49,967 nt of DNA from an uncultured Bacteroidales bacterium (GTDB lineage: Bacteria > Bacteroidota > Bacteroidia > Bacteroidales > FEN-979), in assembly GCA_903945175.1 (NCBI GenBank), contig CAJAUM010000053.1:1-49967 (forward strand), read 5' to 3'. Shown piece after piece: positions 1-49,967 of the stretch; position 1 is the first letter of the stretch, and the number at the start of each line of letters is the position of its first letter. Made by a program: the position numbers and the translations under genes. The notes under the pieces were generated by a model. That model saw only the letters and a program-made list of their open reading frames with translations, had not been told where the DNA came from and made no database searches.

Positions 1-2745
1 GGAACCATTTCTGCGAACTATCCTGTCACCGTCAATCCGCTGCCTGCGGACGCCGGAATGATTACCGGACCAGCTGCGGTGTGCCAGGGTCAAAGCGGAG
101 TGATCTATTCCGTTTCGCCGATCGCCAACGCCACGGGATATAATTGGACCATCCCCACCGGGGCTACCATCACATCCGGGGCAAATACCAACCTCATCAC
201 CGTCAATTTTTCCGCAACTGCCATAGGTGGGACTATCACCGTACAGGGAACGAATGGTTGCGGCACCGGCATGATCTCTCCATCCTTTACAGTAACTATT
301 ACCCCACCACCGATGGCCTTTGCAGGGCCGGATGCCACAATTTGCGAAGGTTCCGCTTATACCATCAGCGGAGCCATGGCATCCAACTATTCTTCACTTT
401 TATGGACAACCTCCGGAACGGGTACGCTGATCAATGGTGCCACCCTCTCTCCAACCTATATTCACAGCCCTGCGGATGTGGCCGCAGGCTCGGTAACCCT
501 TGTCCTGACCGCCACAGGAATAACCCCCTGTGCCGCCGCAGCATCCGATGAAATGGTTCTTACGATCAACCCGCTCCCTGCCGCTGCCGGTATCATTATC
601 GGTTCAACCTCCGTTTGCCAGGGCCAGGATGGTGTTTCATATTCTGTTCCTTCAATACCGAATGCCACAAGTTATGTCTGGGTTTATTCGGGCACAGGGG
701 CCACCATCAGCCAGGGGACCACAAACAATATCTCCATCAACTTTGCCTCCAATGCAACATCAGGCAACCTGACGGTGATGGGTGTCAATTCCTGCGGAAA
801 TGGCCTTGTTTCATCTCCATTTCCGGTCAATGTCAACCTGCACCCCATGGCCAATTATACCTTTAGCAATAACCCGATCCTTGGAGAGCCGGTGCAGTTT
901 ACCGATTTAAGCCAGACCAGCGGCGGCGGGGCAATCATTTCATGGTTGTGGAATTTTGGCGACCCTTCTTCCGGAGTCAATAACACTTCAACGAGCCAGA
1001 ACCCGCTTCATGCCTTCAATACCATGGGAACACACACCGTGACGCTGGTTGTACTGAACACTTCGGGATGCCTTGACACGCTAATGCAAATGCTGACGGT
1101 CTCATTGCCTCCCAATGCCGCCCCCTTTACCTATGCCGGGAGCCTTGGCGCAGGTTCAGGTTACCCCGTGCTGGTGCCCATTACCGTAACCGGCTTCGAC
1201 AACATCACCGCCATTTCGCTGCGTGTGGACTATAATCCCAACGTAATGACCTTCGACAGCAGCGCCAACAGGCATGTAGGCTTTTCGCAGATGATGGTCA
1301 ATGATACCCATGTGTCCGATACGCTGCACAAGGTGATGATATCCTGGGTATACATCAGTCCGGTGTCACTTCCCAACGACAGCAAGCTTGTTGATCTGGC
1401 ATTTTCCTTTATCTCAGGTACAACGGCCGTTATATTCAACAATGAATCAAACGGCGGGCTGGACTGCGAATACACCGACGCGAACGGGAACCCGATGATC
1501 GACATCCCCACCTCGGTTTACTACACCAATGGGGCTGTTCATGAGGGATTGGACCTCACAGGCGCCTTCCGCTACGACAACCCCGCCAGTACGGCGCTCG
1601 ATTCATTGTGGGTTATTCTGAAGCAAAACGGGGTGAAGGTCGATTCGACCCGCGCCAATATCATCGGACGGTTTGATTTTTTCAATATACCAAGCAACAC
1701 CTATACCCTTTGGGCCCATAGCGCCAAGCCCTGGGGCGGGGTCAACTCAACGGATGCGTTGAAAATCCAGCTCCATTTTTCGGGACTTGAACTCTTGTCA
1801 ACTCCGGTGCGATTATTGGCGGCCGATGTCAACAATTCCGATAACATCAACCTCGCCGACGCCATCAAGGTTCAACGCAGGTTTATCGGCGCCGACACCG
1901 CCTTTGCCCGGGGTGACTGGACCTTTGCAAAACCGACCGGCGGCGATACGGTGATTGTGGCCGGCGCCAATGTGGTTCAGGACATCCAGGGATTGTGCGT
2001 GGGCGATGTGGATGGATCGCATATTCCTTTGCCTGGCCATAAGCCCTTGGAAGGGGTGTTTCTCCTGGCCGAAAGCATGATCGAAGTCAGGCAGGGGGCG
2101 GAATTTGACCTACCCGTCAAAATCGCGATGGATGGTCAGATCGGCGCCATCTCCCTGGTGCTGGATTATCCTGTGGAGGAGCTGGAACCAATAAATATTA
2201 CCATTGTCAGGGGAGATGTGATGTACACGGCCCGCAACGGACAGATCCGCATAGCCTGGTCGCAGATCGAACCGATGAACCTTGCCTATGGAGATGTGTT
2301 GCTTACCCTGAAATTCAAATTATCAGAGGCAGCGCCGCTGGGCGTTCCACTTATACTTGACATCGGCCAAGAATCGGAATTGGCCGATGGATGGGGTGAA
2401 CGCATTGCCCATTCCATCATCTCCATCCCTACGGTCGTACCGGTGAAGTCAACAGGGATCCATGAAAAAAGCAATCTGATTACAAAGATCATGCTCTATC
2501 CCAACCCCACTACAGGCAAGGCCTTTCTGGCGTTTGAACTGTTAATGGATGCATCCATCGAGGTTGAAGGGTACAACATGGTTGGAGAGCTGGTTAAAAC
2601 CATCCGTTTTGATGGCCTTTCCATGGGCAAACACAAAAAGGAGCTGGATGTTTCGGAGTTGGCCACCGGGGTATATACCTTGAAAACCACCGTCAGGGGC
2701 CGCTCCACATCAACCGTGTATCACAAACTGGTTATAACAAAATAG
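1..2745 (+). CDS. T9SS-exported adhesin-like protein with PKD-like repeats, cohesin-like and dockerin-like domains (5' end outside window)
   Basis: The reading frame is open from the first base of the window, so the true start lies upstream. In order the visible protein has PKD-like modules (about 40-300, 590-840) with the recurring VCQGQ.GV.YSV and N.CG.G signatures, an Ig-like module (307-590), a classic PKD domain with the WNFGD motif (840-1105), a cohesin-like domain (1125-1540), a carboxypeptidase-regulatory-like module (1545-1760), a dockerin-like segment (1740-2010, with the Asp-rich loops ADVNNSDNINLADA and GDVDGS), a second cohesin-like stretch (2060-2440) and a T9SS type A sorting domain (2480-2742, LYPNPTTGKA). 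It is probably a secreted or surface-anchored adhesin or scaffold. The cohesin-like domain closely matches that of the next gene. Substrate and partner are unknown. Confidence 0.85.
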   Translation, partial: GTISANYPVTVNPLPADAGMITGPAAVCQGQSGVIYSVSPIANATGYNWTIPTGATITSGANTNLITVNFSATAIGGTITVQGTNGCGTGMISPSFTVTITPPPMAFAGPDATICEGSAYTISGAMASNYSSLLWTTSGTGTLINGATLSPTYIHSPADVAAGSVTLVLTATGITPCAAAASDEMVLTINPLPAAAGIIIGSTSVCQGQDGVSYSVPSIPNATSYVWVYSGTGATISQGTTNNISINFASNATSGNLTVMGVNSCGNGLVSSPFPVNVNLHPMANYTFSNNPILGEPVQFTDLSQTSGGGAIISWLWNFGDPSSGVNNTSTSQNPLHAFNTMGTHTVTLVVLNTSGCLDTLMQMLTVSLPPNAAPFTYAGSLGAGSGYPVLVPITVTGFDNITAISLRVDYNPNVMTFDSSANRHVGFSQMMVNDTHVSDTLHKVMISWVYISPVSLPNDSKLVDLAFSFISGTTAVIFNNESNGGLDCEYTDANGNPMIDIPTSVYYTNGAVHEGLDLTGAFRYDNPASTALDSLWVILKQNGVKVDSTRANIIGRFDFFNIPSNTYTLWAHSAKPWGGVNSTDALKIQLHFSGLELLSTPVRLLAADVNNSDNINLADAIKVQRRFIGADTAFARGDWTFAKPTGGDTVIVAGANVVQDIQGLCVGDVDGSHIPLPGHKPLEGVFLLAESMIEVRQGAEFDLPVKIAMDGQIGAISLVLDYPVEELEPINITIVRGDVMYTARNGQIRIAWSQIEPMNLAYGDVLLTLKFKLSEAAPLGVPLILDIGQESELADGWGERIAHSIISIPTVVPVKSTGIHEKSNLITKIMLYPNPTTGKAFLAFELLMDASIEVEGYNMVGELVKTIRFDGLSMGKHKKELDVSELATGVYTLKTTVRGRSTSTVYHKLVITK

Positions 2746-2759
2746 TCATTATCCAACTG

Positions 2760-2805
2760 AACAGGGTCTCGCGGGGTGAGGCATCTCACCCGCGCGCGTC
2801 CTGTT
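2760..2805. repeat. Intergenic nested inverted repeat
   Basis: Between the two T9SS genes, AACAGG (2760-2765) pairs with CCTGTT (2800-2805), and inside it 2771-2780 pairs with 2785-2793 around a GCAT loop with one bulged G. No T-run follows, so this is not a standard intrinsic terminator. It may be an mRNA stabiliser or a dispersed palindromic element. Confidence 0.5.
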
Positions 2806-2854
2806 TGCAGGAGAAGGTGGAGTAAATAAAATATAATTTCAATTACGTAACATT

Positions 2855-4642
2855 ATGAAAAAACATTCCTACTGCTACTCATTGTCATTAATGGTATGCT
2901 TTTTAATGGCATTGCCAAGTTTCTATGCCCATGCAACCAACGCCCCCGTCGCCACCCTGGGAACCATCGGGTCGTGCCCGAATCAATCAGGGAAGGTCGT
3001 TCCAATGGTTGTAAGCAATTTTACAAACATTACCAGCATCTCGCTGAGAGTTGACTTTGACCCCACCGCGGCAACCTTTACCAGTGGCGTGGCGCATGTC
3101 AATTTTTCATCGTCAGCGGTCGTCTTTAATGTCGTTCCCGTTTCTCCAACCCTATCCAAACTGCTGATCGGCTGGTTCAATTTTATTCCGGTGTCGCTTG
3201 CTGCCTCAGACACCCTTGTAAAATTGACCTTCACCATACTCAATGGCTCGACCGCCCTGGCATTTAACAATGAATCTGCCGGCGGCGGCGATTGTGAATA
3301 TACCGATGAATATGGCGATCCGATGAACGATCTTCCCTCCTCCACCTATTATCTCAATGGAGCCATCAATTCACTGGGTGTTGGTGCAACGGGATTCATT
3401 GCCGGTTCCGGTGGGGTTTGTGCCCAGGCCAATGGCGTAGCCTATTCCATTCCGCCCGTGGTCGGGGCAACAGCTTATGCATGGTCGCTCCCGTCAGGAT
3501 TTTCAATTGCAACCGGAGAAAATACGAACGCCATTACCGTCAATGTTTCAAATTCTGCTGCATCCGGCAGCATCTCCGTAATCCCTTCCAATTTTTGCGG
3601 GGCGGGCGCTTCCTCTCCCCTTTTCCAGGTTACGGTCTATCCCCTGCCGGTTCCAACCATCACCGGATCAGCTAACCTGTGCGTCAATTCAGGCATCTAT
3701 GAATATGCGACTGAATCAGGGATGGTCGGATATCTCTGGACCCTATCCCCCGGAGGAGCCATCACCGGAGGATTGGGAACCAATCAGATTCAGGTACAGT
3801 GGAGCGTCGCAGGAGCGCAGTCGGTAAGTATTAATTACAGCAACAGCGGTGGATGTTTCCCTGTTTCTCCGGTCGTTTTGAATGTCACCGTAAATCCCTT
3901 GCCTAACGGAGCAGGGGCTATAACCGGAGCGACAGAACTCTGCAGCGGAACAGAGGGTGTGGCCTATTCAACACCTCCCATACCCAATGCCGGCTCCTAT
4001 ATATGGACCATTCCGGTGGGCGCCTCCATTGTGAATGGAAACGGGACGCCCGACATTGTGGTAGATTTTGCACACACCGCGGCATCCGGGAACATCTCGG
4101 TTGCAGGGAATAATTATTGCGGGAATGGGATTGCAGCGAGTATCTATGTAACAGTCAGGCCAACCCCCGACACCCCTGGCATTTACTCAATCGCCGACAC
4201 CCTCTGGAGCAATGCGGTTGACGGGAACCAATGGTATTTTGAGGGGAACGCGATTGCAGGCGCCACCGGGCAGTACCACGTTGCCATCGCGGATGGCTGG
4301 TACTGGTGCGTGGTTACTTTGAACGGTTGTTCCTCCGATACGTCGAACCATGTGTATGTGATCCTCACAGGCCTGCCGGAATTGCACGGATCAAACGTGG
4401 TGATTTACCCCATGCCCAACAACGGCGACTTTACCGCCACCATCACATCGCCGGTTCAGCAAACATTTGAACTGCTGGTTTATAATACACTCGGACAACT
4501 GATCTACGAAGAGCCAAATATCAGGATGGGTGAAGCACTCAGCCATGAATTCGACCTGCGGCCCATCCCCAACGGGATATATACCTTGGTTTTACGCCAA
4601 GCTGAAGGCAGGATGGTCAGGAAAATAATGATCAACAAATAA
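2855..4642 (+). CDS. T9SS-exported cohesin/PKD-like repeat protein
   Basis: A complete 595-residue protein. It has a signal peptide (residues 1-27, ending YAHA), a cohesin-like domain (about 30-170), three PKD-like modules (about 175-435), a further Ig-like module (about 435-510) and a T9SS type A C-terminal domain (about 515-595, VIYPMPNNGDF ... GIYTLVLRQ). The cohesin-like domain is a paralogue of the one encoded at 1125-1540: both carry ISLRVD, FNNES.GG.DCEYTD and YY.NGA blocks. It lies 109 bases after the previous gene in the same direction, so the two were probably duplicated and act together at the cell surface. No enzymatic domain is visible, and a structural or adhesive role is inferred. 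Confidence 0.85.
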   Translation: MKKHSYCYSLSLMVCFLMALPSFYAHATNAPVATLGTIGSCPNQSGKVVPMVVSNFTNITSISLRVDFDPTAATFTSGVAHVNFSSSAVVFNVVPVSPTLSKLLIGWFNFIPVSLAASDTLVKLTFTILNGSTALAFNNESAGGGDCEYTDEYGDPMNDLPSSTYYLNGAINSLGVGATGFIAGSGGVCAQANGVAYSIPPVVGATAYAWSLPSGFSIATGENTNAITVNVSNSAASGSISVIPSNFCGAGASSPLFQVTVYPLPVPTITGSANLCVNSGIYEYATESGMVGYLWTLSPGGAITGGLGTNQIQVQWSVAGAQSVSINYSNSGGCFPVSPVVLNVTVNPLPNGAGAITGATELCSGTEGVAYSTPPIPNAGSYIWTIPVGASIVNGNGTPDIVVDFAHTAASGNISVAGNNYCGNGIAASIYVTVRPTPDTPGIYSIADTLWSNAVDGNQWYFEGNAIAGATGQYHVAIADGWYWCVVTLNGCSSDTSNHVYVILTGLPELHGSNVVIYPMPNNGDFTATITSPVQQTFELLVYNTLGQLIYEEPNIRMGEALSHEFDLRPIPNGIYTLVLRQAEGRMVRKIMINK

Positions 4643-4650
4643 ATTTATTA

Positions 4651-4658
4651 TACCTTTG
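4651..4658 (+). promoter_or_regulatory. Predicted -7 promoter box for the antitoxin-like gene
   Basis: TACCTTTG matches the Bacteroidota -7 consensus TAnnTTTG and lies 20 bases before the ATG at 4679. No clear TTG is seen at -33. Confidence 0.55.
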
Positions 4659-4678
4659 TATTACCAAAATCAGTCTCC

Positions 4679-4879
4679 ATGGAAACACTTATCCTGACCG
4701 GGGAAAAGAAATCTGAAATGAATCTGATCGTTGAAATTGCCCAAAAATTTGGAATAAAATCCCGTAAGCTATCCTCAGAAGACATTGAAGAGATCGGTTT
4801 GCTTATGGCCATTAAAAATGGAGAAACCGGGGAATTTGTCAATACAGATCTGTTTTTAGATTCTATTCGTCAAAAATGA
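4679..4879 (+). CDS. Small antitoxin-like protein
   Basis: A 66-residue charged protein predicted to be mostly helical. It resembles the small antitoxin-like proteins that precede RelE/ParE-family toxin genes in Bacteroidota: a short N-terminal strand (ETLILTG) followed by a helix containing LIVEIAQKFGIKSRKLSSED. Its stop codon overlaps the next start in an ATGA (4876-4879), the usual translational coupling of toxin-antitoxin pairs. The partner reading frame is broken after about ten codons (see 4876-4977), so the antitoxin now appears to be an orphan. No DNA-binding motif is obvious. The assignment rests on size, context and overlap rather than on a diagnostic motif. Confidence 0.6.
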   Translation: METLILTGEKKSEMNLIVEIAQKFGIKSRKLSSEDIEEIGLLMAIKNGETGEFVNTDLFLDSIRQK

Positions 4880-4977
4880 TCGTCAAGATCGATAAAACAT
4901 TTAGAGTTCCAATGTCCCCTTCACCAAGATTACACGCCTTTACGCTTTGGCTGTCGACTATTCCAACCGATTGTTAA
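4876..4977 (+). pseudogene. Remnant of a RelE/ParE-like toxin start
   Basis: An ATG overlaps the antitoxin stop and opens MIVKIDKTFR, which matches the typical first residues of small RelE-family toxins (M.VK.DK.F). The frame then runs into unrelated sequence and stops at 4975-4977 after 33 codons, against about 85-100 residues for a functional toxin. The break near 4905 is taken as the left junction of the restriction-modification island. No remaining toxin sequence is seen on the far side of the island, so most of the toxin gene has been lost. Confidence 0.5.
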
Positions 4978-5000
4978 TCAGCATAATGATACATTAACTC

Positions 5001-5028
5001 TTGATTTTTAAACAGCCTCTTACCTTTG
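5001..5028 (+). promoter_or_regulatory. Predicted promoter of the restriction-modification operon
   Basis: TTG (5001-5003) and TACCTTTG (5021-5028) match the Bacteroidota -33/-7 pattern with a 17-base gap, slightly short of the usual 19-21. The ATG of the endonuclease gene follows at 5051. Confidence 0.6.
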
Positions 5029-5050
5029 CAATAAATATTTAATTTAAGAA

Positions 5051-5728
5051 ATGAAACAAAAATTAACACAAGAAACGCTCATCAAAGAAGCTCAACTTTT
5101 TTGTGTTGAACAATCAAAATTTCAACACAAAGAACTGTACGGTGTTACAGACGGGAAAGCAGTAGGAACGCTTATTGAGCAAAATTTTCAAGCACACTTG
5201 AAAACAAAATACGAACTTACTATTGGCTCATCGGCAAAAGGGATTGACTTACCTTCAGAAGATATATTGACTGATATTAAAGTTACCTCAAACAAACAAC
5301 CACAGTCATCTTGCCCATTCAAAGATGCAAAACAAAAAATCTTCGGATTAGGATACAATTTATTGGTATTTGTTTATGACAAAACAGATGACCCTGATAG
5401 TCAAACCGCAACTTTAAATTTTGTTAGCTGTTCCTTTGTTTCAAAGGAACGAACCGCTGATTTCACAACAACAAGCATCTTAAATGAGATGAAAAAAGTT
5501 GGAGCAAACGAAGCAGATATTATTGCATTTCTTGAAGGAATAAAGTTGCCGGCTGACGAAATTACTTTAAAACAAATCACAGAAATCATTTTAACAACAG
5601 AAATCCCCATTGGATATTTAACAATTTCAAACGCACTCCAATGGAGATTACAATATGCAAGGATCAGGGATCTGAAAAATGACATTCCAGGTATTGACAA
5701 AATTATCAGTTATAACAAACCTGAATGA
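5051..5728 (+). CDS. Predicted type II restriction endonuclease (PD-(D/E)XK fold)
   Basis: A 225-residue protein probably responsible for the DNA-cleaving half of a restriction-modification pair. The candidate active site is D66 in KGIDLPS with D75-I-K77 (D...D-x-K), followed by a conserved-looking block, VTSNKQPQSSCPF (78-90), then GLGYNLLVFVYDK. The gene overlaps the methyltransferase start by four bases (ATGA, 5725-5728), a common arrangement in such systems. Codon use is much richer in A and T than in the flanking genes, indicating recent acquisition. The recognition sequence cannot be read from the protein. The functional call rests on the motif, the size and the neighbouring methylase. 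Confidence 0.7.
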   Translation: MKQKLTQETLIKEAQLFCVEQSKFQHKELYGVTDGKAVGTLIEQNFQAHLKTKYELTIGSSAKGIDLPSEDILTDIKVTSNKQPQSSCPFKDAKQKIFGLGYNLLVFVYDKTDDPDSQTATLNFVSCSFVSKERTADFTTTSILNEMKKVGANEADIIAFLEGIKLPADEITLKQITEIILTTEIPIGYLTISNALQWRLQYARIRDLKNDIPGIDKIISYNKPE

Positions 5729-7497
5729 TGAAAATATTTGAAGCACATATTACGCATCAGGTTTCAGATTTCTTAAATGACCATCTTAAAAAGATTATAT
5801 CTATTGAAAAGGCAAATCAAAAAATGTACGATGCCTCCGGGATTCTGCATTTTTTTGATAATAATGAAGAGTTGGTATCACTTAAAGAAATTCTTTCAGC
5901 TACTCATACTATTGTTGAAGAACCCGACAGAGCGGAATATGGCGATTTTCAAACCAATTCTGATTTAGCCAACAAAGTGACATTGCATTTATCATCCATG
6001 AAGGTTTCCCCTGAAATTGTAATTGAGCCCACTTGTGGGAAAGGAAATTTCATTATTGCATCATTACGCAACTTTAAAAATATAAAAAATATTTTCGGTG
6101 TTGAAATTTACAAGCCATATATTTGGGAAACTAAATTTAACATAGTAAATTTTTTCCTTGCAAACCCAAACGCCAACAAACCCGAAATTTCAATTGTACA
6201 TTGTAATGTTTTTGACTATGATTTTAAGGGAATAGCAAAAATTCATTCAAATAAAGATGTTTTAATTATTGGAAATCCGCCTTGGGTGACCAACTCAAAA
6301 TTGGGTAGTCTTAATTCGACCAATCTTCCAAAAAAAACAAATTTCAAAAATCATAGCGGTTTAGATGCAATGACAGGTAAAGGCAATTTTGACATTGCCG
6401 AATTTATCACGCTGACTATGATTGAGACCTTTCAAAATATGAGAGGTAATTTATTGTTATTGGTCAAAAATTCAGTTATCAAAAACATTGTTTTTGACCA
6501 AAATAAAAACCTTTACAAAATTACTTCTATCGAGAAACATTGTATTGACAGTAAAAAGGAATTTAATGTTTCTGTTGAAGCAGCTCTTTTTTATTGCCAA
6601 CTCAACTCACCCGCAACATTTGATTGCATAGAATTTGACTTTTATAATAATCAAACTTCCTATCTCAAATTTGGTTGGCTTAACGATAAATTTGTTTCAA
6701 ACATTGACATCTACATTCACACAAAGGAGATTGACGGAGAATGTCCTTTTGTTTGGCGGCAAGGCTTAAAACACGACTGCTCAACAGTAATGGAGTTAGA
6801 CAAAGTGAACGGATATTATGTAAATGGATTGAATGAAGAAGTAAAATTGGAAGATGGTTTAGTTTACGGTCTTCTCAAAAGTTCCGACCTTAAAAACACG
6901 GTAATCAATCAGACAAGAAAATTTACGATTGTTACTCAAAAGAAAGTCGGACAGGAAACTAAATACATCAAAACAGATTATCCGAAAACCTATCAATACC
7001 TGACGCAACATCAGGCAAATTTTGATGCTAGAAAATCAAGCATCTATATTAACAAACCTTTATTTTCAATATTCGGTATTGGCGACTATTCATTCAAACC
7101 TTACAAAGTCGCCATTTCAGGACTTTACAAGACATTTCATTTTACACTTATTCTTCCACAGGGCAATAAACCTGTAATGCTTGACGACACTTGTTATCAT
7201 TTAGGTTTTGACAATGTTGAATTTGCTGTTTACGCACTCATACTTTTAAATTCTGATACAACAGTTCAGTTTTTACGATCAGTAACCTTTGCAGACGCAA
7301 AAAGAACTTTTACCAAAGAGGTTTTAATGAGAATTGACCTTCTGGAATTGGGGAGAATATTAGATAAACAATACTTAGCTAAAGAATTGATTAAATTAAA
7401 TGAAAAGTATAGGCTTAATATATCCTTAGAATTATGGGATAATTTTATCAATGAAATGACACCAATAAGAGAAAGTCAAATGACACTATTTGGTTAG
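5725..7497 (+). CDS. N6-adenine DNA methyltransferase (Eco57I-like class)
   Basis: A 590-residue S-adenosylmethionine-dependent DNA methylase that would protect host DNA from the adjacent endonuclease. Visible motifs are motif X (YGDFQTN, 72-78), motif I for cofactor binding (EPTCGKGNF, 101-109), the acidic motif II residue in FGVEIYKP (about 127) and the catalytic NPPW (184-187), which indicates amino-group methylation of adenine. The C-terminal half lacks recognisable motifs and should carry target recognition. Start choice: ATG ATG at 5725/5728, translationally coupled to the endonuclease. It is as AT-rich as its partner. It ends 49 bases before the convergent SDR gene. Confidence 0.88.
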   Translation: MMKIFEAHITHQVSDFLNDHLKKIISIEKANQKMYDASGILHFFDNNEELVSLKEILSATHTIVEEPDRAEYGDFQTNSDLANKVTLHLSSMKVSPEIVIEPTCGKGNFIIASLRNFKNIKNIFGVEIYKPYIWETKFNIVNFFLANPNANKPEISIVHCNVFDYDFKGIAKIHSNKDVLIIGNPPWVTNSKLGSLNSTNLPKKTNFKNHSGLDAMTGKGNFDIAEFITLTMIETFQNMRGNLLLLVKNSVIKNIVFDQNKNLYKITSIEKHCIDSKKEFNVSVEAALFYCQLNSPATFDCIEFDFYNNQTSYLKFGWLNDKFVSNIDIYIHTKEIDGECPFVWRQGLKHDCSTVMELDKVNGYYVNGLNEEVKLEDGLVYGLLKSSDLKNTVINQTRKFTIVTQKKVGQETKYIKTDYPKTYQYLTQHQANFDARKSSIYINKPLFSIFGIGDYSFKPYKVAISGLYKTFHFTLILPQGNKPVMLDDTCYHLGFDNVEFAVYALILLNSDTTVQFLRSVTFADAKRTFTKEVLMRIDLLELGRILDKQYLAKELIKLNEKYRLNISLELWDNFINEMTPIRESQMTLFG

Positions 7498-7498
7498 C

Positions 7499-7550
7499 GT
7501 AAAGAAGCAGGCCAACCCAACTGTAGCCACGGCGACAACAACTTCTTTAC
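7499..7550. repeat. Inverted repeat at the right edge of the restriction-modification island
   Basis: GTAAAGAAG (7499-7507) and CTTCTTTAC (7542-7550) form perfect 9-base arms around a 34-base, GC-richer loop. The first arm starts two bases after the methylase stop; the second contains the SDR stop codon (7547-7549). It may be a junction scar or a shared transcription end for the convergent genes. No T-run supports a normal terminator. Confidence 0.6.
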
Positions 7551-8308
7551 AATACCTTGTGAAAATTTACCGCACTGGCCTGGGCCGTGGGCATCAGCAC
7601 CAGGTCGTTCACATTCACATGGTCGGGAAGGGTGGTTACATAATACACCACATCGGCCACATCCTCGGCCGAGAGGGGTTTAAAGCCGTTGTAAACCGCG
7701 TCGGCCCGGGTTTTATCCCCTTTGAACCGTACAGTCGAAAATTCCGTGTCGGCCGCCCCCGGCGCAATCTGGGTCACCTTGATGTGGTGCGAAACCAGGT
7801 CGATGCGGGCCCCTTTGGTGATGGCATCCACCGCAAACTTGGAGCCGCAATAGACATTCCCCATCGGGTAAACCTCTTTTCCTGCAAGAGATCCGATGTT
7901 GATGATGTGGCCTCGCTTGCGGGCAACCATCAATGGCGAAACCATCCTGATCATGTACAGCAAACCCTTTACATTGGTATCGATCATCCGCTCCCAGTCG
8001 TCAATCACCCCCTCGTGAATGGGGTTCAGCCCCACTGCCAGGCCGGCATTGTTGACCAAAACGTCGATGGATCTCCATTTATCCTTCAGGGAGGTGATGG
8101 CATTTTCGACCTCGCTCAGCTTTCTCACATCAAAGCACAAGGGCAATACATCCACCTGATGGGTCAGAATCAAATCTTTGGCAAGTTCATCCAGGAGTAT
8201 CTTTCGTCTTCCGGTGATAATTAAATTATGGCCGTTTTCAGCAAATTTTCGTGCAATGGCCCTCCCGAATCCGGCGGTAGCGCCTGTGATGAGGATAGTT
8301 TTTTTCAT
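7547..8308 (-). CDS. SDR-family NADP-dependent oxidoreductase (YdfG-like)
   Basis: A 253-residue short-chain dehydrogenase. It has the nucleotide-binding TGATAGFG (8-15), the NNAG structural motif (86-89) and the catalytic S140, Y153 and K157 (YCGSK). The arginine-rich ITGRRK after strand beta-2 favours NADP(H). The overall pattern, including the C-terminal LPDHVNVNDLVLMP block, is close to YdfG-type 3-hydroxy-acid dehydrogenase / malonic semialdehyde reductase, so reduction or oxidation of small hydroxy acids is likely but not proven. Its ATG overlaps the purL stop by four bases (8305-8308), making it the last gene of the trxB-purL-SDR operon. The C-terminus is intact although the restriction-modification island lies right behind it. 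Confidence 0.88.
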   Translation of the reverse strand: MKKTILITGATAGFGRAIARKFAENGHNLIITGRRKILLDELAKDLILTHQVDVLPLCFDVRKLSEVENAITSLKDKWRSIDVLVNNAGLAVGLNPIHEGVIDDWERMIDTNVKGLLYMIRMVSPLMVARKRGHIINIGSLAGKEVYPMGNVYCGSKFAVDAITKGARIDLVSHHIKVTQIAPGAADTEFSTVRFKGDKTRADAVYNGFKPLSAEDVADVVYYVTTLPDHVNVNDLVLMPTAQASAVNFHKVL

Positions 8309-11300
8309 AGTATATTCGTGAGTTTTGTGTTTTCAGTGATCCAATTTCTTGCATTGACAAAGGCCTCCAACCAGGGAGTTACCTCATCGTGGCTGCGATC
8401 GTCAGGGTAATTCGCCCACTGCCATGGAAGAACCGAATCCTCCAGGTGGGGCATGATGGCCAGATGGCGCCCATCGGCCGAAGCAATGCAGGCTGCATCA
8501 TACTGCGATCCGTTGGGATTACCCGGATATTCAGAATAATTGAACTTTGCAGGTATATGATAATGCTCCGCCCCCTTTGGGAAGTTGAATTTTCCCTCGC
8601 CATGGGCTACCCAGATACCCAGTTTCGAACCGGCCAATGAGTTGAGCATCACCGAATGGTTCTCCAGGATCTCCAACCCCACAAAGGCACATTCATACTT
8701 GTGGGAGTCGTTCCACGACATCTTCGGATGATGGTTCTGAGCTGCATCCTGACTGTATAATTCAGGATAGATAAGCCCCAGTTCAACCAGCAGCTGACAG
8801 CCATTGCAGACGCCGAGCGACAAGGTGTCCTTTCGAGCAAAAAAATTGCTCAATGTCCGCTTTGCCTGTTCATTGTAAAGGAAGGCCCCTGCCCATCCTT
8901 TGGCAGATCCCAATACATCGGAATTTGAAAAGCCACCCACAAAGGCGATCAGGTTCACATCATCCAGGTTTTCACGGCCCGCGATCAGATCGGTCATGTG
9001 CACATCCTTCACATCAAAACCCGCCAGATAAAGCGCCCAGGCCATGTCGCGGTCGCGGTTCACCCCCTTCTCGCGGATGATGGCCGCCTTTACGCCGGTT
9101 GGTGTTCTTCTCTTCGGATCAATTCCGAAGGGTAGGTATGTTCCGGTAAAATTCGCCGGAAAAGAAAATTCCAGCGGCTGCTGCGGATAGTTATTAAAAC
9201 GCGTCAGCGCCAGCTTTTCGCCCGATTGTTTCCGGTCAAGCAGGTAGGATGTCCTGAACCAGGTATCGCGCAGGGCATCGATGTCGAATGAATAATTTTC
9301 ATCGCCGTTTTGAATGGCAACCATTCTTTCATTGCTCACGGATCCGATGGGAATACAATCCACCCTGGCATCCTTCAGGTACCTGCGCACCGTTTCGAAA
9401 TCCTTCACCTGGATAATGATCCCGGGATTTTCACTGAAGAGCAGCCGGATCATATCCCGCTCCTCCAGTCCCGAAAGGTCTGCATCAATACCGCCGCCGG
9501 TGTTTGCAAAGGTCATTTCAAGGAGTGTCGTGACCATTCCTCCGGCAGAAATATCATGGCCAGCCAGGATCAACCCCTCGCCGATCAGCTTCTGAACAAC
9601 CTCAAAGGCCCTGACAAAATAGGCCGAATCTTTCACTGTTGGAACCTCGTTGCCAATCGCGTTGACGATTTGTGAAAAACTGCTGCCTCCCGGTTTCAGG
9701 CTCTCCCGCGAAAAATCGATATAGAGGAGCCTGGTATCAGGATCGTTTTTCACCACCGGGCTGATGACCCGCTTCACATCAGAGACCTCGGCCACTGCCG
9801 AAATGATGACCGTTCCGGGAGATAAGACCGTGTCGCCATCCGGGTACTTCTGGGTCATGGATAACGAATCTTTGCCTGTCGGAATAGCAATTCCCAATTC
9901 AATGGCAAAATCACTGACGGCCTTTACAGCCGCATACAGCCGGGCATCCTCGCCCGGGTTTTTACAGGGCCACATCCAGTTGGCCGACAGGGATACTCCT
10001 TGCAGCCCGTGGGTAAGCGGCGCCCAAATCAAATTTAAAAGGGACTCGGAGATCGATAACCTCGAACCGGCTACCGGATCAACCATGGCTGCCACGGGTG
10101 CATGACCTAGCGAAGTGGCGATACCCTTTTCACCCTGGTAATCGAGGGCCACAACCCCCAGGTTGTTGAGCGGAAGTTGAATTTCGCCGCAGGATTGCTG
10201 CTTTGCAATTTTCCCGGAAACAGCCCGGTCCACTTTGTTGGTCAGCCAGTCCTTGCAGGCCACCGCCTCAAGTTGCAGAACGGCCTCCAAATATTCTGAA
10301 AGACGTGAAGTCTTGTAGGCAGGCTGTGAATATATAGTCGGATACGATTTGTCGGTGATGATTGTTTTAGGCGGTTTTCCGAAGAAATCCTCAATCCTCA
10401 GATTGATCGGCTGACTTCCGTCGCGACGGTCTTCAAATACCAACAGATGATTCGCCGTGGTGTTGCCGGCATCGTATAAAGGCGCCCGCTCGCGGCTGGC
10501 AATGGCTTTCAGCAGATCCAGGTCGGTTTCACGGATCACCAGCCCCATGCGTTCCTGCGATTCGTTGCTCACGATTTCCCTCGCCGATAACGTGGGATCG
10601 CCGATGGGCAGTGCATCAATATGGATGGTGCCCCCGGTGTTTTCGACCAGTTCCGACAGTGAATTCAGATGTCCTCCGGCGCCATGATCATGGATCGAGA
10701 CGATGGGGTTCTGCTCCATCTCCGTCATTGCCCTGATGGCATTGAAAACCCGCTTCTGCATCTCAGGATTCGACCGCTGCACGGCGTTCAGTTCAATCGC
10801 ATTGCCATATTCGCCTGTAGCCACCGAAGATACCGCTCCTCCACCCATGCCAATGCGGTAATTGTCGCCGCCCAGCACGACAATCCGCTGACCGCCCTCC
10901 GGTTCCTCCTTCAAACTGTCCGATTTGCGGGCATAACCAATACCGCCGGCCTGCATGATCACCTTGTCATAGCCGAATATTTTACCATTCTCCTCATGTT
11001 CAAAGGTCAGTACCGATCCGCAGATCAGGGGCTGCCCGAACTTGTTTCCAAAATCACTGGCGCCGTTTGACGCCTTGATCAGAATATCTTCCGGGGTTTT
11101 ATAGAGCCAGGGCCGCGCTTCAACAGCCTTTTCCCAGCTGCGGCCCCCTTCGAGACGGGGATAGGAGGTCATGTAAACTGCAGTCCCAGCCACTGGAATA
11201 CTTCCCTTCCCTCCTGCCATGCGGTCGCGGATCTCACCGCCCGATCCGGTGGCCGCGCCGTTAAAGGGTTCAACGGTCGTAGGAAAATTGTGGGTCTCTG

Positions 11301-12075
11301 CCTTCAGAGAGATGACCGAATGGATATCGCGGATGGTGAAAAAATCGGCGACATGCGGCCGGAGCGGGGCAAACTGTTCAATGTCAGGGCCCAGGATGAA
11401 TGCAACGTTGTCTTTGTAGGCTGAAACCAGGAATCCGGGATGTTCCTTTGCGGTTTTTTTGATCAGGGAGAAAAGTGTTTCAGCCATCTCCTTCCCGTCG
11501 ATAATAAAGGTACCGTTAAAAATTTTATGACGACAATGCTCAGAATTCACCTGCGAAAAGCCAAACACCTCACTGTCGGTGAGTTTCCTGTTGAGTTTTT
11601 GGGACAGGCCGATCAGGTATTGGATCTCCTCGCTGCTCAGCGCCAGTCCTGCCTTGCTGTTGTAGGCCGCAACATCTTCAATAAAAACCACCGGATCGGG
11701 ATCATGCACGATGTGGAAGATCTCCTGGTCGAGGCGCGTATAGCGGTGCTGAAGCATGGGGTCGAAGGGGGTGACGCGTGACGCGTGAGGCGTGACAGAA
11801 GATTCGTCATTCGTCATTCGTAATTCGTCATTCGTAAATTCCTCTATCCTGCCAATTCCCTCTATTCCCATGTTCTGCGTGATCTCCACGGCATTGGTGC
11901 TCCAGGGGGTGATCATTTCACGCCGCGGTCCGACGAAGGTACCTGTTAAAACAGGTTCGGCGATGCATTCCGCATCGCCGAACAGCCAGTTTAATTTCTC
12001 CAGGTCATTGCCGGAAAGCTTTTCACGGCTTTCAACAGCATAGACGCTGGCTGAATTCTTAAAAAAAGTGATCAT
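8305..12075 (-). CDS. purL: Phosphoribosylformylglycinamidine synthase, long form
   Basis: A 1256-residue single-chain FGAM synthase (step 4 of de novo purine synthesis: FGAR + glutamine + ATP to FGAM). An N-terminal PurS-like part, linker, two PurM-like ATP-binding halves (SEHCRHK ... LKAETHNFPT ... HDHGAGG) and a C-terminal class I glutaminase with nucleophile C1090 in GVCNGC and H1210/E1212 in MPHLED are all present. The start follows the family: MITFFKN and GPRREMITPWSTNAVEITQNMG are typical of Bacteroidota PurL. Residues about 81-103 are an unusual insertion, TNDELRMTND plus SSVTPHASRVTP, encoded by a short tandem-repeat element (11771-11841). It lies 12 bases after trxB and overlaps the SDR gene by four. 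Confidence 0.97.
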   Translation of the reverse strand: MITFFKNSASVYAVESREKLSGNDLEKLNWLFGDAECIAEPVLTGTFVGPRREMITPWSTNAVEITQNMGIEGIGRIEEFTNDELRMTNDESSVTPHASRVTPFDPMLQHRYTRLDQEIFHIVHDPDPVVFIEDVAAYNSKAGLALSSEEIQYLIGLSQKLNRKLTDSEVFGFSQVNSEHCRHKIFNGTFIIDGKEMAETLFSLIKKTAKEHPGFLVSAYKDNVAFILGPDIEQFAPLRPHVADFFTIRDIHSVISLKAETHNFPTTVEPFNGAATGSGGEIRDRMAGGKGSIPVAGTAVYMTSYPRLEGGRSWEKAVEARPWLYKTPEDILIKASNGASDFGNKFGQPLICGSVLTFEHEENGKIFGYDKVIMQAGGIGYARKSDSLKEEPEGGQRIVVLGGDNYRIGMGGGAVSSVATGEYGNAIELNAVQRSNPEMQKRVFNAIRAMTEMEQNPIVSIHDHGAGGHLNSLSELVENTGGTIHIDALPIGDPTLSAREIVSNESQERMGLVIRETDLDLLKAIASRERAPLYDAGNTTANHLLVFEDRRDGSQPINLRIEDFFGKPPKTIITDKSYPTIYSQPAYKTSRLSEYLEAVLQLEAVACKDWLTNKVDRAVSGKIAKQQSCGEIQLPLNNLGVVALDYQGEKGIATSLGHAPVAAMVDPVAGSRLSISESLLNLIWAPLTHGLQGVSLSANWMWPCKNPGEDARLYAAVKAVSDFAIELGIAIPTGKDSLSMTQKYPDGDTVLSPGTVIISAVAEVSDVKRVISPVVKNDPDTRLLYIDFSRESLKPGGSSFSQIVNAIGNEVPTVKDSAYFVRAFEVVQKLIGEGLILAGHDISAGGMVTTLLEMTFANTGGGIDADLSGLEERDMIRLLFSENPGIIIQVKDFETVRRYLKDARVDCIPIGSVSNERMVAIQNGDENYSFDIDALRDTWFRTSYLLDRKQSGEKLALTRFNNYPQQPLEFSFPANFTGTYLPFGIDPKRRTPTGVKAAIIREKGVNRDRDMAWALYLAGFDVKDVHMTDLIAGRENLDDVNLIAFVGGFSNSDVLGSAKGWAGAFLYNEQAKRTLSNFFARKDTLSLGVCNGCQLLVELGLIYPELYSQDAAQNHHPKMSWNDSHKYECAFVGLEILENHSVMLNSLAGSKLGIWVAHGEGKFNFPKGAEHYHIPAKFNYSEYPGNPNGSQYDAACIASADGRHLAIMPHLEDSVLPWQWANYPDDRSHDEVTPWLEAFVNARNWITENTKLTNIL
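11771..11841. repeat. In-frame heptamer repeat element inside purL
   Basis: Two adjoining tandem arrays read on the plus strand: GTGACGC, GTGACGC, GTGAGGC, GTGAC (11771-11796), then GTCATTC, GTCATTC, GTAATTC, GTCATTC, GTAAATTC (11806-11841). Both have a seven-base unit beginning GT. The element is translated as about 23 extra residues between the conserved PurL blocks RIEEF and DPMLQ. A similar two-array element occurs at 39356-39420. Confidence 0.9.
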
Positions 12076-12087
12076 GGTGTGTCAATA

Positions 12088-13023
12088 TTAACTGGCCAGA
12101 AACCGCTCTGCCTCAATGGCCGCCATGCAGCCCGTACCGGCAGCGGTAACGGCCTGACGGTAGTGATGATCCTGTACATCGCCTGCTGCAAACACACCCT
12201 CAACACTGGTTTGGGTGGTCCCGGGCTTTGTTTTAACATAACTCATATCATCCAGCTCAAGCTGTCCGGCAAAAATTTCGGTATTGGGCTTATGTCCAAT
12301 GGCCACGAAAAATCCCATTACCGCCAGATCGCTTGATTCGCCGGTTTTGACATTGCGGACGCGCAGACCTGTCACGCCGCTCTGGTCGCCCAACACCTCT
12401 TCGGGGGCAGAATTCCAAACCATTTCAATATTGGGCGTACTGAGTACCTTATGCTGCATCGCTTTGGAAGCCCGCAATTCGTCGCGACGGTGGATCATGT
12501 AAACCTTTTTGCACAGTTTTGCAAGGTAGGTGGCCTCTTCGGCTGCGGTATCGCCTCCGCCTACAATGGCCACATCCTGGTTGCGATAGAAAAACCCATC
12601 ACAGGTGGCACATCCCGACACCCCCATGCCCATAAATTTCTTCTCCGATTCCATCCCCAGCCACTTTGCCGAGGCGCCGGTGGCGATGATCACCGACTCT
12701 GCCGCAACGGTTTTTCCGTCATCCGCCTTGACGATAAAGGGCCGTTTTGAAAAGTCAACCTCGGTCACTACACCAAACCGCACCTGGGTTCCAAAGCGTT
12801 CGGCCTGCTGTTTGAACTCTTCCATCATTTCAGGTCCGGTAATTCCTTTGGGATATCCCGGAAAATTATCTACTTCAGTAGTAATCGTGAGTTGCCCCCC
12901 GGGTTGCATTCCCTGGTACATCACAGGTTTCAGATCTGCTCTTGCAGCATAAATGGCCGCAGTATATCCGGCCGGTCCTGAGCCAATGATCAGGCAACGG
13001 ACCATTTCCATGTTTTCACCCAT
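12088..13023 (-). CDS. trxB: Thioredoxin-disulfide reductase
   Basis: A 311-residue flavoprotein that passes electrons from NADPH through FAD to thioredoxin. It shows the FAD-binding GSGPAGYTAA near the N-terminus, the redox CATC pair (C138 and C141), the NADPH-binding GGGDTAAEE and the C-terminal AAGDVQD FAD motif. The ATG at 13023 is chosen: the frame can be extended to a TTG at 13047, but that codon lies inside the predicted -7 box TACTTTTG (13052 to 13045). First gene of the trxB-purL-SDR operon, joining redox balance and purine synthesis in one transcript. Confidence 0.96.
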   Translation of the reverse strand: MGENMEMVRCLIIGSGPAGYTAAIYAARADLKPVMYQGMQPGGQLTITTEVDNFPGYPKGITGPEMMEEFKQQAERFGTQVRFGVVTEVDFSKRPFIVKADDGKTVAAESVIIATGASAKWLGMESEKKFMGMGVSGCATCDGFFYRNQDVAIVGGGDTAAEEATYLAKLCKKVYMIHRRDELRASKAMQHKVLSTPNIEMVWNSAPEEVLGDQSGVTGLRVRNVKTGESSDLAVMGFFVAIGHKPNTEIFAGQLELDDMSYVKTKPGTTQTSVEGVFAAGDVQDHHYRQAVTAAGTGCMAAIEAERFLAS

Positions 13024-13044
13024 TCTTAAGTTTCTTTTAGACTG

Positions 13045-13076
13045 CAAAAGTAGTAAAAAAGAGGGAACAAAAACAA
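13045..13076 (-). promoter_or_regulatory. Predicted promoter of trxB-purL-SDR
   Basis: On the minus strand, TTG (13076-13074) and TACTTTTG (13052-13045) are separated by 21 bases, a good fit to the Bacteroidota consensus. Transcription should begin near 13038, giving a leader of about 15 bases before the ATG at 13023. Confidence 0.7.
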
Positions 13077-13099
13077 TCAGTTCACCGCGGATCCCTCTT
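13055..13099 (-). terminator. Terminator of the C10 protease gene
   Basis: On the minus strand AAGAGGGA (13099-13092) pairs with TCCCTCTT (13066-13059), followed by a run of T (13060-13055). The first arm overlaps the protease stop codon and the T-run directly abuts the trxB -7 box. The loop is about 25 bases, longer than usual. Confidence 0.55.
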
Positions 13100-15983
13100 A
13101 TTCAGCCTTGATAAATTTCATTGACTGTCCTGTTTCCGGAATCCTGAGAACATAGATTCCTTTTGGCAAATGACCGATAAAGATGGCGGTTCCCGTGCCA
13201 ACCCGTGTACCACGTAAAAGCTCCCTGCCTGTCAGATCAGAAATGGTGAAGGAGCAGGGTTCGCCAGCCCCTAATGTGATGAAGGTAGTTGCTGGGTTCG
13301 GTGTCACCCTGAGTTGCGCGCGCGCTTGTTCGCCTATACCGACAGCCACATCAATGGTGGTGCAAACCCCCTCCGATTCTCCGGAGGAATAAACCGCCTT
13401 CACACAATAGGTGTGCTGACCGCTTACCACACTAAGATCATCATAAGAAAGGGAGGTGATGGGTGTTGCATTTAATTTCAAACCGTTCCGGTACATATTA
13501 TATCCGGCAGGGTTGCCTGCAGGGGCGCTCCAGTCAAGATGAACATCATGGCCGGTGACAACGGCGCTGAGGCTCGTAGGCGCTGGCAAGGGAGGCATAA
13601 GCATGCCGATAAACTTATAGGCTCCGTTCTCCGTTGCACTCACACTCACCCCTCCGGCCCATCCGCAATGGTTGTTCACCCAGGTCATCTGCAGATACCT
13701 GGCTCCCTGGGTTCCCTCGAAATCACTCCATATGTGGCCGCCGTCAAAACTGTAGGAGGCCCCCATGTTTGTCGTTCCGCCCGAACTTACCCAGGTGTTT
13801 TCTGTTCCGGGGATGTATTGCAGGTCGGTGCCATATACGGGTCCCGCAGGCGAAACCATGGTCCAGGTAAGCCCTCCGTCAAATGATTCACAAAATGCAT
13901 TTCCGCCTGCACTCTTATCCTGAACCAGGCCATGTGATCCGTTCCTGAAATAGGGCTTCACATACTTTCCGGAGAGCGCCGGAACAGTTGCAGCCGTAAA
14001 GGTATGACCCTTGTCGGCTGAACGGTAAACACGGCCCATGTTGGTTCCAAACCATACGGTGTCACCCACGGCTGAATAATATCCCACCACCCCGAATTCT
14101 CCGGAAAGCGGATTTGCAATGGCCGATCCGGCAACCTGGGTCCAGGTAGTTCCTCCATCGTCGGTTGTATAAATTTCAAATTCTCCCCCTATCGGATCGC
14201 CCATGCACCATCCATCGGTGGCATTGAAAAAATGAACACAATTGGGGAATGACGCGCTGTTGCTGAAAGAGGCCGTAGTCTGGCGACTCCAGGTTACCCC
14301 TCCGTCGGGGGTCATATACATTCCCATCGGTTTGTTCCCCGAAACTTTATACATGGGAACATAGGCGGTGACGTCGTTCATGGCAAAGATCATCGCCGAT
14401 GCCAGTCCTGTTGTATTGTTGATAATTCCGGGAATCCAGGTGGTTCCGCCATCCAGTGTCCGTGTAAAATCGGAACAGGCGCCTGTCGGGTTTACATCAT
14501 CATAGGCCGAGGCCCACACAATGTTGCTGTCGACCGCCGACATGAAACTGATTCCGCGCGCAGGAGCGGTAAATCCGCTGATCTGCGATACCCATTCCGC
14601 CACATTCAGGTTGATTTCGGCATACACCGTATCGGTAGCCGTGTAGGAATAAACCCTCACCTGGTGGCTTCCCAGGTCGGATGACGCGGTATTCCAGGTA
14701 TATTGAAGGGTGCTTCCGGATACGGATAATGTTTCGGTATTGTCGATAAATAGTTTCATCACGACAGGAACACCGCGTACTGTAACGCCCTCAATATTCA
14801 CCGGATAGCCGACGCCAATCACGGCATTGTTTACCGGGTGAGCCATGCGGACAATCAGGTTGGAATTATAGGGCTTGATCCGCAGTACGGCCGCATTGTC
14901 ATCGTTGAAATTACTTCCTCCGGGATTCAGGGCCCCGATGGTAAACCATCCATCGTAATATCCTGACCATCCCCAGTTGAAATGAAATTTCCCGTCACTC
15001 AGCCGGTATCCGTCGCATACAAACGCATGGCCGCCACTCCCCGATCCGCTGTAATAGACAGGAAGCTGCTGATCAAGATCGGTCCTCAGCAGGTTTTTAA
15101 AATCATCCGTATTCGGAAAGTTGTTTTTATATTCGATCTTCACCTCCGGCCAGTAATTAAAATAATTTTTCAATGCATCAGGAACATCATCACTGAATGC
15201 ACCCGATCCATCAATGGCGTATTGCATGTCAACGGCCACACCCGAATGGTACATGAGTTTGGCAACGGCACTGTTGGCGCCTGTCACATTATTCGGCATG
15301 GAGCTCCAGTTGTAAAAGGTGGCCCCGAAATCAGCTGTTTGAACGCCATACAGCGGATGCGTATAGGAATGTGTGCCAACGCCCTGGGGCGGAAAATCGT
15401 GGTATTTCATGATCTGGGCCATGGCCGTGGCCACACATCCGGTATAGACATGGCCGCAGGAGGAGGCACCCGGATCGGCCGGGCATTGTGTGTTGTAGTA
15501 GCACCCCTGGTCCCAGGTCGTGGTAAGCAATGGGTCGACGTTCATGGCTGAGCGATCGGTTTTCCCATTTTTAATGGCATCCCATTCCAAGCGGGTTTCA
15601 GCATTGCCGAGGCGATGACTGATGACCATGGAGATCTCCTTAGAATAGGCCTCGAACCATGCTTTTGCTGCAGGGCTCTTCACTTCACGGGGCATGGGTT
15701 GATCGAAGGAATATCCCAGGACCGGCAGGCAGGCATCGTCGGCAGCAATCATCACGAAGCCTCCCGCCAAAAAATTGAAGACATAGTAGGTGGTCACATT
15801 TTGATATGCGGAGGTAAAGACCTCCCCTACATCCGATGAAACAGTTCCGGCAGGATGGTGATTCCGGTAAAATTGTGCGGCGATTAACTGGGCCTCCTGT
15901 TGCGGAACATGGATGGCATAACCCCCGAAAACGAATGTCATCAAGGTGAATAACAGGATAAAGCATTTCATGATTTTTTTCAT
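13098..15983 (-). CDS. T9SS-exported C10 (streptopain-like) cysteine protease with YCF48-like repeats
   Basis: A 961-residue secreted protease. It has a signal peptide (about 1-23), a Spi/propeptide-like region (25-145, FLAGGFVMIAADD), a C10 peptidase domain (150-355) with catalytic C183 in TGCVATAMAQIMKYH and H319 in GSGGHAFVCDGY, followed by the HFNWGWSG block. Next come an Ig-like module, YCF48/BNR-like repeats (about 465-790, recurrent S.DGG.TW), a fibronectin type III module (about 795-880) and a T9SS type A domain (about 890-961, VTPNPATTF ... GIYVLRI). It probably degrades extracellular protein, with the propeller serving binding or scaffolding. Single-gene unit with its own terminator. 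Confidence 0.93.
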   Translation of the reverse strand: MKKIMKCFILLFTLMTFVFGGYAIHVPQQEAQLIAAQFYRNHHPAGTVSSDVGEVFTSAYQNVTTYYVFNFLAGGFVMIAADDACLPVLGYSFDQPMPREVKSPAAKAWFEAYSKEISMVISHRLGNAETRLEWDAIKNGKTDRSAMNVDPLLTTTWDQGCYYNTQCPADPGASSCGHVYTGCVATAMAQIMKYHDFPPQGVGTHSYTHPLYGVQTADFGATFYNWSSMPNNVTGANSAVAKLMYHSGVAVDMQYAIDGSGAFSDDVPDALKNYFNYWPEVKIEYKNNFPNTDDFKNLLRTDLDQQLPVYYSGSGSGGHAFVCDGYRLSDGKFHFNWGWSGYYDGWFTIGALNPGGSNFNDDNAAVLRIKPYNSNLIVRMAHPVNNAVIGVGYPVNIEGVTVRGVPVVMKLFIDNTETLSVSGSTLQYTWNTASSDLGSHQVRVYSYTATDTVYAEINLNVAEWVSQISGFTAPARGISFMSAVDSNIVWASAYDDVNPTGACSDFTRTLDGGTTWIPGIINNTTGLASAMIFAMNDVTAYVPMYKVSGNKPMGMYMTPDGGVTWSRQTTASFSNSASFPNCVHFFNATDGWCMGDPIGGEFEIYTTDDGGTTWTQVAGSAIANPLSGEFGVVGYYSAVGDTVWFGTNMGRVYRSADKGHTFTAATVPALSGKYVKPYFRNGSHGLVQDKSAGGNAFCESFDGGLTWTMVSPAGPVYGTDLQYIPGTENTWVSSGGTTNMGASYSFDGGHIWSDFEGTQGARYLQMTWVNNHCGWAGGVSVSATENGAYKFIGMLMPPLPAPTSLSAVVTGHDVHLDWSAPAGNPAGYNMYRNGLKLNATPITSLSYDDLSVVSGQHTYCVKAVYSSGESEGVCTTIDVAVGIGEQARAQLRVTPNPATTFITLGAGEPCSFTISDLTGRELLRGTRVGTGTAIFIGHLPKGIYVLRIPETGQSMKFIKAE

Positions 15984-16040
15984 ATGCGGTTCAGGGGGTT
16001 TAATGAGGGGCTAAAATTAGCAATTAAAGAGTTTGAAGGG

Positions 16041-16070
16041 TTGCAGGAAATAAAAAATTGCTTAAATTTG
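16041..16070 (+). promoter_or_regulatory. Predicted promoter of tRNA-Pro
   Basis: TTG (16041-16043), 19 bases, then TAAATTTG (16063-16070): a close match to the Bacteroidota -33/-7 consensus. The tRNA starts 35 bases downstream. The leader contains two copies of the palindrome TCCGGA (16081-16086, 16093-16098). Confidence 0.75.
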
Positions 16071-16104
16071 CAGCCTCAAATCCGGAACATGATCCGGAAT
16101 CAAT

Positions 16105-16178
16105 CGGGGTGTGGCGCAGTTGGCTAGCGTACTTGCATGGGGTGCAAGGGGTCGGAAGTTCGAGTCTTCTCACCCCGA
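16105..16178 (+). tRNA. tRNA-Pro (anticodon GGG)
   Basis: A 74-base cloverleaf. The acceptor stem CGGGGTG pairs with CACCCCG. The anticodon stem CTTGC/GCAAG encloses the loop ATGGGGT, giving anticodon GGG, and the T arm contains GTTCGAGTC. C at position 1 is typical of bacterial tRNA-Pro. The 3' CCA is not encoded. A promoter and an intrinsic terminator flank it closely, so it is transcribed alone. Confidence 0.95.
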
Positions 16179-16186
16179 CTTATAAA

Positions 16187-16220
16187 CAAAAAAGGCGTTG
16201 ATTATCAACGCCTTTTTTGT
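16187..16220 (+). terminator. Intrinsic terminator after tRNA-Pro
   Basis: GGCGTTGA (16194-16201), loop TTA, TCAACGCC (16205-16212), flanked by an A-run on the left and a T-run on the right. It can work in both directions. Confidence 0.9.
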
Positions 16221-16587
16221 TTTTTGCATCCAATATGAACCAAAATTGTGTTTTTCAACCTCCTATCCTAACCATTAACTGTAAGGATTCATGTTTCACC
16301 TTACCTGTTTTCTTGTTAAGTGTTGTTTTGATAACAAGTATTGAATTAATAATCTTTTACCGACACATATTTTCATCGATGTTTAAAAACGATGAATGGG
16401 GTAGTCGCTTTACACAAAGATAGATGGTTTTTCCTGCTACGACAAAAAATAGTAATAGTGTGGAGAAAACGTTCACCCCCTCTCTCCGCCGATTTTGATA
16501 TCACCCCAACCTGGTGACATTACCGAAAGGCCTGTTTAAAACTGATTGATGCTTTTTCATGGTGGATTGCTTTGTCAGGGAATGAGA
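16221..16587. other. Intergenic stretch without a supported gene
   Basis: Three small hairpins are visible: CTTGTTA/TAACAAG (16312-16318 with 16332-16338), TTCATCG/CGATGAA (16372-16378 with 16390-16396) and TCACC/GGTGA (16501-16505 with 16513-16517). A 68-codon frame at 16217-16423 has no promoter, ribosome site or family resemblance and is not accepted. No convincing terminator for the S8 protease gene is seen. Confidence 0.5.
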
Positions 16588-18228
16588 TTAATTTTTGATC
16601 AGTTTAATGGTCTGTAAGGTTTCCCGGTTTTGCAGTCTGAGGGAATAAACGCCCCTGTCGGCATGCGAAAGATCAATGAGATATTCATTTTGCTGACCAA
16701 AATGCTTCTCGAAAATGAGCCTACCGGTAAGATCAAAAACCTGCACGTTCAGGTTTGTAAGGACTGCGTTTTGAGGCAGGATGTTAAAAATCCCTTTCGA
16801 CGGATTCGGAAAAACCTTCACCATTTCATTTTGAGGATCCTGCGTATGAATACCAGTGAAAACAGACAAAGCATCAAAAGCATTTATTCTTCCAAATCCG
16901 TAATACTGGTCCCATCCGGGAGTATCTTCGATTGGGTCTCCTACCTGGTCTTCAGCAGTCGATTCAATGATGGATTTTATCTGTGCAGGTGTCCTGTTTT
17001 TATCCTGTGCCAATAATAAAGAAGCAAGCCCCGAAACAACAGGAGTTGCCTGTGAAGTTCCACCCCAATAACTTTCGTACTTTGTGTCAGATTGATAATC
17101 CAGTCCATAAATATAATTTCCCGGAGCTACTACAGAAATATGTGATCCGTAATTACTTCCACTTGTAGGACTCCAGAAAAACGGATTGGACCTGTAGTCA
17201 TTTGGATTTGTAGAACCTACGGCAATAACACCGGCATACTTTGCAGGATAGTAAATTGTATCTGAGTTTGTGTTCATCATACAGGCTGCAATTACTACAT
17301 TATTATCTAACGCATAATTAACAGCATCCTGAAGCGTTGTGGAAACCCCTTTGCCACCCAGAGACATATTTATCACGTTTGCCCCATTATCTACAGCGTA
17401 ATAAATGGCATCGGCCCACCATGCATAATACCCGAAATTTGAATTGTTAAGTCCTTTTAAAATCATCAGTTTGCATTTCCAGTCAACACCGGCATATAAA
17501 ATCGAGTTATTTCCATTTGCACCAATAATTCCAGTTACGTTGGTTCCGTGTCCCCTACCATCAGTCGGGTCATTATTGGCATTAGCAAAATTCCATCCCT
17601 GAACATCATCGACAAATCCATTGTTGTCGTCGTCAATCCCATTGTTCGGTATTTCCTCATAATTCTTCCATATCCTTCCTTCAAAATCCGGATGATCCAT
17701 CTTATTTCCGGTATCAATTATTCCAACTATGATGGTGCTGTCTCCCTGTTCAAGACTCCAGCCATTTTCCATATCAATATCCGCTCCGGCTATTGAAGGA
17801 GAATAGGGGAATGTCCCATCGTTTTTTAATCCCCATTGTAAATAATAATATTGGTCATTGGGGACAATCCCTTGTGTTCCTCCTCCTGAACCTACGAAGT
17901 CAGTTTCGGCATATACAGTTTCACCGGTCTTGTAATACTCATCGATGACTTGTTTCAGGTCTGTTCCTTGTGGAAATTGAATAACATAAATGTGTGCGTT
18001 GCTCTTTTTCCCGATGGATTGCCTGTTGATCTTTATCGCATTGAATTTTTGAGTCACATTGTCAATTCTAATATTTCCGATAAGATTTTGTTTAGACCGT
18101 GATTTGCCCGGATCGGCAATTTCATTTTTTATTTTTAAAATAATCCTGTCTGTTTGTTTGGAGTTTTGTCCAAAAGATGCAATACTACTGAACAGTATGA
18201 TTGCAAGCATGTAAATTTTTAGTCTCAT
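16588..18228 (-). CDS. T9SS-exported subtilisin-like serine protease (S8 family)
   Basis: A 546-residue secreted protease with signal peptide (1-21, SIASFGQ), an N-terminal inhibitor-like propeptide (about 25-110), and an S8 catalytic domain with D172 (IIDTGNKMDHPDF), H228 (GRGHGTNVTG) and S392 (GGTSQATPVVSG). A T9SS type A domain (about 465-546, VFPNPSKGIF ... GVYSLRLQN) ends the protein. The stretch NNGIDDDNNGFVDD (195-208) resembles a calcium-binding acidic loop. The oxyanion-hole region reads AACMMNTNSDT instead of the usual AAGN-type motif, so activity is likely but not certain. It is monocistronic, with no TAnnTTTG box found upstream. Confidence 0.93.
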   Translation of the reverse strand: MRLKIYMLAIILFSSIASFGQNSKQTDRIILKIKNEIADPGKSRSKQNLIGNIRIDNVTQKFNAIKINRQSIGKKSNAHIYVIQFPQGTDLKQVIDEYYKTGETVYAETDFVGSGGGTQGIVPNDQYYYLQWGLKNDGTFPYSPSIAGADIDMENGWSLEQGDSTIIVGIIDTGNKMDHPDFEGRIWKNYEEIPNNGIDDDNNGFVDDVQGWNFANANNDPTDGRGHGTNVTGIIGANGNNSILYAGVDWKCKLMILKGLNNSNFGYYAWWADAIYYAVDNGANVINMSLGGKGVSTTLQDAVNYALDNNVVIAACMMNTNSDTIYYPAKYAGVIAVGSTNPNDYRSNPFFWSPTSGSNYGSHISVVAPGNYIYGLDYQSDTKYESYWGGTSQATPVVSGLASLLLAQDKNRTPAQIKSIIESTAEDQVGDPIEDTPGWDQYYGFGRINAFDALSVFTGIHTQDPQNEMVKVFPNPSKGIFNILPQNAVLTNLNVQVFDLTGRLIFEKHFGQQNEYLIDLSHADRGVYSLRLQNRETLQTIKLIKN

Positions 18229-18494
18229 TTGCTGATAATTTGAATGGATACTTTAATATTTCTTTGCTTATATGTTTTATACTCAAGGAAAACAGGTTTG
18301 TGGTGTCACCCTGCTCCCAGGCCCATAAATATACCGAATTATTCTGATAATTAATCGATTAATTTTATATATTTTTCATTTTAAATATCATTAAACCATT
18401 GGCAACCAACAACTTTTCAGTGTATTCAACTCCGAAATAAGAGAAAGGTGCACTATGGTTTAAAAGAGAGAAAAAGAGGATATTTGCGAGCATA

Positions 18495-18526
18495 GTGGAC
18501 AAAACGGATCATCTGACCACCTTGTG
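18495..18526 (+). repeat. Direct repeat, left copy
   Basis: Begins GTGGAC, contains ACGGATCATCTGACCAC, and matches 20812-20843 at 27 of 32 positions. The two copies flank the YCF48-repeat gene. The reverse complement (GTGGTCAG-type core) recalls the terminal repeats of IS21-like elements, but no transposase is present. Confidence 0.6.
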
Positions 18527-18670
18527 CTGATCTAAACCCACCATACTAAATGTCTGATAATAAAACATCTAAGCTGGTCCATTGCGACCGGTCTGGGATG
18601 GTTTACTCCACTGGCTTCTCCAGCAAATCCGATATATTTAATTTTTCCAAACTTTGTTTCAAATTTGAGG

Positions 18671-18678
18671 TACATTTG
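18671..18678 (+). promoter_or_regulatory. Predicted -7 box of the YCF48-repeat gene
   Basis: TACATTTG, 26 bases before the ATG at 18705. A TTG at 18654-18656 is closer than the usual spacing. Confidence 0.5.
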
Positions 18679-18704
18679 AATTTCATATAGACAACCCGCA
18701 AAAA

Positions 18705-20783
18705 ATGAAATTTTTAATCACGTGGTGCCTCCTGCTCCTGCTCCCTTTGAGTTTATCGGCCCAGTGGACCTGGAAAAATCCTAAAATTCAGGGAAATCCT
18801 TTGTATTCTGTCGATTTTGTCGATGCCAATACAGGATTTACCGTCGGGGATTTCGGGACGATCCTGAAGACAACCAACGGAGGTCAAACCTGGGCATTTT
18901 GCAACAGCGGAACACAGTCCAACCTGTTATCGGTCTCCTTTCCTTCAGCATCGGTGGGGTTCGCCACCGGATATGACGGGACCATCCTGAAAACATCCGA
19001 TGCCGGGGTCACCTGGAATGCACAGACAAGCGGAACCATCTTTGAATTGCGATCGGTCTTCTTCGTCAGCGAAACCACCGGTTATAGCTGCGGCCAGCAT
19101 GGCCTAATCCTGAAAACCACCGACGGGGGAGCAACCTGGATCAAGTCGAAATGGAGCGGGGCCGCCGACCTCGAATCCATATTTTTCCTGAACGACCTAG
19201 TAGGATACGCATGCGGCCAGCATGGAACGATCATCAAGACCATCAACGGCGGACTGGGCTGGACCATCCAGAAGGAGTACATCGCCGATGAGCTGCGTTC
19301 CATCTGGTTTACCGATTCACTGAATGGGTGTGCGGTGGGAATGAAGAGCTGGGACAGCTACCTGGTAAGGACGACGGATGGGGGCGCCACCTGGACGGAG
19401 ATTACGATGCCAATGGAGGATGGATTGTTATTCGTGACCTTTACGAGCCCCACCACGGGTTTTGCCTCAAGTTCGGGAGGCGGCATTCTTAAGACAACCG
19501 ATGGTGGAATTACGTGGAATTCCAGGCCGGCGGGTTCACACCTCTTATCACTCACCTTTCCGGATGCGAATACAGGCTACGGGGTGGGTCTTGGGGGAAA
19601 CATATTGAAAACGGTCGATGGCGGAGAGCGCTGGACCCCGCTCACATCGGGCACCAACACCAACTTCAGCAAGATAACCTTCGTGAACGATCTCAAAGGA
19701 TTCGCCACGGGGTATTATTGTATCATGGCGTCAAACGATGGTGGCGAAACCTGGCAGGAATGTTACCGCAGCAGCACGTATGAACCGAATGACGTTGCTT
19801 TTCTTGATGAAAATACGGCCGTCGTGGCTGCCTCCTGGATGGATTGGCATAACTGGAAGGCAGCGTTCCTGAGGACCACCGACGGAGGATTGACCTGGAA
19901 TGTGACGCAATCGGGGGCGTATGGCTGGCCCAAAGCGCTGGCATTTCCCAATCAGATGACCGGATATTCGGTGGGATATTATGGCGATATTTTCAAAACC
20001 ACCGATGGAGGAATAACCTGGACCCAGATTTGGAATGAGTACTATTTTAGCTTGAACGGAGTATTCTTCACCAGTCCGACAAATGGGTTTGCCGTAGGAT
20101 ATTTCAGCCAGGACGGACGAGCGATCATTCATACCACCGATGGCGGTTCAACATGGACCATTCATCCTTACCAGGCTGAAGCCGCCTTGAGAAGTGTTTG
20201 CTTTACCGATTCACTGAACGGGTTCATCGTGGGTGAAAACGGGCAGATCCTGCGGACCACGGATGGCGGGACTTCATGGACCAAAATACCCCTGATGGTC
20301 GAGGATCTGTTTTCGGTCCATTTTCCCGATAGCCAAACCGGCTACATTGCCGGGGAGGAGGGTATCATTTTGAAAACCTGGGATGGGGGAAATTCATGGT
20401 ACTTAACGAAAATCACTACACAACCGCTGAATTCAGTCTTTTTCATCAATCCAAGTGTAGGTTTTGCCGCAGGGGGGAGCGGTGCGATCCTGAAGACCAC
20501 GAACGGCGGCGGATTAAATATTGAAGAGCCGGCACGAAAGAATAGCGGAATTATCCTCTCCCCAAACCCTGCGCATGACCGGATATCGATCCGGCTGACT
20601 TCCTTTGATCCGGGAGAAATCCAGGTTGATCTGTACGACATCACGGGCCGGCATGTTCAGTCAAATTCTTTCCGCCCCCAGCAACCATTGGATATCGATG
20701 TCAGCGGATTAACCGCCGGCCTCTACCTGGTTAAGGTCAAAACTTCAAACCGGATTGTAGTAGGTAAAGCTATCATACGGTAA
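18705..20783 (+). CDS. T9SS-exported YCF48-like beta-propeller repeat protein
   Basis: A 692-residue exported protein with a signal peptide (1-19, SLSAQ) and about fourteen repeats of roughly 40-45 residues of the form G.ILKTTDGG.TW...SGT..L.SV.F...TGYA.G (residues about 20-605). This is the YCF48/HCF136-like or BNR-type propeller pattern. A T9SS type A domain closes the protein (about 615-692, LSPNPAHDRI ... GLYLVKV). No catalytic motif is visible, and it is probably a surface binding or structural protein. The repeats resemble those in the C10 protease at 13098-15983. Similar 32-base sequences flank the gene (18495 and 20812), so it may have moved or been duplicated as a unit. Confidence 0.88.
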   Translation: MKFLITWCLLLLLPLSLSAQWTWKNPKIQGNPLYSVDFVDANTGFTVGDFGTILKTTNGGQTWAFCNSGTQSNLLSVSFPSASVGFATGYDGTILKTSDAGVTWNAQTSGTIFELRSVFFVSETTGYSCGQHGLILKTTDGGATWIKSKWSGAADLESIFFLNDLVGYACGQHGTIIKTINGGLGWTIQKEYIADELRSIWFTDSLNGCAVGMKSWDSYLVRTTDGGATWTEITMPMEDGLLFVTFTSPTTGFASSSGGGILKTTDGGITWNSRPAGSHLLSLTFPDANTGYGVGLGGNILKTVDGGERWTPLTSGTNTNFSKITFVNDLKGFATGYYCIMASNDGGETWQECYRSSTYEPNDVAFLDENTAVVAASWMDWHNWKAAFLRTTDGGLTWNVTQSGAYGWPKALAFPNQMTGYSVGYYGDIFKTTDGGITWTQIWNEYYFSLNGVFFTSPTNGFAVGYFSQDGRAIIHTTDGGSTWTIHPYQAEAALRSVCFTDSLNGFIVGENGQILRTTDGGTSWTKIPLMVEDLFSVHFPDSQTGYIAGEEGIILKTWDGGNSWYLTKITTQPLNSVFFINPSVGFAAGGSGAILKTTNGGGLNIEEPARKNSGIILSPNPAHDRISIRLTSFDPGEIQVDLYDITGRHVQSNSFRPQQPLDIDVSGLTAGLYLVKVKTSNRIVVGKAIIR

Positions 20784-20811
20784 TTATTGCCAGAATGGAC
20801 TTCGTTCAAAT

Positions 20812-20843
20812 GTGGACTTAACGGATCAGCTGACCACTTTGAG
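20812..20843 (+). repeat. Direct repeat, right copy
   Basis: Begins GTGGACTTAACGGATC, continues CTGACCAC and matches 18495-18526 in the same orientation. It lies 28 bases after the stop of the YCF48-repeat gene. Confidence 0.6.
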
Positions 20844-20894
20844 GACTGACTTTCCCAATTTGGGCAGCAATCAACTGTTTCAAAGAAATTTGGT

Positions 20895-20902
20895 TAATTT
20901 TG
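20895..20902 (+). promoter_or_regulatory. Possible -7 box of the radical SAM gene
   Basis: TAATTTTG fits TAnnTTTG but leaves a leader of about 85 bases and lacks a TTG at the right distance. Confidence 0.3.
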
Positions 20903-20996
20903 CCCTGTCAAAAAGCATCAAAAAATCCTGCTATATTTCCTAAACTTTGCAATTCATGAATGGCTCCTGCAATAGCCCAGTTTAAAGATCATTTGA

Positions 20997-22349
20997 ATGA
21001 AGATTTTACTTATAGCACCCTGTTTAATTCAGGAGCAGCGACCCAATTCAATGGATATACCACAGCTCACCCTGTCGCTGATTGCTGCACTTACCCCGCC
21101 CGAACATGAAATACAAATTGTAGAGGAGGTATATGGTGAGAAGGTGAATTTTGACGGCGATTACGATGTCATCGGCATTTCAATTATGACCCAAACCTGT
21201 ATCAGGGGTTACCAGATAGCCAATGAATTCAAAAAACGTGGGAAAATTGTCGTATTTGGAGGAATCCACGCCACAGCGATGCCGGATGAAGCCATTTTAT
21301 ATGGCAACGCGGTGGTAATTGGAGAGGCTGAGGGACTTTGGGATATTGTGTTGGATGATATCAGGCATCATCGTTTGAAATCATTCTATAAACTTGACAA
21401 ATTACCTGATCTGCAAAGTCATGTCATGCCCCGAAGGGATTTGATCAAGTGTTCTTCGGGTAAATTTTCGATTGCACCCATCGAAACCACCCGTGGCTGT
21501 CCGTACAATTGTGATTTTTGTACTGTATCAAGATTTTTTGGAACCCGCCAACGTCACAAACCCATTTCTGATATCATTACCGACATTGAATCATGTAAAG
21601 AAAAAAACCTTTTCTTTCTTGACGACAACATCACCGGGGATAAACGCTATGCGAAGGAGTTGTTCAGGGCGATGATTCCACAGAAGAAGATATGGGTGGG
21701 ACAGGCTTCTATTCAGGTGGCCAGCGACACAGAACTCATCAAACTCGCATACCAATCGGGATGCAGGGCATTGCTGATCGGATTTGAATCGATGTCAGAT
21801 TCGGGCATCAATCAATACCGTAAAACCTTAAAAACAGTAGAGGAAAACATTCTTGCTGTAAAAAAACTACAGGATAACGGGATTATGACCATGGCATCAC
21901 TCATCTTTGGACTTGATTCAGACACGCCCGCAGTGTTTGATATTGCGCATGATTTTCTTACACGTTCAAAAGCGGCTTTCTTTCAGGCATGTGTGATGAC
22001 ACCCTATCCGGGAACACCGGTATTCAATAAATTACGTTCACAGGGACGTATCCTTACCGATGACTGGAACAGGTTTGATGCCTCCAAAGTGATCATCAGG
22101 CCTGAAAATATCTCTCCTGAAGCATTACTGGATGGGTATGACAAAATAAAATGGCACTTCTATTCCAACCTCTCGATCCTTAAGCGTTCTTACCCGAACA
22201 TTAAAATCGGTTTTTGGGAAGCAATCCTTTTTTTCACTTTAAATAAAGGATATCAGAAAAGGAATCATCCCTCCATGTTTTCCCAGGTATATCAGAACGA
22301 ACCCGGCAATCCTGTTGATTTCAATGTTGACAAGTATGTGAGTGGATAA
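20997..22349 (+). CDS. B12-binding-domain-like radical SAM protein
   Basis: A 450-residue protein with an N-terminal Rossmann-like domain of the cobalamin-binding type (1-125, with DYDVIGISIMTQT and VVFGGIHAT) and a radical SAM core whose cluster-binding cysteines are C168, C172 and C175 in CPYNCDFC. The FFLDDN, SGCRALLIGFES and GLDSDTPAVF blocks are typical of the family. The DxHxxG cobalamin motif is absent, as in many members. Substrate unknown: relatives include hopanoid- and lipid-modifying enzymes and methylthiotransferases. It stands alone, ending 15 bases before the convergent PKD lipoprotein gene. Confidence 0.88.
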   Translation: MKILLIAPCLIQEQRPNSMDIPQLTLSLIAALTPPEHEIQIVEEVYGEKVNFDGDYDVIGISIMTQTCIRGYQIANEFKKRGKIVVFGGIHATAMPDEAILYGNAVVIGEAEGLWDIVLDDIRHHRLKSFYKLDKLPDLQSHVMPRRDLIKCSSGKFSIAPIETTRGCPYNCDFCTVSRFFGTRQRHKPISDIITDIESCKEKNLFFLDDNITGDKRYAKELFRAMIPQKKIWVGQASIQVASDTELIKLAYQSGCRALLIGFESMSDSGINQYRKTLKTVEENILAVKKLQDNGIMTMASLIFGLDSDTPAVFDIAHDFLTRSKAAFFQACVMTPYPGTPVFNKLRSQGRILTDDWNRFDASKVIIRPENISPEALLDGYDKIKWHFYSNLSILKRSYPNIKIGFWEAILFFTLNKGYQKRNHPSMFSQVYQNEPGNPVDFNVDKYVSG

Positions 22350-22364
22350 GCCGGCGGGAATCGG

Positions 22365-23000
22365 TCAATGTGGGCGTTTAACAAGACTGCTGTCCCATTT
22401 ACTGAGATTCACCTGGGTGCATCCCGTCTTGAAGGTCACCGTGCCGGTAGTATAGAAATACCAGTTATTGAGGTAATCATTATAGGTAAACCGGGCTTCA
22501 TAGGTATAGGTTCCGAGTGGTTTATTAAAGTTCGGGTAGCCGAAACTCCCACAATCTGGCGGTAAAGAGCCCGGACTTTGATAACCAAGCATCATCATCG
22601 TGTCGGTTCCGATGTTCACGTAAATGCTGTTGGATGTCCAAAATTTATGGTAGGTATAAAATATGACAGATGCAGATTCAGATGTAATATTTATCTGTGC
22701 CCAGGCACTGGCCACTTTTCCATTCCCATACGCATTAAGCACGGCTTTGTAAACCCCGGCATTTTGATATTGATGGTCAAATGTTGTCGCAGCGGAGGTT
22801 GAAGTGGTAGAATCACCAAAATCCCATAAAAATGAAGTTGCATCTGTAGAGGTATTTGTGAAGGTCACCCATCCGTTTGACTTAATGGAATATTGAAACA
22901 TTCCATACGGGTCACTTACGGGCGTGGTGGTATCTTTTTTACAAGATTGCAGCGTAGAAACTACCCCGATAAAAAATAAAAAGTACGAAATTTTTTTCAT
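22365..23000 (-). CDS. PKD-domain lipoprotein
   Basis: A 211-residue envelope lipoprotein. The N-terminal signal ends in the lipobox LQSC (C20) followed by KKD. A PKD domain spans about residues 35-105 (FTNTSTDATSFLWDFGDS ... HQYQNAGVYKAVL). The rest is a beta-rich region with no recognised family. It is probably a surface or periplasmic binding protein of unknown partner. It has no T9SS domain, unlike its neighbours. Confidence 0.8.
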   Translation of the reverse strand: MKKISYFLFFIGVVSTLQSCKKDTTTPVSDPYGMFQYSIKSNGWVTFTNTSTDATSFLWDFGDSTTSTSAATTFDHQYQNAGVYKAVLNAYGNGKVASAWAQINITSESASVIFYTYHKFWTSNSIYVNIGTDTMMMLGYQSPGSLPPDCGSFGYPNFNKPLGTYTYEARFTYNDYLNNWYFYTTGTVTFKTGCTQVNLSKWDSSLVKRPH

Positions 23001-23111
23001 GGTATTTGAGGTTTGGGTGATTATTTCCGATTAACAACAGGATAAAGGTACAACATTGTTTCTGAGAACAAAATAGTTTTTTGATGATGCATGTTTTATG
23101 CGTCATGGATG

Positions 23112-23119
23112 TATCTTTG
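23112..23119 (+). promoter_or_regulatory. Predicted -7 box of the propeller gene
   Basis: TATCTTTG lies 72 bases before the chosen ATG at 23192 and within the longest possible reading frame (from 23081), which argues for the later start. Confidence 0.5.
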
Positions 23120-23191
23120 TGTAGCGTGATTCAGGACGACCCTTATGGCGGATCGACCAGGTTAATCGATTACTTTTTAAATCACAGGAAT

Positions 23192-25483
23192 ATGAAAACA
23201 AAATTATTGCTGCTGGTTTTGGTTATGGTCATGATCTCTTGTTTAAAGAGTTCATCACAAACTTCAAGTTACTACCTGGTTAACCAGGTCGATATAAAAA
23301 ATGCGCTGGTAAGCGAACACAAAAATGTGTTGAAAATTTTTGATGTGGCTGTTGATGAAGTGCGCGGAAAAGCTTACGCCTCGGGTTTCCAGACAGAATT
23401 TGCCTCCATTATTGACCTGGAAACAAAAGAGGAAACAGGTTCAGTTGAACTTCCGTTTGCCGGGCTTAAAAATGAATTGGAATGCAATCCCTCCAATGGT
23501 TTTTTGCTGGCTACCACACCCGAAACCTCCCCTGTGATCACCTATCTTATCAATCCTTTAAACAGCCAGGTAGCGGGCACATACGCTTATCTGAACAGTT
23601 GCAACGGAATTTGTTTCGACGAAATCAACAACCATGTTTTTCTGGCTGATAACAACCGGATAAAAATATGCAACGGAAATGATTTGAGCGCCATCGATTC
23701 ATTCCCGACAGGGTATGTGATGGGTGATATCGGTTTCGACAAAACGAATCATGTTATTTACACGGTTTCGCGCAACATGGTGGGTCCCAACATGGTCATC
23801 AAAGCCTTCTCTTCCACAGCCCCCTATTCTTTGCTGAATACGATCTCTGTTCCGTCGGCCAATATTTTGGGGGAATTGCTTCTGGATATAGTGAATGACC
23901 GGTTGTTCCTGTTTGGGGTAAATGATATTAAAACCATCCGGATTTCGACAAAAACGATCGTATCGGCAGTGAGCACAAGCATGGAAACCACCGAAAAGGT
24001 ATATTCCTCTTATTTACAGACGCTGTTCATGACCAATGAAGATGGATATTCGGGCCAGGGAGAACATGGCAGCTGGAGCAAAATATACAAGCACATCCCT
24101 GGAACTTCGGCCCTGGATTCTGTAAAAATGGGAGATAAAACAGCGAGACTGGCCATGGACAATACCCGGCACATCCTTATCGTTCCTGATATGCACAGCG
24201 GTTATGTGGAGTTATTGGATCTTCAGACCAATGAAATCGACTCGGTGGATATCGGAGAATCGGCGGATGATTTCGCATGCGCTCCCGACGGTCAGCGGTT
24301 GTATATCGCCAAGCGTTTGGGCGGCAGCCGGGTGATCACCTATGATAAAAACACACATGGGTTAACTCAAATGAAGGCGGGTGTATGGCCCTGTGTCGTG
24401 TCGGTCGATTCCCTGCTTGGAAGATTGTTCGTATTGAATGAATTTGAGAGTTCCGTGTCGGTGTTCAATTGCAACACCAACGAAAAAACAGCCACCATCA
24501 TGCTGTCGATCCCTGAGGGACGCAAAGATGCCATTCCAACCATGTACCTGGATCAATCGAGCCATCGTATTTTCATCAGTTTCCCTGAATTTGGATGCAT
24601 TATAAAAGTGAACGCGCAAACGCTGACGGAAGAGGATGTCATTTCAATTCCCGGATTTCATTTCAATGAGGAGTACCATTATGGCATCGGAATTATTCAA
24701 CTGATCACCTTCCCGCCGCTAAACAAGCTCCTGGCGCTTCAAAAAACCGAAAAGAAGCTGAAGGTTTTCGATCTAAATTCACTTGCATTGATCGATTCCG
24801 CCGACCTCTCTGCCGTATGGCCCAATGGCTCGGTATTCGAAAGCAATTTGATGGCCTATAATGCAGCTTCAGGAAATTTGTTCTTTGGAAATAAAATCCT
24901 TAACCCCGTAAACTATCATGTCGTTGCATCGCTTCCTGCTGCAGAACACCTCCTGGGATACCTGGATGGCGAAAACAAAATATTCGGGATTTCATCCATC
25001 GGGGGCGAAGTCAAAGTGAACGAATACAACGGTTCCACATTTGCGCTTACCTCATCCCGTATGCTCTTTCAGCAATCGGGGATTGCCATGCCGGTATTTT
25101 ATTACGACAGCCATACCCATGATCTGTTTATTGCCGAATTCAACTATGCCCTCCTCCGCCATTATGACCTCGATTCAACCGTGGTCACTTCGGTATTTGA
25201 CGGAAACAACGCAATGGGGTATCATCTTGAGCAGAACGTTCCAAATCCCTTTTCCTGTTCCACCACGATCAGTTTTTCGATACCCAGATCAGGCAAGGTA
25301 AATCTGGCCCTATATGACATGAACGGGAATCCTGTCAAAACCCTGGTCAATGAATTTTTAACGGCCGGATGCCATGAGCGGGAATTTATTGCACAGCCGG
25401 ATTACAGCGGGATCTATTTTATGGTTTTGCAGACCCCCGAAACAAGAATCGTAAAGAAAATGATGATACAAGCTGAACGATGA
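23192..25483 (+). CDS. T9SS-exported YVTN/NHL-like beta-propeller protein
   Basis: A 763-residue protein. The ATG at 23192 is chosen because it opens a clear signal sequence (MKTKLLLLVLVMVMISC), is preceded by CAGGAA and lies downstream of a promoter box; the frame extends back to 23081 without such support. The body (about 40-680) is made of weak repeats of the kind seen in surface-layer YVTN propellers (LDLQTNEIDSVDIGE, ...PDGQRLYIAKR). The C-terminus is a T9SS type A domain of the QNVPNPFSCSTTISF type (about 685-763). The early cysteine in MISC might be lipidated, which would be unusual for a T9SS cargo. No enzyme motif is visible. Confidence 0.82.
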   Translation: MKTKLLLLVLVMVMISCLKSSSQTSSYYLVNQVDIKNALVSEHKNVLKIFDVAVDEVRGKAYASGFQTEFASIIDLETKEETGSVELPFAGLKNELECNPSNGFLLATTPETSPVITYLINPLNSQVAGTYAYLNSCNGICFDEINNHVFLADNNRIKICNGNDLSAIDSFPTGYVMGDIGFDKTNHVIYTVSRNMVGPNMVIKAFSSTAPYSLLNTISVPSANILGELLLDIVNDRLFLFGVNDIKTIRISTKTIVSAVSTSMETTEKVYSSYLQTLFMTNEDGYSGQGEHGSWSKIYKHIPGTSALDSVKMGDKTARLAMDNTRHILIVPDMHSGYVELLDLQTNEIDSVDIGESADDFACAPDGQRLYIAKRLGGSRVITYDKNTHGLTQMKAGVWPCVVSVDSLLGRLFVLNEFESSVSVFNCNTNEKTATIMLSIPEGRKDAIPTMYLDQSSHRIFISFPEFGCIIKVNAQTLTEEDVISIPGFHFNEEYHYGIGIIQLITFPPLNKLLALQKTEKKLKVFDLNSLALIDSADLSAVWPNGSVFESNLMAYNAASGNLFFGNKILNPVNYHVVASLPAAEHLLGYLDGENKIFGISSIGGEVKVNEYNGSTFALTSSRMLFQQSGIAMPVFYYDSHTHDLFIAEFNYALLRHYDLDSTVVTSVFDGNNAMGYHLEQNVPNPFSCSTTISFSIPRSGKVNLALYDMNGNPVKTLVNEFLTAGCHEREFIAQPDYSGIYFMVLQTPETRIVKKMMIQAER

Positions 25484-25517
25484 TCATAATATTTTCTGTA
25501 AACAGAGTATTTAATGT

Positions 25518-25525
25518 TAACTTTG
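25518..25525 (+). promoter_or_regulatory. Predicted -7 box of the 25556-27964 operon
   Basis: TAACTTTG, 30 bases before the ATG at 25556. Confidence 0.55.
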
Positions 25526-25555
25526 TAGAACGATACCTATAACCTCCACGGGAAC

Positions 25556-26194
25556 ATGAGAAAGATCATAACAATACTACTATGTGCGTGCGCACTCATA
25601 AGCAGTGTTTCGGCCCAGGAAAAACCATTGTCTGCCCAGGAAAGACCCTGGAGAATCGGCGTAAAGGCTGGCTTCAACTTGGTCCATTTGGAGAACTACG
25701 GCAAAGGCTATTATTCTGACTTTGAGGCACAGTCGGGCTGGACTTTTGGCGCCCTGTTCCAATACAAAATAGGAGGTTTTGTAAATTACTCTATCGTACC
25801 TGAAATTATTTTTACAAATTCATCGACCGATGCAGATCTGATCTATTTTACAGATTTGGTTACAACCATGCAAACCATTGATGTTCCTGTTAATTTTAAG
25901 GTGGGGCTGCAATTAAGCAAGATTTTCAGGCCCTATATATTGGGAGCCATATACGGATCCTATGTAGTGAGCTATGAAGGGGATCTGTTCTACCATCTTG
26001 ATGACATTAATGAAAGCGTTATCAAAAGCAATATCAATAAACTGTATTTCGGGGTAGCCGCCGGAATGGGTTTTGATATCTGGAAATTCCAGGTTGAGGG
26101 ACGGTACAGGTGGAATCTGAACAGAATTAATTCCGAGTACTTTGGCGCCCTGAAACAACAGGGACTTGAAATCTCATGCGCATTTCTTTTTTAA
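25556..26194 (+). CDS. Outer-membrane beta-barrel protein (porin-family, PorT-like)
   Basis: A 212-residue protein with a signal peptide (1-20, SSVSAQ) and alternating amphipathic strands typical of the small outer-membrane beta-barrel family of Bacteroidota: IGVKAGFNLVHLEN near the start, FGALFQYKIGG, VNFKVGLQLSKIF, FGVAAGMGFDIWKF and a terminal phenylalanine (ISCAFLF). It would sit in the outer membrane with an unknown cargo. The sequence EKPLSAQERP just after the signal contains a short internal repeat of AQE.P. First gene of a likely three-gene unit with the lipase-like gene 25 bases downstream. Confidence 0.78.
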   Translation: MRKIITILLCACALISSVSAQEKPLSAQERPWRIGVKAGFNLVHLENYGKGYYSDFEAQSGWTFGALFQYKIGGFVNYSIVPEIIFTNSSTDADLIYFTDLVTTMQTIDVPVNFKVGLQLSKIFRPYILGAIYGSYVVSYEGDLFYHLDDINESVIKSNINKLYFGVAAGMGFDIWKFQVEGRYRWNLNRINSEYFGALKQQGLEISCAFLF

Positions 26195-26219
26195 TACAGG
26201 ATTTTAAACACCATATCCG

Positions 26220-27419
26220 ATGATGAAAAAAATATTGTTGTACTGCTTCCTGATCTTTTCCTTAATCTCTTGTAAGAAAGAGCCACTGGCCGAGGAAGAT
26301 TGGATGGTCCTTGTCGGCGTTAACAAGGTTGAAACCATAGACAAGTATGAATTGGCCATAAGAACGAAACAAGACCCGAATGGGATCCTGTTCAAGGGTT
26401 TACCCAATAAGAAAATCAAGGTAGTTTCAATTAATTACTGGACCTTAGACCCTCAAGAACGACCGATCATTGCGTCAGGAGCAATTTTTTACCCTTCTGT
26501 TGATGCAGATTATGCGAGATTGGGAACTATTTTAGGGCTTCATTATACCCTTGGAGCAAATTACGAAGCTCCCTCTGTGAGGATGGGTGCAACCGAAGGT
26601 CTTTTTTCACTATTCGGCTATTGTGTTGTGGTACCGGATTATATTGGTTATGGCGCCACATCCGATTCGATTCATCCCTATTATTGTGTTGAAAATACCG
26701 GCCAGGTTTCTGCCGACATGCTTTTGGCTGCAAAAGAATACTTTGGTTCGATCAGCAGAAAAATATCTCACAAAATCACTGTCCTGGGCTATTCCCAGGG
26801 CGGCCAGGCCTCCCTCTGTTTTCTCAAATTTGTAGAGACGCAAGAACTTTATAAGGATGCCTTTGTGATAGACCAGGTATTTGCCGGTGGTGGCGCCTAT
26901 GATTTAGTGAAATCGTATGACGAATTTGTTCTTAAGAACTACAGCAGCCAGCCGGTCACAATCCCTTTGTTGGTGCTGGGTCTCGATTATGGGGATAATT
27001 TACAATTAGATATTAAGCAATGTTTTAAAGAACCTCTTTTATCCCACTATAAGGATTGGGTGCTTTCAAAGAAGTACACGACCGACGAGGTTTCGGCCAT
27101 GCTGGATACAAAACTCACCAATGTCATGGCCGATTCAATGTACAAGAAGAATAACCCCAATACCAAGAAGTTCCTCGCGGCATTGGCAAAAAACAGTTTA
27201 ATTATAAACGGAAAAACAACAGGATGGGCACCAAAGGCGAAGGTAACCCTCTTGCATGGGACGGACGACACCATCGTGCCCTACGCGAATACAAAAAGCG
27301 CCTATGAGGCGTTTTTGGCGGCAGGCTGTAATATTACCCTTCATGATCTTAAAGGCAAGGACCATAAAGATGGCGGCCCGGGTTTTTATTCCTATTGTAT
27401 TCTTAAATTAATGATTTAG
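26220..27419 (+). CDS. Alpha/beta-hydrolase lipoprotein (secretory-lipase-like)
   Basis: A 399-residue lipoprotein with lipobox LISC (C18). It has an alpha/beta-hydrolase fold with nucleophile S192 in LGYSQGGQ, an acidic residue near D349/D350 (HGTDDTIVP) and H382 (GKDHKDGG), a complete Ser-Asp-His triad. The pattern VVVPDYIGYG ... Y...Q.S.D.L.A matches secretory lipase (LIP) / acyl-esterase relatives. It likely hydrolyses an ester substrate at the cell envelope; the substrate is unknown. The start is ATG ATG at 26220/26223. It is followed after two bases by the next frame, so it belongs to the 25556-27964 operon. Confidence 0.82.
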   Translation: MMKKILLYCFLIFSLISCKKEPLAEEDWMVLVGVNKVETIDKYELAIRTKQDPNGILFKGLPNKKIKVVSINYWTLDPQERPIIASGAIFYPSVDADYARLGTILGLHYTLGANYEAPSVRMGATEGLFSLFGYCVVVPDYIGYGATSDSIHPYYCVENTGQVSADMLLAAKEYFGSISRKISHKITVLGYSQGGQASLCFLKFVETQELYKDAFVIDQVFAGGGAYDLVKSYDEFVLKNYSSQPVTIPLLVLGLDYGDNLQLDIKQCFKEPLLSHYKDWVLSKKYTTDEVSAMLDTKLTNVMADSMYKKNNPNTKKFLAALAKNSLIINGKTTGWAPKAKVTLLHGTDDTIVPYANTKSAYEAFLAAGCNITLHDLKGKDHKDGGPGFYSYCILKLMI

Positions 27420-27430
27420 CTATGCTCACG

Positions 27431-27964
27431 ATGAAGACCAGGATCATCCTTTTTATTTTATTGTTGACCTCGACGGCACTCAGTGCCCAGGATTCGACGG
27501 TACTCAGTCCCAAGGCTAAAAAGTCATATGCAATACACAACAAAGGATATTTCTTCGACGTGGGGGTCTCGGCCGGAGCATCATTCCCCAAAGGCGTTTC
27601 CCCAAAGGCGATCCTTGAAGTGTATACGACACACGGATATCAGTTTTCCAATACCTTTTCATTGGGTTTGGGGGTTTCAACCTACAATACGGAAAGCATA
27701 ATCGCCTACTTACAATTAAGATTTAATTTGCGCAAAATAAAGGAAACCCGGACCAGTTATCCCTATATCAGCCTGAAAGCGGGTTATTCATGGAGTACAT
27801 GGACCGGAGACACCTGGGGAGATGACAAAGGGCCGTGGGAAGAGCTTAAACTCGGCTGGTGTTTTTATACGAAAGAGGCAAATTTAAGGTGGAGTGTCTA
27901 TGCTGCGCCCAGTTTGTATCAATTCTCCTTTATTCCAAAGATCGGACTGGCTTTTGAGTTTTAG
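27431..27964 (+). CDS. Small exported beta-rich protein, unknown function
   Basis: A 177-residue protein from ATG 27431, chosen because it opens the signal peptide MKTRIILFILLLTSTALSAQ; an ATG at 27422 adds three residues. After the signal it has repeated amphipathic strands (FFDVGVSAGASF, FSLGLGVSTYN, YISLKAGYSWS) and ends in IGLAFEF, which suggests a small outer-membrane barrel. It is co-directional and nearly abutting with the lipase-like gene, so they may act together. Its last four bases overlap the convergent STAS-like gene. Confidence 0.68.
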   Translation: MKTRIILFILLLTSTALSAQDSTVLSPKAKKSYAIHNKGYFFDVGVSAGASFPKGVSPKAILEVYTTHGYQFSNTFSLGLGVSTYNTESIIAYLQLRFNLRKIKETRTSYPYISLKAGYSWSTWTGDTWGDDKGPWEELKLGWCFYTKEANLRWSVYAAPSLYQFSFIPKIGLAFEF

Positions 27965-28332
27965 CGCTCTAAAAGCCATTGTTCCGCAGATTCCTGACTT
28001 GTGAACATCCCCGTGATATAATTTGAAGGATGCTGTCTTTTGTCTGCCATCTCTGATATGGCGGTCTCTTTTGGCCTCAAATGAACGCGGGCAATTACCA
28101 CCGATTCAAAAAGGGTGCATAAATCCGAAATCCACTGGTCTATTTTCAGGAATTCAACTGGTCTGAATGAATAATTGGCTTTAACTCCATTGACAATCAA
28201 TTTCAACTTACGCGATGAGATTTTCCCCGGAGTCAATGTACGTGTCCATTCAATGTATTCATCCACGGTGACTGTGCCCGTCATAACAATCGCCACTATT
28301 CCGGTTTGCTTATCGTAGGATTCTGTAATCAT
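27961..28332 (-). CDS. STAS/SpoIIAA-like small protein
   Basis: A 123-residue cytoplasmic protein without signal. MITESYDKQTGIVAIVMTG followed by TVDEYIEWTRTL resembles the SpoIIAA-like (STAS-fold) family of small proteins, which often occur alone in environmental bacteria. Function unknown. It is monocistronic with a strong predicted promoter (28351-28380), and its stop overlaps that of the convergent gene at 27964. Confidence 0.55.
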   Translation of the reverse strand: MITESYDKQTGIVAIVMTGTVTVDEYIEWTRTLTPGKISSRKLKLIVNGVKANYSFRPVEFLKIDQWISDLCTLFESVVIARVHLRPKETAISEMADKRQHPSNYITGMFTSQESAEQWLLER

Positions 28333-28350
28333 TTGGATTTACATTCCCTG

Positions 28351-28380
28351 CAAAGATAAATATGTTAGGGCAATAACCAA
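28351..28380 (-). promoter_or_regulatory. Predicted promoter of the STAS-like gene
   Basis: Minus strand: TTG (28380-28378), 19 bases, TATCTTTG (28358-28351). The ATG is at 28332. Confidence 0.7.
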
Positions 28381-28392
28381 ACATTTGACCAT

Positions 28393-29295
28393 TTATTTGA
28401 ATTCTTTCGGCTTCACTACGGTAAATATCCTGGAAATATTGAATCCCAGGAAGATATTTCCATTAAACCAGGTGCCTGCCGTTTCCGTAACAATGGATTC
28501 CATGTTTTCGCCCATGGAATTTGTCAGGAAGATCTGGAAGACATGGCCGCCTGTTTCAATATCAACGCCAGTGGAAAAGGAGCTGTAGGCAGGCCTCGAT
28601 TTAATTTGACCCGGGAAAAGGTAATAGTATTCAGCATTGACCGAAACGCGCTGGCTGATCTTAAAGCGCCCGCCTCCGCCCAGCGAAAAGATGTTGTTGT
28701 GGTCCTCGGCCGTAGGCACAAGGTTTACATGGACATAGGTGGGGGCGATCTGAAATGAAAACCGCTCTCCGAATTTCCGGGCAATGATCACCTGGGAAGC
28801 ATAGGATATTCTGGAGGAAAGATAATTTTTACGGGTCTGATCCTCCCACCTGGTGGTGTAAATGGCGGTACTTGCTAAAAGCGTCATGGTAAGCGGCATG
28901 CGCTTTGCCCCTGTGCTTTGCCTTAAAACCTTGACTTTTAAAAATCCATCCCAGGTATTTCTCAGGGTATTTAAACCTACCCCCAATCCGAGCCAGTCGG
29001 TTACGCCGTATTCCAGGCCCAAACGGATGGTGGCCTGTTTCAGACCAAACAGGTTCTCATAGCCTGTGTTGAGCGCCCCGAAATGATGGGTGATCAAAAA
29101 CAACAGATTTCCCTTCGGCGGGTTCTCCGATGAATGTCCGATCACCACCCTGGTCGTTTTAAAGGTGGCCGAAACATAATCGATGGCTGGCTTTTCATCT
29201 TTGTTCAGCATGTTCATCAGATCATCCTGTGCCGTTGCCGTTGCAGAGATCATCATGCCTGTAATTGCGAGTAATATAAATATCCTGTTCTTCAT
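28393..29295 (-). CDS. DUF5777-family outer-membrane beta-barrel protein
   Basis: A 300-residue protein from ATG 29295, chosen because it opens the signal peptide MKNRIFILLAITGMMISATATAQ and lies one base after the yceI stop; the longer frame from 29325 overlaps yceI. The sequence FKTTRVVIGHSSENPPKGNLLFLITHHFG, split by a short turn, and LGLEYGVTDWLGLGVGL are as I recall from DUF5777 proteins. The strand pattern predicts a beta-barrel. It is the last gene of an operon with two heme lipoproteins and a YceI protein, which points to an envelope redox or lipid role, as yet undefined. Confidence 0.8.
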   Translation of the reverse strand: MKNRIFILLAITGMMISATATAQDDLMNMLNKDEKPAIDYVSATFKTTRVVIGHSSENPPKGNLLFLITHHFGALNTGYENLFGLKQATIRLGLEYGVTDWLGLGVGLNTLRNTWDGFLKVKVLRQSTGAKRMPLTMTLLASTAIYTTRWEDQTRKNYLSSRISYASQVIIARKFGERFSFQIAPTYVHVNLVPTAEDHNNIFSLGGGGRFKISQRVSVNAEYYYLFPGQIKSRPAYSSFSTGVDIETGGHVFQIFLTNSMGENMESIVTETAGTWFNGNIFLGFNISRIFTVVKPKEFK

Positions 29296-29296
29296 G

Positions 29297-29851
29297 TTAC
29301 ATGGTTGCTTTCTCCAAAGTAACATCCACCGTGATTTCGATGCTTTTGGAAATGTTTAAGATAACCGCGCCCGGAATGGAGATATTAAAATCCTCGAGCA
29401 ATACATTGAATCTGCTTTTGCCGATCAGCTTTCCCTCCTTTACCTCAAAGGAGCCCTTCTCGCTGATCTCTTTGGTGATGCCATGTATGGTGAGTTTTCC
29501 GGTAACATTTGCGTAATACAGGCCATCCTTCCCCAAATTGATCTCTCTGACATTGACCACCTTTCCGAGAAATGTGGCATTCGGGTATTTCTCCGATTCC
29601 ACATAGTTTTCGTTGAAATGCTCCTGCATCAGAGCCTTTTCGAATGCAAAGGATTTCATCGGCACTTTGAATACAAAATCCCCGGTGGTCATATCCACAA
29701 TGCTGCTGACAACATGACTGTATGCCTCGATTTTCTCCATCCGGGAATCAGAATAGAATTTGATATTCCCGCTTTTGGTCATGTATCTCTGGGCCTCTGC
29801 CGAACATGCATAGAGCAACAAACCGGCAATAAACAAGGTAACGGTTTTCAT
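29297..29851 (-). CDS. YceI-family periplasmic protein
   Basis: A 184-residue protein with a signal peptide (1-20, CSAEA) and the YceI lipocalin-like domain: GNIKFYSDSRMEKIEA, F.VPMKSFAFEKALM..HF...Y.ESEKYP, ATFLGKV and GKLTIHGITKEI are all characteristic. YceI proteins bind polyisoprenoid or similar lipids; some are linked to quinone-based electron transfer. The gene sits between a heme lipoprotein (32 bases upstream) and the DUF5777 barrel (one base downstream), in one transcript. The ligand cannot be read from the sequence. Confidence 0.9.
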   Translation of the reverse strand: MKTVTLFIAGLLLYACSAEAQRYMTKSGNIKFYSDSRMEKIEAYSHVVSSIVDMTTGDFVFKVPMKSFAFEKALMQEHFNENYVESEKYPNATFLGKVVNVREINLGKDGLYYANVTGKLTIHGITKEISEKGSFEVKEGKLIGKSRFNVLLEDFNISIPGAVILNISKSIEITVDVTLEKATM

Positions 29852-29883
29852 TTCACTTCAGTTGATTTGACATATTCAACGGT

Positions 29884-30258
29884 TCAATTGTTCGGTGATC
29901 CTGCATTGATCCATTTTTTAATTTTACCTAAGTCGCAGGAGGATAATTTGCTGCCCTCATTTGGCATGGGTACAAAACCAGGTTCCGCATTCACGCCTCC
30001 CCAGAGTTTTCCGTTCTTTGCGACAATACTCAGGCCATCATAGCTATCGGTTACCACATTGCCGGAGGCCACAATGGTTGAGTGGCACTTGTTGCAGCTG
30101 GATTCCATGATCGGGGCAATCGTTTGGGCATAGGTCACACTGCTGCTGTCGCATCCTGCTGAAAATGGATAGAGGTCATATTCATTGTCGTTGTAACATC
30201 CGGGGATGATAAACAATGCGATGATTAGCAATAACGGGCCGGCAACTAATTTTTTCAT
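29884..30258 (-). CDS. Heme-binding lipoprotein (single CXXCH)
   Basis: A 124-residue lipoprotein. The ATG at 30258 opens MKKLVAGPLLLIIALFIIPGC, with lipobox IPGC; an upstream extension to 30282 overlaps the preceding gene. One c-type heme motif, CNKCH, follows ETIAPI-like sequence (QTIAPIMESSC), and a possible distal methionine lies in FVPMPNEGSKLSSCDL. The C-terminal half (GKIKKWINAGSP) is a near copy of the end of the upstream gene's protein, so the two are paralogous. It is likely anchored in the envelope and transfers electrons. Confidence 0.8.
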   Translation of the reverse strand: MKKLVAGPLLLIIALFIIPGCYNDNEYDLYPFSAGCDSSSVTYAQTIAPIMESSCNKCHSTIVASGNVVTDSYDGLSIVAKNGKLWGGVNAEPGFVPMPNEGSKLSSCDLGKIKKWINAGSPNN

Positions 30259-30268
30259 GAAAACAAGA

Positions 30269-30961
30269 TTAGGGGGTACCAATATTTATCCATTTTTGAA
30301 AAAGCGCTATTTCACAGGAGGACAATTTTCCTCCTCCCTGTGGCATGGCGGTATAACCAGATTCCTGACGAATGGACCCCATCAGGCGGTTGCTATTTGC
30401 ACAGGCCACCACCTCTTCGTAGGTCTCAAGACTGAGTCCGCTGGCAGGTTTTGACCCTCCGTGACAGCCAATACACCAGGCCTGGATGATCGGGTTGATG
30501 GACATGGTATAGGTGACGTTGACTGAATCACATCCAACGGAATCGCAGCGGTTATTGTATCCTCCCTGTTTTATCCACCAGTAGACAATGCTCTTCTGCT
30601 CAAGTGAAAAGGGTGAACCGGGAGGCATCCTGCCATCGGAATTGCTGAAAAGGACAATGTAAAGTTTGCTTGACTGCGGATCAAACGGATTTACCAGTTT
30701 GCTGATATCTGCATAATTCTCCAGGACACAGTTCCCCTTGTGTGATGATGCATCATGGCATCCGGTTTTAGCACAGCCGGTCAGGATTATGGGGAACACC
30801 GAATTCTGAAAATAGATGGTGTCGTGCGAACATTTGAACTCTGTACCAGGAGGTGGCGGCTTGGGGGGTTCAACCGATAAATCCGCATTGTGATGGCAGG
30901 AAAAAGATATTATCAGCAAGGCTGCGAATGGGAGCAGCAGTTTCATATGTATGCATTTCAT
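30269..30961 (-). CDS. Heme-binding lipoprotein with two cytochrome-like modules
   Basis: About 230 residues. The start at 30961 follows a promoter box at 30984-30977; an ATG at 30946 is equally possible, while an extension to 31000 would place the promoter inside the gene. The lipobox is ISFSC. Two modules are present: the first has CAKTGCH (a CX4CH motif, not CXXCH) and DGRMPPGSPF, the second has CIGCH (CXXCH) and YTAMPQGGGKLSSCEI. The methionines after each heme site are likely axial ligands. First gene of the heme-lipoprotein/YceI/DUF5777 operon. Confidence 0.8.
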   Translation of the reverse strand: MKCIHMKLLLPFAALLIISFSCHHNADLSVEPPKPPPPGTEFKCSHDTIYFQNSVFPIILTGCAKTGCHDASSHKGNCVLENYADISKLVNPFDPQSSKLYIVLFSNSDGRMPPGSPFSLEQKSIVYWWIKQGGYNNRCDSVGCDSVNVTYTMSINPIIQAWCIGCHGGSKPASGLSLETYEEVVACANSNRLMGSIRQESGYTAMPQGGGKLSSCEIALFQKWINIGTP

Positions 30962-30976
30962 TGAGCCCGTTTTTTT

Positions 30977-30984
30977 CAAAGGTA
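30977..30984 (-). promoter_or_regulatory. Predicted -7 box of the heme-lipoprotein operon
   Basis: Minus strand TACCTTTG (30984-30977), 16 bases before the ATG at 30961. No TTG is seen at the usual distance. Confidence 0.55.
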
Positions 30985-31040
30985 GATGATTTGACAACAT
31001 TTTCGAACGGATTGCAGAAAGAATGATATTTGGGAGATAA

Positions 31041-31078
31041 AAAAAAAGGCCTTCTCGAAATTAAGAGAAAGCCTTTTA
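31041..31078 (-). terminator. Intrinsic terminator after the LruC-domain gene
   Basis: The 13-base arms 31044-31056 and 31065-31077 pair with one mismatch around GAAATTAA. On the minus strand the hairpin is followed by a long T-run. Confidence 0.85.
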
Positions 31079-31096
31079 GAGATCATTCAACCTATT

Positions 31097-32512
31097 CTAA
31101 TAAATTTTCGCATCATCACGATAACCGGCTCCGGTATTCGAATACCAATCTTTAAAATTGGCGCCACTGCTTTCAACCCAAGCACCGAAGTGAAGGTAGG
31201 TCTGGCTGATGTCCATGTGTTCAGCAGGGTAATCAAATGCTCCATAAATATCGAGCGCCCAGGGCAAATTTGTTTTCGATTTATAGTATTTCCCGGTTTG
31301 TGTGTCATCATCTCCGGTTCCGAACAGGGATTGATCGGCGAGGTCGGTCGGCAAATAGTTGGGCAGGTGAATTTCGCGTCCCCTTTGTCCATTGGCCACG
31401 AGAAATGGGTTCCACTGGGCAATATTCAAATTACTCACCGTGATCGTTCCGGCAGCTCCGGCCACGCCGTTTTTCATAAATTCAAGATAGATGTCGAACT
31501 GCACATCAGGAACAGGAGGGACACCCTTTTCGGTATTCCATTCATTCATGTACTGGTGTGATTTGTCAAACACAATGATGGTGGCTTTGGTGGGATTGCC
31601 TGTTTCGGTTCCATTGTCTGAGATCGTATAGCCGCTTTGGTTACCCGCGCCGGTTACTGCACGGATTGAACCCGGGTTCACGGCCGGAAGCTGATAGCCA
31701 AATCCGTTTTCCATTCCCGCTCCGTTGGCGCGAAGCAGCATGGTGTTAAATATTTCAACCACATTGTGCTGTGCATTTGAAACAATTTTAAACTTATAGC
31801 CCATTACAAGGTCGTTAAGGTCATAGTCGCCATAGGCAGGCCAGTTATCTTCAAAAGCGACCGTGCCAAAACCTGTTGCGGGATAATAGTTATTGTAAGC
31901 ACGATACTTATCATTCGGATATTCATCCTGCGTATCAGGAACACCGTCGCCGTCAGCATCAATAATTGCAGCCATGGGTTCGCAATCATGGGATGGGTCA
32001 GAGGCGTTGGTACCCGGAATAACTATATTATCCAGTTGCCCTCTCGAATTACCATCGTTACCCGTCCATTCCCATCTGATTTTGCGAATGCCTGTGACAT
32101 TATTGGCAATAGAGGCGTGGTTGGCATTGCCATTTGTATAGGTGAATTCCAATATTTTTGACTTGCTGTCATCTTCTTTAACAAGATATACTGTCAATTT
32201 TCTTGTTCCATTTTTTGATGGAACAGCATGGTCAAATTCAATATTTCCTGCTGCCAGATTGGTCCAGGGGCTTTCAAGTCTGCAAATATTTTTTTCGCCA
32301 AGATTCTGCGTTTGACATACTTTTGATCCGGTAAAACCACCGCCTACTACATTCGTATTGAAATATTCATACTCATTGTTCATTCCGATACCCCAGCACA
32401 CATTGGAATAATACTTCCAACCACCAGCATTTTCAAAATCGTTGGTCACGGTCTGTGTGAAACCGGTCAGGCTTAAAAGGGTTAAAAAGGTAATCACGAA
32501 TATCTTTTTCAT
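31097..32512 (-). CDS. LruC-domain-containing exported protein
   Basis: A 471-residue exported protein with a signal peptide (1-19, GFTQ). Residues about 20-165 form a beta-rich carbohydrate-binding-like module (FENAGGWKYYSNVCWG ... GQLDNIVI). A calcium-loop motif DADGDGVPDTQDEYPND (about 180-196) introduces the LruC domain (about 197-471), recognised from FGTVAFEDNWPAYGDYDLNDLV and NGREIHLPNY-type sequence (RGREIHLPNYLPTDLA). LruC proteins are surface proteins of Bacteroidota of unknown role. The gene follows a small lipoprotein gene by 32 bases and has a strong terminator. Confidence 0.85.
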   Translation of the reverse strand: MKKIFVITFLTLLSLTGFTQTVTNDFENAGGWKYYSNVCWGIGMNNEYEYFNTNVVGGGFTGSKVCQTQNLGEKNICRLESPWTNLAAGNIEFDHAVPSKNGTRKLTVYLVKEDDSKSKILEFTYTNGNANHASIANNVTGIRKIRWEWTGNDGNSRGQLDNIVIPGTNASDPSHDCEPMAAIIDADGDGVPDTQDEYPNDKYRAYNNYYPATGFGTVAFEDNWPAYGDYDLNDLVMGYKFKIVSNAQHNVVEIFNTMLLRANGAGMENGFGYQLPAVNPGSIRAVTGAGNQSGYTISDNGTETGNPTKATIIVFDKSHQYMNEWNTEKGVPPVPDVQFDIYLEFMKNGVAGAAGTITVSNLNIAQWNPFLVANGQRGREIHLPNYLPTDLADQSLFGTGDDDTQTGKYYKSKTNLPWALDIYGAFDYPAEHMDISQTYLHFGAWVESSGANFKDWYSNTGAGYRDDAKIY

Positions 32513-32544
32513 AATTTTTTCAGGTTTTTTATTTTTCAGTAATA

Positions 32545-32955
32545 TTATTCAGTAATGTAATCATAGGTGAGACTGCTGGAGGTTATTTCAACCGTTTTTG
32601 TCTTGCTGCCATAGTTGAATACCAGGGTCGTTTCTGTTGATGGAACGGCAAATTTTATTGTATAATCCTGGTTCATGGTTAACAGGTCTTTGTAATAGGT
32701 AACTCCTGCCGATGAATTAACGTAAAAGGTATTGTTTATGGCTGGGTTTACCTCCTTCAGGCCTATCACGTTCAAGGTGATTTCACGGGAAGTTTTCCAG
32801 TCAAAATCAGCCGCAACCTTCAGTTCGGTAGTTGTCCCGGCTGTTGTATCAGGTGCGGGAGGAACATCCTTCTGGCATGAGGAGAGAGAAAAGGTGATAA
32901 AAAGTAATCCGAAGCCAATCAGCTTTATAGATTTCAGTGAGGTCATGTTTTTCAT
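32545..32955 (-). CDS. Small lipoprotein, partner of the LruC protein
   Basis: A 136-residue lipoprotein. The ATG at 32955 (MKNMTS) is preferred over 32967 because the latter lies only about seven bases after the predicted transcription start. The lipobox is LSSC followed by QKD. The central FDWKTSREITLNVIGLKEV strand block resembles the N-terminal module that precedes the LruC domain in many Bacteroides proteins, so the two neighbouring genes may be a split version of one such protein. No catalytic motif is visible. Confidence 0.65.
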   Translation of the reverse strand: MKNMTSLKSIKLIGFGLLFITFSLSSCQKDVPPAPDTTAGTTTELKVAADFDWKTSREITLNVIGLKEVNPAINNTFYVNSSAGVTYYKDLLTMNQDYTIKFAVPSTETTLVFNYGSKTKTVEITSSSLTYDYITE

Positions 32956-32980
32956 ATTTATTTGCATTATTAATTTTCTG

Positions 32981-32988
32981 CAAACTTA
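32981..32988 (-). promoter_or_regulatory. Predicted -7 box of the lipoprotein-LruC operon
   Basis: Minus strand TAAGTTTG (32988-32981), 26 bases before the ATG at 32955. Confidence 0.5.
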
Positions 32989-33085
32989 CATGCATTAAAA
33001 ACCTCAGGAAAGCGGAAATTAGTAAGTGAAGCCTTATTCAGGCGAATTGTAGGCAGATTTCTTTGGATTGTGATAGCGATCTCTA

Positions 33086-34138
33086 TCAGATCTTGACAAT
33101 CTTGCTTATGACGACCTTTTTATCAAAGGTGAAGCGGAGATAATAGACACCGGGTGTTAGTCCTGCTACTGTTCCATCAAGGTCACCGGTATGCAATCCT
33201 TCAGCCTGAACCTGGTTCTTCACCAGCTGCAGCCTGTTCTTGCCTGTCATATCATATAATCCAATGGAGACCGGAATCTGTTTTCTCAGGAAATAGTGAT
33301 AGGAGATTTTTTCGCTGAATGGATTTGGGTAGAGGATCACGGCAATATCCGATTTGTCTTCCTGGATTTGCGGGTCATCATTGCCAGCAACGGTGCCGGT
33401 TTCTTTAAGCTGATCGAGGTTTACCGATGCGGTGTTGGTTACCGTTGGAATCTGTCCGCCCGATTGATATGAAAGCGTGGAGATGCTCAGCACAGGATAC
33501 CGCATCCCCTGGGCATACCATAAATATTTTACGGAAGTTGATTCGATGGAACCACACATGTTGCGATCCAATCCATCCCGGGTGATTTTAACACGAAGCA
33601 CATTTTTTATCACACGGTCAGGCATGATCAAGGTGCCGAATGCATCGGCCACCACAGTGTAGTCTCCGCTGACATCAATCCGGGTGGTTTTCTGAAAAAA
33701 GGCAACCCCGGTATAGGTATCCTTAAACTGTTCACCAAATGAAAGGGGATATTTCATTTTTACGACCGGATCGGAGTAGGTCAGGGTCATATCCTTTTCT
33801 GTGTTGATATATCCTTTCTCTTCAAATCCCTGTTCGGTGAAATTAAAGAAGTACGCATATCCGCCTTCATTGAGCAATAAATTATAATCACCAACGCCTG
33901 AAAGCTCTTTTGAAGACACAGACTCGATGATGCTGACAGGGTTTTTGCCATTGTACTGAATCTTTGAGAAATCCCAAATCTGATTTGCCCCGGCATTACC
34001 CGGATCGACATAGTTGATTTCGCGATAGGTGTTTACATCGCCGCTTAACAGGGCATTGCTTTTGTAAGTGAGGGCTGTTTGTGCAAACAAACCCATCGAC
34101 AATAGCATTATTGATGTTAGGATAATTATATTTCTCAT
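33086..34138 (-). CDS. T9SS-exported protein of unknown function
   Basis: A 350-residue protein. The ATG at 34138 opens the signal peptide [20 protein letters not shown]; the frame extends to 34318 but that extension runs across the promoter box at 34162-34155 and into the endonuclease IV gene. The mature part (about 20-255) is beta-rich with no family I recognise ([20 protein letters not shown]). The C-terminus is a T9SS type A domain (about 275-350, [10 protein letters not shown] ... [12 protein letters not shown]). Similar proteins with this N-terminal block are common as solitary genes in Bacteroidota. A short hairpin TGATAG/CTATCA overlaps its stop codon. Confidence 0.8.
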
Positions 34139-34154
34139 AGTCTGTTTTTTTTTA

Positions 34155-34162
34155 CAAATATA
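34155..34162 (-). promoter_or_regulatory. Predicted -7 box of the T9SS protein gene
   Basis: Minus strand TATATTTG (34162-34155), 16 bases before the ATG at 34138. A near-match TATCTTTA (34175-34182) on the plus strand may serve the divergent nfo gene. Confidence 0.5.
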
Positions 34163-34210
34163 CTTCAAAAACAATATCTTTATACCGAAAAAAATGATCA
34201 ATCTTACCAT

Positions 34211-35047
34211 ATGAAATATATTGGAGCCCACGTAAGCGCTTCCGGAGGAGTGGAAAATGCCCCGCTCAATGCGCATGAACTTGGTGCAAAAGCGTTCGCC
34301 CTGTTCACCCGGAATCAACGCCAGTGGAAATCATCACCCCTTACTGCCAACAGCATACGGCAATTCAGGGAGAATTGTGAAACATACGGTTTTAAACCTG
34401 CGCATATCCTGCCGCACGACAGTTACCTGATCAACCTGGGACATCCCGAACAGGAGGGTCTTGACAAATCGCGTGAAGCATTCCTCGACGAGATGAGCCG
34501 CTGCGAGCAACTGGGGCTCGACCGGCTTAATTTCCACCCCGGAGGATCGCTGGCAAAGATCGGCGATGAAGAATGCCTCCTGCGAATCGCCGAATCAATC
34601 AATATCACCCTTGATAAAACCCATGGTGTAATCGCTGTCATCGAGAATACGGCAGGTCAAGGATCGAACCTGGGCTTTAAATTTGAACAAATCGGGTTCA
34701 TCATTGATCATGTGAAGGATAAAAGCCGCGTGGGGGTTTGCATCGACACATGCCATTCGTTTGCTGCCGGGTACGACCTCACATCGGATGAAGCATTTAC
34801 AGCCACCTTCAGAAATTTCGAAACAGCGGTTGGGTTTCAGTTTCTGAAGGGGATGCACATCAACGATTCGAAGAAGGGGCTGGGAAGCCGCGTCGACCGG
34901 CACGAAAGCCTTGGCAAGGGGACGCTGGGGCTGGAGGTTTTCAAGCGGCTGATGCACGACCCAAGGTTCGATGACATCCCACTCATCCTTGAAACGCCCG
35001 ATGATACGATCTGGAAGGAGGAAATTCAGCTTTTATACAGTTTGTAA
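34211..35047 (+). CDS. nfo: Endonuclease IV (AP endonuclease)
   Basis: A 278-residue enzyme that cuts DNA at abasic sites in base excision repair. All nine metal ligands of the Escherichia coli enzyme are present at the same numbers: H69, H109, E145, D179, H182, H216, D229, H231 and E261. The blocks [38 protein letters not shown] and LETP are diagnostic. The stop overlaps the convergent SDR gene by 15 bases (35033-35047). It is a single-gene unit, divergent from the T9SS gene. Confidence 0.97.
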
Positions 35048-36019
35048 TCTTTCCTGCAACGCTTCTGAAAGTTTCCAGAGTTGTCTGCCATTTTCCGGGT
35101 CGGATGCTTTTTCATCTACTGTTTTACGGCTCATCAGAAAGAGGTAATCGAATGGCTTACCATCGAAATCGTGCGATGCAGCAAGGTAAACAACCGGAAT
35201 GGCGGCTTTGGAAGGTGATTTGAAGAAGATACCGAAGACCAGTTTCAGCACGGGGATGAAAATTTTCGGTGCTTCGCGCGCAATGTTTGAATTGACCGGG
35301 CCTGGGCACAGAGAAAAGACTGAGTATCGGGTTTCTCCATTTGGATTGAGCCTCCGGGATAATTCGCAGGAAAACGTCGTAAGCAGCAATTTATAATATC
35401 CGTATAGCTCTATTGACTTTCCTATCTGATATTCTTTATACTTCCCGAATTCATCCCACTGGAATTTCTCTGGATTTCGATGGCTTTCGGAGGCAACGAA
35501 AATGATGCGGGGAGGATCGACCTCATTAAAGCATTGGTTTTCCAACAGCAGATTCAGGAAGATGAATTTTGAAAAATAGTTCACCATGAACATCTCCTCA
35601 AGTCCCTGTTTCGTCTTGCGGCTTTGTTTCGGAACAATCCCGGCGTTGCACACCAGGATATCCAGCGGTGCATATTTCACTTTAATCTGCTTAACAAGCT
35701 CGCCGATGCTGCCGATGTCGGAAAAGTCAACATGCAGCATGTGGATATCTGTGTTGCCGGAAAGTTTTTTCACCTTCTCCCCCTTTTCTGGAATGCCGCT
35801 CCGGCAGGCCATGATCACTTTTGCTCCCCGTCGTGCCAGCCCGGTGGCCACGGCAAATCCAAGTCCCGAACTTGCCCCGTCAACCAGAACGGTCTTGCCG
35901 TCCAGGCGATCGGTTGGATTCAGGGTGCCGGCAGGAATTTGTTTGCGGAACAGGTCGCGGATGCCGGTGAGGGTTGCAGAAACAGGATTGTTGTATTTCT
36001 GCTGCTGACTATTTGTCAT
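35033..36019 (-). CDS. SDR-family oxidoreductase (retinol/protochlorophyllide-reductase-like)
   Basis: A 328-residue short-chain dehydrogenase with GASSGLG (48-54) for cofactor binding, CNAG (124-127), S178, and the catalytic Y206/K210 (YGYYK). The basic ACRSG after the second strand suggests NADP(H). Its length, the N-terminal extension and the long C-terminal part ([15 protein letters not shown]) fit the subgroup annotated as retinol dehydrogenase or protochlorophyllide reductase-like. It is the last gene of an operon with DUF1214 and sulfotransferase genes, overlapping the latter by 11 bases (36009-36019), so it may act on the same lipid or sterol-like substrate. Confidence 0.85.
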
Positions 36020-37325
36020 ATAGATTTGAGATAAACTGCTGATAACGGGATGTATGCTTGTCGATGTCTGCTTCGGTTAAGCCAAAATCAGCCAGCGAAT
36101 ACCGGTGCTCCCCATGCTTCTGGTGGGGATGATTTTGTTCGTGAAGGCGGAAACGTTCGATCAGTTCAGGGGTCAGGCCTCCGTTCATCCGGTATATTTT
36201 CGAAAGTTCTGCGGCCGAATCGTTGATAAGATTACGGTAGTAGATATCGACAAATTTTTTGTCATTGTCTCCCTTTTGCCGGTAATCAAGGGTTCTGTCA
36301 AGCATGTAGCCGGTTTTGCGGATCCAGTGATGAGCAACCTGTTTATTATCCACATGGTTACTGAAAATCATCCGGTTATAGGTGACCATACTGAGGAACG
36401 ATGGAACCGATTCGTAGATTTTCCGGTGCGGCCAAAGAAAATGGACATCCCCGAAATGCTTTTCGATCAGATCGGGAAATTCAAGATGGTGGGGGGACTT
36501 CAGCACCCAGCGTTTCGCGGGTTTTATCCACTGAAGAAATTTCAAAAGCTTTGCCGCATAGGCATATGCTGCACTCTGGTCGGCTTGCTCAAGCCAGTTT
36601 GAATAGGACGGCATATGCATCATGGCTTCGGGCGTGGTGCTCATAAAACTCACATCCAGCATCAGGATGTCCTCCTCAGGAAGCATGGCATCAATGGGAT
36701 GGATGGCAAAAAACCCGGGCGACATGAGCTTGAGCGCTGTTACTGAAGTCCTGGCCACAGCGATGCGTTTGTCATTGGGATGAGGGTATGGATAGGCAGG
36801 TGTATCACCTTGTAACCCTGTTACCTTGTCACCTTTTTTTAAGTCATATAACCCCGGATCGATTGGCACCGGGTTGATCACCTCCCAGCTTGGGATGACG
36901 CGATGTACCGGATCCTCAGCAAGCAGGCGCTGCAGTTTGGTGGTGCCGGTTCGCTGCAGCCCAACGATAATCCATACGGGATAAAGCTCCTGCTCCAGGA
37001 TCTCCGGATATTTTTTGAAATAATATTCCGCCCTCAGCCTGATACTGAGCAAACTTACAAACCGCTCCTTCGTAATAAAGCGACCGATCGGATGCAGGTT
37101 GGCCTCCTCATTCACGGCCTGCAAAATCCGTTTAAGTGGTTCATCATTAAAATCCCGGCCAAGATCCTGCAGCCCGGTGACCTTCCTGGCCGACCGGATG
37201 AGATCATCTTTTTCAAGTTTGATCCGGGTGCCGAGCGGGTAGGTCCCCTTCCAGCATTGGTTGATCGCTCTGAACCAGAAAGGACTTTTACTGAAATTTC
37301 CGGAGTAGGTTTTGGGTGGCGTCAT
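36009..37325 (-). CDS. Sulfotransferase-family protein
   Basis: A 438-residue protein from ATG 37325, which overlaps the stop of the DUF1214 gene (37322-37325); an extension to 37403 lies inside that gene. The 5'-phosphosulfate-binding P-loop is GLQRTGTTKL (122-131), and RWVLKSPHHLEF with FLWPHRKIYESVPS provides the 3'-phosphate-binding part. It should transfer sulfate from PAPS to a hydroxylated small molecule or lipid. Residues about 163-177 (KKGDKVTGLQGDTPA) come from an in-frame octamer repeat (36804-36835) absent from what I recall of the family. Operon with DUF1214 and SDR genes. Confidence 0.85.
   Translation of the reverse strand: MTPPKTYSGNFSKSPFWFRAINQCWKGTYPLGTRIKLEKDDLIRSARKVTGLQDLGRDFNDEPLKRILQAVNEEANLHPIGRFITKERFVSLLSIRLRAEYYFKKYPEILEQELYPVWIIVGLQRTGTTKLQRLLAEDPVHRVIPSWEVINPVPIDPGLYDLKKGDKVTGLQGDTPAYPYPHPNDKRIAVARTSVTALKLMSPGFFAIHPIDAMLPEEDILMLDVSFMSTTPEAMMHMPSYSNWLEQADQSAAYAYAAKLLKFLQWIKPAKRWVLKSPHHLEFPDLIEKHFGDVHFLWPHRKIYESVPSFLSMVTYNRMIFSNHVDNKQVAHHWIRKTGYMLDRTLDYRQKGDNDKKFVDIYYRNLINDSAAELSKIYRMNGGLTPELIERFRLHEQNHPHQKHGEHRYSLADFGLTEADIDKHTSRYQQFISNLYDK
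36804..36835. repeat. In-frame octamer repeat inside the sulfotransferase gene
   Basis: Four tandem units on the minus strand: AAGGTGAC (36835-36828), AAGGTAAC (36827-36820), AGGGTTAC (36819-36812), AAGGTGAT (36811-36804). The core GTGAC is shared with the heptamer arrays in purL and at 39356. Confidence 0.85.
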
Positions 37326-38503
37326 AGCGCAGTGGTGGTTTTGATGATGCCGCAAGATGGTTCCACTGCTTCGGAACCGGCAGCCAGCCGATACCATCGC
37401 CACAACATGGTTCCTTCGTTGTGCCCGCAGGTATTGATCCAGTTTGGGGTTCCCGGATCACGATGGGCCACTGTAACACGGACGGAGCCATCGGGTTCGT
37501 AAATGGCCGATGCCTTATTGATACAGATGGTGAAATAACGGTAGTCGAGTGATTCCATCCAGTAGTTGTTCAGTTGAAAATTCCATGAATCGCAGTCGGG
37601 AGGCTGAACCTCGATCAGAAGGGATTCATGGTCGGCCAGTTTCCAGTGGCTGTGATAATAGATAATGTTGGCATCGCCGCCTGCGGCATTGGATACTTCG
37701 GGACTGAAAAGCGGAAGCTGATTGGTGTGTTTCTGATATCCGCCGGCCCACCGGGTAAACATCAGTGACGCCCCGGCAACAAACATGGAGGCTGTTTTCA
37801 ATCCTTCGTCGATCATGGCCGGCGTAATGGGATCGGGCGCTGTTCGCCCGTCAATATTTTCAATGGTCACTTCAGATGGCGTTTCGGTGAAGCGGTTCAA
37901 GAAGGTCTGGCGAACCATCAGCATGCTGGTCGCCTCTTCAATCTTGAGCCAGTTTTTCCCGGCGGGCGTTTTGCTCAGGATGATCTCAAAACTGCCGTCA
38001 TCTTCGAGTTTCAGATCGCGGTGTTCCAGCATGGCGCACGGGCCCATGCTGCCGGTAGTTCCATAATTCCCGTTCTGGGTGAAAAAACCGATGTAATGCA
38101 CGGTATTTCTCTTCCCGCGGATGCGGTAACTGTATTTCCCGCTGATCTGTGCATTGAAATAATAGTTATCGGGATTATCGGCGCCCAGCTTCACTGTTTC
38201 ATGGGCCATCCTGCGAAGAACCGGAAAGGCAGGATCGGCATATTCAACAAAGGCCTCCAGTCCGCCCCGGGTAAGCCGGGTAAGGTAACGCAGCCCTTCG
38301 GCCTGGTTGAAGGCATCGCGGGGTGCGCCGGGATACATGAGCGATGCCCCGGCCGATTTAAGGTTGTCGCAAAACTCCTCCCAGGCCTTGCCGGAGATGA
38401 CCCGGCTGGCATGGATGTCATTTTCAGTCTTCCCGCTTAATTTTAAACCAACCTTCCGGAAGGTTTTCAGCAGATTTAAAAAGAGAAATAGCAGCTTTCG
38501 CAT
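37322..38503 (-). CDS. DUF1214-domain protein
   Basis: A 393-residue protein of unknown function. The C-terminal third matches the DUF1214 pattern: WNFQLNNYWMESLDYRYFT, then DGSVRVTVAHRDPG and NWINTCGHNEGTM. The N-terminus (MRKLLFLFLNLLKTFRKVG) is hydrophobic but not a clear cleavable signal. Proteins of this family often neighbour sulfotransferases and short-chain dehydrogenases in Proteobacteria and Actinobacteria, as here; a role in modifying a lipid or hydrophobic compound is inferred. First gene of the operon, with promoter at 38537-38566. Confidence 0.78.
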   Translation of the reverse strand: MRKLLFLFLNLLKTFRKVGLKLSGKTENDIHASRVISGKAWEEFCDNLKSAGASLMYPGAPRDAFNQAEGLRYLTRLTRGGLEAFVEYADPAFPVLRRMAHETVKLGADNPDNYYFNAQISGKYSYRIRGKRNTVHYIGFFTQNGNYGTTGSMGPCAMLEHRDLKLEDDGSFEIILSKTPAGKNWLKIEEATSMLMVRQTFLNRFTETPSEVTIENIDGRTAPDPITPAMIDEGLKTASMFVAGASLMFTRWAGGYQKHTNQLPLFSPEVSNAAGGDANIIYYHSHWKLADHESLLIEVQPPDCDSWNFQLNNYWMESLDYRYFTICINKASAIYEPDGSVRVTVAHRDPGTPNWINTCGHNEGTMLWRWYRLAAGSEAVEPSCGIIKTTTAL

Positions 38504-38536
38504 TTTGAAAAGAAATAACTATTATTGCAAAAGTGG

Positions 38537-38566
38537 CAAAGATAGGAAAATCATGAAAGAGGTCAA
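38537..38566 (-). promoter_or_regulatory. Predicted promoter of the DUF1214-sulfotransferase-SDR operon
   Basis: Minus strand: TTG (38566-38564), 19 bases, TATCTTTG (38544-38537). The element overlaps the start codon of the divergent SDR gene at 38553, so the two transcription units may interfere with each other. Confidence 0.65.
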
Positions 38567-39359
38567 CGGTGATTATGGAACCTGGGCGCTGGTAGCAGGA
38601 GCTGCTGAAGGAATCGGCGAGGGATTTTGCAATGTATTGGCGGCGAAAGGGTTCAATATCATCCTGGTTGATTTCAACGCCCTGGCCATGGGTGAACTTG
38701 CTTCAAAGATCAGGCAGGAGCATCACGTGGAGACGATGCAAATACACCTTGACCTGGCATCAGCTGAAGCGGCCATGGATTGTATGAAAGCTGTTACAAC
38801 GGCTGACTGCAGGCTGATGGTGTATGTTGCTGCCTACAGCAGGGTGTGTCGCTTCACTGAACTTGATCAATCCGACCTTGATGGATTCCTCTCAATCAAC
38901 ACGCGCACCCTGCTGCACCTCCTCCATGGTTTTTCGCAGCGGTTGATTTCACAGGGCAAAACCGGTGGGATCCTGCTGGTATCATCCCTGGCTGGATTGA
39001 TCGGCCCGCGTGGCGTTGCCTCTTATGCAGCAACCAAGGCATTCAGCATCAGACTTACCGAAGCGCTGTATGACGAACTGAAGGACAGCGGAATCGACAT
39101 CACGGTATGCTGCATGGGAACGGTATCCACCCCAACCTATTGGAAAAGCAAACCAAGTTTTGAAAAGATGAAACCGCCGGTGATGCAACCCGCCGATGCG
39201 GCCCGATATGCGCTAAGCAAACTCGGATCAGTACCAATCTGTATCCCGGGATTCACAAACCGGTTGCAATATTTCGTCCTGATGAATCTGATTCCCCGCC
39301 GCCTTGCATCCCGCCTGGTAAACAACGCCATGAAAAAAATGTACGGAAGGAAGACGTGA
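38553..39359 (+). CDS. SDR-family oxidoreductase
   Basis: A 268-residue short-chain dehydrogenase. The ATG at 38553 with GATAGGA just upstream is chosen; the frame can be extended to 38307 but only across the divergent DUF1214 gene. It has the cofactor-binding AGAAEGIG (15-22), S144/S145 and the catalytic Y158/K162 (YAATKAF). The usual NNAG motif is replaced by VAAYS, an uncommon change. The subgroup resembles DltE/YqjQ-like acyl-chain or steroid dehydrogenases. Its stop codon TGA is part of a tandem repeat element (39356-39420). It is divergent from the DUF1214 operon and may share its substrate. Confidence 0.85.
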   Translation: MKEVNGDYGTWALVAGAAEGIGEGFCNVLAAKGFNIILVDFNALAMGELASKIRQEHHVETMQIHLDLASAEAAMDCMKAVTTADCRLMVYVAAYSRVCRFTELDQSDLDGFLSINTRTLLHLLHGFSQRLISQGKTGGILLVSSLAGLIGPRGVASYAATKAFSIRLTEALYDELKDSGIDITVCCMGTVSTPTYWKSKPSFEKMKPPVMQPADAARYALSKLGSVPICIPGFTNRLQYFVLMNLIPRRLASRLVNNAMKKMYGRKT

Positions 39360-39420
39360 TACGTGACGCGTGACAAAAAAATTTTTCATTGGTCATTGGT
39401 CACTGGTCATTGGTAATTCA
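39356..39420. repeat. Heptamer repeat element filling the SDR-gltA gap
   Basis: Array A: GTGATAC, GTGACGC, GTGAC (39356-39374). After an A/T run follows array B: CATTGGT, CATTGGT, CACTGGT, CATTGGT (39387-39414), then AATTCA. Same order and unit length as the element in purL. It supplies the stop codon of the SDR gene (39357-39359) and ends immediately before the gltA stop (39421-39423). Confidence 0.85.
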
Positions 39421-40767
39421 TTACCTCTCCTCCAGCGGCGTATACTTCCGCTCAGGTTCCACCGTTTTATAGGCCGGGCGGATGATGCGGCGGCCGCTGA
39501 TCATCTCTTCAAGCCGGTGGGCACACCATCCGCTGATGCGTGAAATGGCAAACAGCGGTGTGTAGAGTTCTTTTGGGATCTTCAGGCATTCATAAACGAA
39601 GCCGGAGTAAAAGTCGACATTCGGGGAGATCAGCTTATCCTGGGTGCCTTTGAATTCATAAAAGATCTCTGGTCCGATGCGTTCGATGGATTCATAGAGG
39701 GCCATTTCATCTTCCCTGCCCTTTTCAATGGAGAGAAGGCGGGCTTTTTCCTTCAGCAGGATGGCCCTTGGATCAGAGACCGTATATACGGCGTGGCCGA
39801 ATCCGTAGATCAGACCGGTTTTGTCGTGGGCCTCTTTGCGGGTGATCTTGCGGAGGTATTCTGCCACCTCATCATCGTTTGCCCAATTCTTCACATTGGC
39901 CTTGATATTATCCATCATCTCCATCACCTGCAGGTTGGCACCGCCATGCAACGGGCCCTTCAGTGAACCGATGGCCGCAACAATGGCCGAATAGGTATCG
40001 GTGCCGCTCGAGCTGACAACGCGCGTGGTGAATGTAGAATTATTTCCGCCGCTGTGCTCGGCATGAAGCACCAGTGAAAGGTCAAGCAATTCGGCCTCCA
40101 GCGCCGTGTAATCATTCCCCTTGAGCATATACAGGAAGTTTGCAGCGGTACTTAGTTTCTTATCAGGATACCGAACGGTAAGCGTGTCATAATAGATAAG
40201 GTGACGCATGGAATGGTACGAATAGACTGCGATGGTCGGCAGTTTGGCGATGAGGCTGATCGACTGCCTAAGAATGTTCTCTATCGTGGTATCATCGGCC
40301 TTTTCATCAAGCGTATACAATGCAAGGATTGACCGTGCCAGCATATTCATGATATCCTTCCCCTTCATGGTCAGGATCATGTCGCGGTTGAAATTTTCGG
40401 GAAGAACCCGCAATTCAGCAAGTCCTGCGGAAAACATGTCGAGCTCCGCCTTCACGGGAAGACGTCCGAAGAGCAAAAGAAAAACCGTTTCGTCAAAACC
40501 GGGTCGCTGGGCAGCCTGCGATCCATATACCAGGTCCCTGATGTCGATTCCGCGGTAAATCAGTTTGCCGTCAATGGCCTCCAGCTTCCCGTCAACTTTT
40601 TCGTACCCAACCACGCTACCCACACGGGTAAGACCAACAAGCACGCCTGTATGGTCGGCATTGCGCAGCCCGCGTTTAACATCAAACTGCTTGAATAAAC
40701 TCTCTTCTATTTTACAGGAATCCTCTGTGAGTTTAGCCAGGTCCTGAAGGAATTCAGCGATTATCAT
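39421..40767 (-). CDS. gltA: Citrate synthase
   Basis: A 448-residue enzyme condensing oxaloacetate and acetyl-CoA to citrate, the entry to the TCA cycle. It shows LHAEHSGGNNSTF (H235/H238), GPLHGGAN (H274), GFGHAVY (H325) and the catalytic aspartate in SPNVDFYSG (D385). The N-terminal extension (about 1-55) before GYEKVDGKLEAIDGKLIYRGIDI matches the longer citrate synthases of Bacteroidota. It lies six bases behind the aconitase gene, so the two are co-transcribed. Use of propionyl-CoA (2-methylcitrate) cannot be excluded from sequence, but the aconitase and icd neighbours favour citrate. Confidence 0.95.
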   Translation of the reverse strand: MIIAEFLQDLAKLTEDSCKIEESLFKQFDVKRGLRNADHTGVLVGLTRVGSVVGYEKVDGKLEAIDGKLIYRGIDIRDLVYGSQAAQRPGFDETVFLLLFGRLPVKAELDMFSAGLAELRVLPENFNRDMILTMKGKDIMNMLARSILALYTLDEKADDTTIENILRQSISLIAKLPTIAVYSYHSMRHLIYYDTLTVRYPDKKLSTAANFLYMLKGNDYTALEAELLDLSLVLHAEHSGGNNSTFTTRVVSSSGTDTYSAIVAAIGSLKGPLHGGANLQVMEMMDNIKANVKNWANDDEVAEYLRKITRKEAHDKTGLIYGFGHAVYTVSDPRAILLKEKARLLSIEKGREDEMALYESIERIGPEIFYEFKGTQDKLISPNVDFYSGFVYECLKIPKELYTPLFAISRISGWCAHRLEEMISGRRIIRPAYKTVEPERKYTPLEER

Positions 40768-40773
40768 ACGTTT

Positions 40774-43035
40774 CTATTTTAAGGTTTGCATATAATTTAG
40801 GGCGCTTCCTGCCTTGAACCAATGGATCTGCAGGTCGCTGTAACTGTGGTTGATTTCAATCTTTTCCTTCATGCCATCCGCATGGATGAGCGTCAGGTGC
40901 AATGGTCTTCCCGGAATCAGTGTTTCAAGTCCGGTCAATTCAAACAGGTCATCCTCTCTGATCCTGTTATAATCACCAGGATCGGCAAAGGTAAGTGCAA
41001 GCATCCCCTGTTTCTTCAGATTGGTTTCATGGATGCGGGCAAAGGATTTCACCAATACAACACGAACTCCCAGATGGCGTGGTTCCATCGCAGCATGTTC
41101 GCGGGAGGAGCCTTCACCGTAATTTTCATCTCCCACGATGATGGTTGGGATGCCTTTGGCTTTATAATACCGGGCCGTCTTTGACACTTCGCCATATTCA
41201 CCCGTTTCCGGATTTTTCACAGCATTGGTCTTTTCATTAAAAAAGTTAACGGCCCCCATCAGCAGGTTGTTCGAAATGTTATCGAGATGTCCGCGGTATT
41301 TAAGCCAAGGCCCGGCCATGGAGATGTGGTCGGTGGTGCACTTGCCCTTGGCCTTGATCAGCAAACGCATCCCCTTGATATCTTTGCCATCCCAGGCAGC
41401 GAATGGTTCAAGGAGCTGAAGGCGGTCTGAAGCAGGATTTACGCTGACAACCACCGATGATGCATTGGCAGGCGGAGCAAGGAAACCCGGATCTTTGACT
41501 TCAAATCCATTGGGCGGAAGTTCCTCGCCATGGGGTTCGTCCAGCCTCACCATTTGTCCCGATTCATTGAGGAGCGTATCCTTCAGCGGATTGAAAACAA
41601 GGCTGCCCGCCAAGGTCAGAGCCGTAACGATTTCAGGAGAGGCAATGAAACTATGGGTTCCGGCATTGCCATCATTCCGTTTTGCAAAATTCCTGTTGAA
41701 GGAGTTCAAAATGGAATTCTTACGGTCGGGATTATCCATTTTCCTCGCCCACTGTCCGATGCAGGGACCACATGCATTGGCCATGATTACCCCGCCAATG
41801 TTGTTAAACACCTCGAGTAATCCATCCCGCTCACACGTATAGCGGATCTGCTCAGATCCGGGTGTGACGACAAATTCAGATTTCACCTTCAGATGCTTCT
41901 CCCCGGCCTGTTTTGCAACTGTAGCGGCGCGGGAGATGTCTTCATAAGATGAATTGGTACAGGAGCCAATCAAACCTACTTCAAGGATTTCAGGATAGTT
42001 GTTTTCTAAAACAAATGCCTTGAATTCCGAGATGGGATGCGCCACATCCGGGGAGAAAGGTCCGTTGATATATGGCTCGACTTCCGACAGGTTGATATGG
42101 ATGTACTGATCATAATATAATGAAGGATTTGCGCGCACCTCTCCATCGGGTGCCAGGAAGGGGGCATACTGGTCGGCCAGGGCGGCAACCTCTTTCCTTC
42201 CGGTTGCTTCAAGGTAGGATTTCATTTTCGCATCATAGGAAAAAACAGAACAGGTCGCCCCTATCTCTGCGCCCATGTTGCAAATGGTTCCTTTTCCGGT
42301 GCAGGAAAGCGACGCGGCCCCTTCGCCGAAATACTCAACAATATAGCCTGTGCCTCCTTTTACAGTGAGCATCCCCGCAATCTTCAGGATCACATCCTTG
42401 GCGGAGGCCCATCCCGACAATGTTCCGGTAAGTTCAATCCCCAGCACCTTCGGCATTTTCAATTCAAGCGGCATCCCCGACATGACATCCACCGCGTCGG
42501 CGCCTCCAACACCAATGGCTACCATCCCAAGTCCACCTGCATTGGGGGTGTGAGAATCGGTCCCAATCATCATTCCTCCGGGAAATGCATAATTTTCAAA
42601 AATCACCTGGTGTATAATTCCGGCGCCAGGCTTCCAGAAACCAATTCCATATTTTGCCGATACGGTTTCGAGAAAATCATACACCTCCCTGTTCTGAACA
42701 TTGGCCGAAGCCAGATCGGTTTTAACGCCAAGCTGAGCCAGTATCAGATGATCGCAATGTACTGTTGAAGGCACTGCTGCAGTTTCGCGGCCAGCTGTCA
42801 TAAATTGAAGCAAAGCCATCTGTGCCGTGGCATCCTGCATGGCCACCCTGTCGGGAAGGAAATTGACATAATCTTTCCCGCGATGGTAGGGATTCTGCGG
42901 ATTCTGATTGAAGAGATGGCCGTAAAGGATCTTTTCCGTCAATGTCAGCGGTTTACCCAGAATTGATCTCGCATAAGCAACCCCATTGGAAATTTTTTCG
43001 TACGTACCTTGTATTAATTTAGTATTCAATAACAT
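40774..43035 (-). CDS. acn: Aconitate hydratase
   Basis: A 753-residue aconitase interconverting citrate and isocitrate. The [4Fe-4S] ligands are C359 ([11 protein letters not shown]), C422 and C425 ([10 protein letters not shown]). The upstream HCDHLI (93-98), [11 protein letters not shown] (158-168) and the C-terminal swivel domain with [15 protein letters not shown] are present. Length and order fit the mitochondrial-type (ACO2-like) aconitases. First gene of acn-gltA, divergent from the AMP-ligase/GNAT fusion across a 117-base gap. A possible -7 box TAATTTTG lies at 43149-43142 on the minus strand, implying a leader of about 100 bases. Confidence 0.96.
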
Positions 43036-43141
43036 ATAAATATATTTTGATATGCAATCTAAATGATGTTTTCGGAAATTGTGGCGTAAGCCGCTTTATT
43101 AAAAATAACGTTATAAATTTATGAAAAATTTCATCTATAAA

Positions 43142-43149
43142 CAAAATTA
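43142..43149 (-). promoter_or_regulatory. Possible -7 box of acn-gltA
   Basis: Minus strand TAATTTTG. It would overlap the ribosome-binding region of the divergent fusion gene. No TTG at the right distance. Confidence 0.3.
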
Positions 43150-43152
43150 CCT

Positions 43153-46100
43153 ATGTTGGCTTTAGAATTATATTGTGAAGAATGGAAAAACATTGCGAAT
43201 CCCGATATAAACAGCCATCAGCTGGCACTGAAGATTATTGAAGAAACCGAACAGATCTTTGCGGTAAAACAGGAACATACCCTCAAAAATTCTTTTTGGT
43301 TTGAATGGCTGAACCTTACGAAAAAACCGATTTTTTTACAATCATTAGGCACAAGCGCACACCGCATCCGCTGGTCTGAACTCGCCTTTCGCATCATCCG
43401 GTTTTCCAATTACAACCTGAAAGAGATGATGGAACAGCGCGTTGCTGAACATCCAAATCATATATTATTTAAAGACATGTCATCGGCTGCCGCAGTAGAC
43501 TGGACGTATGAACAGACCTATCGGCACCTGCGTGAGATTGCCAGCCTGTGTTACAAATCTGTTGCCACAGCGCCACGCGTTGCTTTTTATTGCGAAAACT
43601 CCTTCGAAGGAGCGTGTACCGACCTGGCCTGCCTGATGTTCGACATCTACGATACGCCGCTTAGTCCGCATTTCAAAATTGATGTGCTGTTGCCCATCTT
43701 CAACGAACTTAAAATCAATATCGCGCTGGCCGATACCGATGAGCGCCTGGCCGTGCTGAAGAAGATTCATGAGAAGGCAGAGATAAAGTTTCTCATCTTT
43801 TCGCTGCAGCCGGTCACACCCAAAATGCGGGATATTCCATACATGGTTGAAGAGGCGAAAAAAATATCGCGCTGGGATATGGATGTGATACTGAAACGGC
43901 AGCCAATAAAGATGAACAACCGCGTTGCTACGACCATGTTTACCTCGGGCAGCACGGGTTTACCAAAAGGGGTCTCATTCTCCATCTACAACATTGTTTC
44001 CAAACGATTCGCCCGCGCCGCAGCCTTGCCGGATGTAGGCAATGAAGTATTCCTTTGCTACCTCCCCCTGTTCCATACTTTTGGAAGATATCTGGAGATG
44101 ACCGGGGCCATTTTCTGGAATGGAACGTACATCTTTGCAGGCAACACCTCTGCAGAAACATTGATATCGCTCTTTCCGAAGACGAACCCGACCGGATTTA
44201 TCAGCATCCCGCTGCGGTGGCAGGAACTTTATGAACAGTGCCAGGAAAAAATCAGTCCCATCGAACGTATGGAACTCCGCGAGCAGGCTGTAAGGGAGGT
44301 GGTCGGATCACGGCTGCACTGGGGATTATCGGCCGCAGGCTATCTGGATCCTGCCGTATTCAAATTTTTCAACGAATATGGCATCTTTCTCAACAGTGGA
44401 TTCGGCATGACCGAAGCAACCGGCGGCATTACGATGACCCCTCCCGGGGATTATAAGGAATTCACGGTCGGGATCCCGCTTCCGGGGGTTAACACCCGGT
44501 TAACCGCTGATTCGGAACTGGAACTCAGCGGACATTACATTGGCCGGTACCTTGAAGTGGCCGGGCCCGATGACTTCATCCCCTACCCTGTCTCTGCAAA
44601 GCAGGATTACTGGCTGCCAACGGGCGATGTCTTCAAAATCGGCAACGATGGCTATTACCAGATCATCGACCGGGTAAAGGATATTTATAAGAATAACCGG
44701 GGACAGACTGTGGCACCACAGGTTATCGAAAAGAAATTCTATAAGGTTCCTGGAATTAAAAGTGTTTTCCTGGTTGGTGACAACCGCCCCTACAATGTGT
44801 TATTGATTGTGCCCGACCAGGCTGATCCGATTTACAATTCACTTCAGGGCGACAACCTCACCGAATATTTTCACCAGATTGTCATGGCCGCCAACAACGA
44901 CGTGGCAACATACGAACGGGTGATCAATTTCATGGTGCTTGATCGCGATTTCAGCCGTGAAAAAGGAGAGCTGACCCCAAAAGATTCATACAACAGGAAA
45001 ACGATTGAAACCAATTTCAAAGCGATCATTGAAAGCCTCTATCAAACTAATATTGTACGCCTGGATGCAGGTGAATTTACAATTCAAATCCCGAAATGGT
45101 TCTTCCGCGACCTGGGGATCCTCGAAACCGATATCCGCTACGAACACACCCGGTTGGTGAACCGGCGGAATGACTCAAAACTTGTTATCCGGAAACTGAA
45201 AGGCGACTGGTTCCTTATCGGACATCTGAAATATCACATAACCTCCAACCTGATTGATCTCGGGATGTTGTCACGTCAACCAAAAATCTGGATCGGAAAT
45301 CCTGAAATGATTGGCTTTTGCCCTGTTAAAGAGGGATGGGACCTTACCATGGGATCAGTTTCAGCAAGTATCTCCATCCCGGGATTCAGGAAATTGGATG
45401 AATCACATTTCCCGATCATCAAATCAGTTCGTGATCAACAGCTCATCCAGACAAATTATCTGCTTTTCCGGACCTATTTCGGTGGATTGGATGAGGCCTA
45501 CAAAGCTACGGATGAACTCGGGGTACTCCTGACCCATGCTGAGCCAAGGCTGGCGGATACCATCAGGTACAGGCTTGAAGCGCTGGCCAATCATCCCGAC
45601 GAAGAGATCCGTTGCCTGGCCTACAGGCTGATCCTGCTGAAGGCGCCAAAACCTGAGGATATTCAGTATATGCCGGCATTCATCGAATCGGGACTCCCCT
45701 TTCTCAACGAAAAATCAATACGGGAGATCGCTTCGAGTAATTTCGGAAAACACAGGCTTGATGCACTTAAACAGCGGCTTTACTGGTACCGCACGCATCT
45801 CAGCTGGCCTGCATCAAAAAAACAACGGTCTGCATTCATGGATGTGCTGGGAATGCTGTACAATTTTGCAGTGCTGCATCTTGAATATTATGTTCCGGTC
45901 AGAGCCGAATTGTCAAGATGGATTCTTCACAAACAAGATCCCGCGCTATCGAAAAAGGCTGAGCAATATTTCTATTCCCTGGCGGATGTGTTCGAAAAAA
46001 ATATTGAAAATCGGTCGACGACCCATGCCCTCACCGAATGGAAAGCAAAGCTTGTTTTCGAGCATGGGATCTCGGATACCGAAAAACAGCGGGTATTAAA

Positions 46101-47742
46101 AATTTTTCAATCCACCACCTTTCTGAAAGAGAGCATACTTCTGACATTCAACGAACAGCATTTCGACCTTGCAGAAGTTCCCGAAAAAGGGATCTGGATC
46201 CTGCGTTTGCTTGCATTTAAAGAATTCAAACATTACCGTTTATCGGTAAACACCCTATCAGGAAAACATTTTGACCTCCACATGGTGATGAGTGAGAATC
46301 CAGCGTTCAAGCCAAATCCCGACACATTCTACTGGCTGGCTTCATTGGCCGGATTTCCATATGGCCCGGCCGTAGCGCCTTTACTGGGAAGCAACAGACC
46401 CACCCTGGGTGTGCTCTCAACCCAATATATCGGAGGGTTGACCGCCTGGGATAAAATCAGGGAGCTGTCTGAAATTCATCGTTCATCCGGCAATGTTAAA
46501 GAGCATTCCTGGAAGAAGATTTTTGTCAAAGCCTTTACGGTTATTTACCGGGCCTGGCATCACAGTGGCAACCAGATCGTTCCCGGAGCCATCTCTCCTT
46601 CCAACGTGGCCATTCCTGAGATGGATTTTCGTGAGAGTGCAGTCATCCTCTCCCTTGCAGGCTGGTCGCCCTATAAAAACACCTTGTCGCTGGTTGGTCC
46701 CATGCTGCAGGATTACTATTGCAAAACGGCCTCCATCTATCCCTGGTGCCGCAATCAACTTGATGTTACATGGATTTTTGATGCCTGTATCGAAGCCCTT
46801 GGTATTGAGGAGGCAATCCTGTTTTTAAATCGACTTAAGCAAGATCTCAAGGCCAAATCATTGGTTTGCTTTGACTCCTCTGATCTTCGTCAGCACCTGA
46901 GCCATTACCTTGAAAAAACAGTCAAACGGTATTATAAACCGATTGCCCTTTTCAGCGCCATTGATCAGTACCTTGACTGGTATAAAATGAATCCGCTGAC
47001 CACGGCCGTGGCCAAGGAACAAACCCTCATCGAACTGCTTGAACTTTTCAAGTTGCAGCAATATCCTGAATTGGTGCGTTACTTTTTCTACCGGCATACC
47101 TGTTTTTCTGATGCATCGGAGGAGGTATTGTCAGCCTTTGACAAACTTTTGGCAAAGATGGAAGATTTGCCTGAGGGGCTGGCTATCCAGCTGGTCGAAT
47201 TGTCAGACCTGCAGTCAGAGCTCAATGATCCTGATGACAAAAACATCTTCAGCAGGATGGTTTTCCCCCGTCTGCATGGAGAACAGGGAATTGAATTTGT
47301 CAAAGTTGGAGATAGTAAAAAGGAGCACCTCATTGTTCGCTTTGCGCTACATGATAAATCGGGCAGGCGCTATATTCTTCGTGAACCTGTTGAAGCACGG
47401 GAGACAGGACAACTTTACCAGCTGTTCTTCCGCGAAAAATACCCCAAGGAGATTTCGGACAATGACCACCAGTATGTGCTGACAGATGAAAATGAAAAAG
47501 TCGTGGGAGGGATCACCTTCCGCCATTTGGAGGATCAAAACATTCTCCTGGATGGGATTGTTGTCACATCCGCCCTGCAAGGCCAAGGAATTGCTTCGGG
47601 TATGATTGAAAGATTCTTTGCAAGTATGGCCGCACAGGGTTTTAAAGTTGTCAAGGCCCATTTCCTCTTTGGCAACTATTACCTCAAACATTTTTTTGAA
47701 GTTGACAAGACCTGGGGGGCGCTGATAAAAACGCTCAAGTAG
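43153..47742 (+). CDS. AMP-forming acyl-CoA-ligase-like / GNAT acetyltransferase fusion protein
   Basis: A 1529-residue cytoplasmic protein. Residues about 85-630 are an adenylate-forming ligase: P-loop MFTSGSTGLPKG (262-273), GFGMTEATGG (416-425), PTGD (489-492) and DRVKDIYKNNRGQTVAPQVIE split by turns (506-526), closest in feel to long-chain acyl-CoA synthetases. The A10 region reads GELTPKDSYNRK (605-616), without a lysine where TPTxKxKR-type ligases have one. Residues about 640-1370 are mostly helical and unrecognised, with HEAT-like stretches (795-880). About 1380-1529 is a GNAT domain with the acetyl-CoA-binding VTSALQGQGIASGM (1471-1484). It sits between acn-gltA and icd. An acyl-activation plus protein-acylation role is inferred. 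Confidence 0.8.
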   Translation: MLALELYCEEWKNIANPDINSHQLALKIIEETEQIFAVKQEHTLKNSFWFEWLNLTKKPIFLQSLGTSAHRIRWSELAFRIIRFSNYNLKEMMEQRVAEHPNHILFKDMSSAAAVDWTYEQTYRHLREIASLCYKSVATAPRVAFYCENSFEGACTDLACLMFDIYDTPLSPHFKIDVLLPIFNELKINIALADTDERLAVLKKIHEKAEIKFLIFSLQPVTPKMRDIPYMVEEAKKISRWDMDVILKRQPIKMNNRVATTMFTSGSTGLPKGVSFSIYNIVSKRFARAAALPDVGNEVFLCYLPLFHTFGRYLEMTGAIFWNGTYIFAGNTSAETLISLFPKTNPTGFISIPLRWQELYEQCQEKISPIERMELREQAVREVVGSRLHWGLSAAGYLDPAVFKFFNEYGIFLNSGFGMTEATGGITMTPPGDYKEFTVGIPLPGVNTRLTADSELELSGHYIGRYLEVAGPDDFIPYPVSAKQDYWLPTGDVFKIGNDGYYQIIDRVKDIYKNNRGQTVAPQVIEKKFYKVPGIKSVFLVGDNRPYNVLLIVPDQADPIYNSLQGDNLTEYFHQIVMAANNDVATYERVINFMVLDRDFSREKGELTPKDSYNRKTIETNFKAIIESLYQTNIVRLDAGEFTIQIPKWFFRDLGILETDIRYEHTRLVNRRNDSKLVIRKLKGDWFLIGHLKYHITSNLIDLGMLSRQPKIWIGNPEMIGFCPVKEGWDLTMGSVSASISIPGFRKLDESHFPIIKSVRDQQLIQTNYLLFRTYFGGLDEAYKATDELGVLLTHAEPRLADTIRYRLEALANHPDEEIRCLAYRLILLKAPKPEDIQYMPAFIESGLPFLNEKSIREIASSNFGKHRLDALKQRLYWYRTHLSWPASKKQRSAFMDVLGMLYNFAVLHLEYYVPVRAELSRWILHKQDPALSKKAEQYFYSLADVFEKNIENRSTTHALTEWKAKLVFEHGISDTEKQRVLKIFQSTTFLKESILLTFNEQHFDLAEVPEKGIWILRLLAFKEFKHYRLSVNTLSGKHFDLHMVMSENPAFKPNPDTFYWLASLAGFPYGPAVAPLLGSNRPTLGVLSTQYIGGLTAWDKIRELSEIHRSSGNVKEHSWKKIFVKAFTVIYRAWHHSGNQIVPGAISPSNVAIPEMDFRESAVILSLAGWSPYKNTLSLVGPMLQDYYCKTASIYPWCRNQLDVTWIFDACIEALGIEEAILFLNRLKQDLKAKSLVCFDSSDLRQHLSHYLEKTVKRYYKPIALFSAIDQYLDWYKMNPLTTAVAKEQTLIELLELFKLQQYPELVRYFFYRHTCFSDASEEVLSAFDKLLAKMEDLPEGLAIQLVELSDLQSELNDPDDKNIFSRMVFPRLHGEQGIEFVKVGDSKKEHLIVRFALHDKSGRRYILREPVEARETGQLYQLFFREKYPKEISDNDHQYVLTDENEKVVGGITFRHLEDQNILLDGIVVTSALQGQGIASGMIERFFASMAAQGFKVVKAHFLFGNYYLKHFFEVDKTWGALIKTLK

Positions 47743-47753
47743 GGGATTTTTCA

Positions 47754-47761
47754 TAATTTTG
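47754..47761 (+). promoter_or_regulatory. Predicted -7 box of icd
   Basis: TAATTTTG, 33 bases before the icd ATG and 11 bases after the stop of the fusion gene, so icd probably has its own promoter besides any read-through. Confidence 0.5.
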
Positions 47762-47794
47762 CGCTCATCTTGAAATTTTAAAAACATAAAATAT

Positions 47795-49060
47795 ATGAAC
47801 GGAGAAAAAATCACCCTGATAAATGGGAAGTTGAATGTTCCCGATTTTCCAATTGTACCATTTATTGAAGGCGACGGAACGGGGCCGGATATTTGGAATG
47901 CCAGTGTTCGCGTATTGGATGCCGCTGTTGAAAAGGCTTATGGCGGTAAAAGAAAAATAATGTGGAAAGAGGTGCTGGCGGGTGAAAAGGCATTTAAAGA
48001 AACCGGTGAATGGTTGCCTGCTGCAACCCTGGATATGATTCGTGAATACCTGGTGGCCATAAAAGGACCGCTTACGACACCGGTTGGTGGAGGAATCCGG
48101 TCACTCAATGTGGCCTTGCGGCAAATCCTTGATCTGTATACCTGCCTGCGACCTGTAAAATACTTTCAGGGAGTTCCCTCTCCGGTGAAGCATCCCGAAA
48201 CAACCGACATGGTGATCTTCCGTGAAAATACCGAAGACATCTATGCAGGGATTGAATGGATGCAGGGCACTGCGGGTGTTGAAAAGGTAATAAAATTCCT
48301 CATCGAAGAGATGGGTGTGAAGAACATCCGTTTTCCTGAATCCTCCTCCATCGGGATAAAACCTGTATCCAAGGAGGGCACTGAAAGACTTGTCAGGGCT
48401 GCGATCCTTTATACACTGGAGCATAAACGCCCCTCCCTGACTTTGGTTCACAAGGGCAACATCATGAAATTTACTGAAGGACAATTCAAGCAGTGGGGAT
48501 ATGAATTGGCTGAACGGGAATTCGGCGACAAGGTATTTACCTGGCTGACCTATGATAAAATCAAAGCAAAGGATGGCGAAGCTGCAGCAGATGCTGCGCA
48601 GACAGAGGCCATTTCGAAGGGAAAAATTATCGTCAAGGATGCCATTGCAGATGCTTTCCTGCAGCAAATTCTAACCCGGCCAGCCGATTATTCTGTAATT
48701 GCCACCCTAAACCTCAATGGCGATTATATTTCCGATGCACTGGCCGCGATTGTCGGTGGTATCGGTATTGCCCCCGGGGCGAATATCAATTATGTTACAG
48801 GTCATGCTATTTTTGAAGCTACCCATGGCACAGCACCTAAATATGCCGGCAAAGACCAGGTAAATCCGGGGTCGGTCATTCTCTCGGGTATGATGATGCT
48901 GGAGTATATGGGCTGGATGGAAGCCGCCCGTCTGATCATGAAAGGACTTGAAGGGGCCATCATGAAAAAAAGGGTCACCTATGATTTTGAACGCCTGATG
49001 GAAGGGGCAACAAAACTTAAATGTTCAGAATTCGGGACAGAGATCATCGCAAACATGTAA
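47795..49060 (+). CDS. icd: NADP-dependent isocitrate dehydrogenase
   Basis: A 421-residue enzyme oxidising isocitrate to 2-oxoglutarate and CO2. It is highly similar to the Escherichia coli enzyme along its length: [19 protein letters not shown] is kept in pieces (91-109), including S103, equivalent to the regulatory phosphorylated Ser113. NADP choice is shown by HGTAPKYAG...VNPG and TYDFERLM, which keep the residues contacting the 2'-phosphate. An 8- to 10-residue insertion follows [18 protein letters not shown] compared with E. coli. Closes the acn-gltA-fusion-icd block supplying 2-oxoglutarate and NADPH. No aceK is in the window. Confidence 0.97.
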
Positions 49061-49094
49061 AACTAACAGATGTCAACCTCTGTCAGTTTTTTTT
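49061..49094 (+). terminator. Intrinsic terminator after icd
   Basis: AACTAACAGA (49061-49070) pairs with TCTGTCAGTT (49079-49088) with one mismatch, followed by eight T (49087-49094). It directly precedes the stop of the convergent PorP/SprF gene. Confidence 0.85.
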
Positions 49095-49095
49095 G

Positions 49096-49967
49096 CTAAT
49101 AGAAGGTCGGGCATTCCATTGATCTGCCACCGCCTCTGCCGCCTGAGCTGGGAACGAATCCATCCCCTCCGCCGCCGCCAAAGATCTGAAGTTTATCAAA
49201 TTCAAGGATCAGGCTGATCTCATGTGCGCCACCGGTTCCGTTGAGCGCTCCTGAAACCTGCAGGTCATAACTGTACATGAATTTGATGCTCATATCTTCA
49301 TAAAAGGTGTATTTGTATCCGGCTACCAGGGCCACTGCAGAATTTACAACACCGGTCATGGTCGTTTTATACCATGCTCCCAGGTAGATGTTATATTTTA
49401 GTAAATTCAGTCCTACCTGTAAAGAATTCAACTTGGCCTGATTCTGATAAATGGCTCCAATATTGATCTTCAATGGATCATTTCCTGAACGGGACATCGA
49501 TGACGATGAGGACCCTCCTGGTCCGGTAGTAAAGATCAAATCGAATTGTCCTACCCATTTACGCGGATAGAGGGAAGCTCCTGTTGAAAGAAAACTCACA
49601 TCAGGCTGGAAGATATGATCAACAGCAAATCCGATGTTTCCGCTTATGTTGCCATCGGGATTGATAAACTGCAAAACACCGCCGGCGCCAAAATCGGGAA
49701 CCGTCCGTTTATTTCCGTCAGAAGGGATAAAAGAGGACTGATATATATTTCCATACCTGGGATCAAGCTGATCGGCAAAAACAAGATCAGCCCAATTGAC
49801 CCTCCGCTGCATGATTCCGGCCTTGATTCCAAGCTGGCTGATCATGAAACTGGTGATTGGAATACGAACCCCAATGGTCAGGGCGGCGCCGAAATTATTG
49901 ATCACGCCCAAATCGGGGGTATCCTGATTGATCATGATCCCAATCCCTCCTGAACCAGGCAGGTTCC
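49096..49967 (-). CDS. PorP/SprF-family T9SS membrane protein (5' end outside window)
   Basis: About 290 residues are visible; the frame stays open to the last base of the window, so the start lies beyond it. The sequence GSGGIGIMINQDTPDLGVINNFG, split by short loops, repeated amphipathic strands (LQVGLNLLKYNIYLGAWYK, VALVAGYKYTFYEDMSIKFMYSYD) and the terminal ECPTFY are typical of PorP/SprF proteins, outer-membrane barrels that work with the type IX secretion machinery or anchor its cargo. A glycine-rich tail (GGGGGDGF ... GGRGGGRS) precedes the terminus. It fits the many T9SS cargo proteins in the window, although no cargo gene is adjacent within view. Confidence 0.88.
   Translation of the reverse strand, partial: NLPGSGGIGIMINQDTPDLGVINNFGAALTIGVRIPITSFMISQLGIKAGIMQRRVNWADLVFADQLDPRYGNIYQSSFIPSDGNKRTVPDFGAGGVLQFINPDGNISGNIGFAVDHIFQPDVSFLSTGASLYPRKWVGQFDLIFTTGPGGSSSSSMSRSGNDPLKINIGAIYQNQAKLNSLQVGLNLLKYNIYLGAWYKTTMTGVVNSAVALVAGYKYTFYEDMSIKFMYSYDLQVSGALNGTGGAHEISLILEFDKLQIFGGGGGDGFVPSSGGRGGGRSMECPTFY

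Follow-up and report, generated by a model that had tools for sequence, protein, structure and literature searches.

A conserved AMP-forming ligase/GNAT fusion protein often encoded beside citric acid cycle genes in Bacteroidales and beyond

Results

Locus and domain layout

The window, meaning the whole stretch of DNA analysed, comprises 49,967 nucleotides of a contig from an uncultured Bacteroidales bacterium (CAJAUM010000053.1). It encodes a 1529-aa protein made up of a ligase, a middle part and a GNAT domain, for which the label FAM is used here. The gene, its parts and its neighbours are as follows.

39421..40767, minus strand: citrate synthase, NCBIfam PRK14032 type (653.5 bits, cut-off 426)
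40774..43035, minus strand: aconitase (TIGR01340), divergent from FAM with 117 bp between
43153..47742, plus strand: whole FAM gene, ATG start, 1529 aa, open reading frame without internal stop
43432..44523, plus strand: AMP-binding, adenylate-forming ligase core, residues 94-457 (Pfam PF00501, E 3.3e-43)
44698..45048, plus strand: ligase C-terminal domain AMP-binding_C_3, residues 516-632, with K610 in GELTPK (Pfam PF23562, E 2.1e-12)
45016..45375, plus strand: beta-rich segment, residues ~622-741 (AlphaFold2 model)
45436..46146, plus strand: helical segment, residues ~762-998 (AlphaFold2 model)
46192..47289, plus strand: possible kinase-like segment, residues ~1014-1379 (model and Foldseek)
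47290..47733, plus strand: GNAT domain, residues ~1380-1527 (Pfam PF00583 and Foldseek)
47795..49060, plus strand: NADP isocitrate dehydrogenase, same strand as FAM and directly downstream

An earlier, sequence-only reading of this DNA had described one 1529-residue polypeptide with an AMP-forming ligase, some 700 helical residues and a C-terminal GNAT domain with an acetyl-CoA loop, and had taken it for a possible self-contained protein acylation enzyme. The polypeptide is a single intact open reading frame that is full length in relatives from the genus, and Pfam, the structural model and Foldseek showed both terminal domains to have been named correctly. The middle was described only in part: in the AlphaFold2 model (mean pLDDT 85.1, pTM 0.64) a helical portion is present, but it is preceded by the beta-rich segment and followed, from about residue 1014, by strands and helices in kinase-like order. 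The sole Pfam match between residues 640 and 1420 was a sub-cut-off ComX (E 0.13).

Ligase module

The motifs of AMP-forming ligases of the ANL superfamily (P-loop TSGSTGxPKG, GMTE, TGD and DRxKD) are present in FAM. In the TSGSTGLPKG loop, T264, S265, G266, G269, K272 and G273 were each kept in 64 of 64 aligned sequences, as were T420 and E421 of GMTE in 69 of 69. The invariant K610 (72/72) lies two residues before position 612, the canonical A10 lysine place, which is occupied by Ser in 54 of the 72 sequences and by Thr in the other 18. This change was considered as proof of ligase inactivity and dropped, because other ligases, encoded at the Bacteroidales loci L107 and L111, have the same TPKGS order, and the swap alone therefore need not mean inactivity. 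In NCBIfam the ligase came closest to carboxylic acid reductase and to long-chain acyl-CoA ligases, though these matches stayed below cut-off. No NDP-forming synthetase family was found among the Pfam matches of FAM, whose ligase is AMP-forming. The contrast drawn earlier with the NDP-forming Pat/YfiQ was fair, in that, in the available portions of two reviews, the only acyl-CoA synthetase fusions listed among the GNAT-type lysine acetyltransferases of bacteria are NDP-forming ones.

GNAT and kinase-like segments

Acetyltransf_1 (PF00583) matched residues 1427-1515 with E 3.4e-8 (34.2 bits, cut-off 20.7). The sequence-only reading had been staked on a GNAT fold at the C-terminus, and all eight Foldseek matches at E ≤ 1e-3 were GNATs. 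The GNAT P-loop [RQ]xxGx[GAS] is present at Q1476-A1481, with G1479 kept in 66 of 70 aligned sequences. When R, Q or K was allowed in the first place the pattern fitted 57 of 68 loops; the remaining 11 begin with H (nine) or with S or T (two). Position 1467 is acidic throughout (D in 59 and E in 11 of 70).

For residues ~1014-1379 every one of the best 50 Foldseek matches listed was a kinase entry; the lowest E among them was 2.8e-3, short of the 1e-3 threshold, and TM by query was at most 0.30. N1151 and D1158 were each conserved in 69 of 72 aligned sequences. The catalytic Asp of kinases lies in an HRD/HGD motif. It was not seen in this segment of FAM when the alignments were read by eye, and the loop at that place reads PG.[IV][ST]P.N in most clade 1 rows.

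Distribution

Of the 19 genomes available for the genus, its own among them, 16 carry FAM full length and without a stop, and a seventeenth has it split over two contigs; the two others (G003 and G009) have no FAM. Among 393 genomes sampled from the order, 30 carry it, and outside the order it occurs in further classes of the phylum as well as in Krumholzibacteriota and Myxococcota. The contig scan used two generic ligase patterns, so the at least three named phyla among the matches listed (Bacteroidota, Krumholzibacteriota, Myxococcota) are a lower bound. Both modules occur together, with ligase and GNAT motifs kept, across two deep clades. FAM is thus one conserved family across several phyla rather than a one-off fusion. 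Wide occurrence of an already characterised family with this layout had been named as grounds for refuting the sequence-only reading; the occurrence is wide, but no description of this ligase/middle/GNAT architecture was found in the papers searched.

Mobile and defence origins were tried and rejected. One IMG/VR scan gave no relative and another gave eight loci matching the ligase part only, PADLOC yielded no match, and none of 1160 matching plasmid records (of 72,556) covered 80% of the FAM query in one place.

Gene neighbourhood

The gene context, which the sequence-only reading had left unused, is the best clue to FAM function. All neighbourhood and co-occurrence counts given here are raw and uncorrected for shared ancestry. 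In the window's family FAM is flanked by aconitase and isocitrate dehydrogenase in all six loci, and citrate synthase follows aconitase in four of them. Across the genus, isocitrate dehydrogenase was visible downstream of FAM at 14 of the 16 full-length loci, and in the two genus members that have no FAM the close aconitase was also missing. Citrate synthase itself is not constant, since three genus members with FAM (G002, G012 and G013) carry only a distant one, 30-33% identical over the matched part.

Of the 15 fetched group-B loci, which belong to the other clade, 11 show a PRK09569-type citrate synthase, and in eight of the 15 it lies immediately upstream of FAM and on its strand; the same type is the next gene to FAM in locus L079. 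The group-B enzyme is 25-30% identical to that of the window and represents a different subfamily. Squalene/phytoene synthase genes were clustered with FAM in nine of the 15 group-B loci and absent from the loci of the other groups surveyed. At all 23 Myxococcota loci fetched, the gene directly downstream of FAM, on its strand, is homocitrate-synthase-like; these loci are not independent, as their FAM copies share 63-96% identity with that of Anaeromyxobacter. At three of the 23 a citrate synthase, again on the FAM strand, immediately precedes FAM. The idea that the homocitrate-synthase-like gene serves as the only (Re-)citrate synthase was rejected, as 28 of 28 genomes tested have a PF00285 citrate synthase.

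Citrate synthase, aconitase, icd and homocitrate synthase of these types were not found in 16 loci of the order outside the window's family (drawn from 25 FAM genomes, some loci ending at contig edges), nor were they in view in three group-C loci, in L076, or in L073-L075, L077 and L078. Because the window's family is nested in clade 1, whose other fetched members do not have this context, its citric acid cycle linkage is most simply taken as distinct from the one seen in clade 2. When 91 of the 128 neighbour proteins at 27 loci without such context were scanned with Pfam, no partner showed up in more than four of the 91, the most frequent being response regulators (4/91, among 25 of 76 families listed). 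In the order sample, PF00285 citrate synthase occurred in 28 of 30 FAM genomes and in 185 of the 363 that lack FAM (Fisher p 1.9e-6, with no correction for relatedness). Sirtuin (SIR2) co-occurrence was uninformative: 20 of the 21 relatives have SIR2, whether or not they carry FAM. Central-metabolism genes also cluster for other reasons, which counts against an argument from context.

Discussion

The frequent proximity of FAM to citric acid cycle genes suggests that it is an enzyme or switch of central metabolism that has yet to be described. We tentatively propose that FAM is a counterpart of Pat/PatZ with an AMP-forming ligase, acylating enzymes of acetyl-CoA entry. The N-terminal ligase, with its motifs kept save for the shifted A10 lysine, would bind a carboxylic acid and ATP and make or sense acyl-CoA; the GNAT domain, judging by its fold, loop and kept acidic residue, would move the acyl group from acyl-CoA to an amine; and the helical and kinase-like parts may hold or choose the substrate. 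Gene context points to citrate/homocitrate synthase or isocitrate dehydrogenase, at acetyl-CoA entry to the cycle, as the likeliest substrate, and acylation might tune flux through the cycle to acyl-CoA supply. A broader version, rather doubtful at present, is a new acyltransferase class whose single chain combines a GNAT with an AMP-forming ligase and a degenerate kinase-like domain and which, by charging and transferring acyl groups or by sensing them, sets the activity of the resident citrate/homocitrate synthase.

FAM could instead be a two-step biosynthetic enzyme whose ligase makes an acyl-CoA and whose GNAT moves the acyl group to the nitrogen of a small metabolite, for instance an amino acid or polyamine, its context reflecting general clustering of central-metabolism genes. 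We consider this possible though on balance unlikely. The ligase motifs are kept, many GNATs act on small amines, and most families of the order have none of the sought citric acid cycle genes nearby in the fetched loci; against this, no biosynthetic partner recurs beyond the four of 91 neighbour proteins noted above, a chain of 1529 residues that includes helical and kinase-like segments exceeds the needs of such an enzyme, and the (homo)citrate synthases to which FAM is linked are of three different types. Fatty acid activation by the ligase followed by GNAT transfer in lipid or envelope acylation, with no tie to the citric acid cycle, appears quite improbable: the long-chain acyl-CoA ligases among the sub-cut-off matches and the squalene/phytoene synthase genes fit it, but the latter are confined to group B among the loci surveyed together and no lipid gene is prominent among the identified neighbours.

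It is unlikely that the ligase is a sensor only, binding acyl-CoA or acyl-AMP without turnover and gating a lysine acetyltransferase. The available text of the second review describes the NDP-forming domain of Pat-type enzymes as catalytically inactive and sensing acetyl-CoA, and a sensor role for the FAM ligase is therefore also conceivable. Ser/Thr at the A10 place, with the invariant Lys two residues earlier, agrees with it; the other ligase motif residues counted are fully or almost fully conserved, however, and the L107 and L111 ligases share the TPKGS order. An artefact (chance fusion, frameshift or chimeric contig) can practically be dismissed: nothing was found in its favour, and it is refuted by orthologues with an uninterrupted architecture in dozens of genomes from the named phyla.

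If the proposed acylation of acetyl-CoA-entry enzymes is correct, several phyla would control acetyl-CoA entry to the citric acid cycle by an acyltransferase with its own acid-activating module. An AMP-forming class would be added to the bacterial lysine acetyltransferase scheme, Bacteroidota and Myxococcota would gain a candidate acylation system, and an enzymatic origin of non-acetyl lysine acylations could be tested on one protein.

Among known systems, Pat/PatZ/YfiQ (class I-alpha) are likewise large, with an N-terminal acyl-CoA-synthetase-like part and a C-terminal GNAT, and E. coli PatZ (9it0) was a Foldseek match of the model (rank 15, E 1.4e-3). The synthetase part of Pat is NDP-forming and, in the source portions available, reported inactive, whereas the FAM ligase is AMP-forming with kept motifs, and in FAM some 750 residues, including the kinase-like part, lie between ligase and GNAT. 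AMP-forming acyl-CoA ligases and the adenylation domains of carboxylic acid reductase share PF00501 and AMP-binding_C_3 with FAM, and its PDB relatives include carboxylic acid reductase (5mso), the best being 6oz1 (listed as Oxidoreductase); FAM differs in its fusion to the middle and GNAT parts, in the A10 lysine shifted by two and in having no reductase part. GNAT acetylation as a control on central-metabolism enzymes is described, in the portions of the sources available, for M. tuberculosis Rv2170 on isocitrate dehydrogenase and AcuA on acetyl-CoA synthetase, to which FAM is likened by description; both are single-domain (type IV), unlike the multi-domain FAM.

Domain structure and sequence signatures

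The sequence-only reading had claimed a 1529-residue frame at 43153-47742, and this frame is present on the plus strand. It encodes FAM, a name used here for the protein and its orthologues, in which a ligase, a middle part and a GNAT domain are joined.

Features of FAM (domain positions are residues; E-values are from Pfam).
43153-47742, plus strand: FAM gene, ATG start, 1529 residues
94-457: AMP-binding, E 3.3e-43
516-632: AMP-binding_C_3, E 2.1e-12
1427-1515: Acetyltransf_1, E 3.4e-8

The solved structures nearest the ligase were 6oz1 (listed as Oxidoreductase), luciferases, malonyl-CoA ligases and the carboxylic acid reductase 5mso. Residue counts cover 74 aligned rows and leave out gaps and X. 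In the ligase, T264, S265, G266, G269, K272 and G273 were each found in 64/64 rows, T268 in 61/64, T420 and E421 in 69/69, T490 and D506 in 71/72, and G491, D492, K509 and K610 in 72/72. At the place of the A10 lysine of ordinary ligases, for which GELTPSGK in the ligases of loci L082 and L089 served as reference, FAM has S (54/72) or T (18/72). Because the ligases of two other Bacteroidales loci (L107 and L111) have FAM's lysine order, this change was not taken as proof that the ligase is inactive. G1479 of the GNAT domain was kept in 66 of 70 rows, and position 1467, which presumably corresponds to a catalytic acid of other GNATs, was D in 59/70 and E in 11/70. The P-loop pattern opened with R, Q or K in 57 of 68 rows; in the remaining 11, H came first in nine and S or T in two.

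Between residues 640 and 1420, Pfam yielded nothing but a ComX match below the cut-off (E 0.13). A model of residues 622-1529, built from ten sequences, had a mean pLDDT of 85.1 and a pTM of 0.64. Foldseek against the PDB gave this model eight matches at E ≤ 1e-3, all of them GNATs with E. coli YhbS at the top; PatZ ranked 15th and the PI3-kinase Vps34 16th. In a second model, covering residues 1000-1379, the mean pLDDT was 76.5, with model residues 47-95 below 50. The best 50 of its 436 Foldseek matches were kinase entries throughout, so this region may be kinase-like, yet none of the matches reached E ≤ 1e-3 (LegK4 was best, E 2.8e-3) and TM by query was at most 0.30 among those 50. When the alignment was read by eye, using the kinase motif that contains the catalytic Asp, this residue was absent from the aligned loop, which makes kinase activity of the middle part appear unlikely.

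Distribution of FAM

FAM is a widely conserved family, encoded as one intact protein, that keeps both its ligase and its GNAT signatures. It was full-length in 16 of 19 genomes of the window's genus (own included) and split across two contigs in one further genome; among these 19, G003 and G009 had no FAM. In the order sample, the non-ligase part was matched in 31 of 393 genomes, or 30 without G690, which was left out of the count because it matched weakly and at the GNAT end alone. The class sample gave two matches in 295 genomes: one is the genome of the window itself, the other a weak GNAT-end match. Of 395 genomes in the phylum sample, 21 matched: its own, three of family f106 (group C, 35-41% identity) and 17 from group B, the families f90 and f108 (20-25%). 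When named genomes were scanned with generic patterns, at least nine relatives were found; among the matches listed were two Bacteroidales, two unclassified bacteria, Chlorobiota, Krumholzibacteriota, Anaeromyxobacter terrae, Gemmatimonadetes (cut by a contig end) and Aminicenantes (not complete in view). In a sample of Anaeromyxobacter's phylum, 26 of 193 genomes matched, one weakly.

The tree of 49 members has two deep clades, with a midpoint root that serves the drawing only and a residue make-up that is unlike in many rows. Clade 1 holds the window's order, f106, Krumholzibacteriota and locus L073, and clade 2 holds Myxococcota, locus L079 and f90/f108.

Gene context

Over part of its range, with both clades represented, FAM is linked to differing kinds of citrate and homocitrate synthase. 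In the window, aconitase is divergent from FAM and has citrate synthase after it; on FAM's other side lies icd.

Neighbours of FAM in the window.
39421-40767, minus strand: citrate synthase (NCBIfam PRK14032, 653.5 bits, cut-off 426)
40774-43035, minus strand: aconitase
47795-49060, plus strand: icd, NADP isocitrate dehydrogenase

Some 1.5 kb of flanking sequence could be viewed in the 16 full-length genus loci. FAM is followed by icd in 14 of them, all but L013 and L011, where the contig stops 948 bp downstream, and 13 have a divergent aconitase, all but L006, L008 and L011. G003 and G009 have only distant aconitase relatives (27-33%). Both genes also adjoin FAM in L171-L174, of the window's family, and in L072, which nests with that family in the tree. 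Citrate synthase follows aconitase in four of six family loci (the window, L172, L173 and L174); it is absent from that place in L171, and the L072 contig ends in aconitase. In three genus members with FAM (G002, G012 and G013), citrate synthase is distant only (30-33% over the matched part), which tells against reading a function from the gene context. G003 likewise has only such a distant copy. The PRK14032 type was not found in any of these four genomes; either it has apparently been replaced in part of the genus, or the assemblies are incomplete.

For the 17 genomes of group B, 15 loci were fetched, and citrate synthase was in view in 11; in eight of these it immediately precedes FAM and shares its strand. 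None was in view in L199, L202 or L205, and L194 begins at FAM. The copy tested (L196) is PRK09569 (725.9 bits, cut-off 344), a subfamily different from the window's. L196 (631-15461) and similar loci carry two squalene/phytoene synthase genes, one above the HpnD cut-off, and HpnE upstream of citrate synthase/FAM, and CTP synthase, TPR protein, formyl transferase and AICARFT/IMPCHase genes downstream. In L079 the gene next to FAM is a convergent citrate synthase.

For the 25 Myxococcota genomes, 23 loci were fetched, and in every one the gene directly downstream on the same strand is a homologue of the Anaeromyxobacter post-FAM gene, 75-97% identical to that copy (only 228 residues aligned in L225). 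The Anaeromyxobacter copy, the one scored, exceeds the cut-off of the TIGR02146 homocitrate synthase model (455.3 bits, cut-off 413.55). Citrate synthase is also directly upstream of FAM in three of the 23. The homocitrate-like enzyme is not the only citrate synthase of these genomes, since PF00285 was present in 28 of 28 tested.

Against this reading of the context, none of 16 loci fetched from other families of the order (25 genomes there have FAM; some loci are contig-cut) had citrate or homocitrate synthase, aconitase or icd in view, nor did three group-C loci, L073-L075, L076, L077 or L078. In a joint scan of 91 of the 128 neighbour proteins of 27 such loci, without the largest and some others, no Pfam family among the best 25 of 76 occurred in more than four. 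In the order sample, PF00285 was present in 28 of 30 FAM genomes (exceptions G983 and G1043) versus 185 of 363 others, with G690 counted as lacking FAM (p = 1.9e-6, a value that ignores kinship and that lifestyle may confound). A SIR2 deacetylase was found in 20 of 21 relatives, FAM present or absent.

Other features of the window

5051-7497, plus strand: two overlapping type II enzymes, a restriction enzyme (PDLC03454, 3.8e-73) and a methyltransferase (PDLC03310, 5.5e-132); GC is low (2-kb windows 0.40 and 0.375 vs ~0.51 flanking)
7490-8221, plus strand: 244-residue ORF, no PADLOC match
13101-15983, minus strand: 961-residue protein, Peptidase_C10 and Spi protease inhibitor domain
23081-25480, plus strand: 800-residue ORF, no match in Pfam (E ≤ 1e-5) or PADLOC
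58-4639, 16591-20780 and 49099-49965: four Por_Secre_tail (type IX secretion sorting) proteins, alongside a PorP/SprF-family protein above its cut-off

Comparison with known systems

FAM would carry out acyl transfer, its target may be a protein, and it could regulate acetyl-CoA entry. Full-text literature searches, with most subscription journals outside their reach, returned no report of a ligase/GNAT fusion. In passages from two reviews that classify the GNAT lysine acetyltransferases of bacteria, the synthetase fusions named are NDP-forming only (PMC6456759, PMC8556138), and in the latter their NDP-forming domains are described as catalytically inactive and binding acetyl-CoA. The system that FAM would work most like is Pat/PatZ. 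Pat/PatZ has an NDP-forming domain, whereas a test for that domain in FAM did not find it, and FAM therefore stands outside the Pat/PatZ class.
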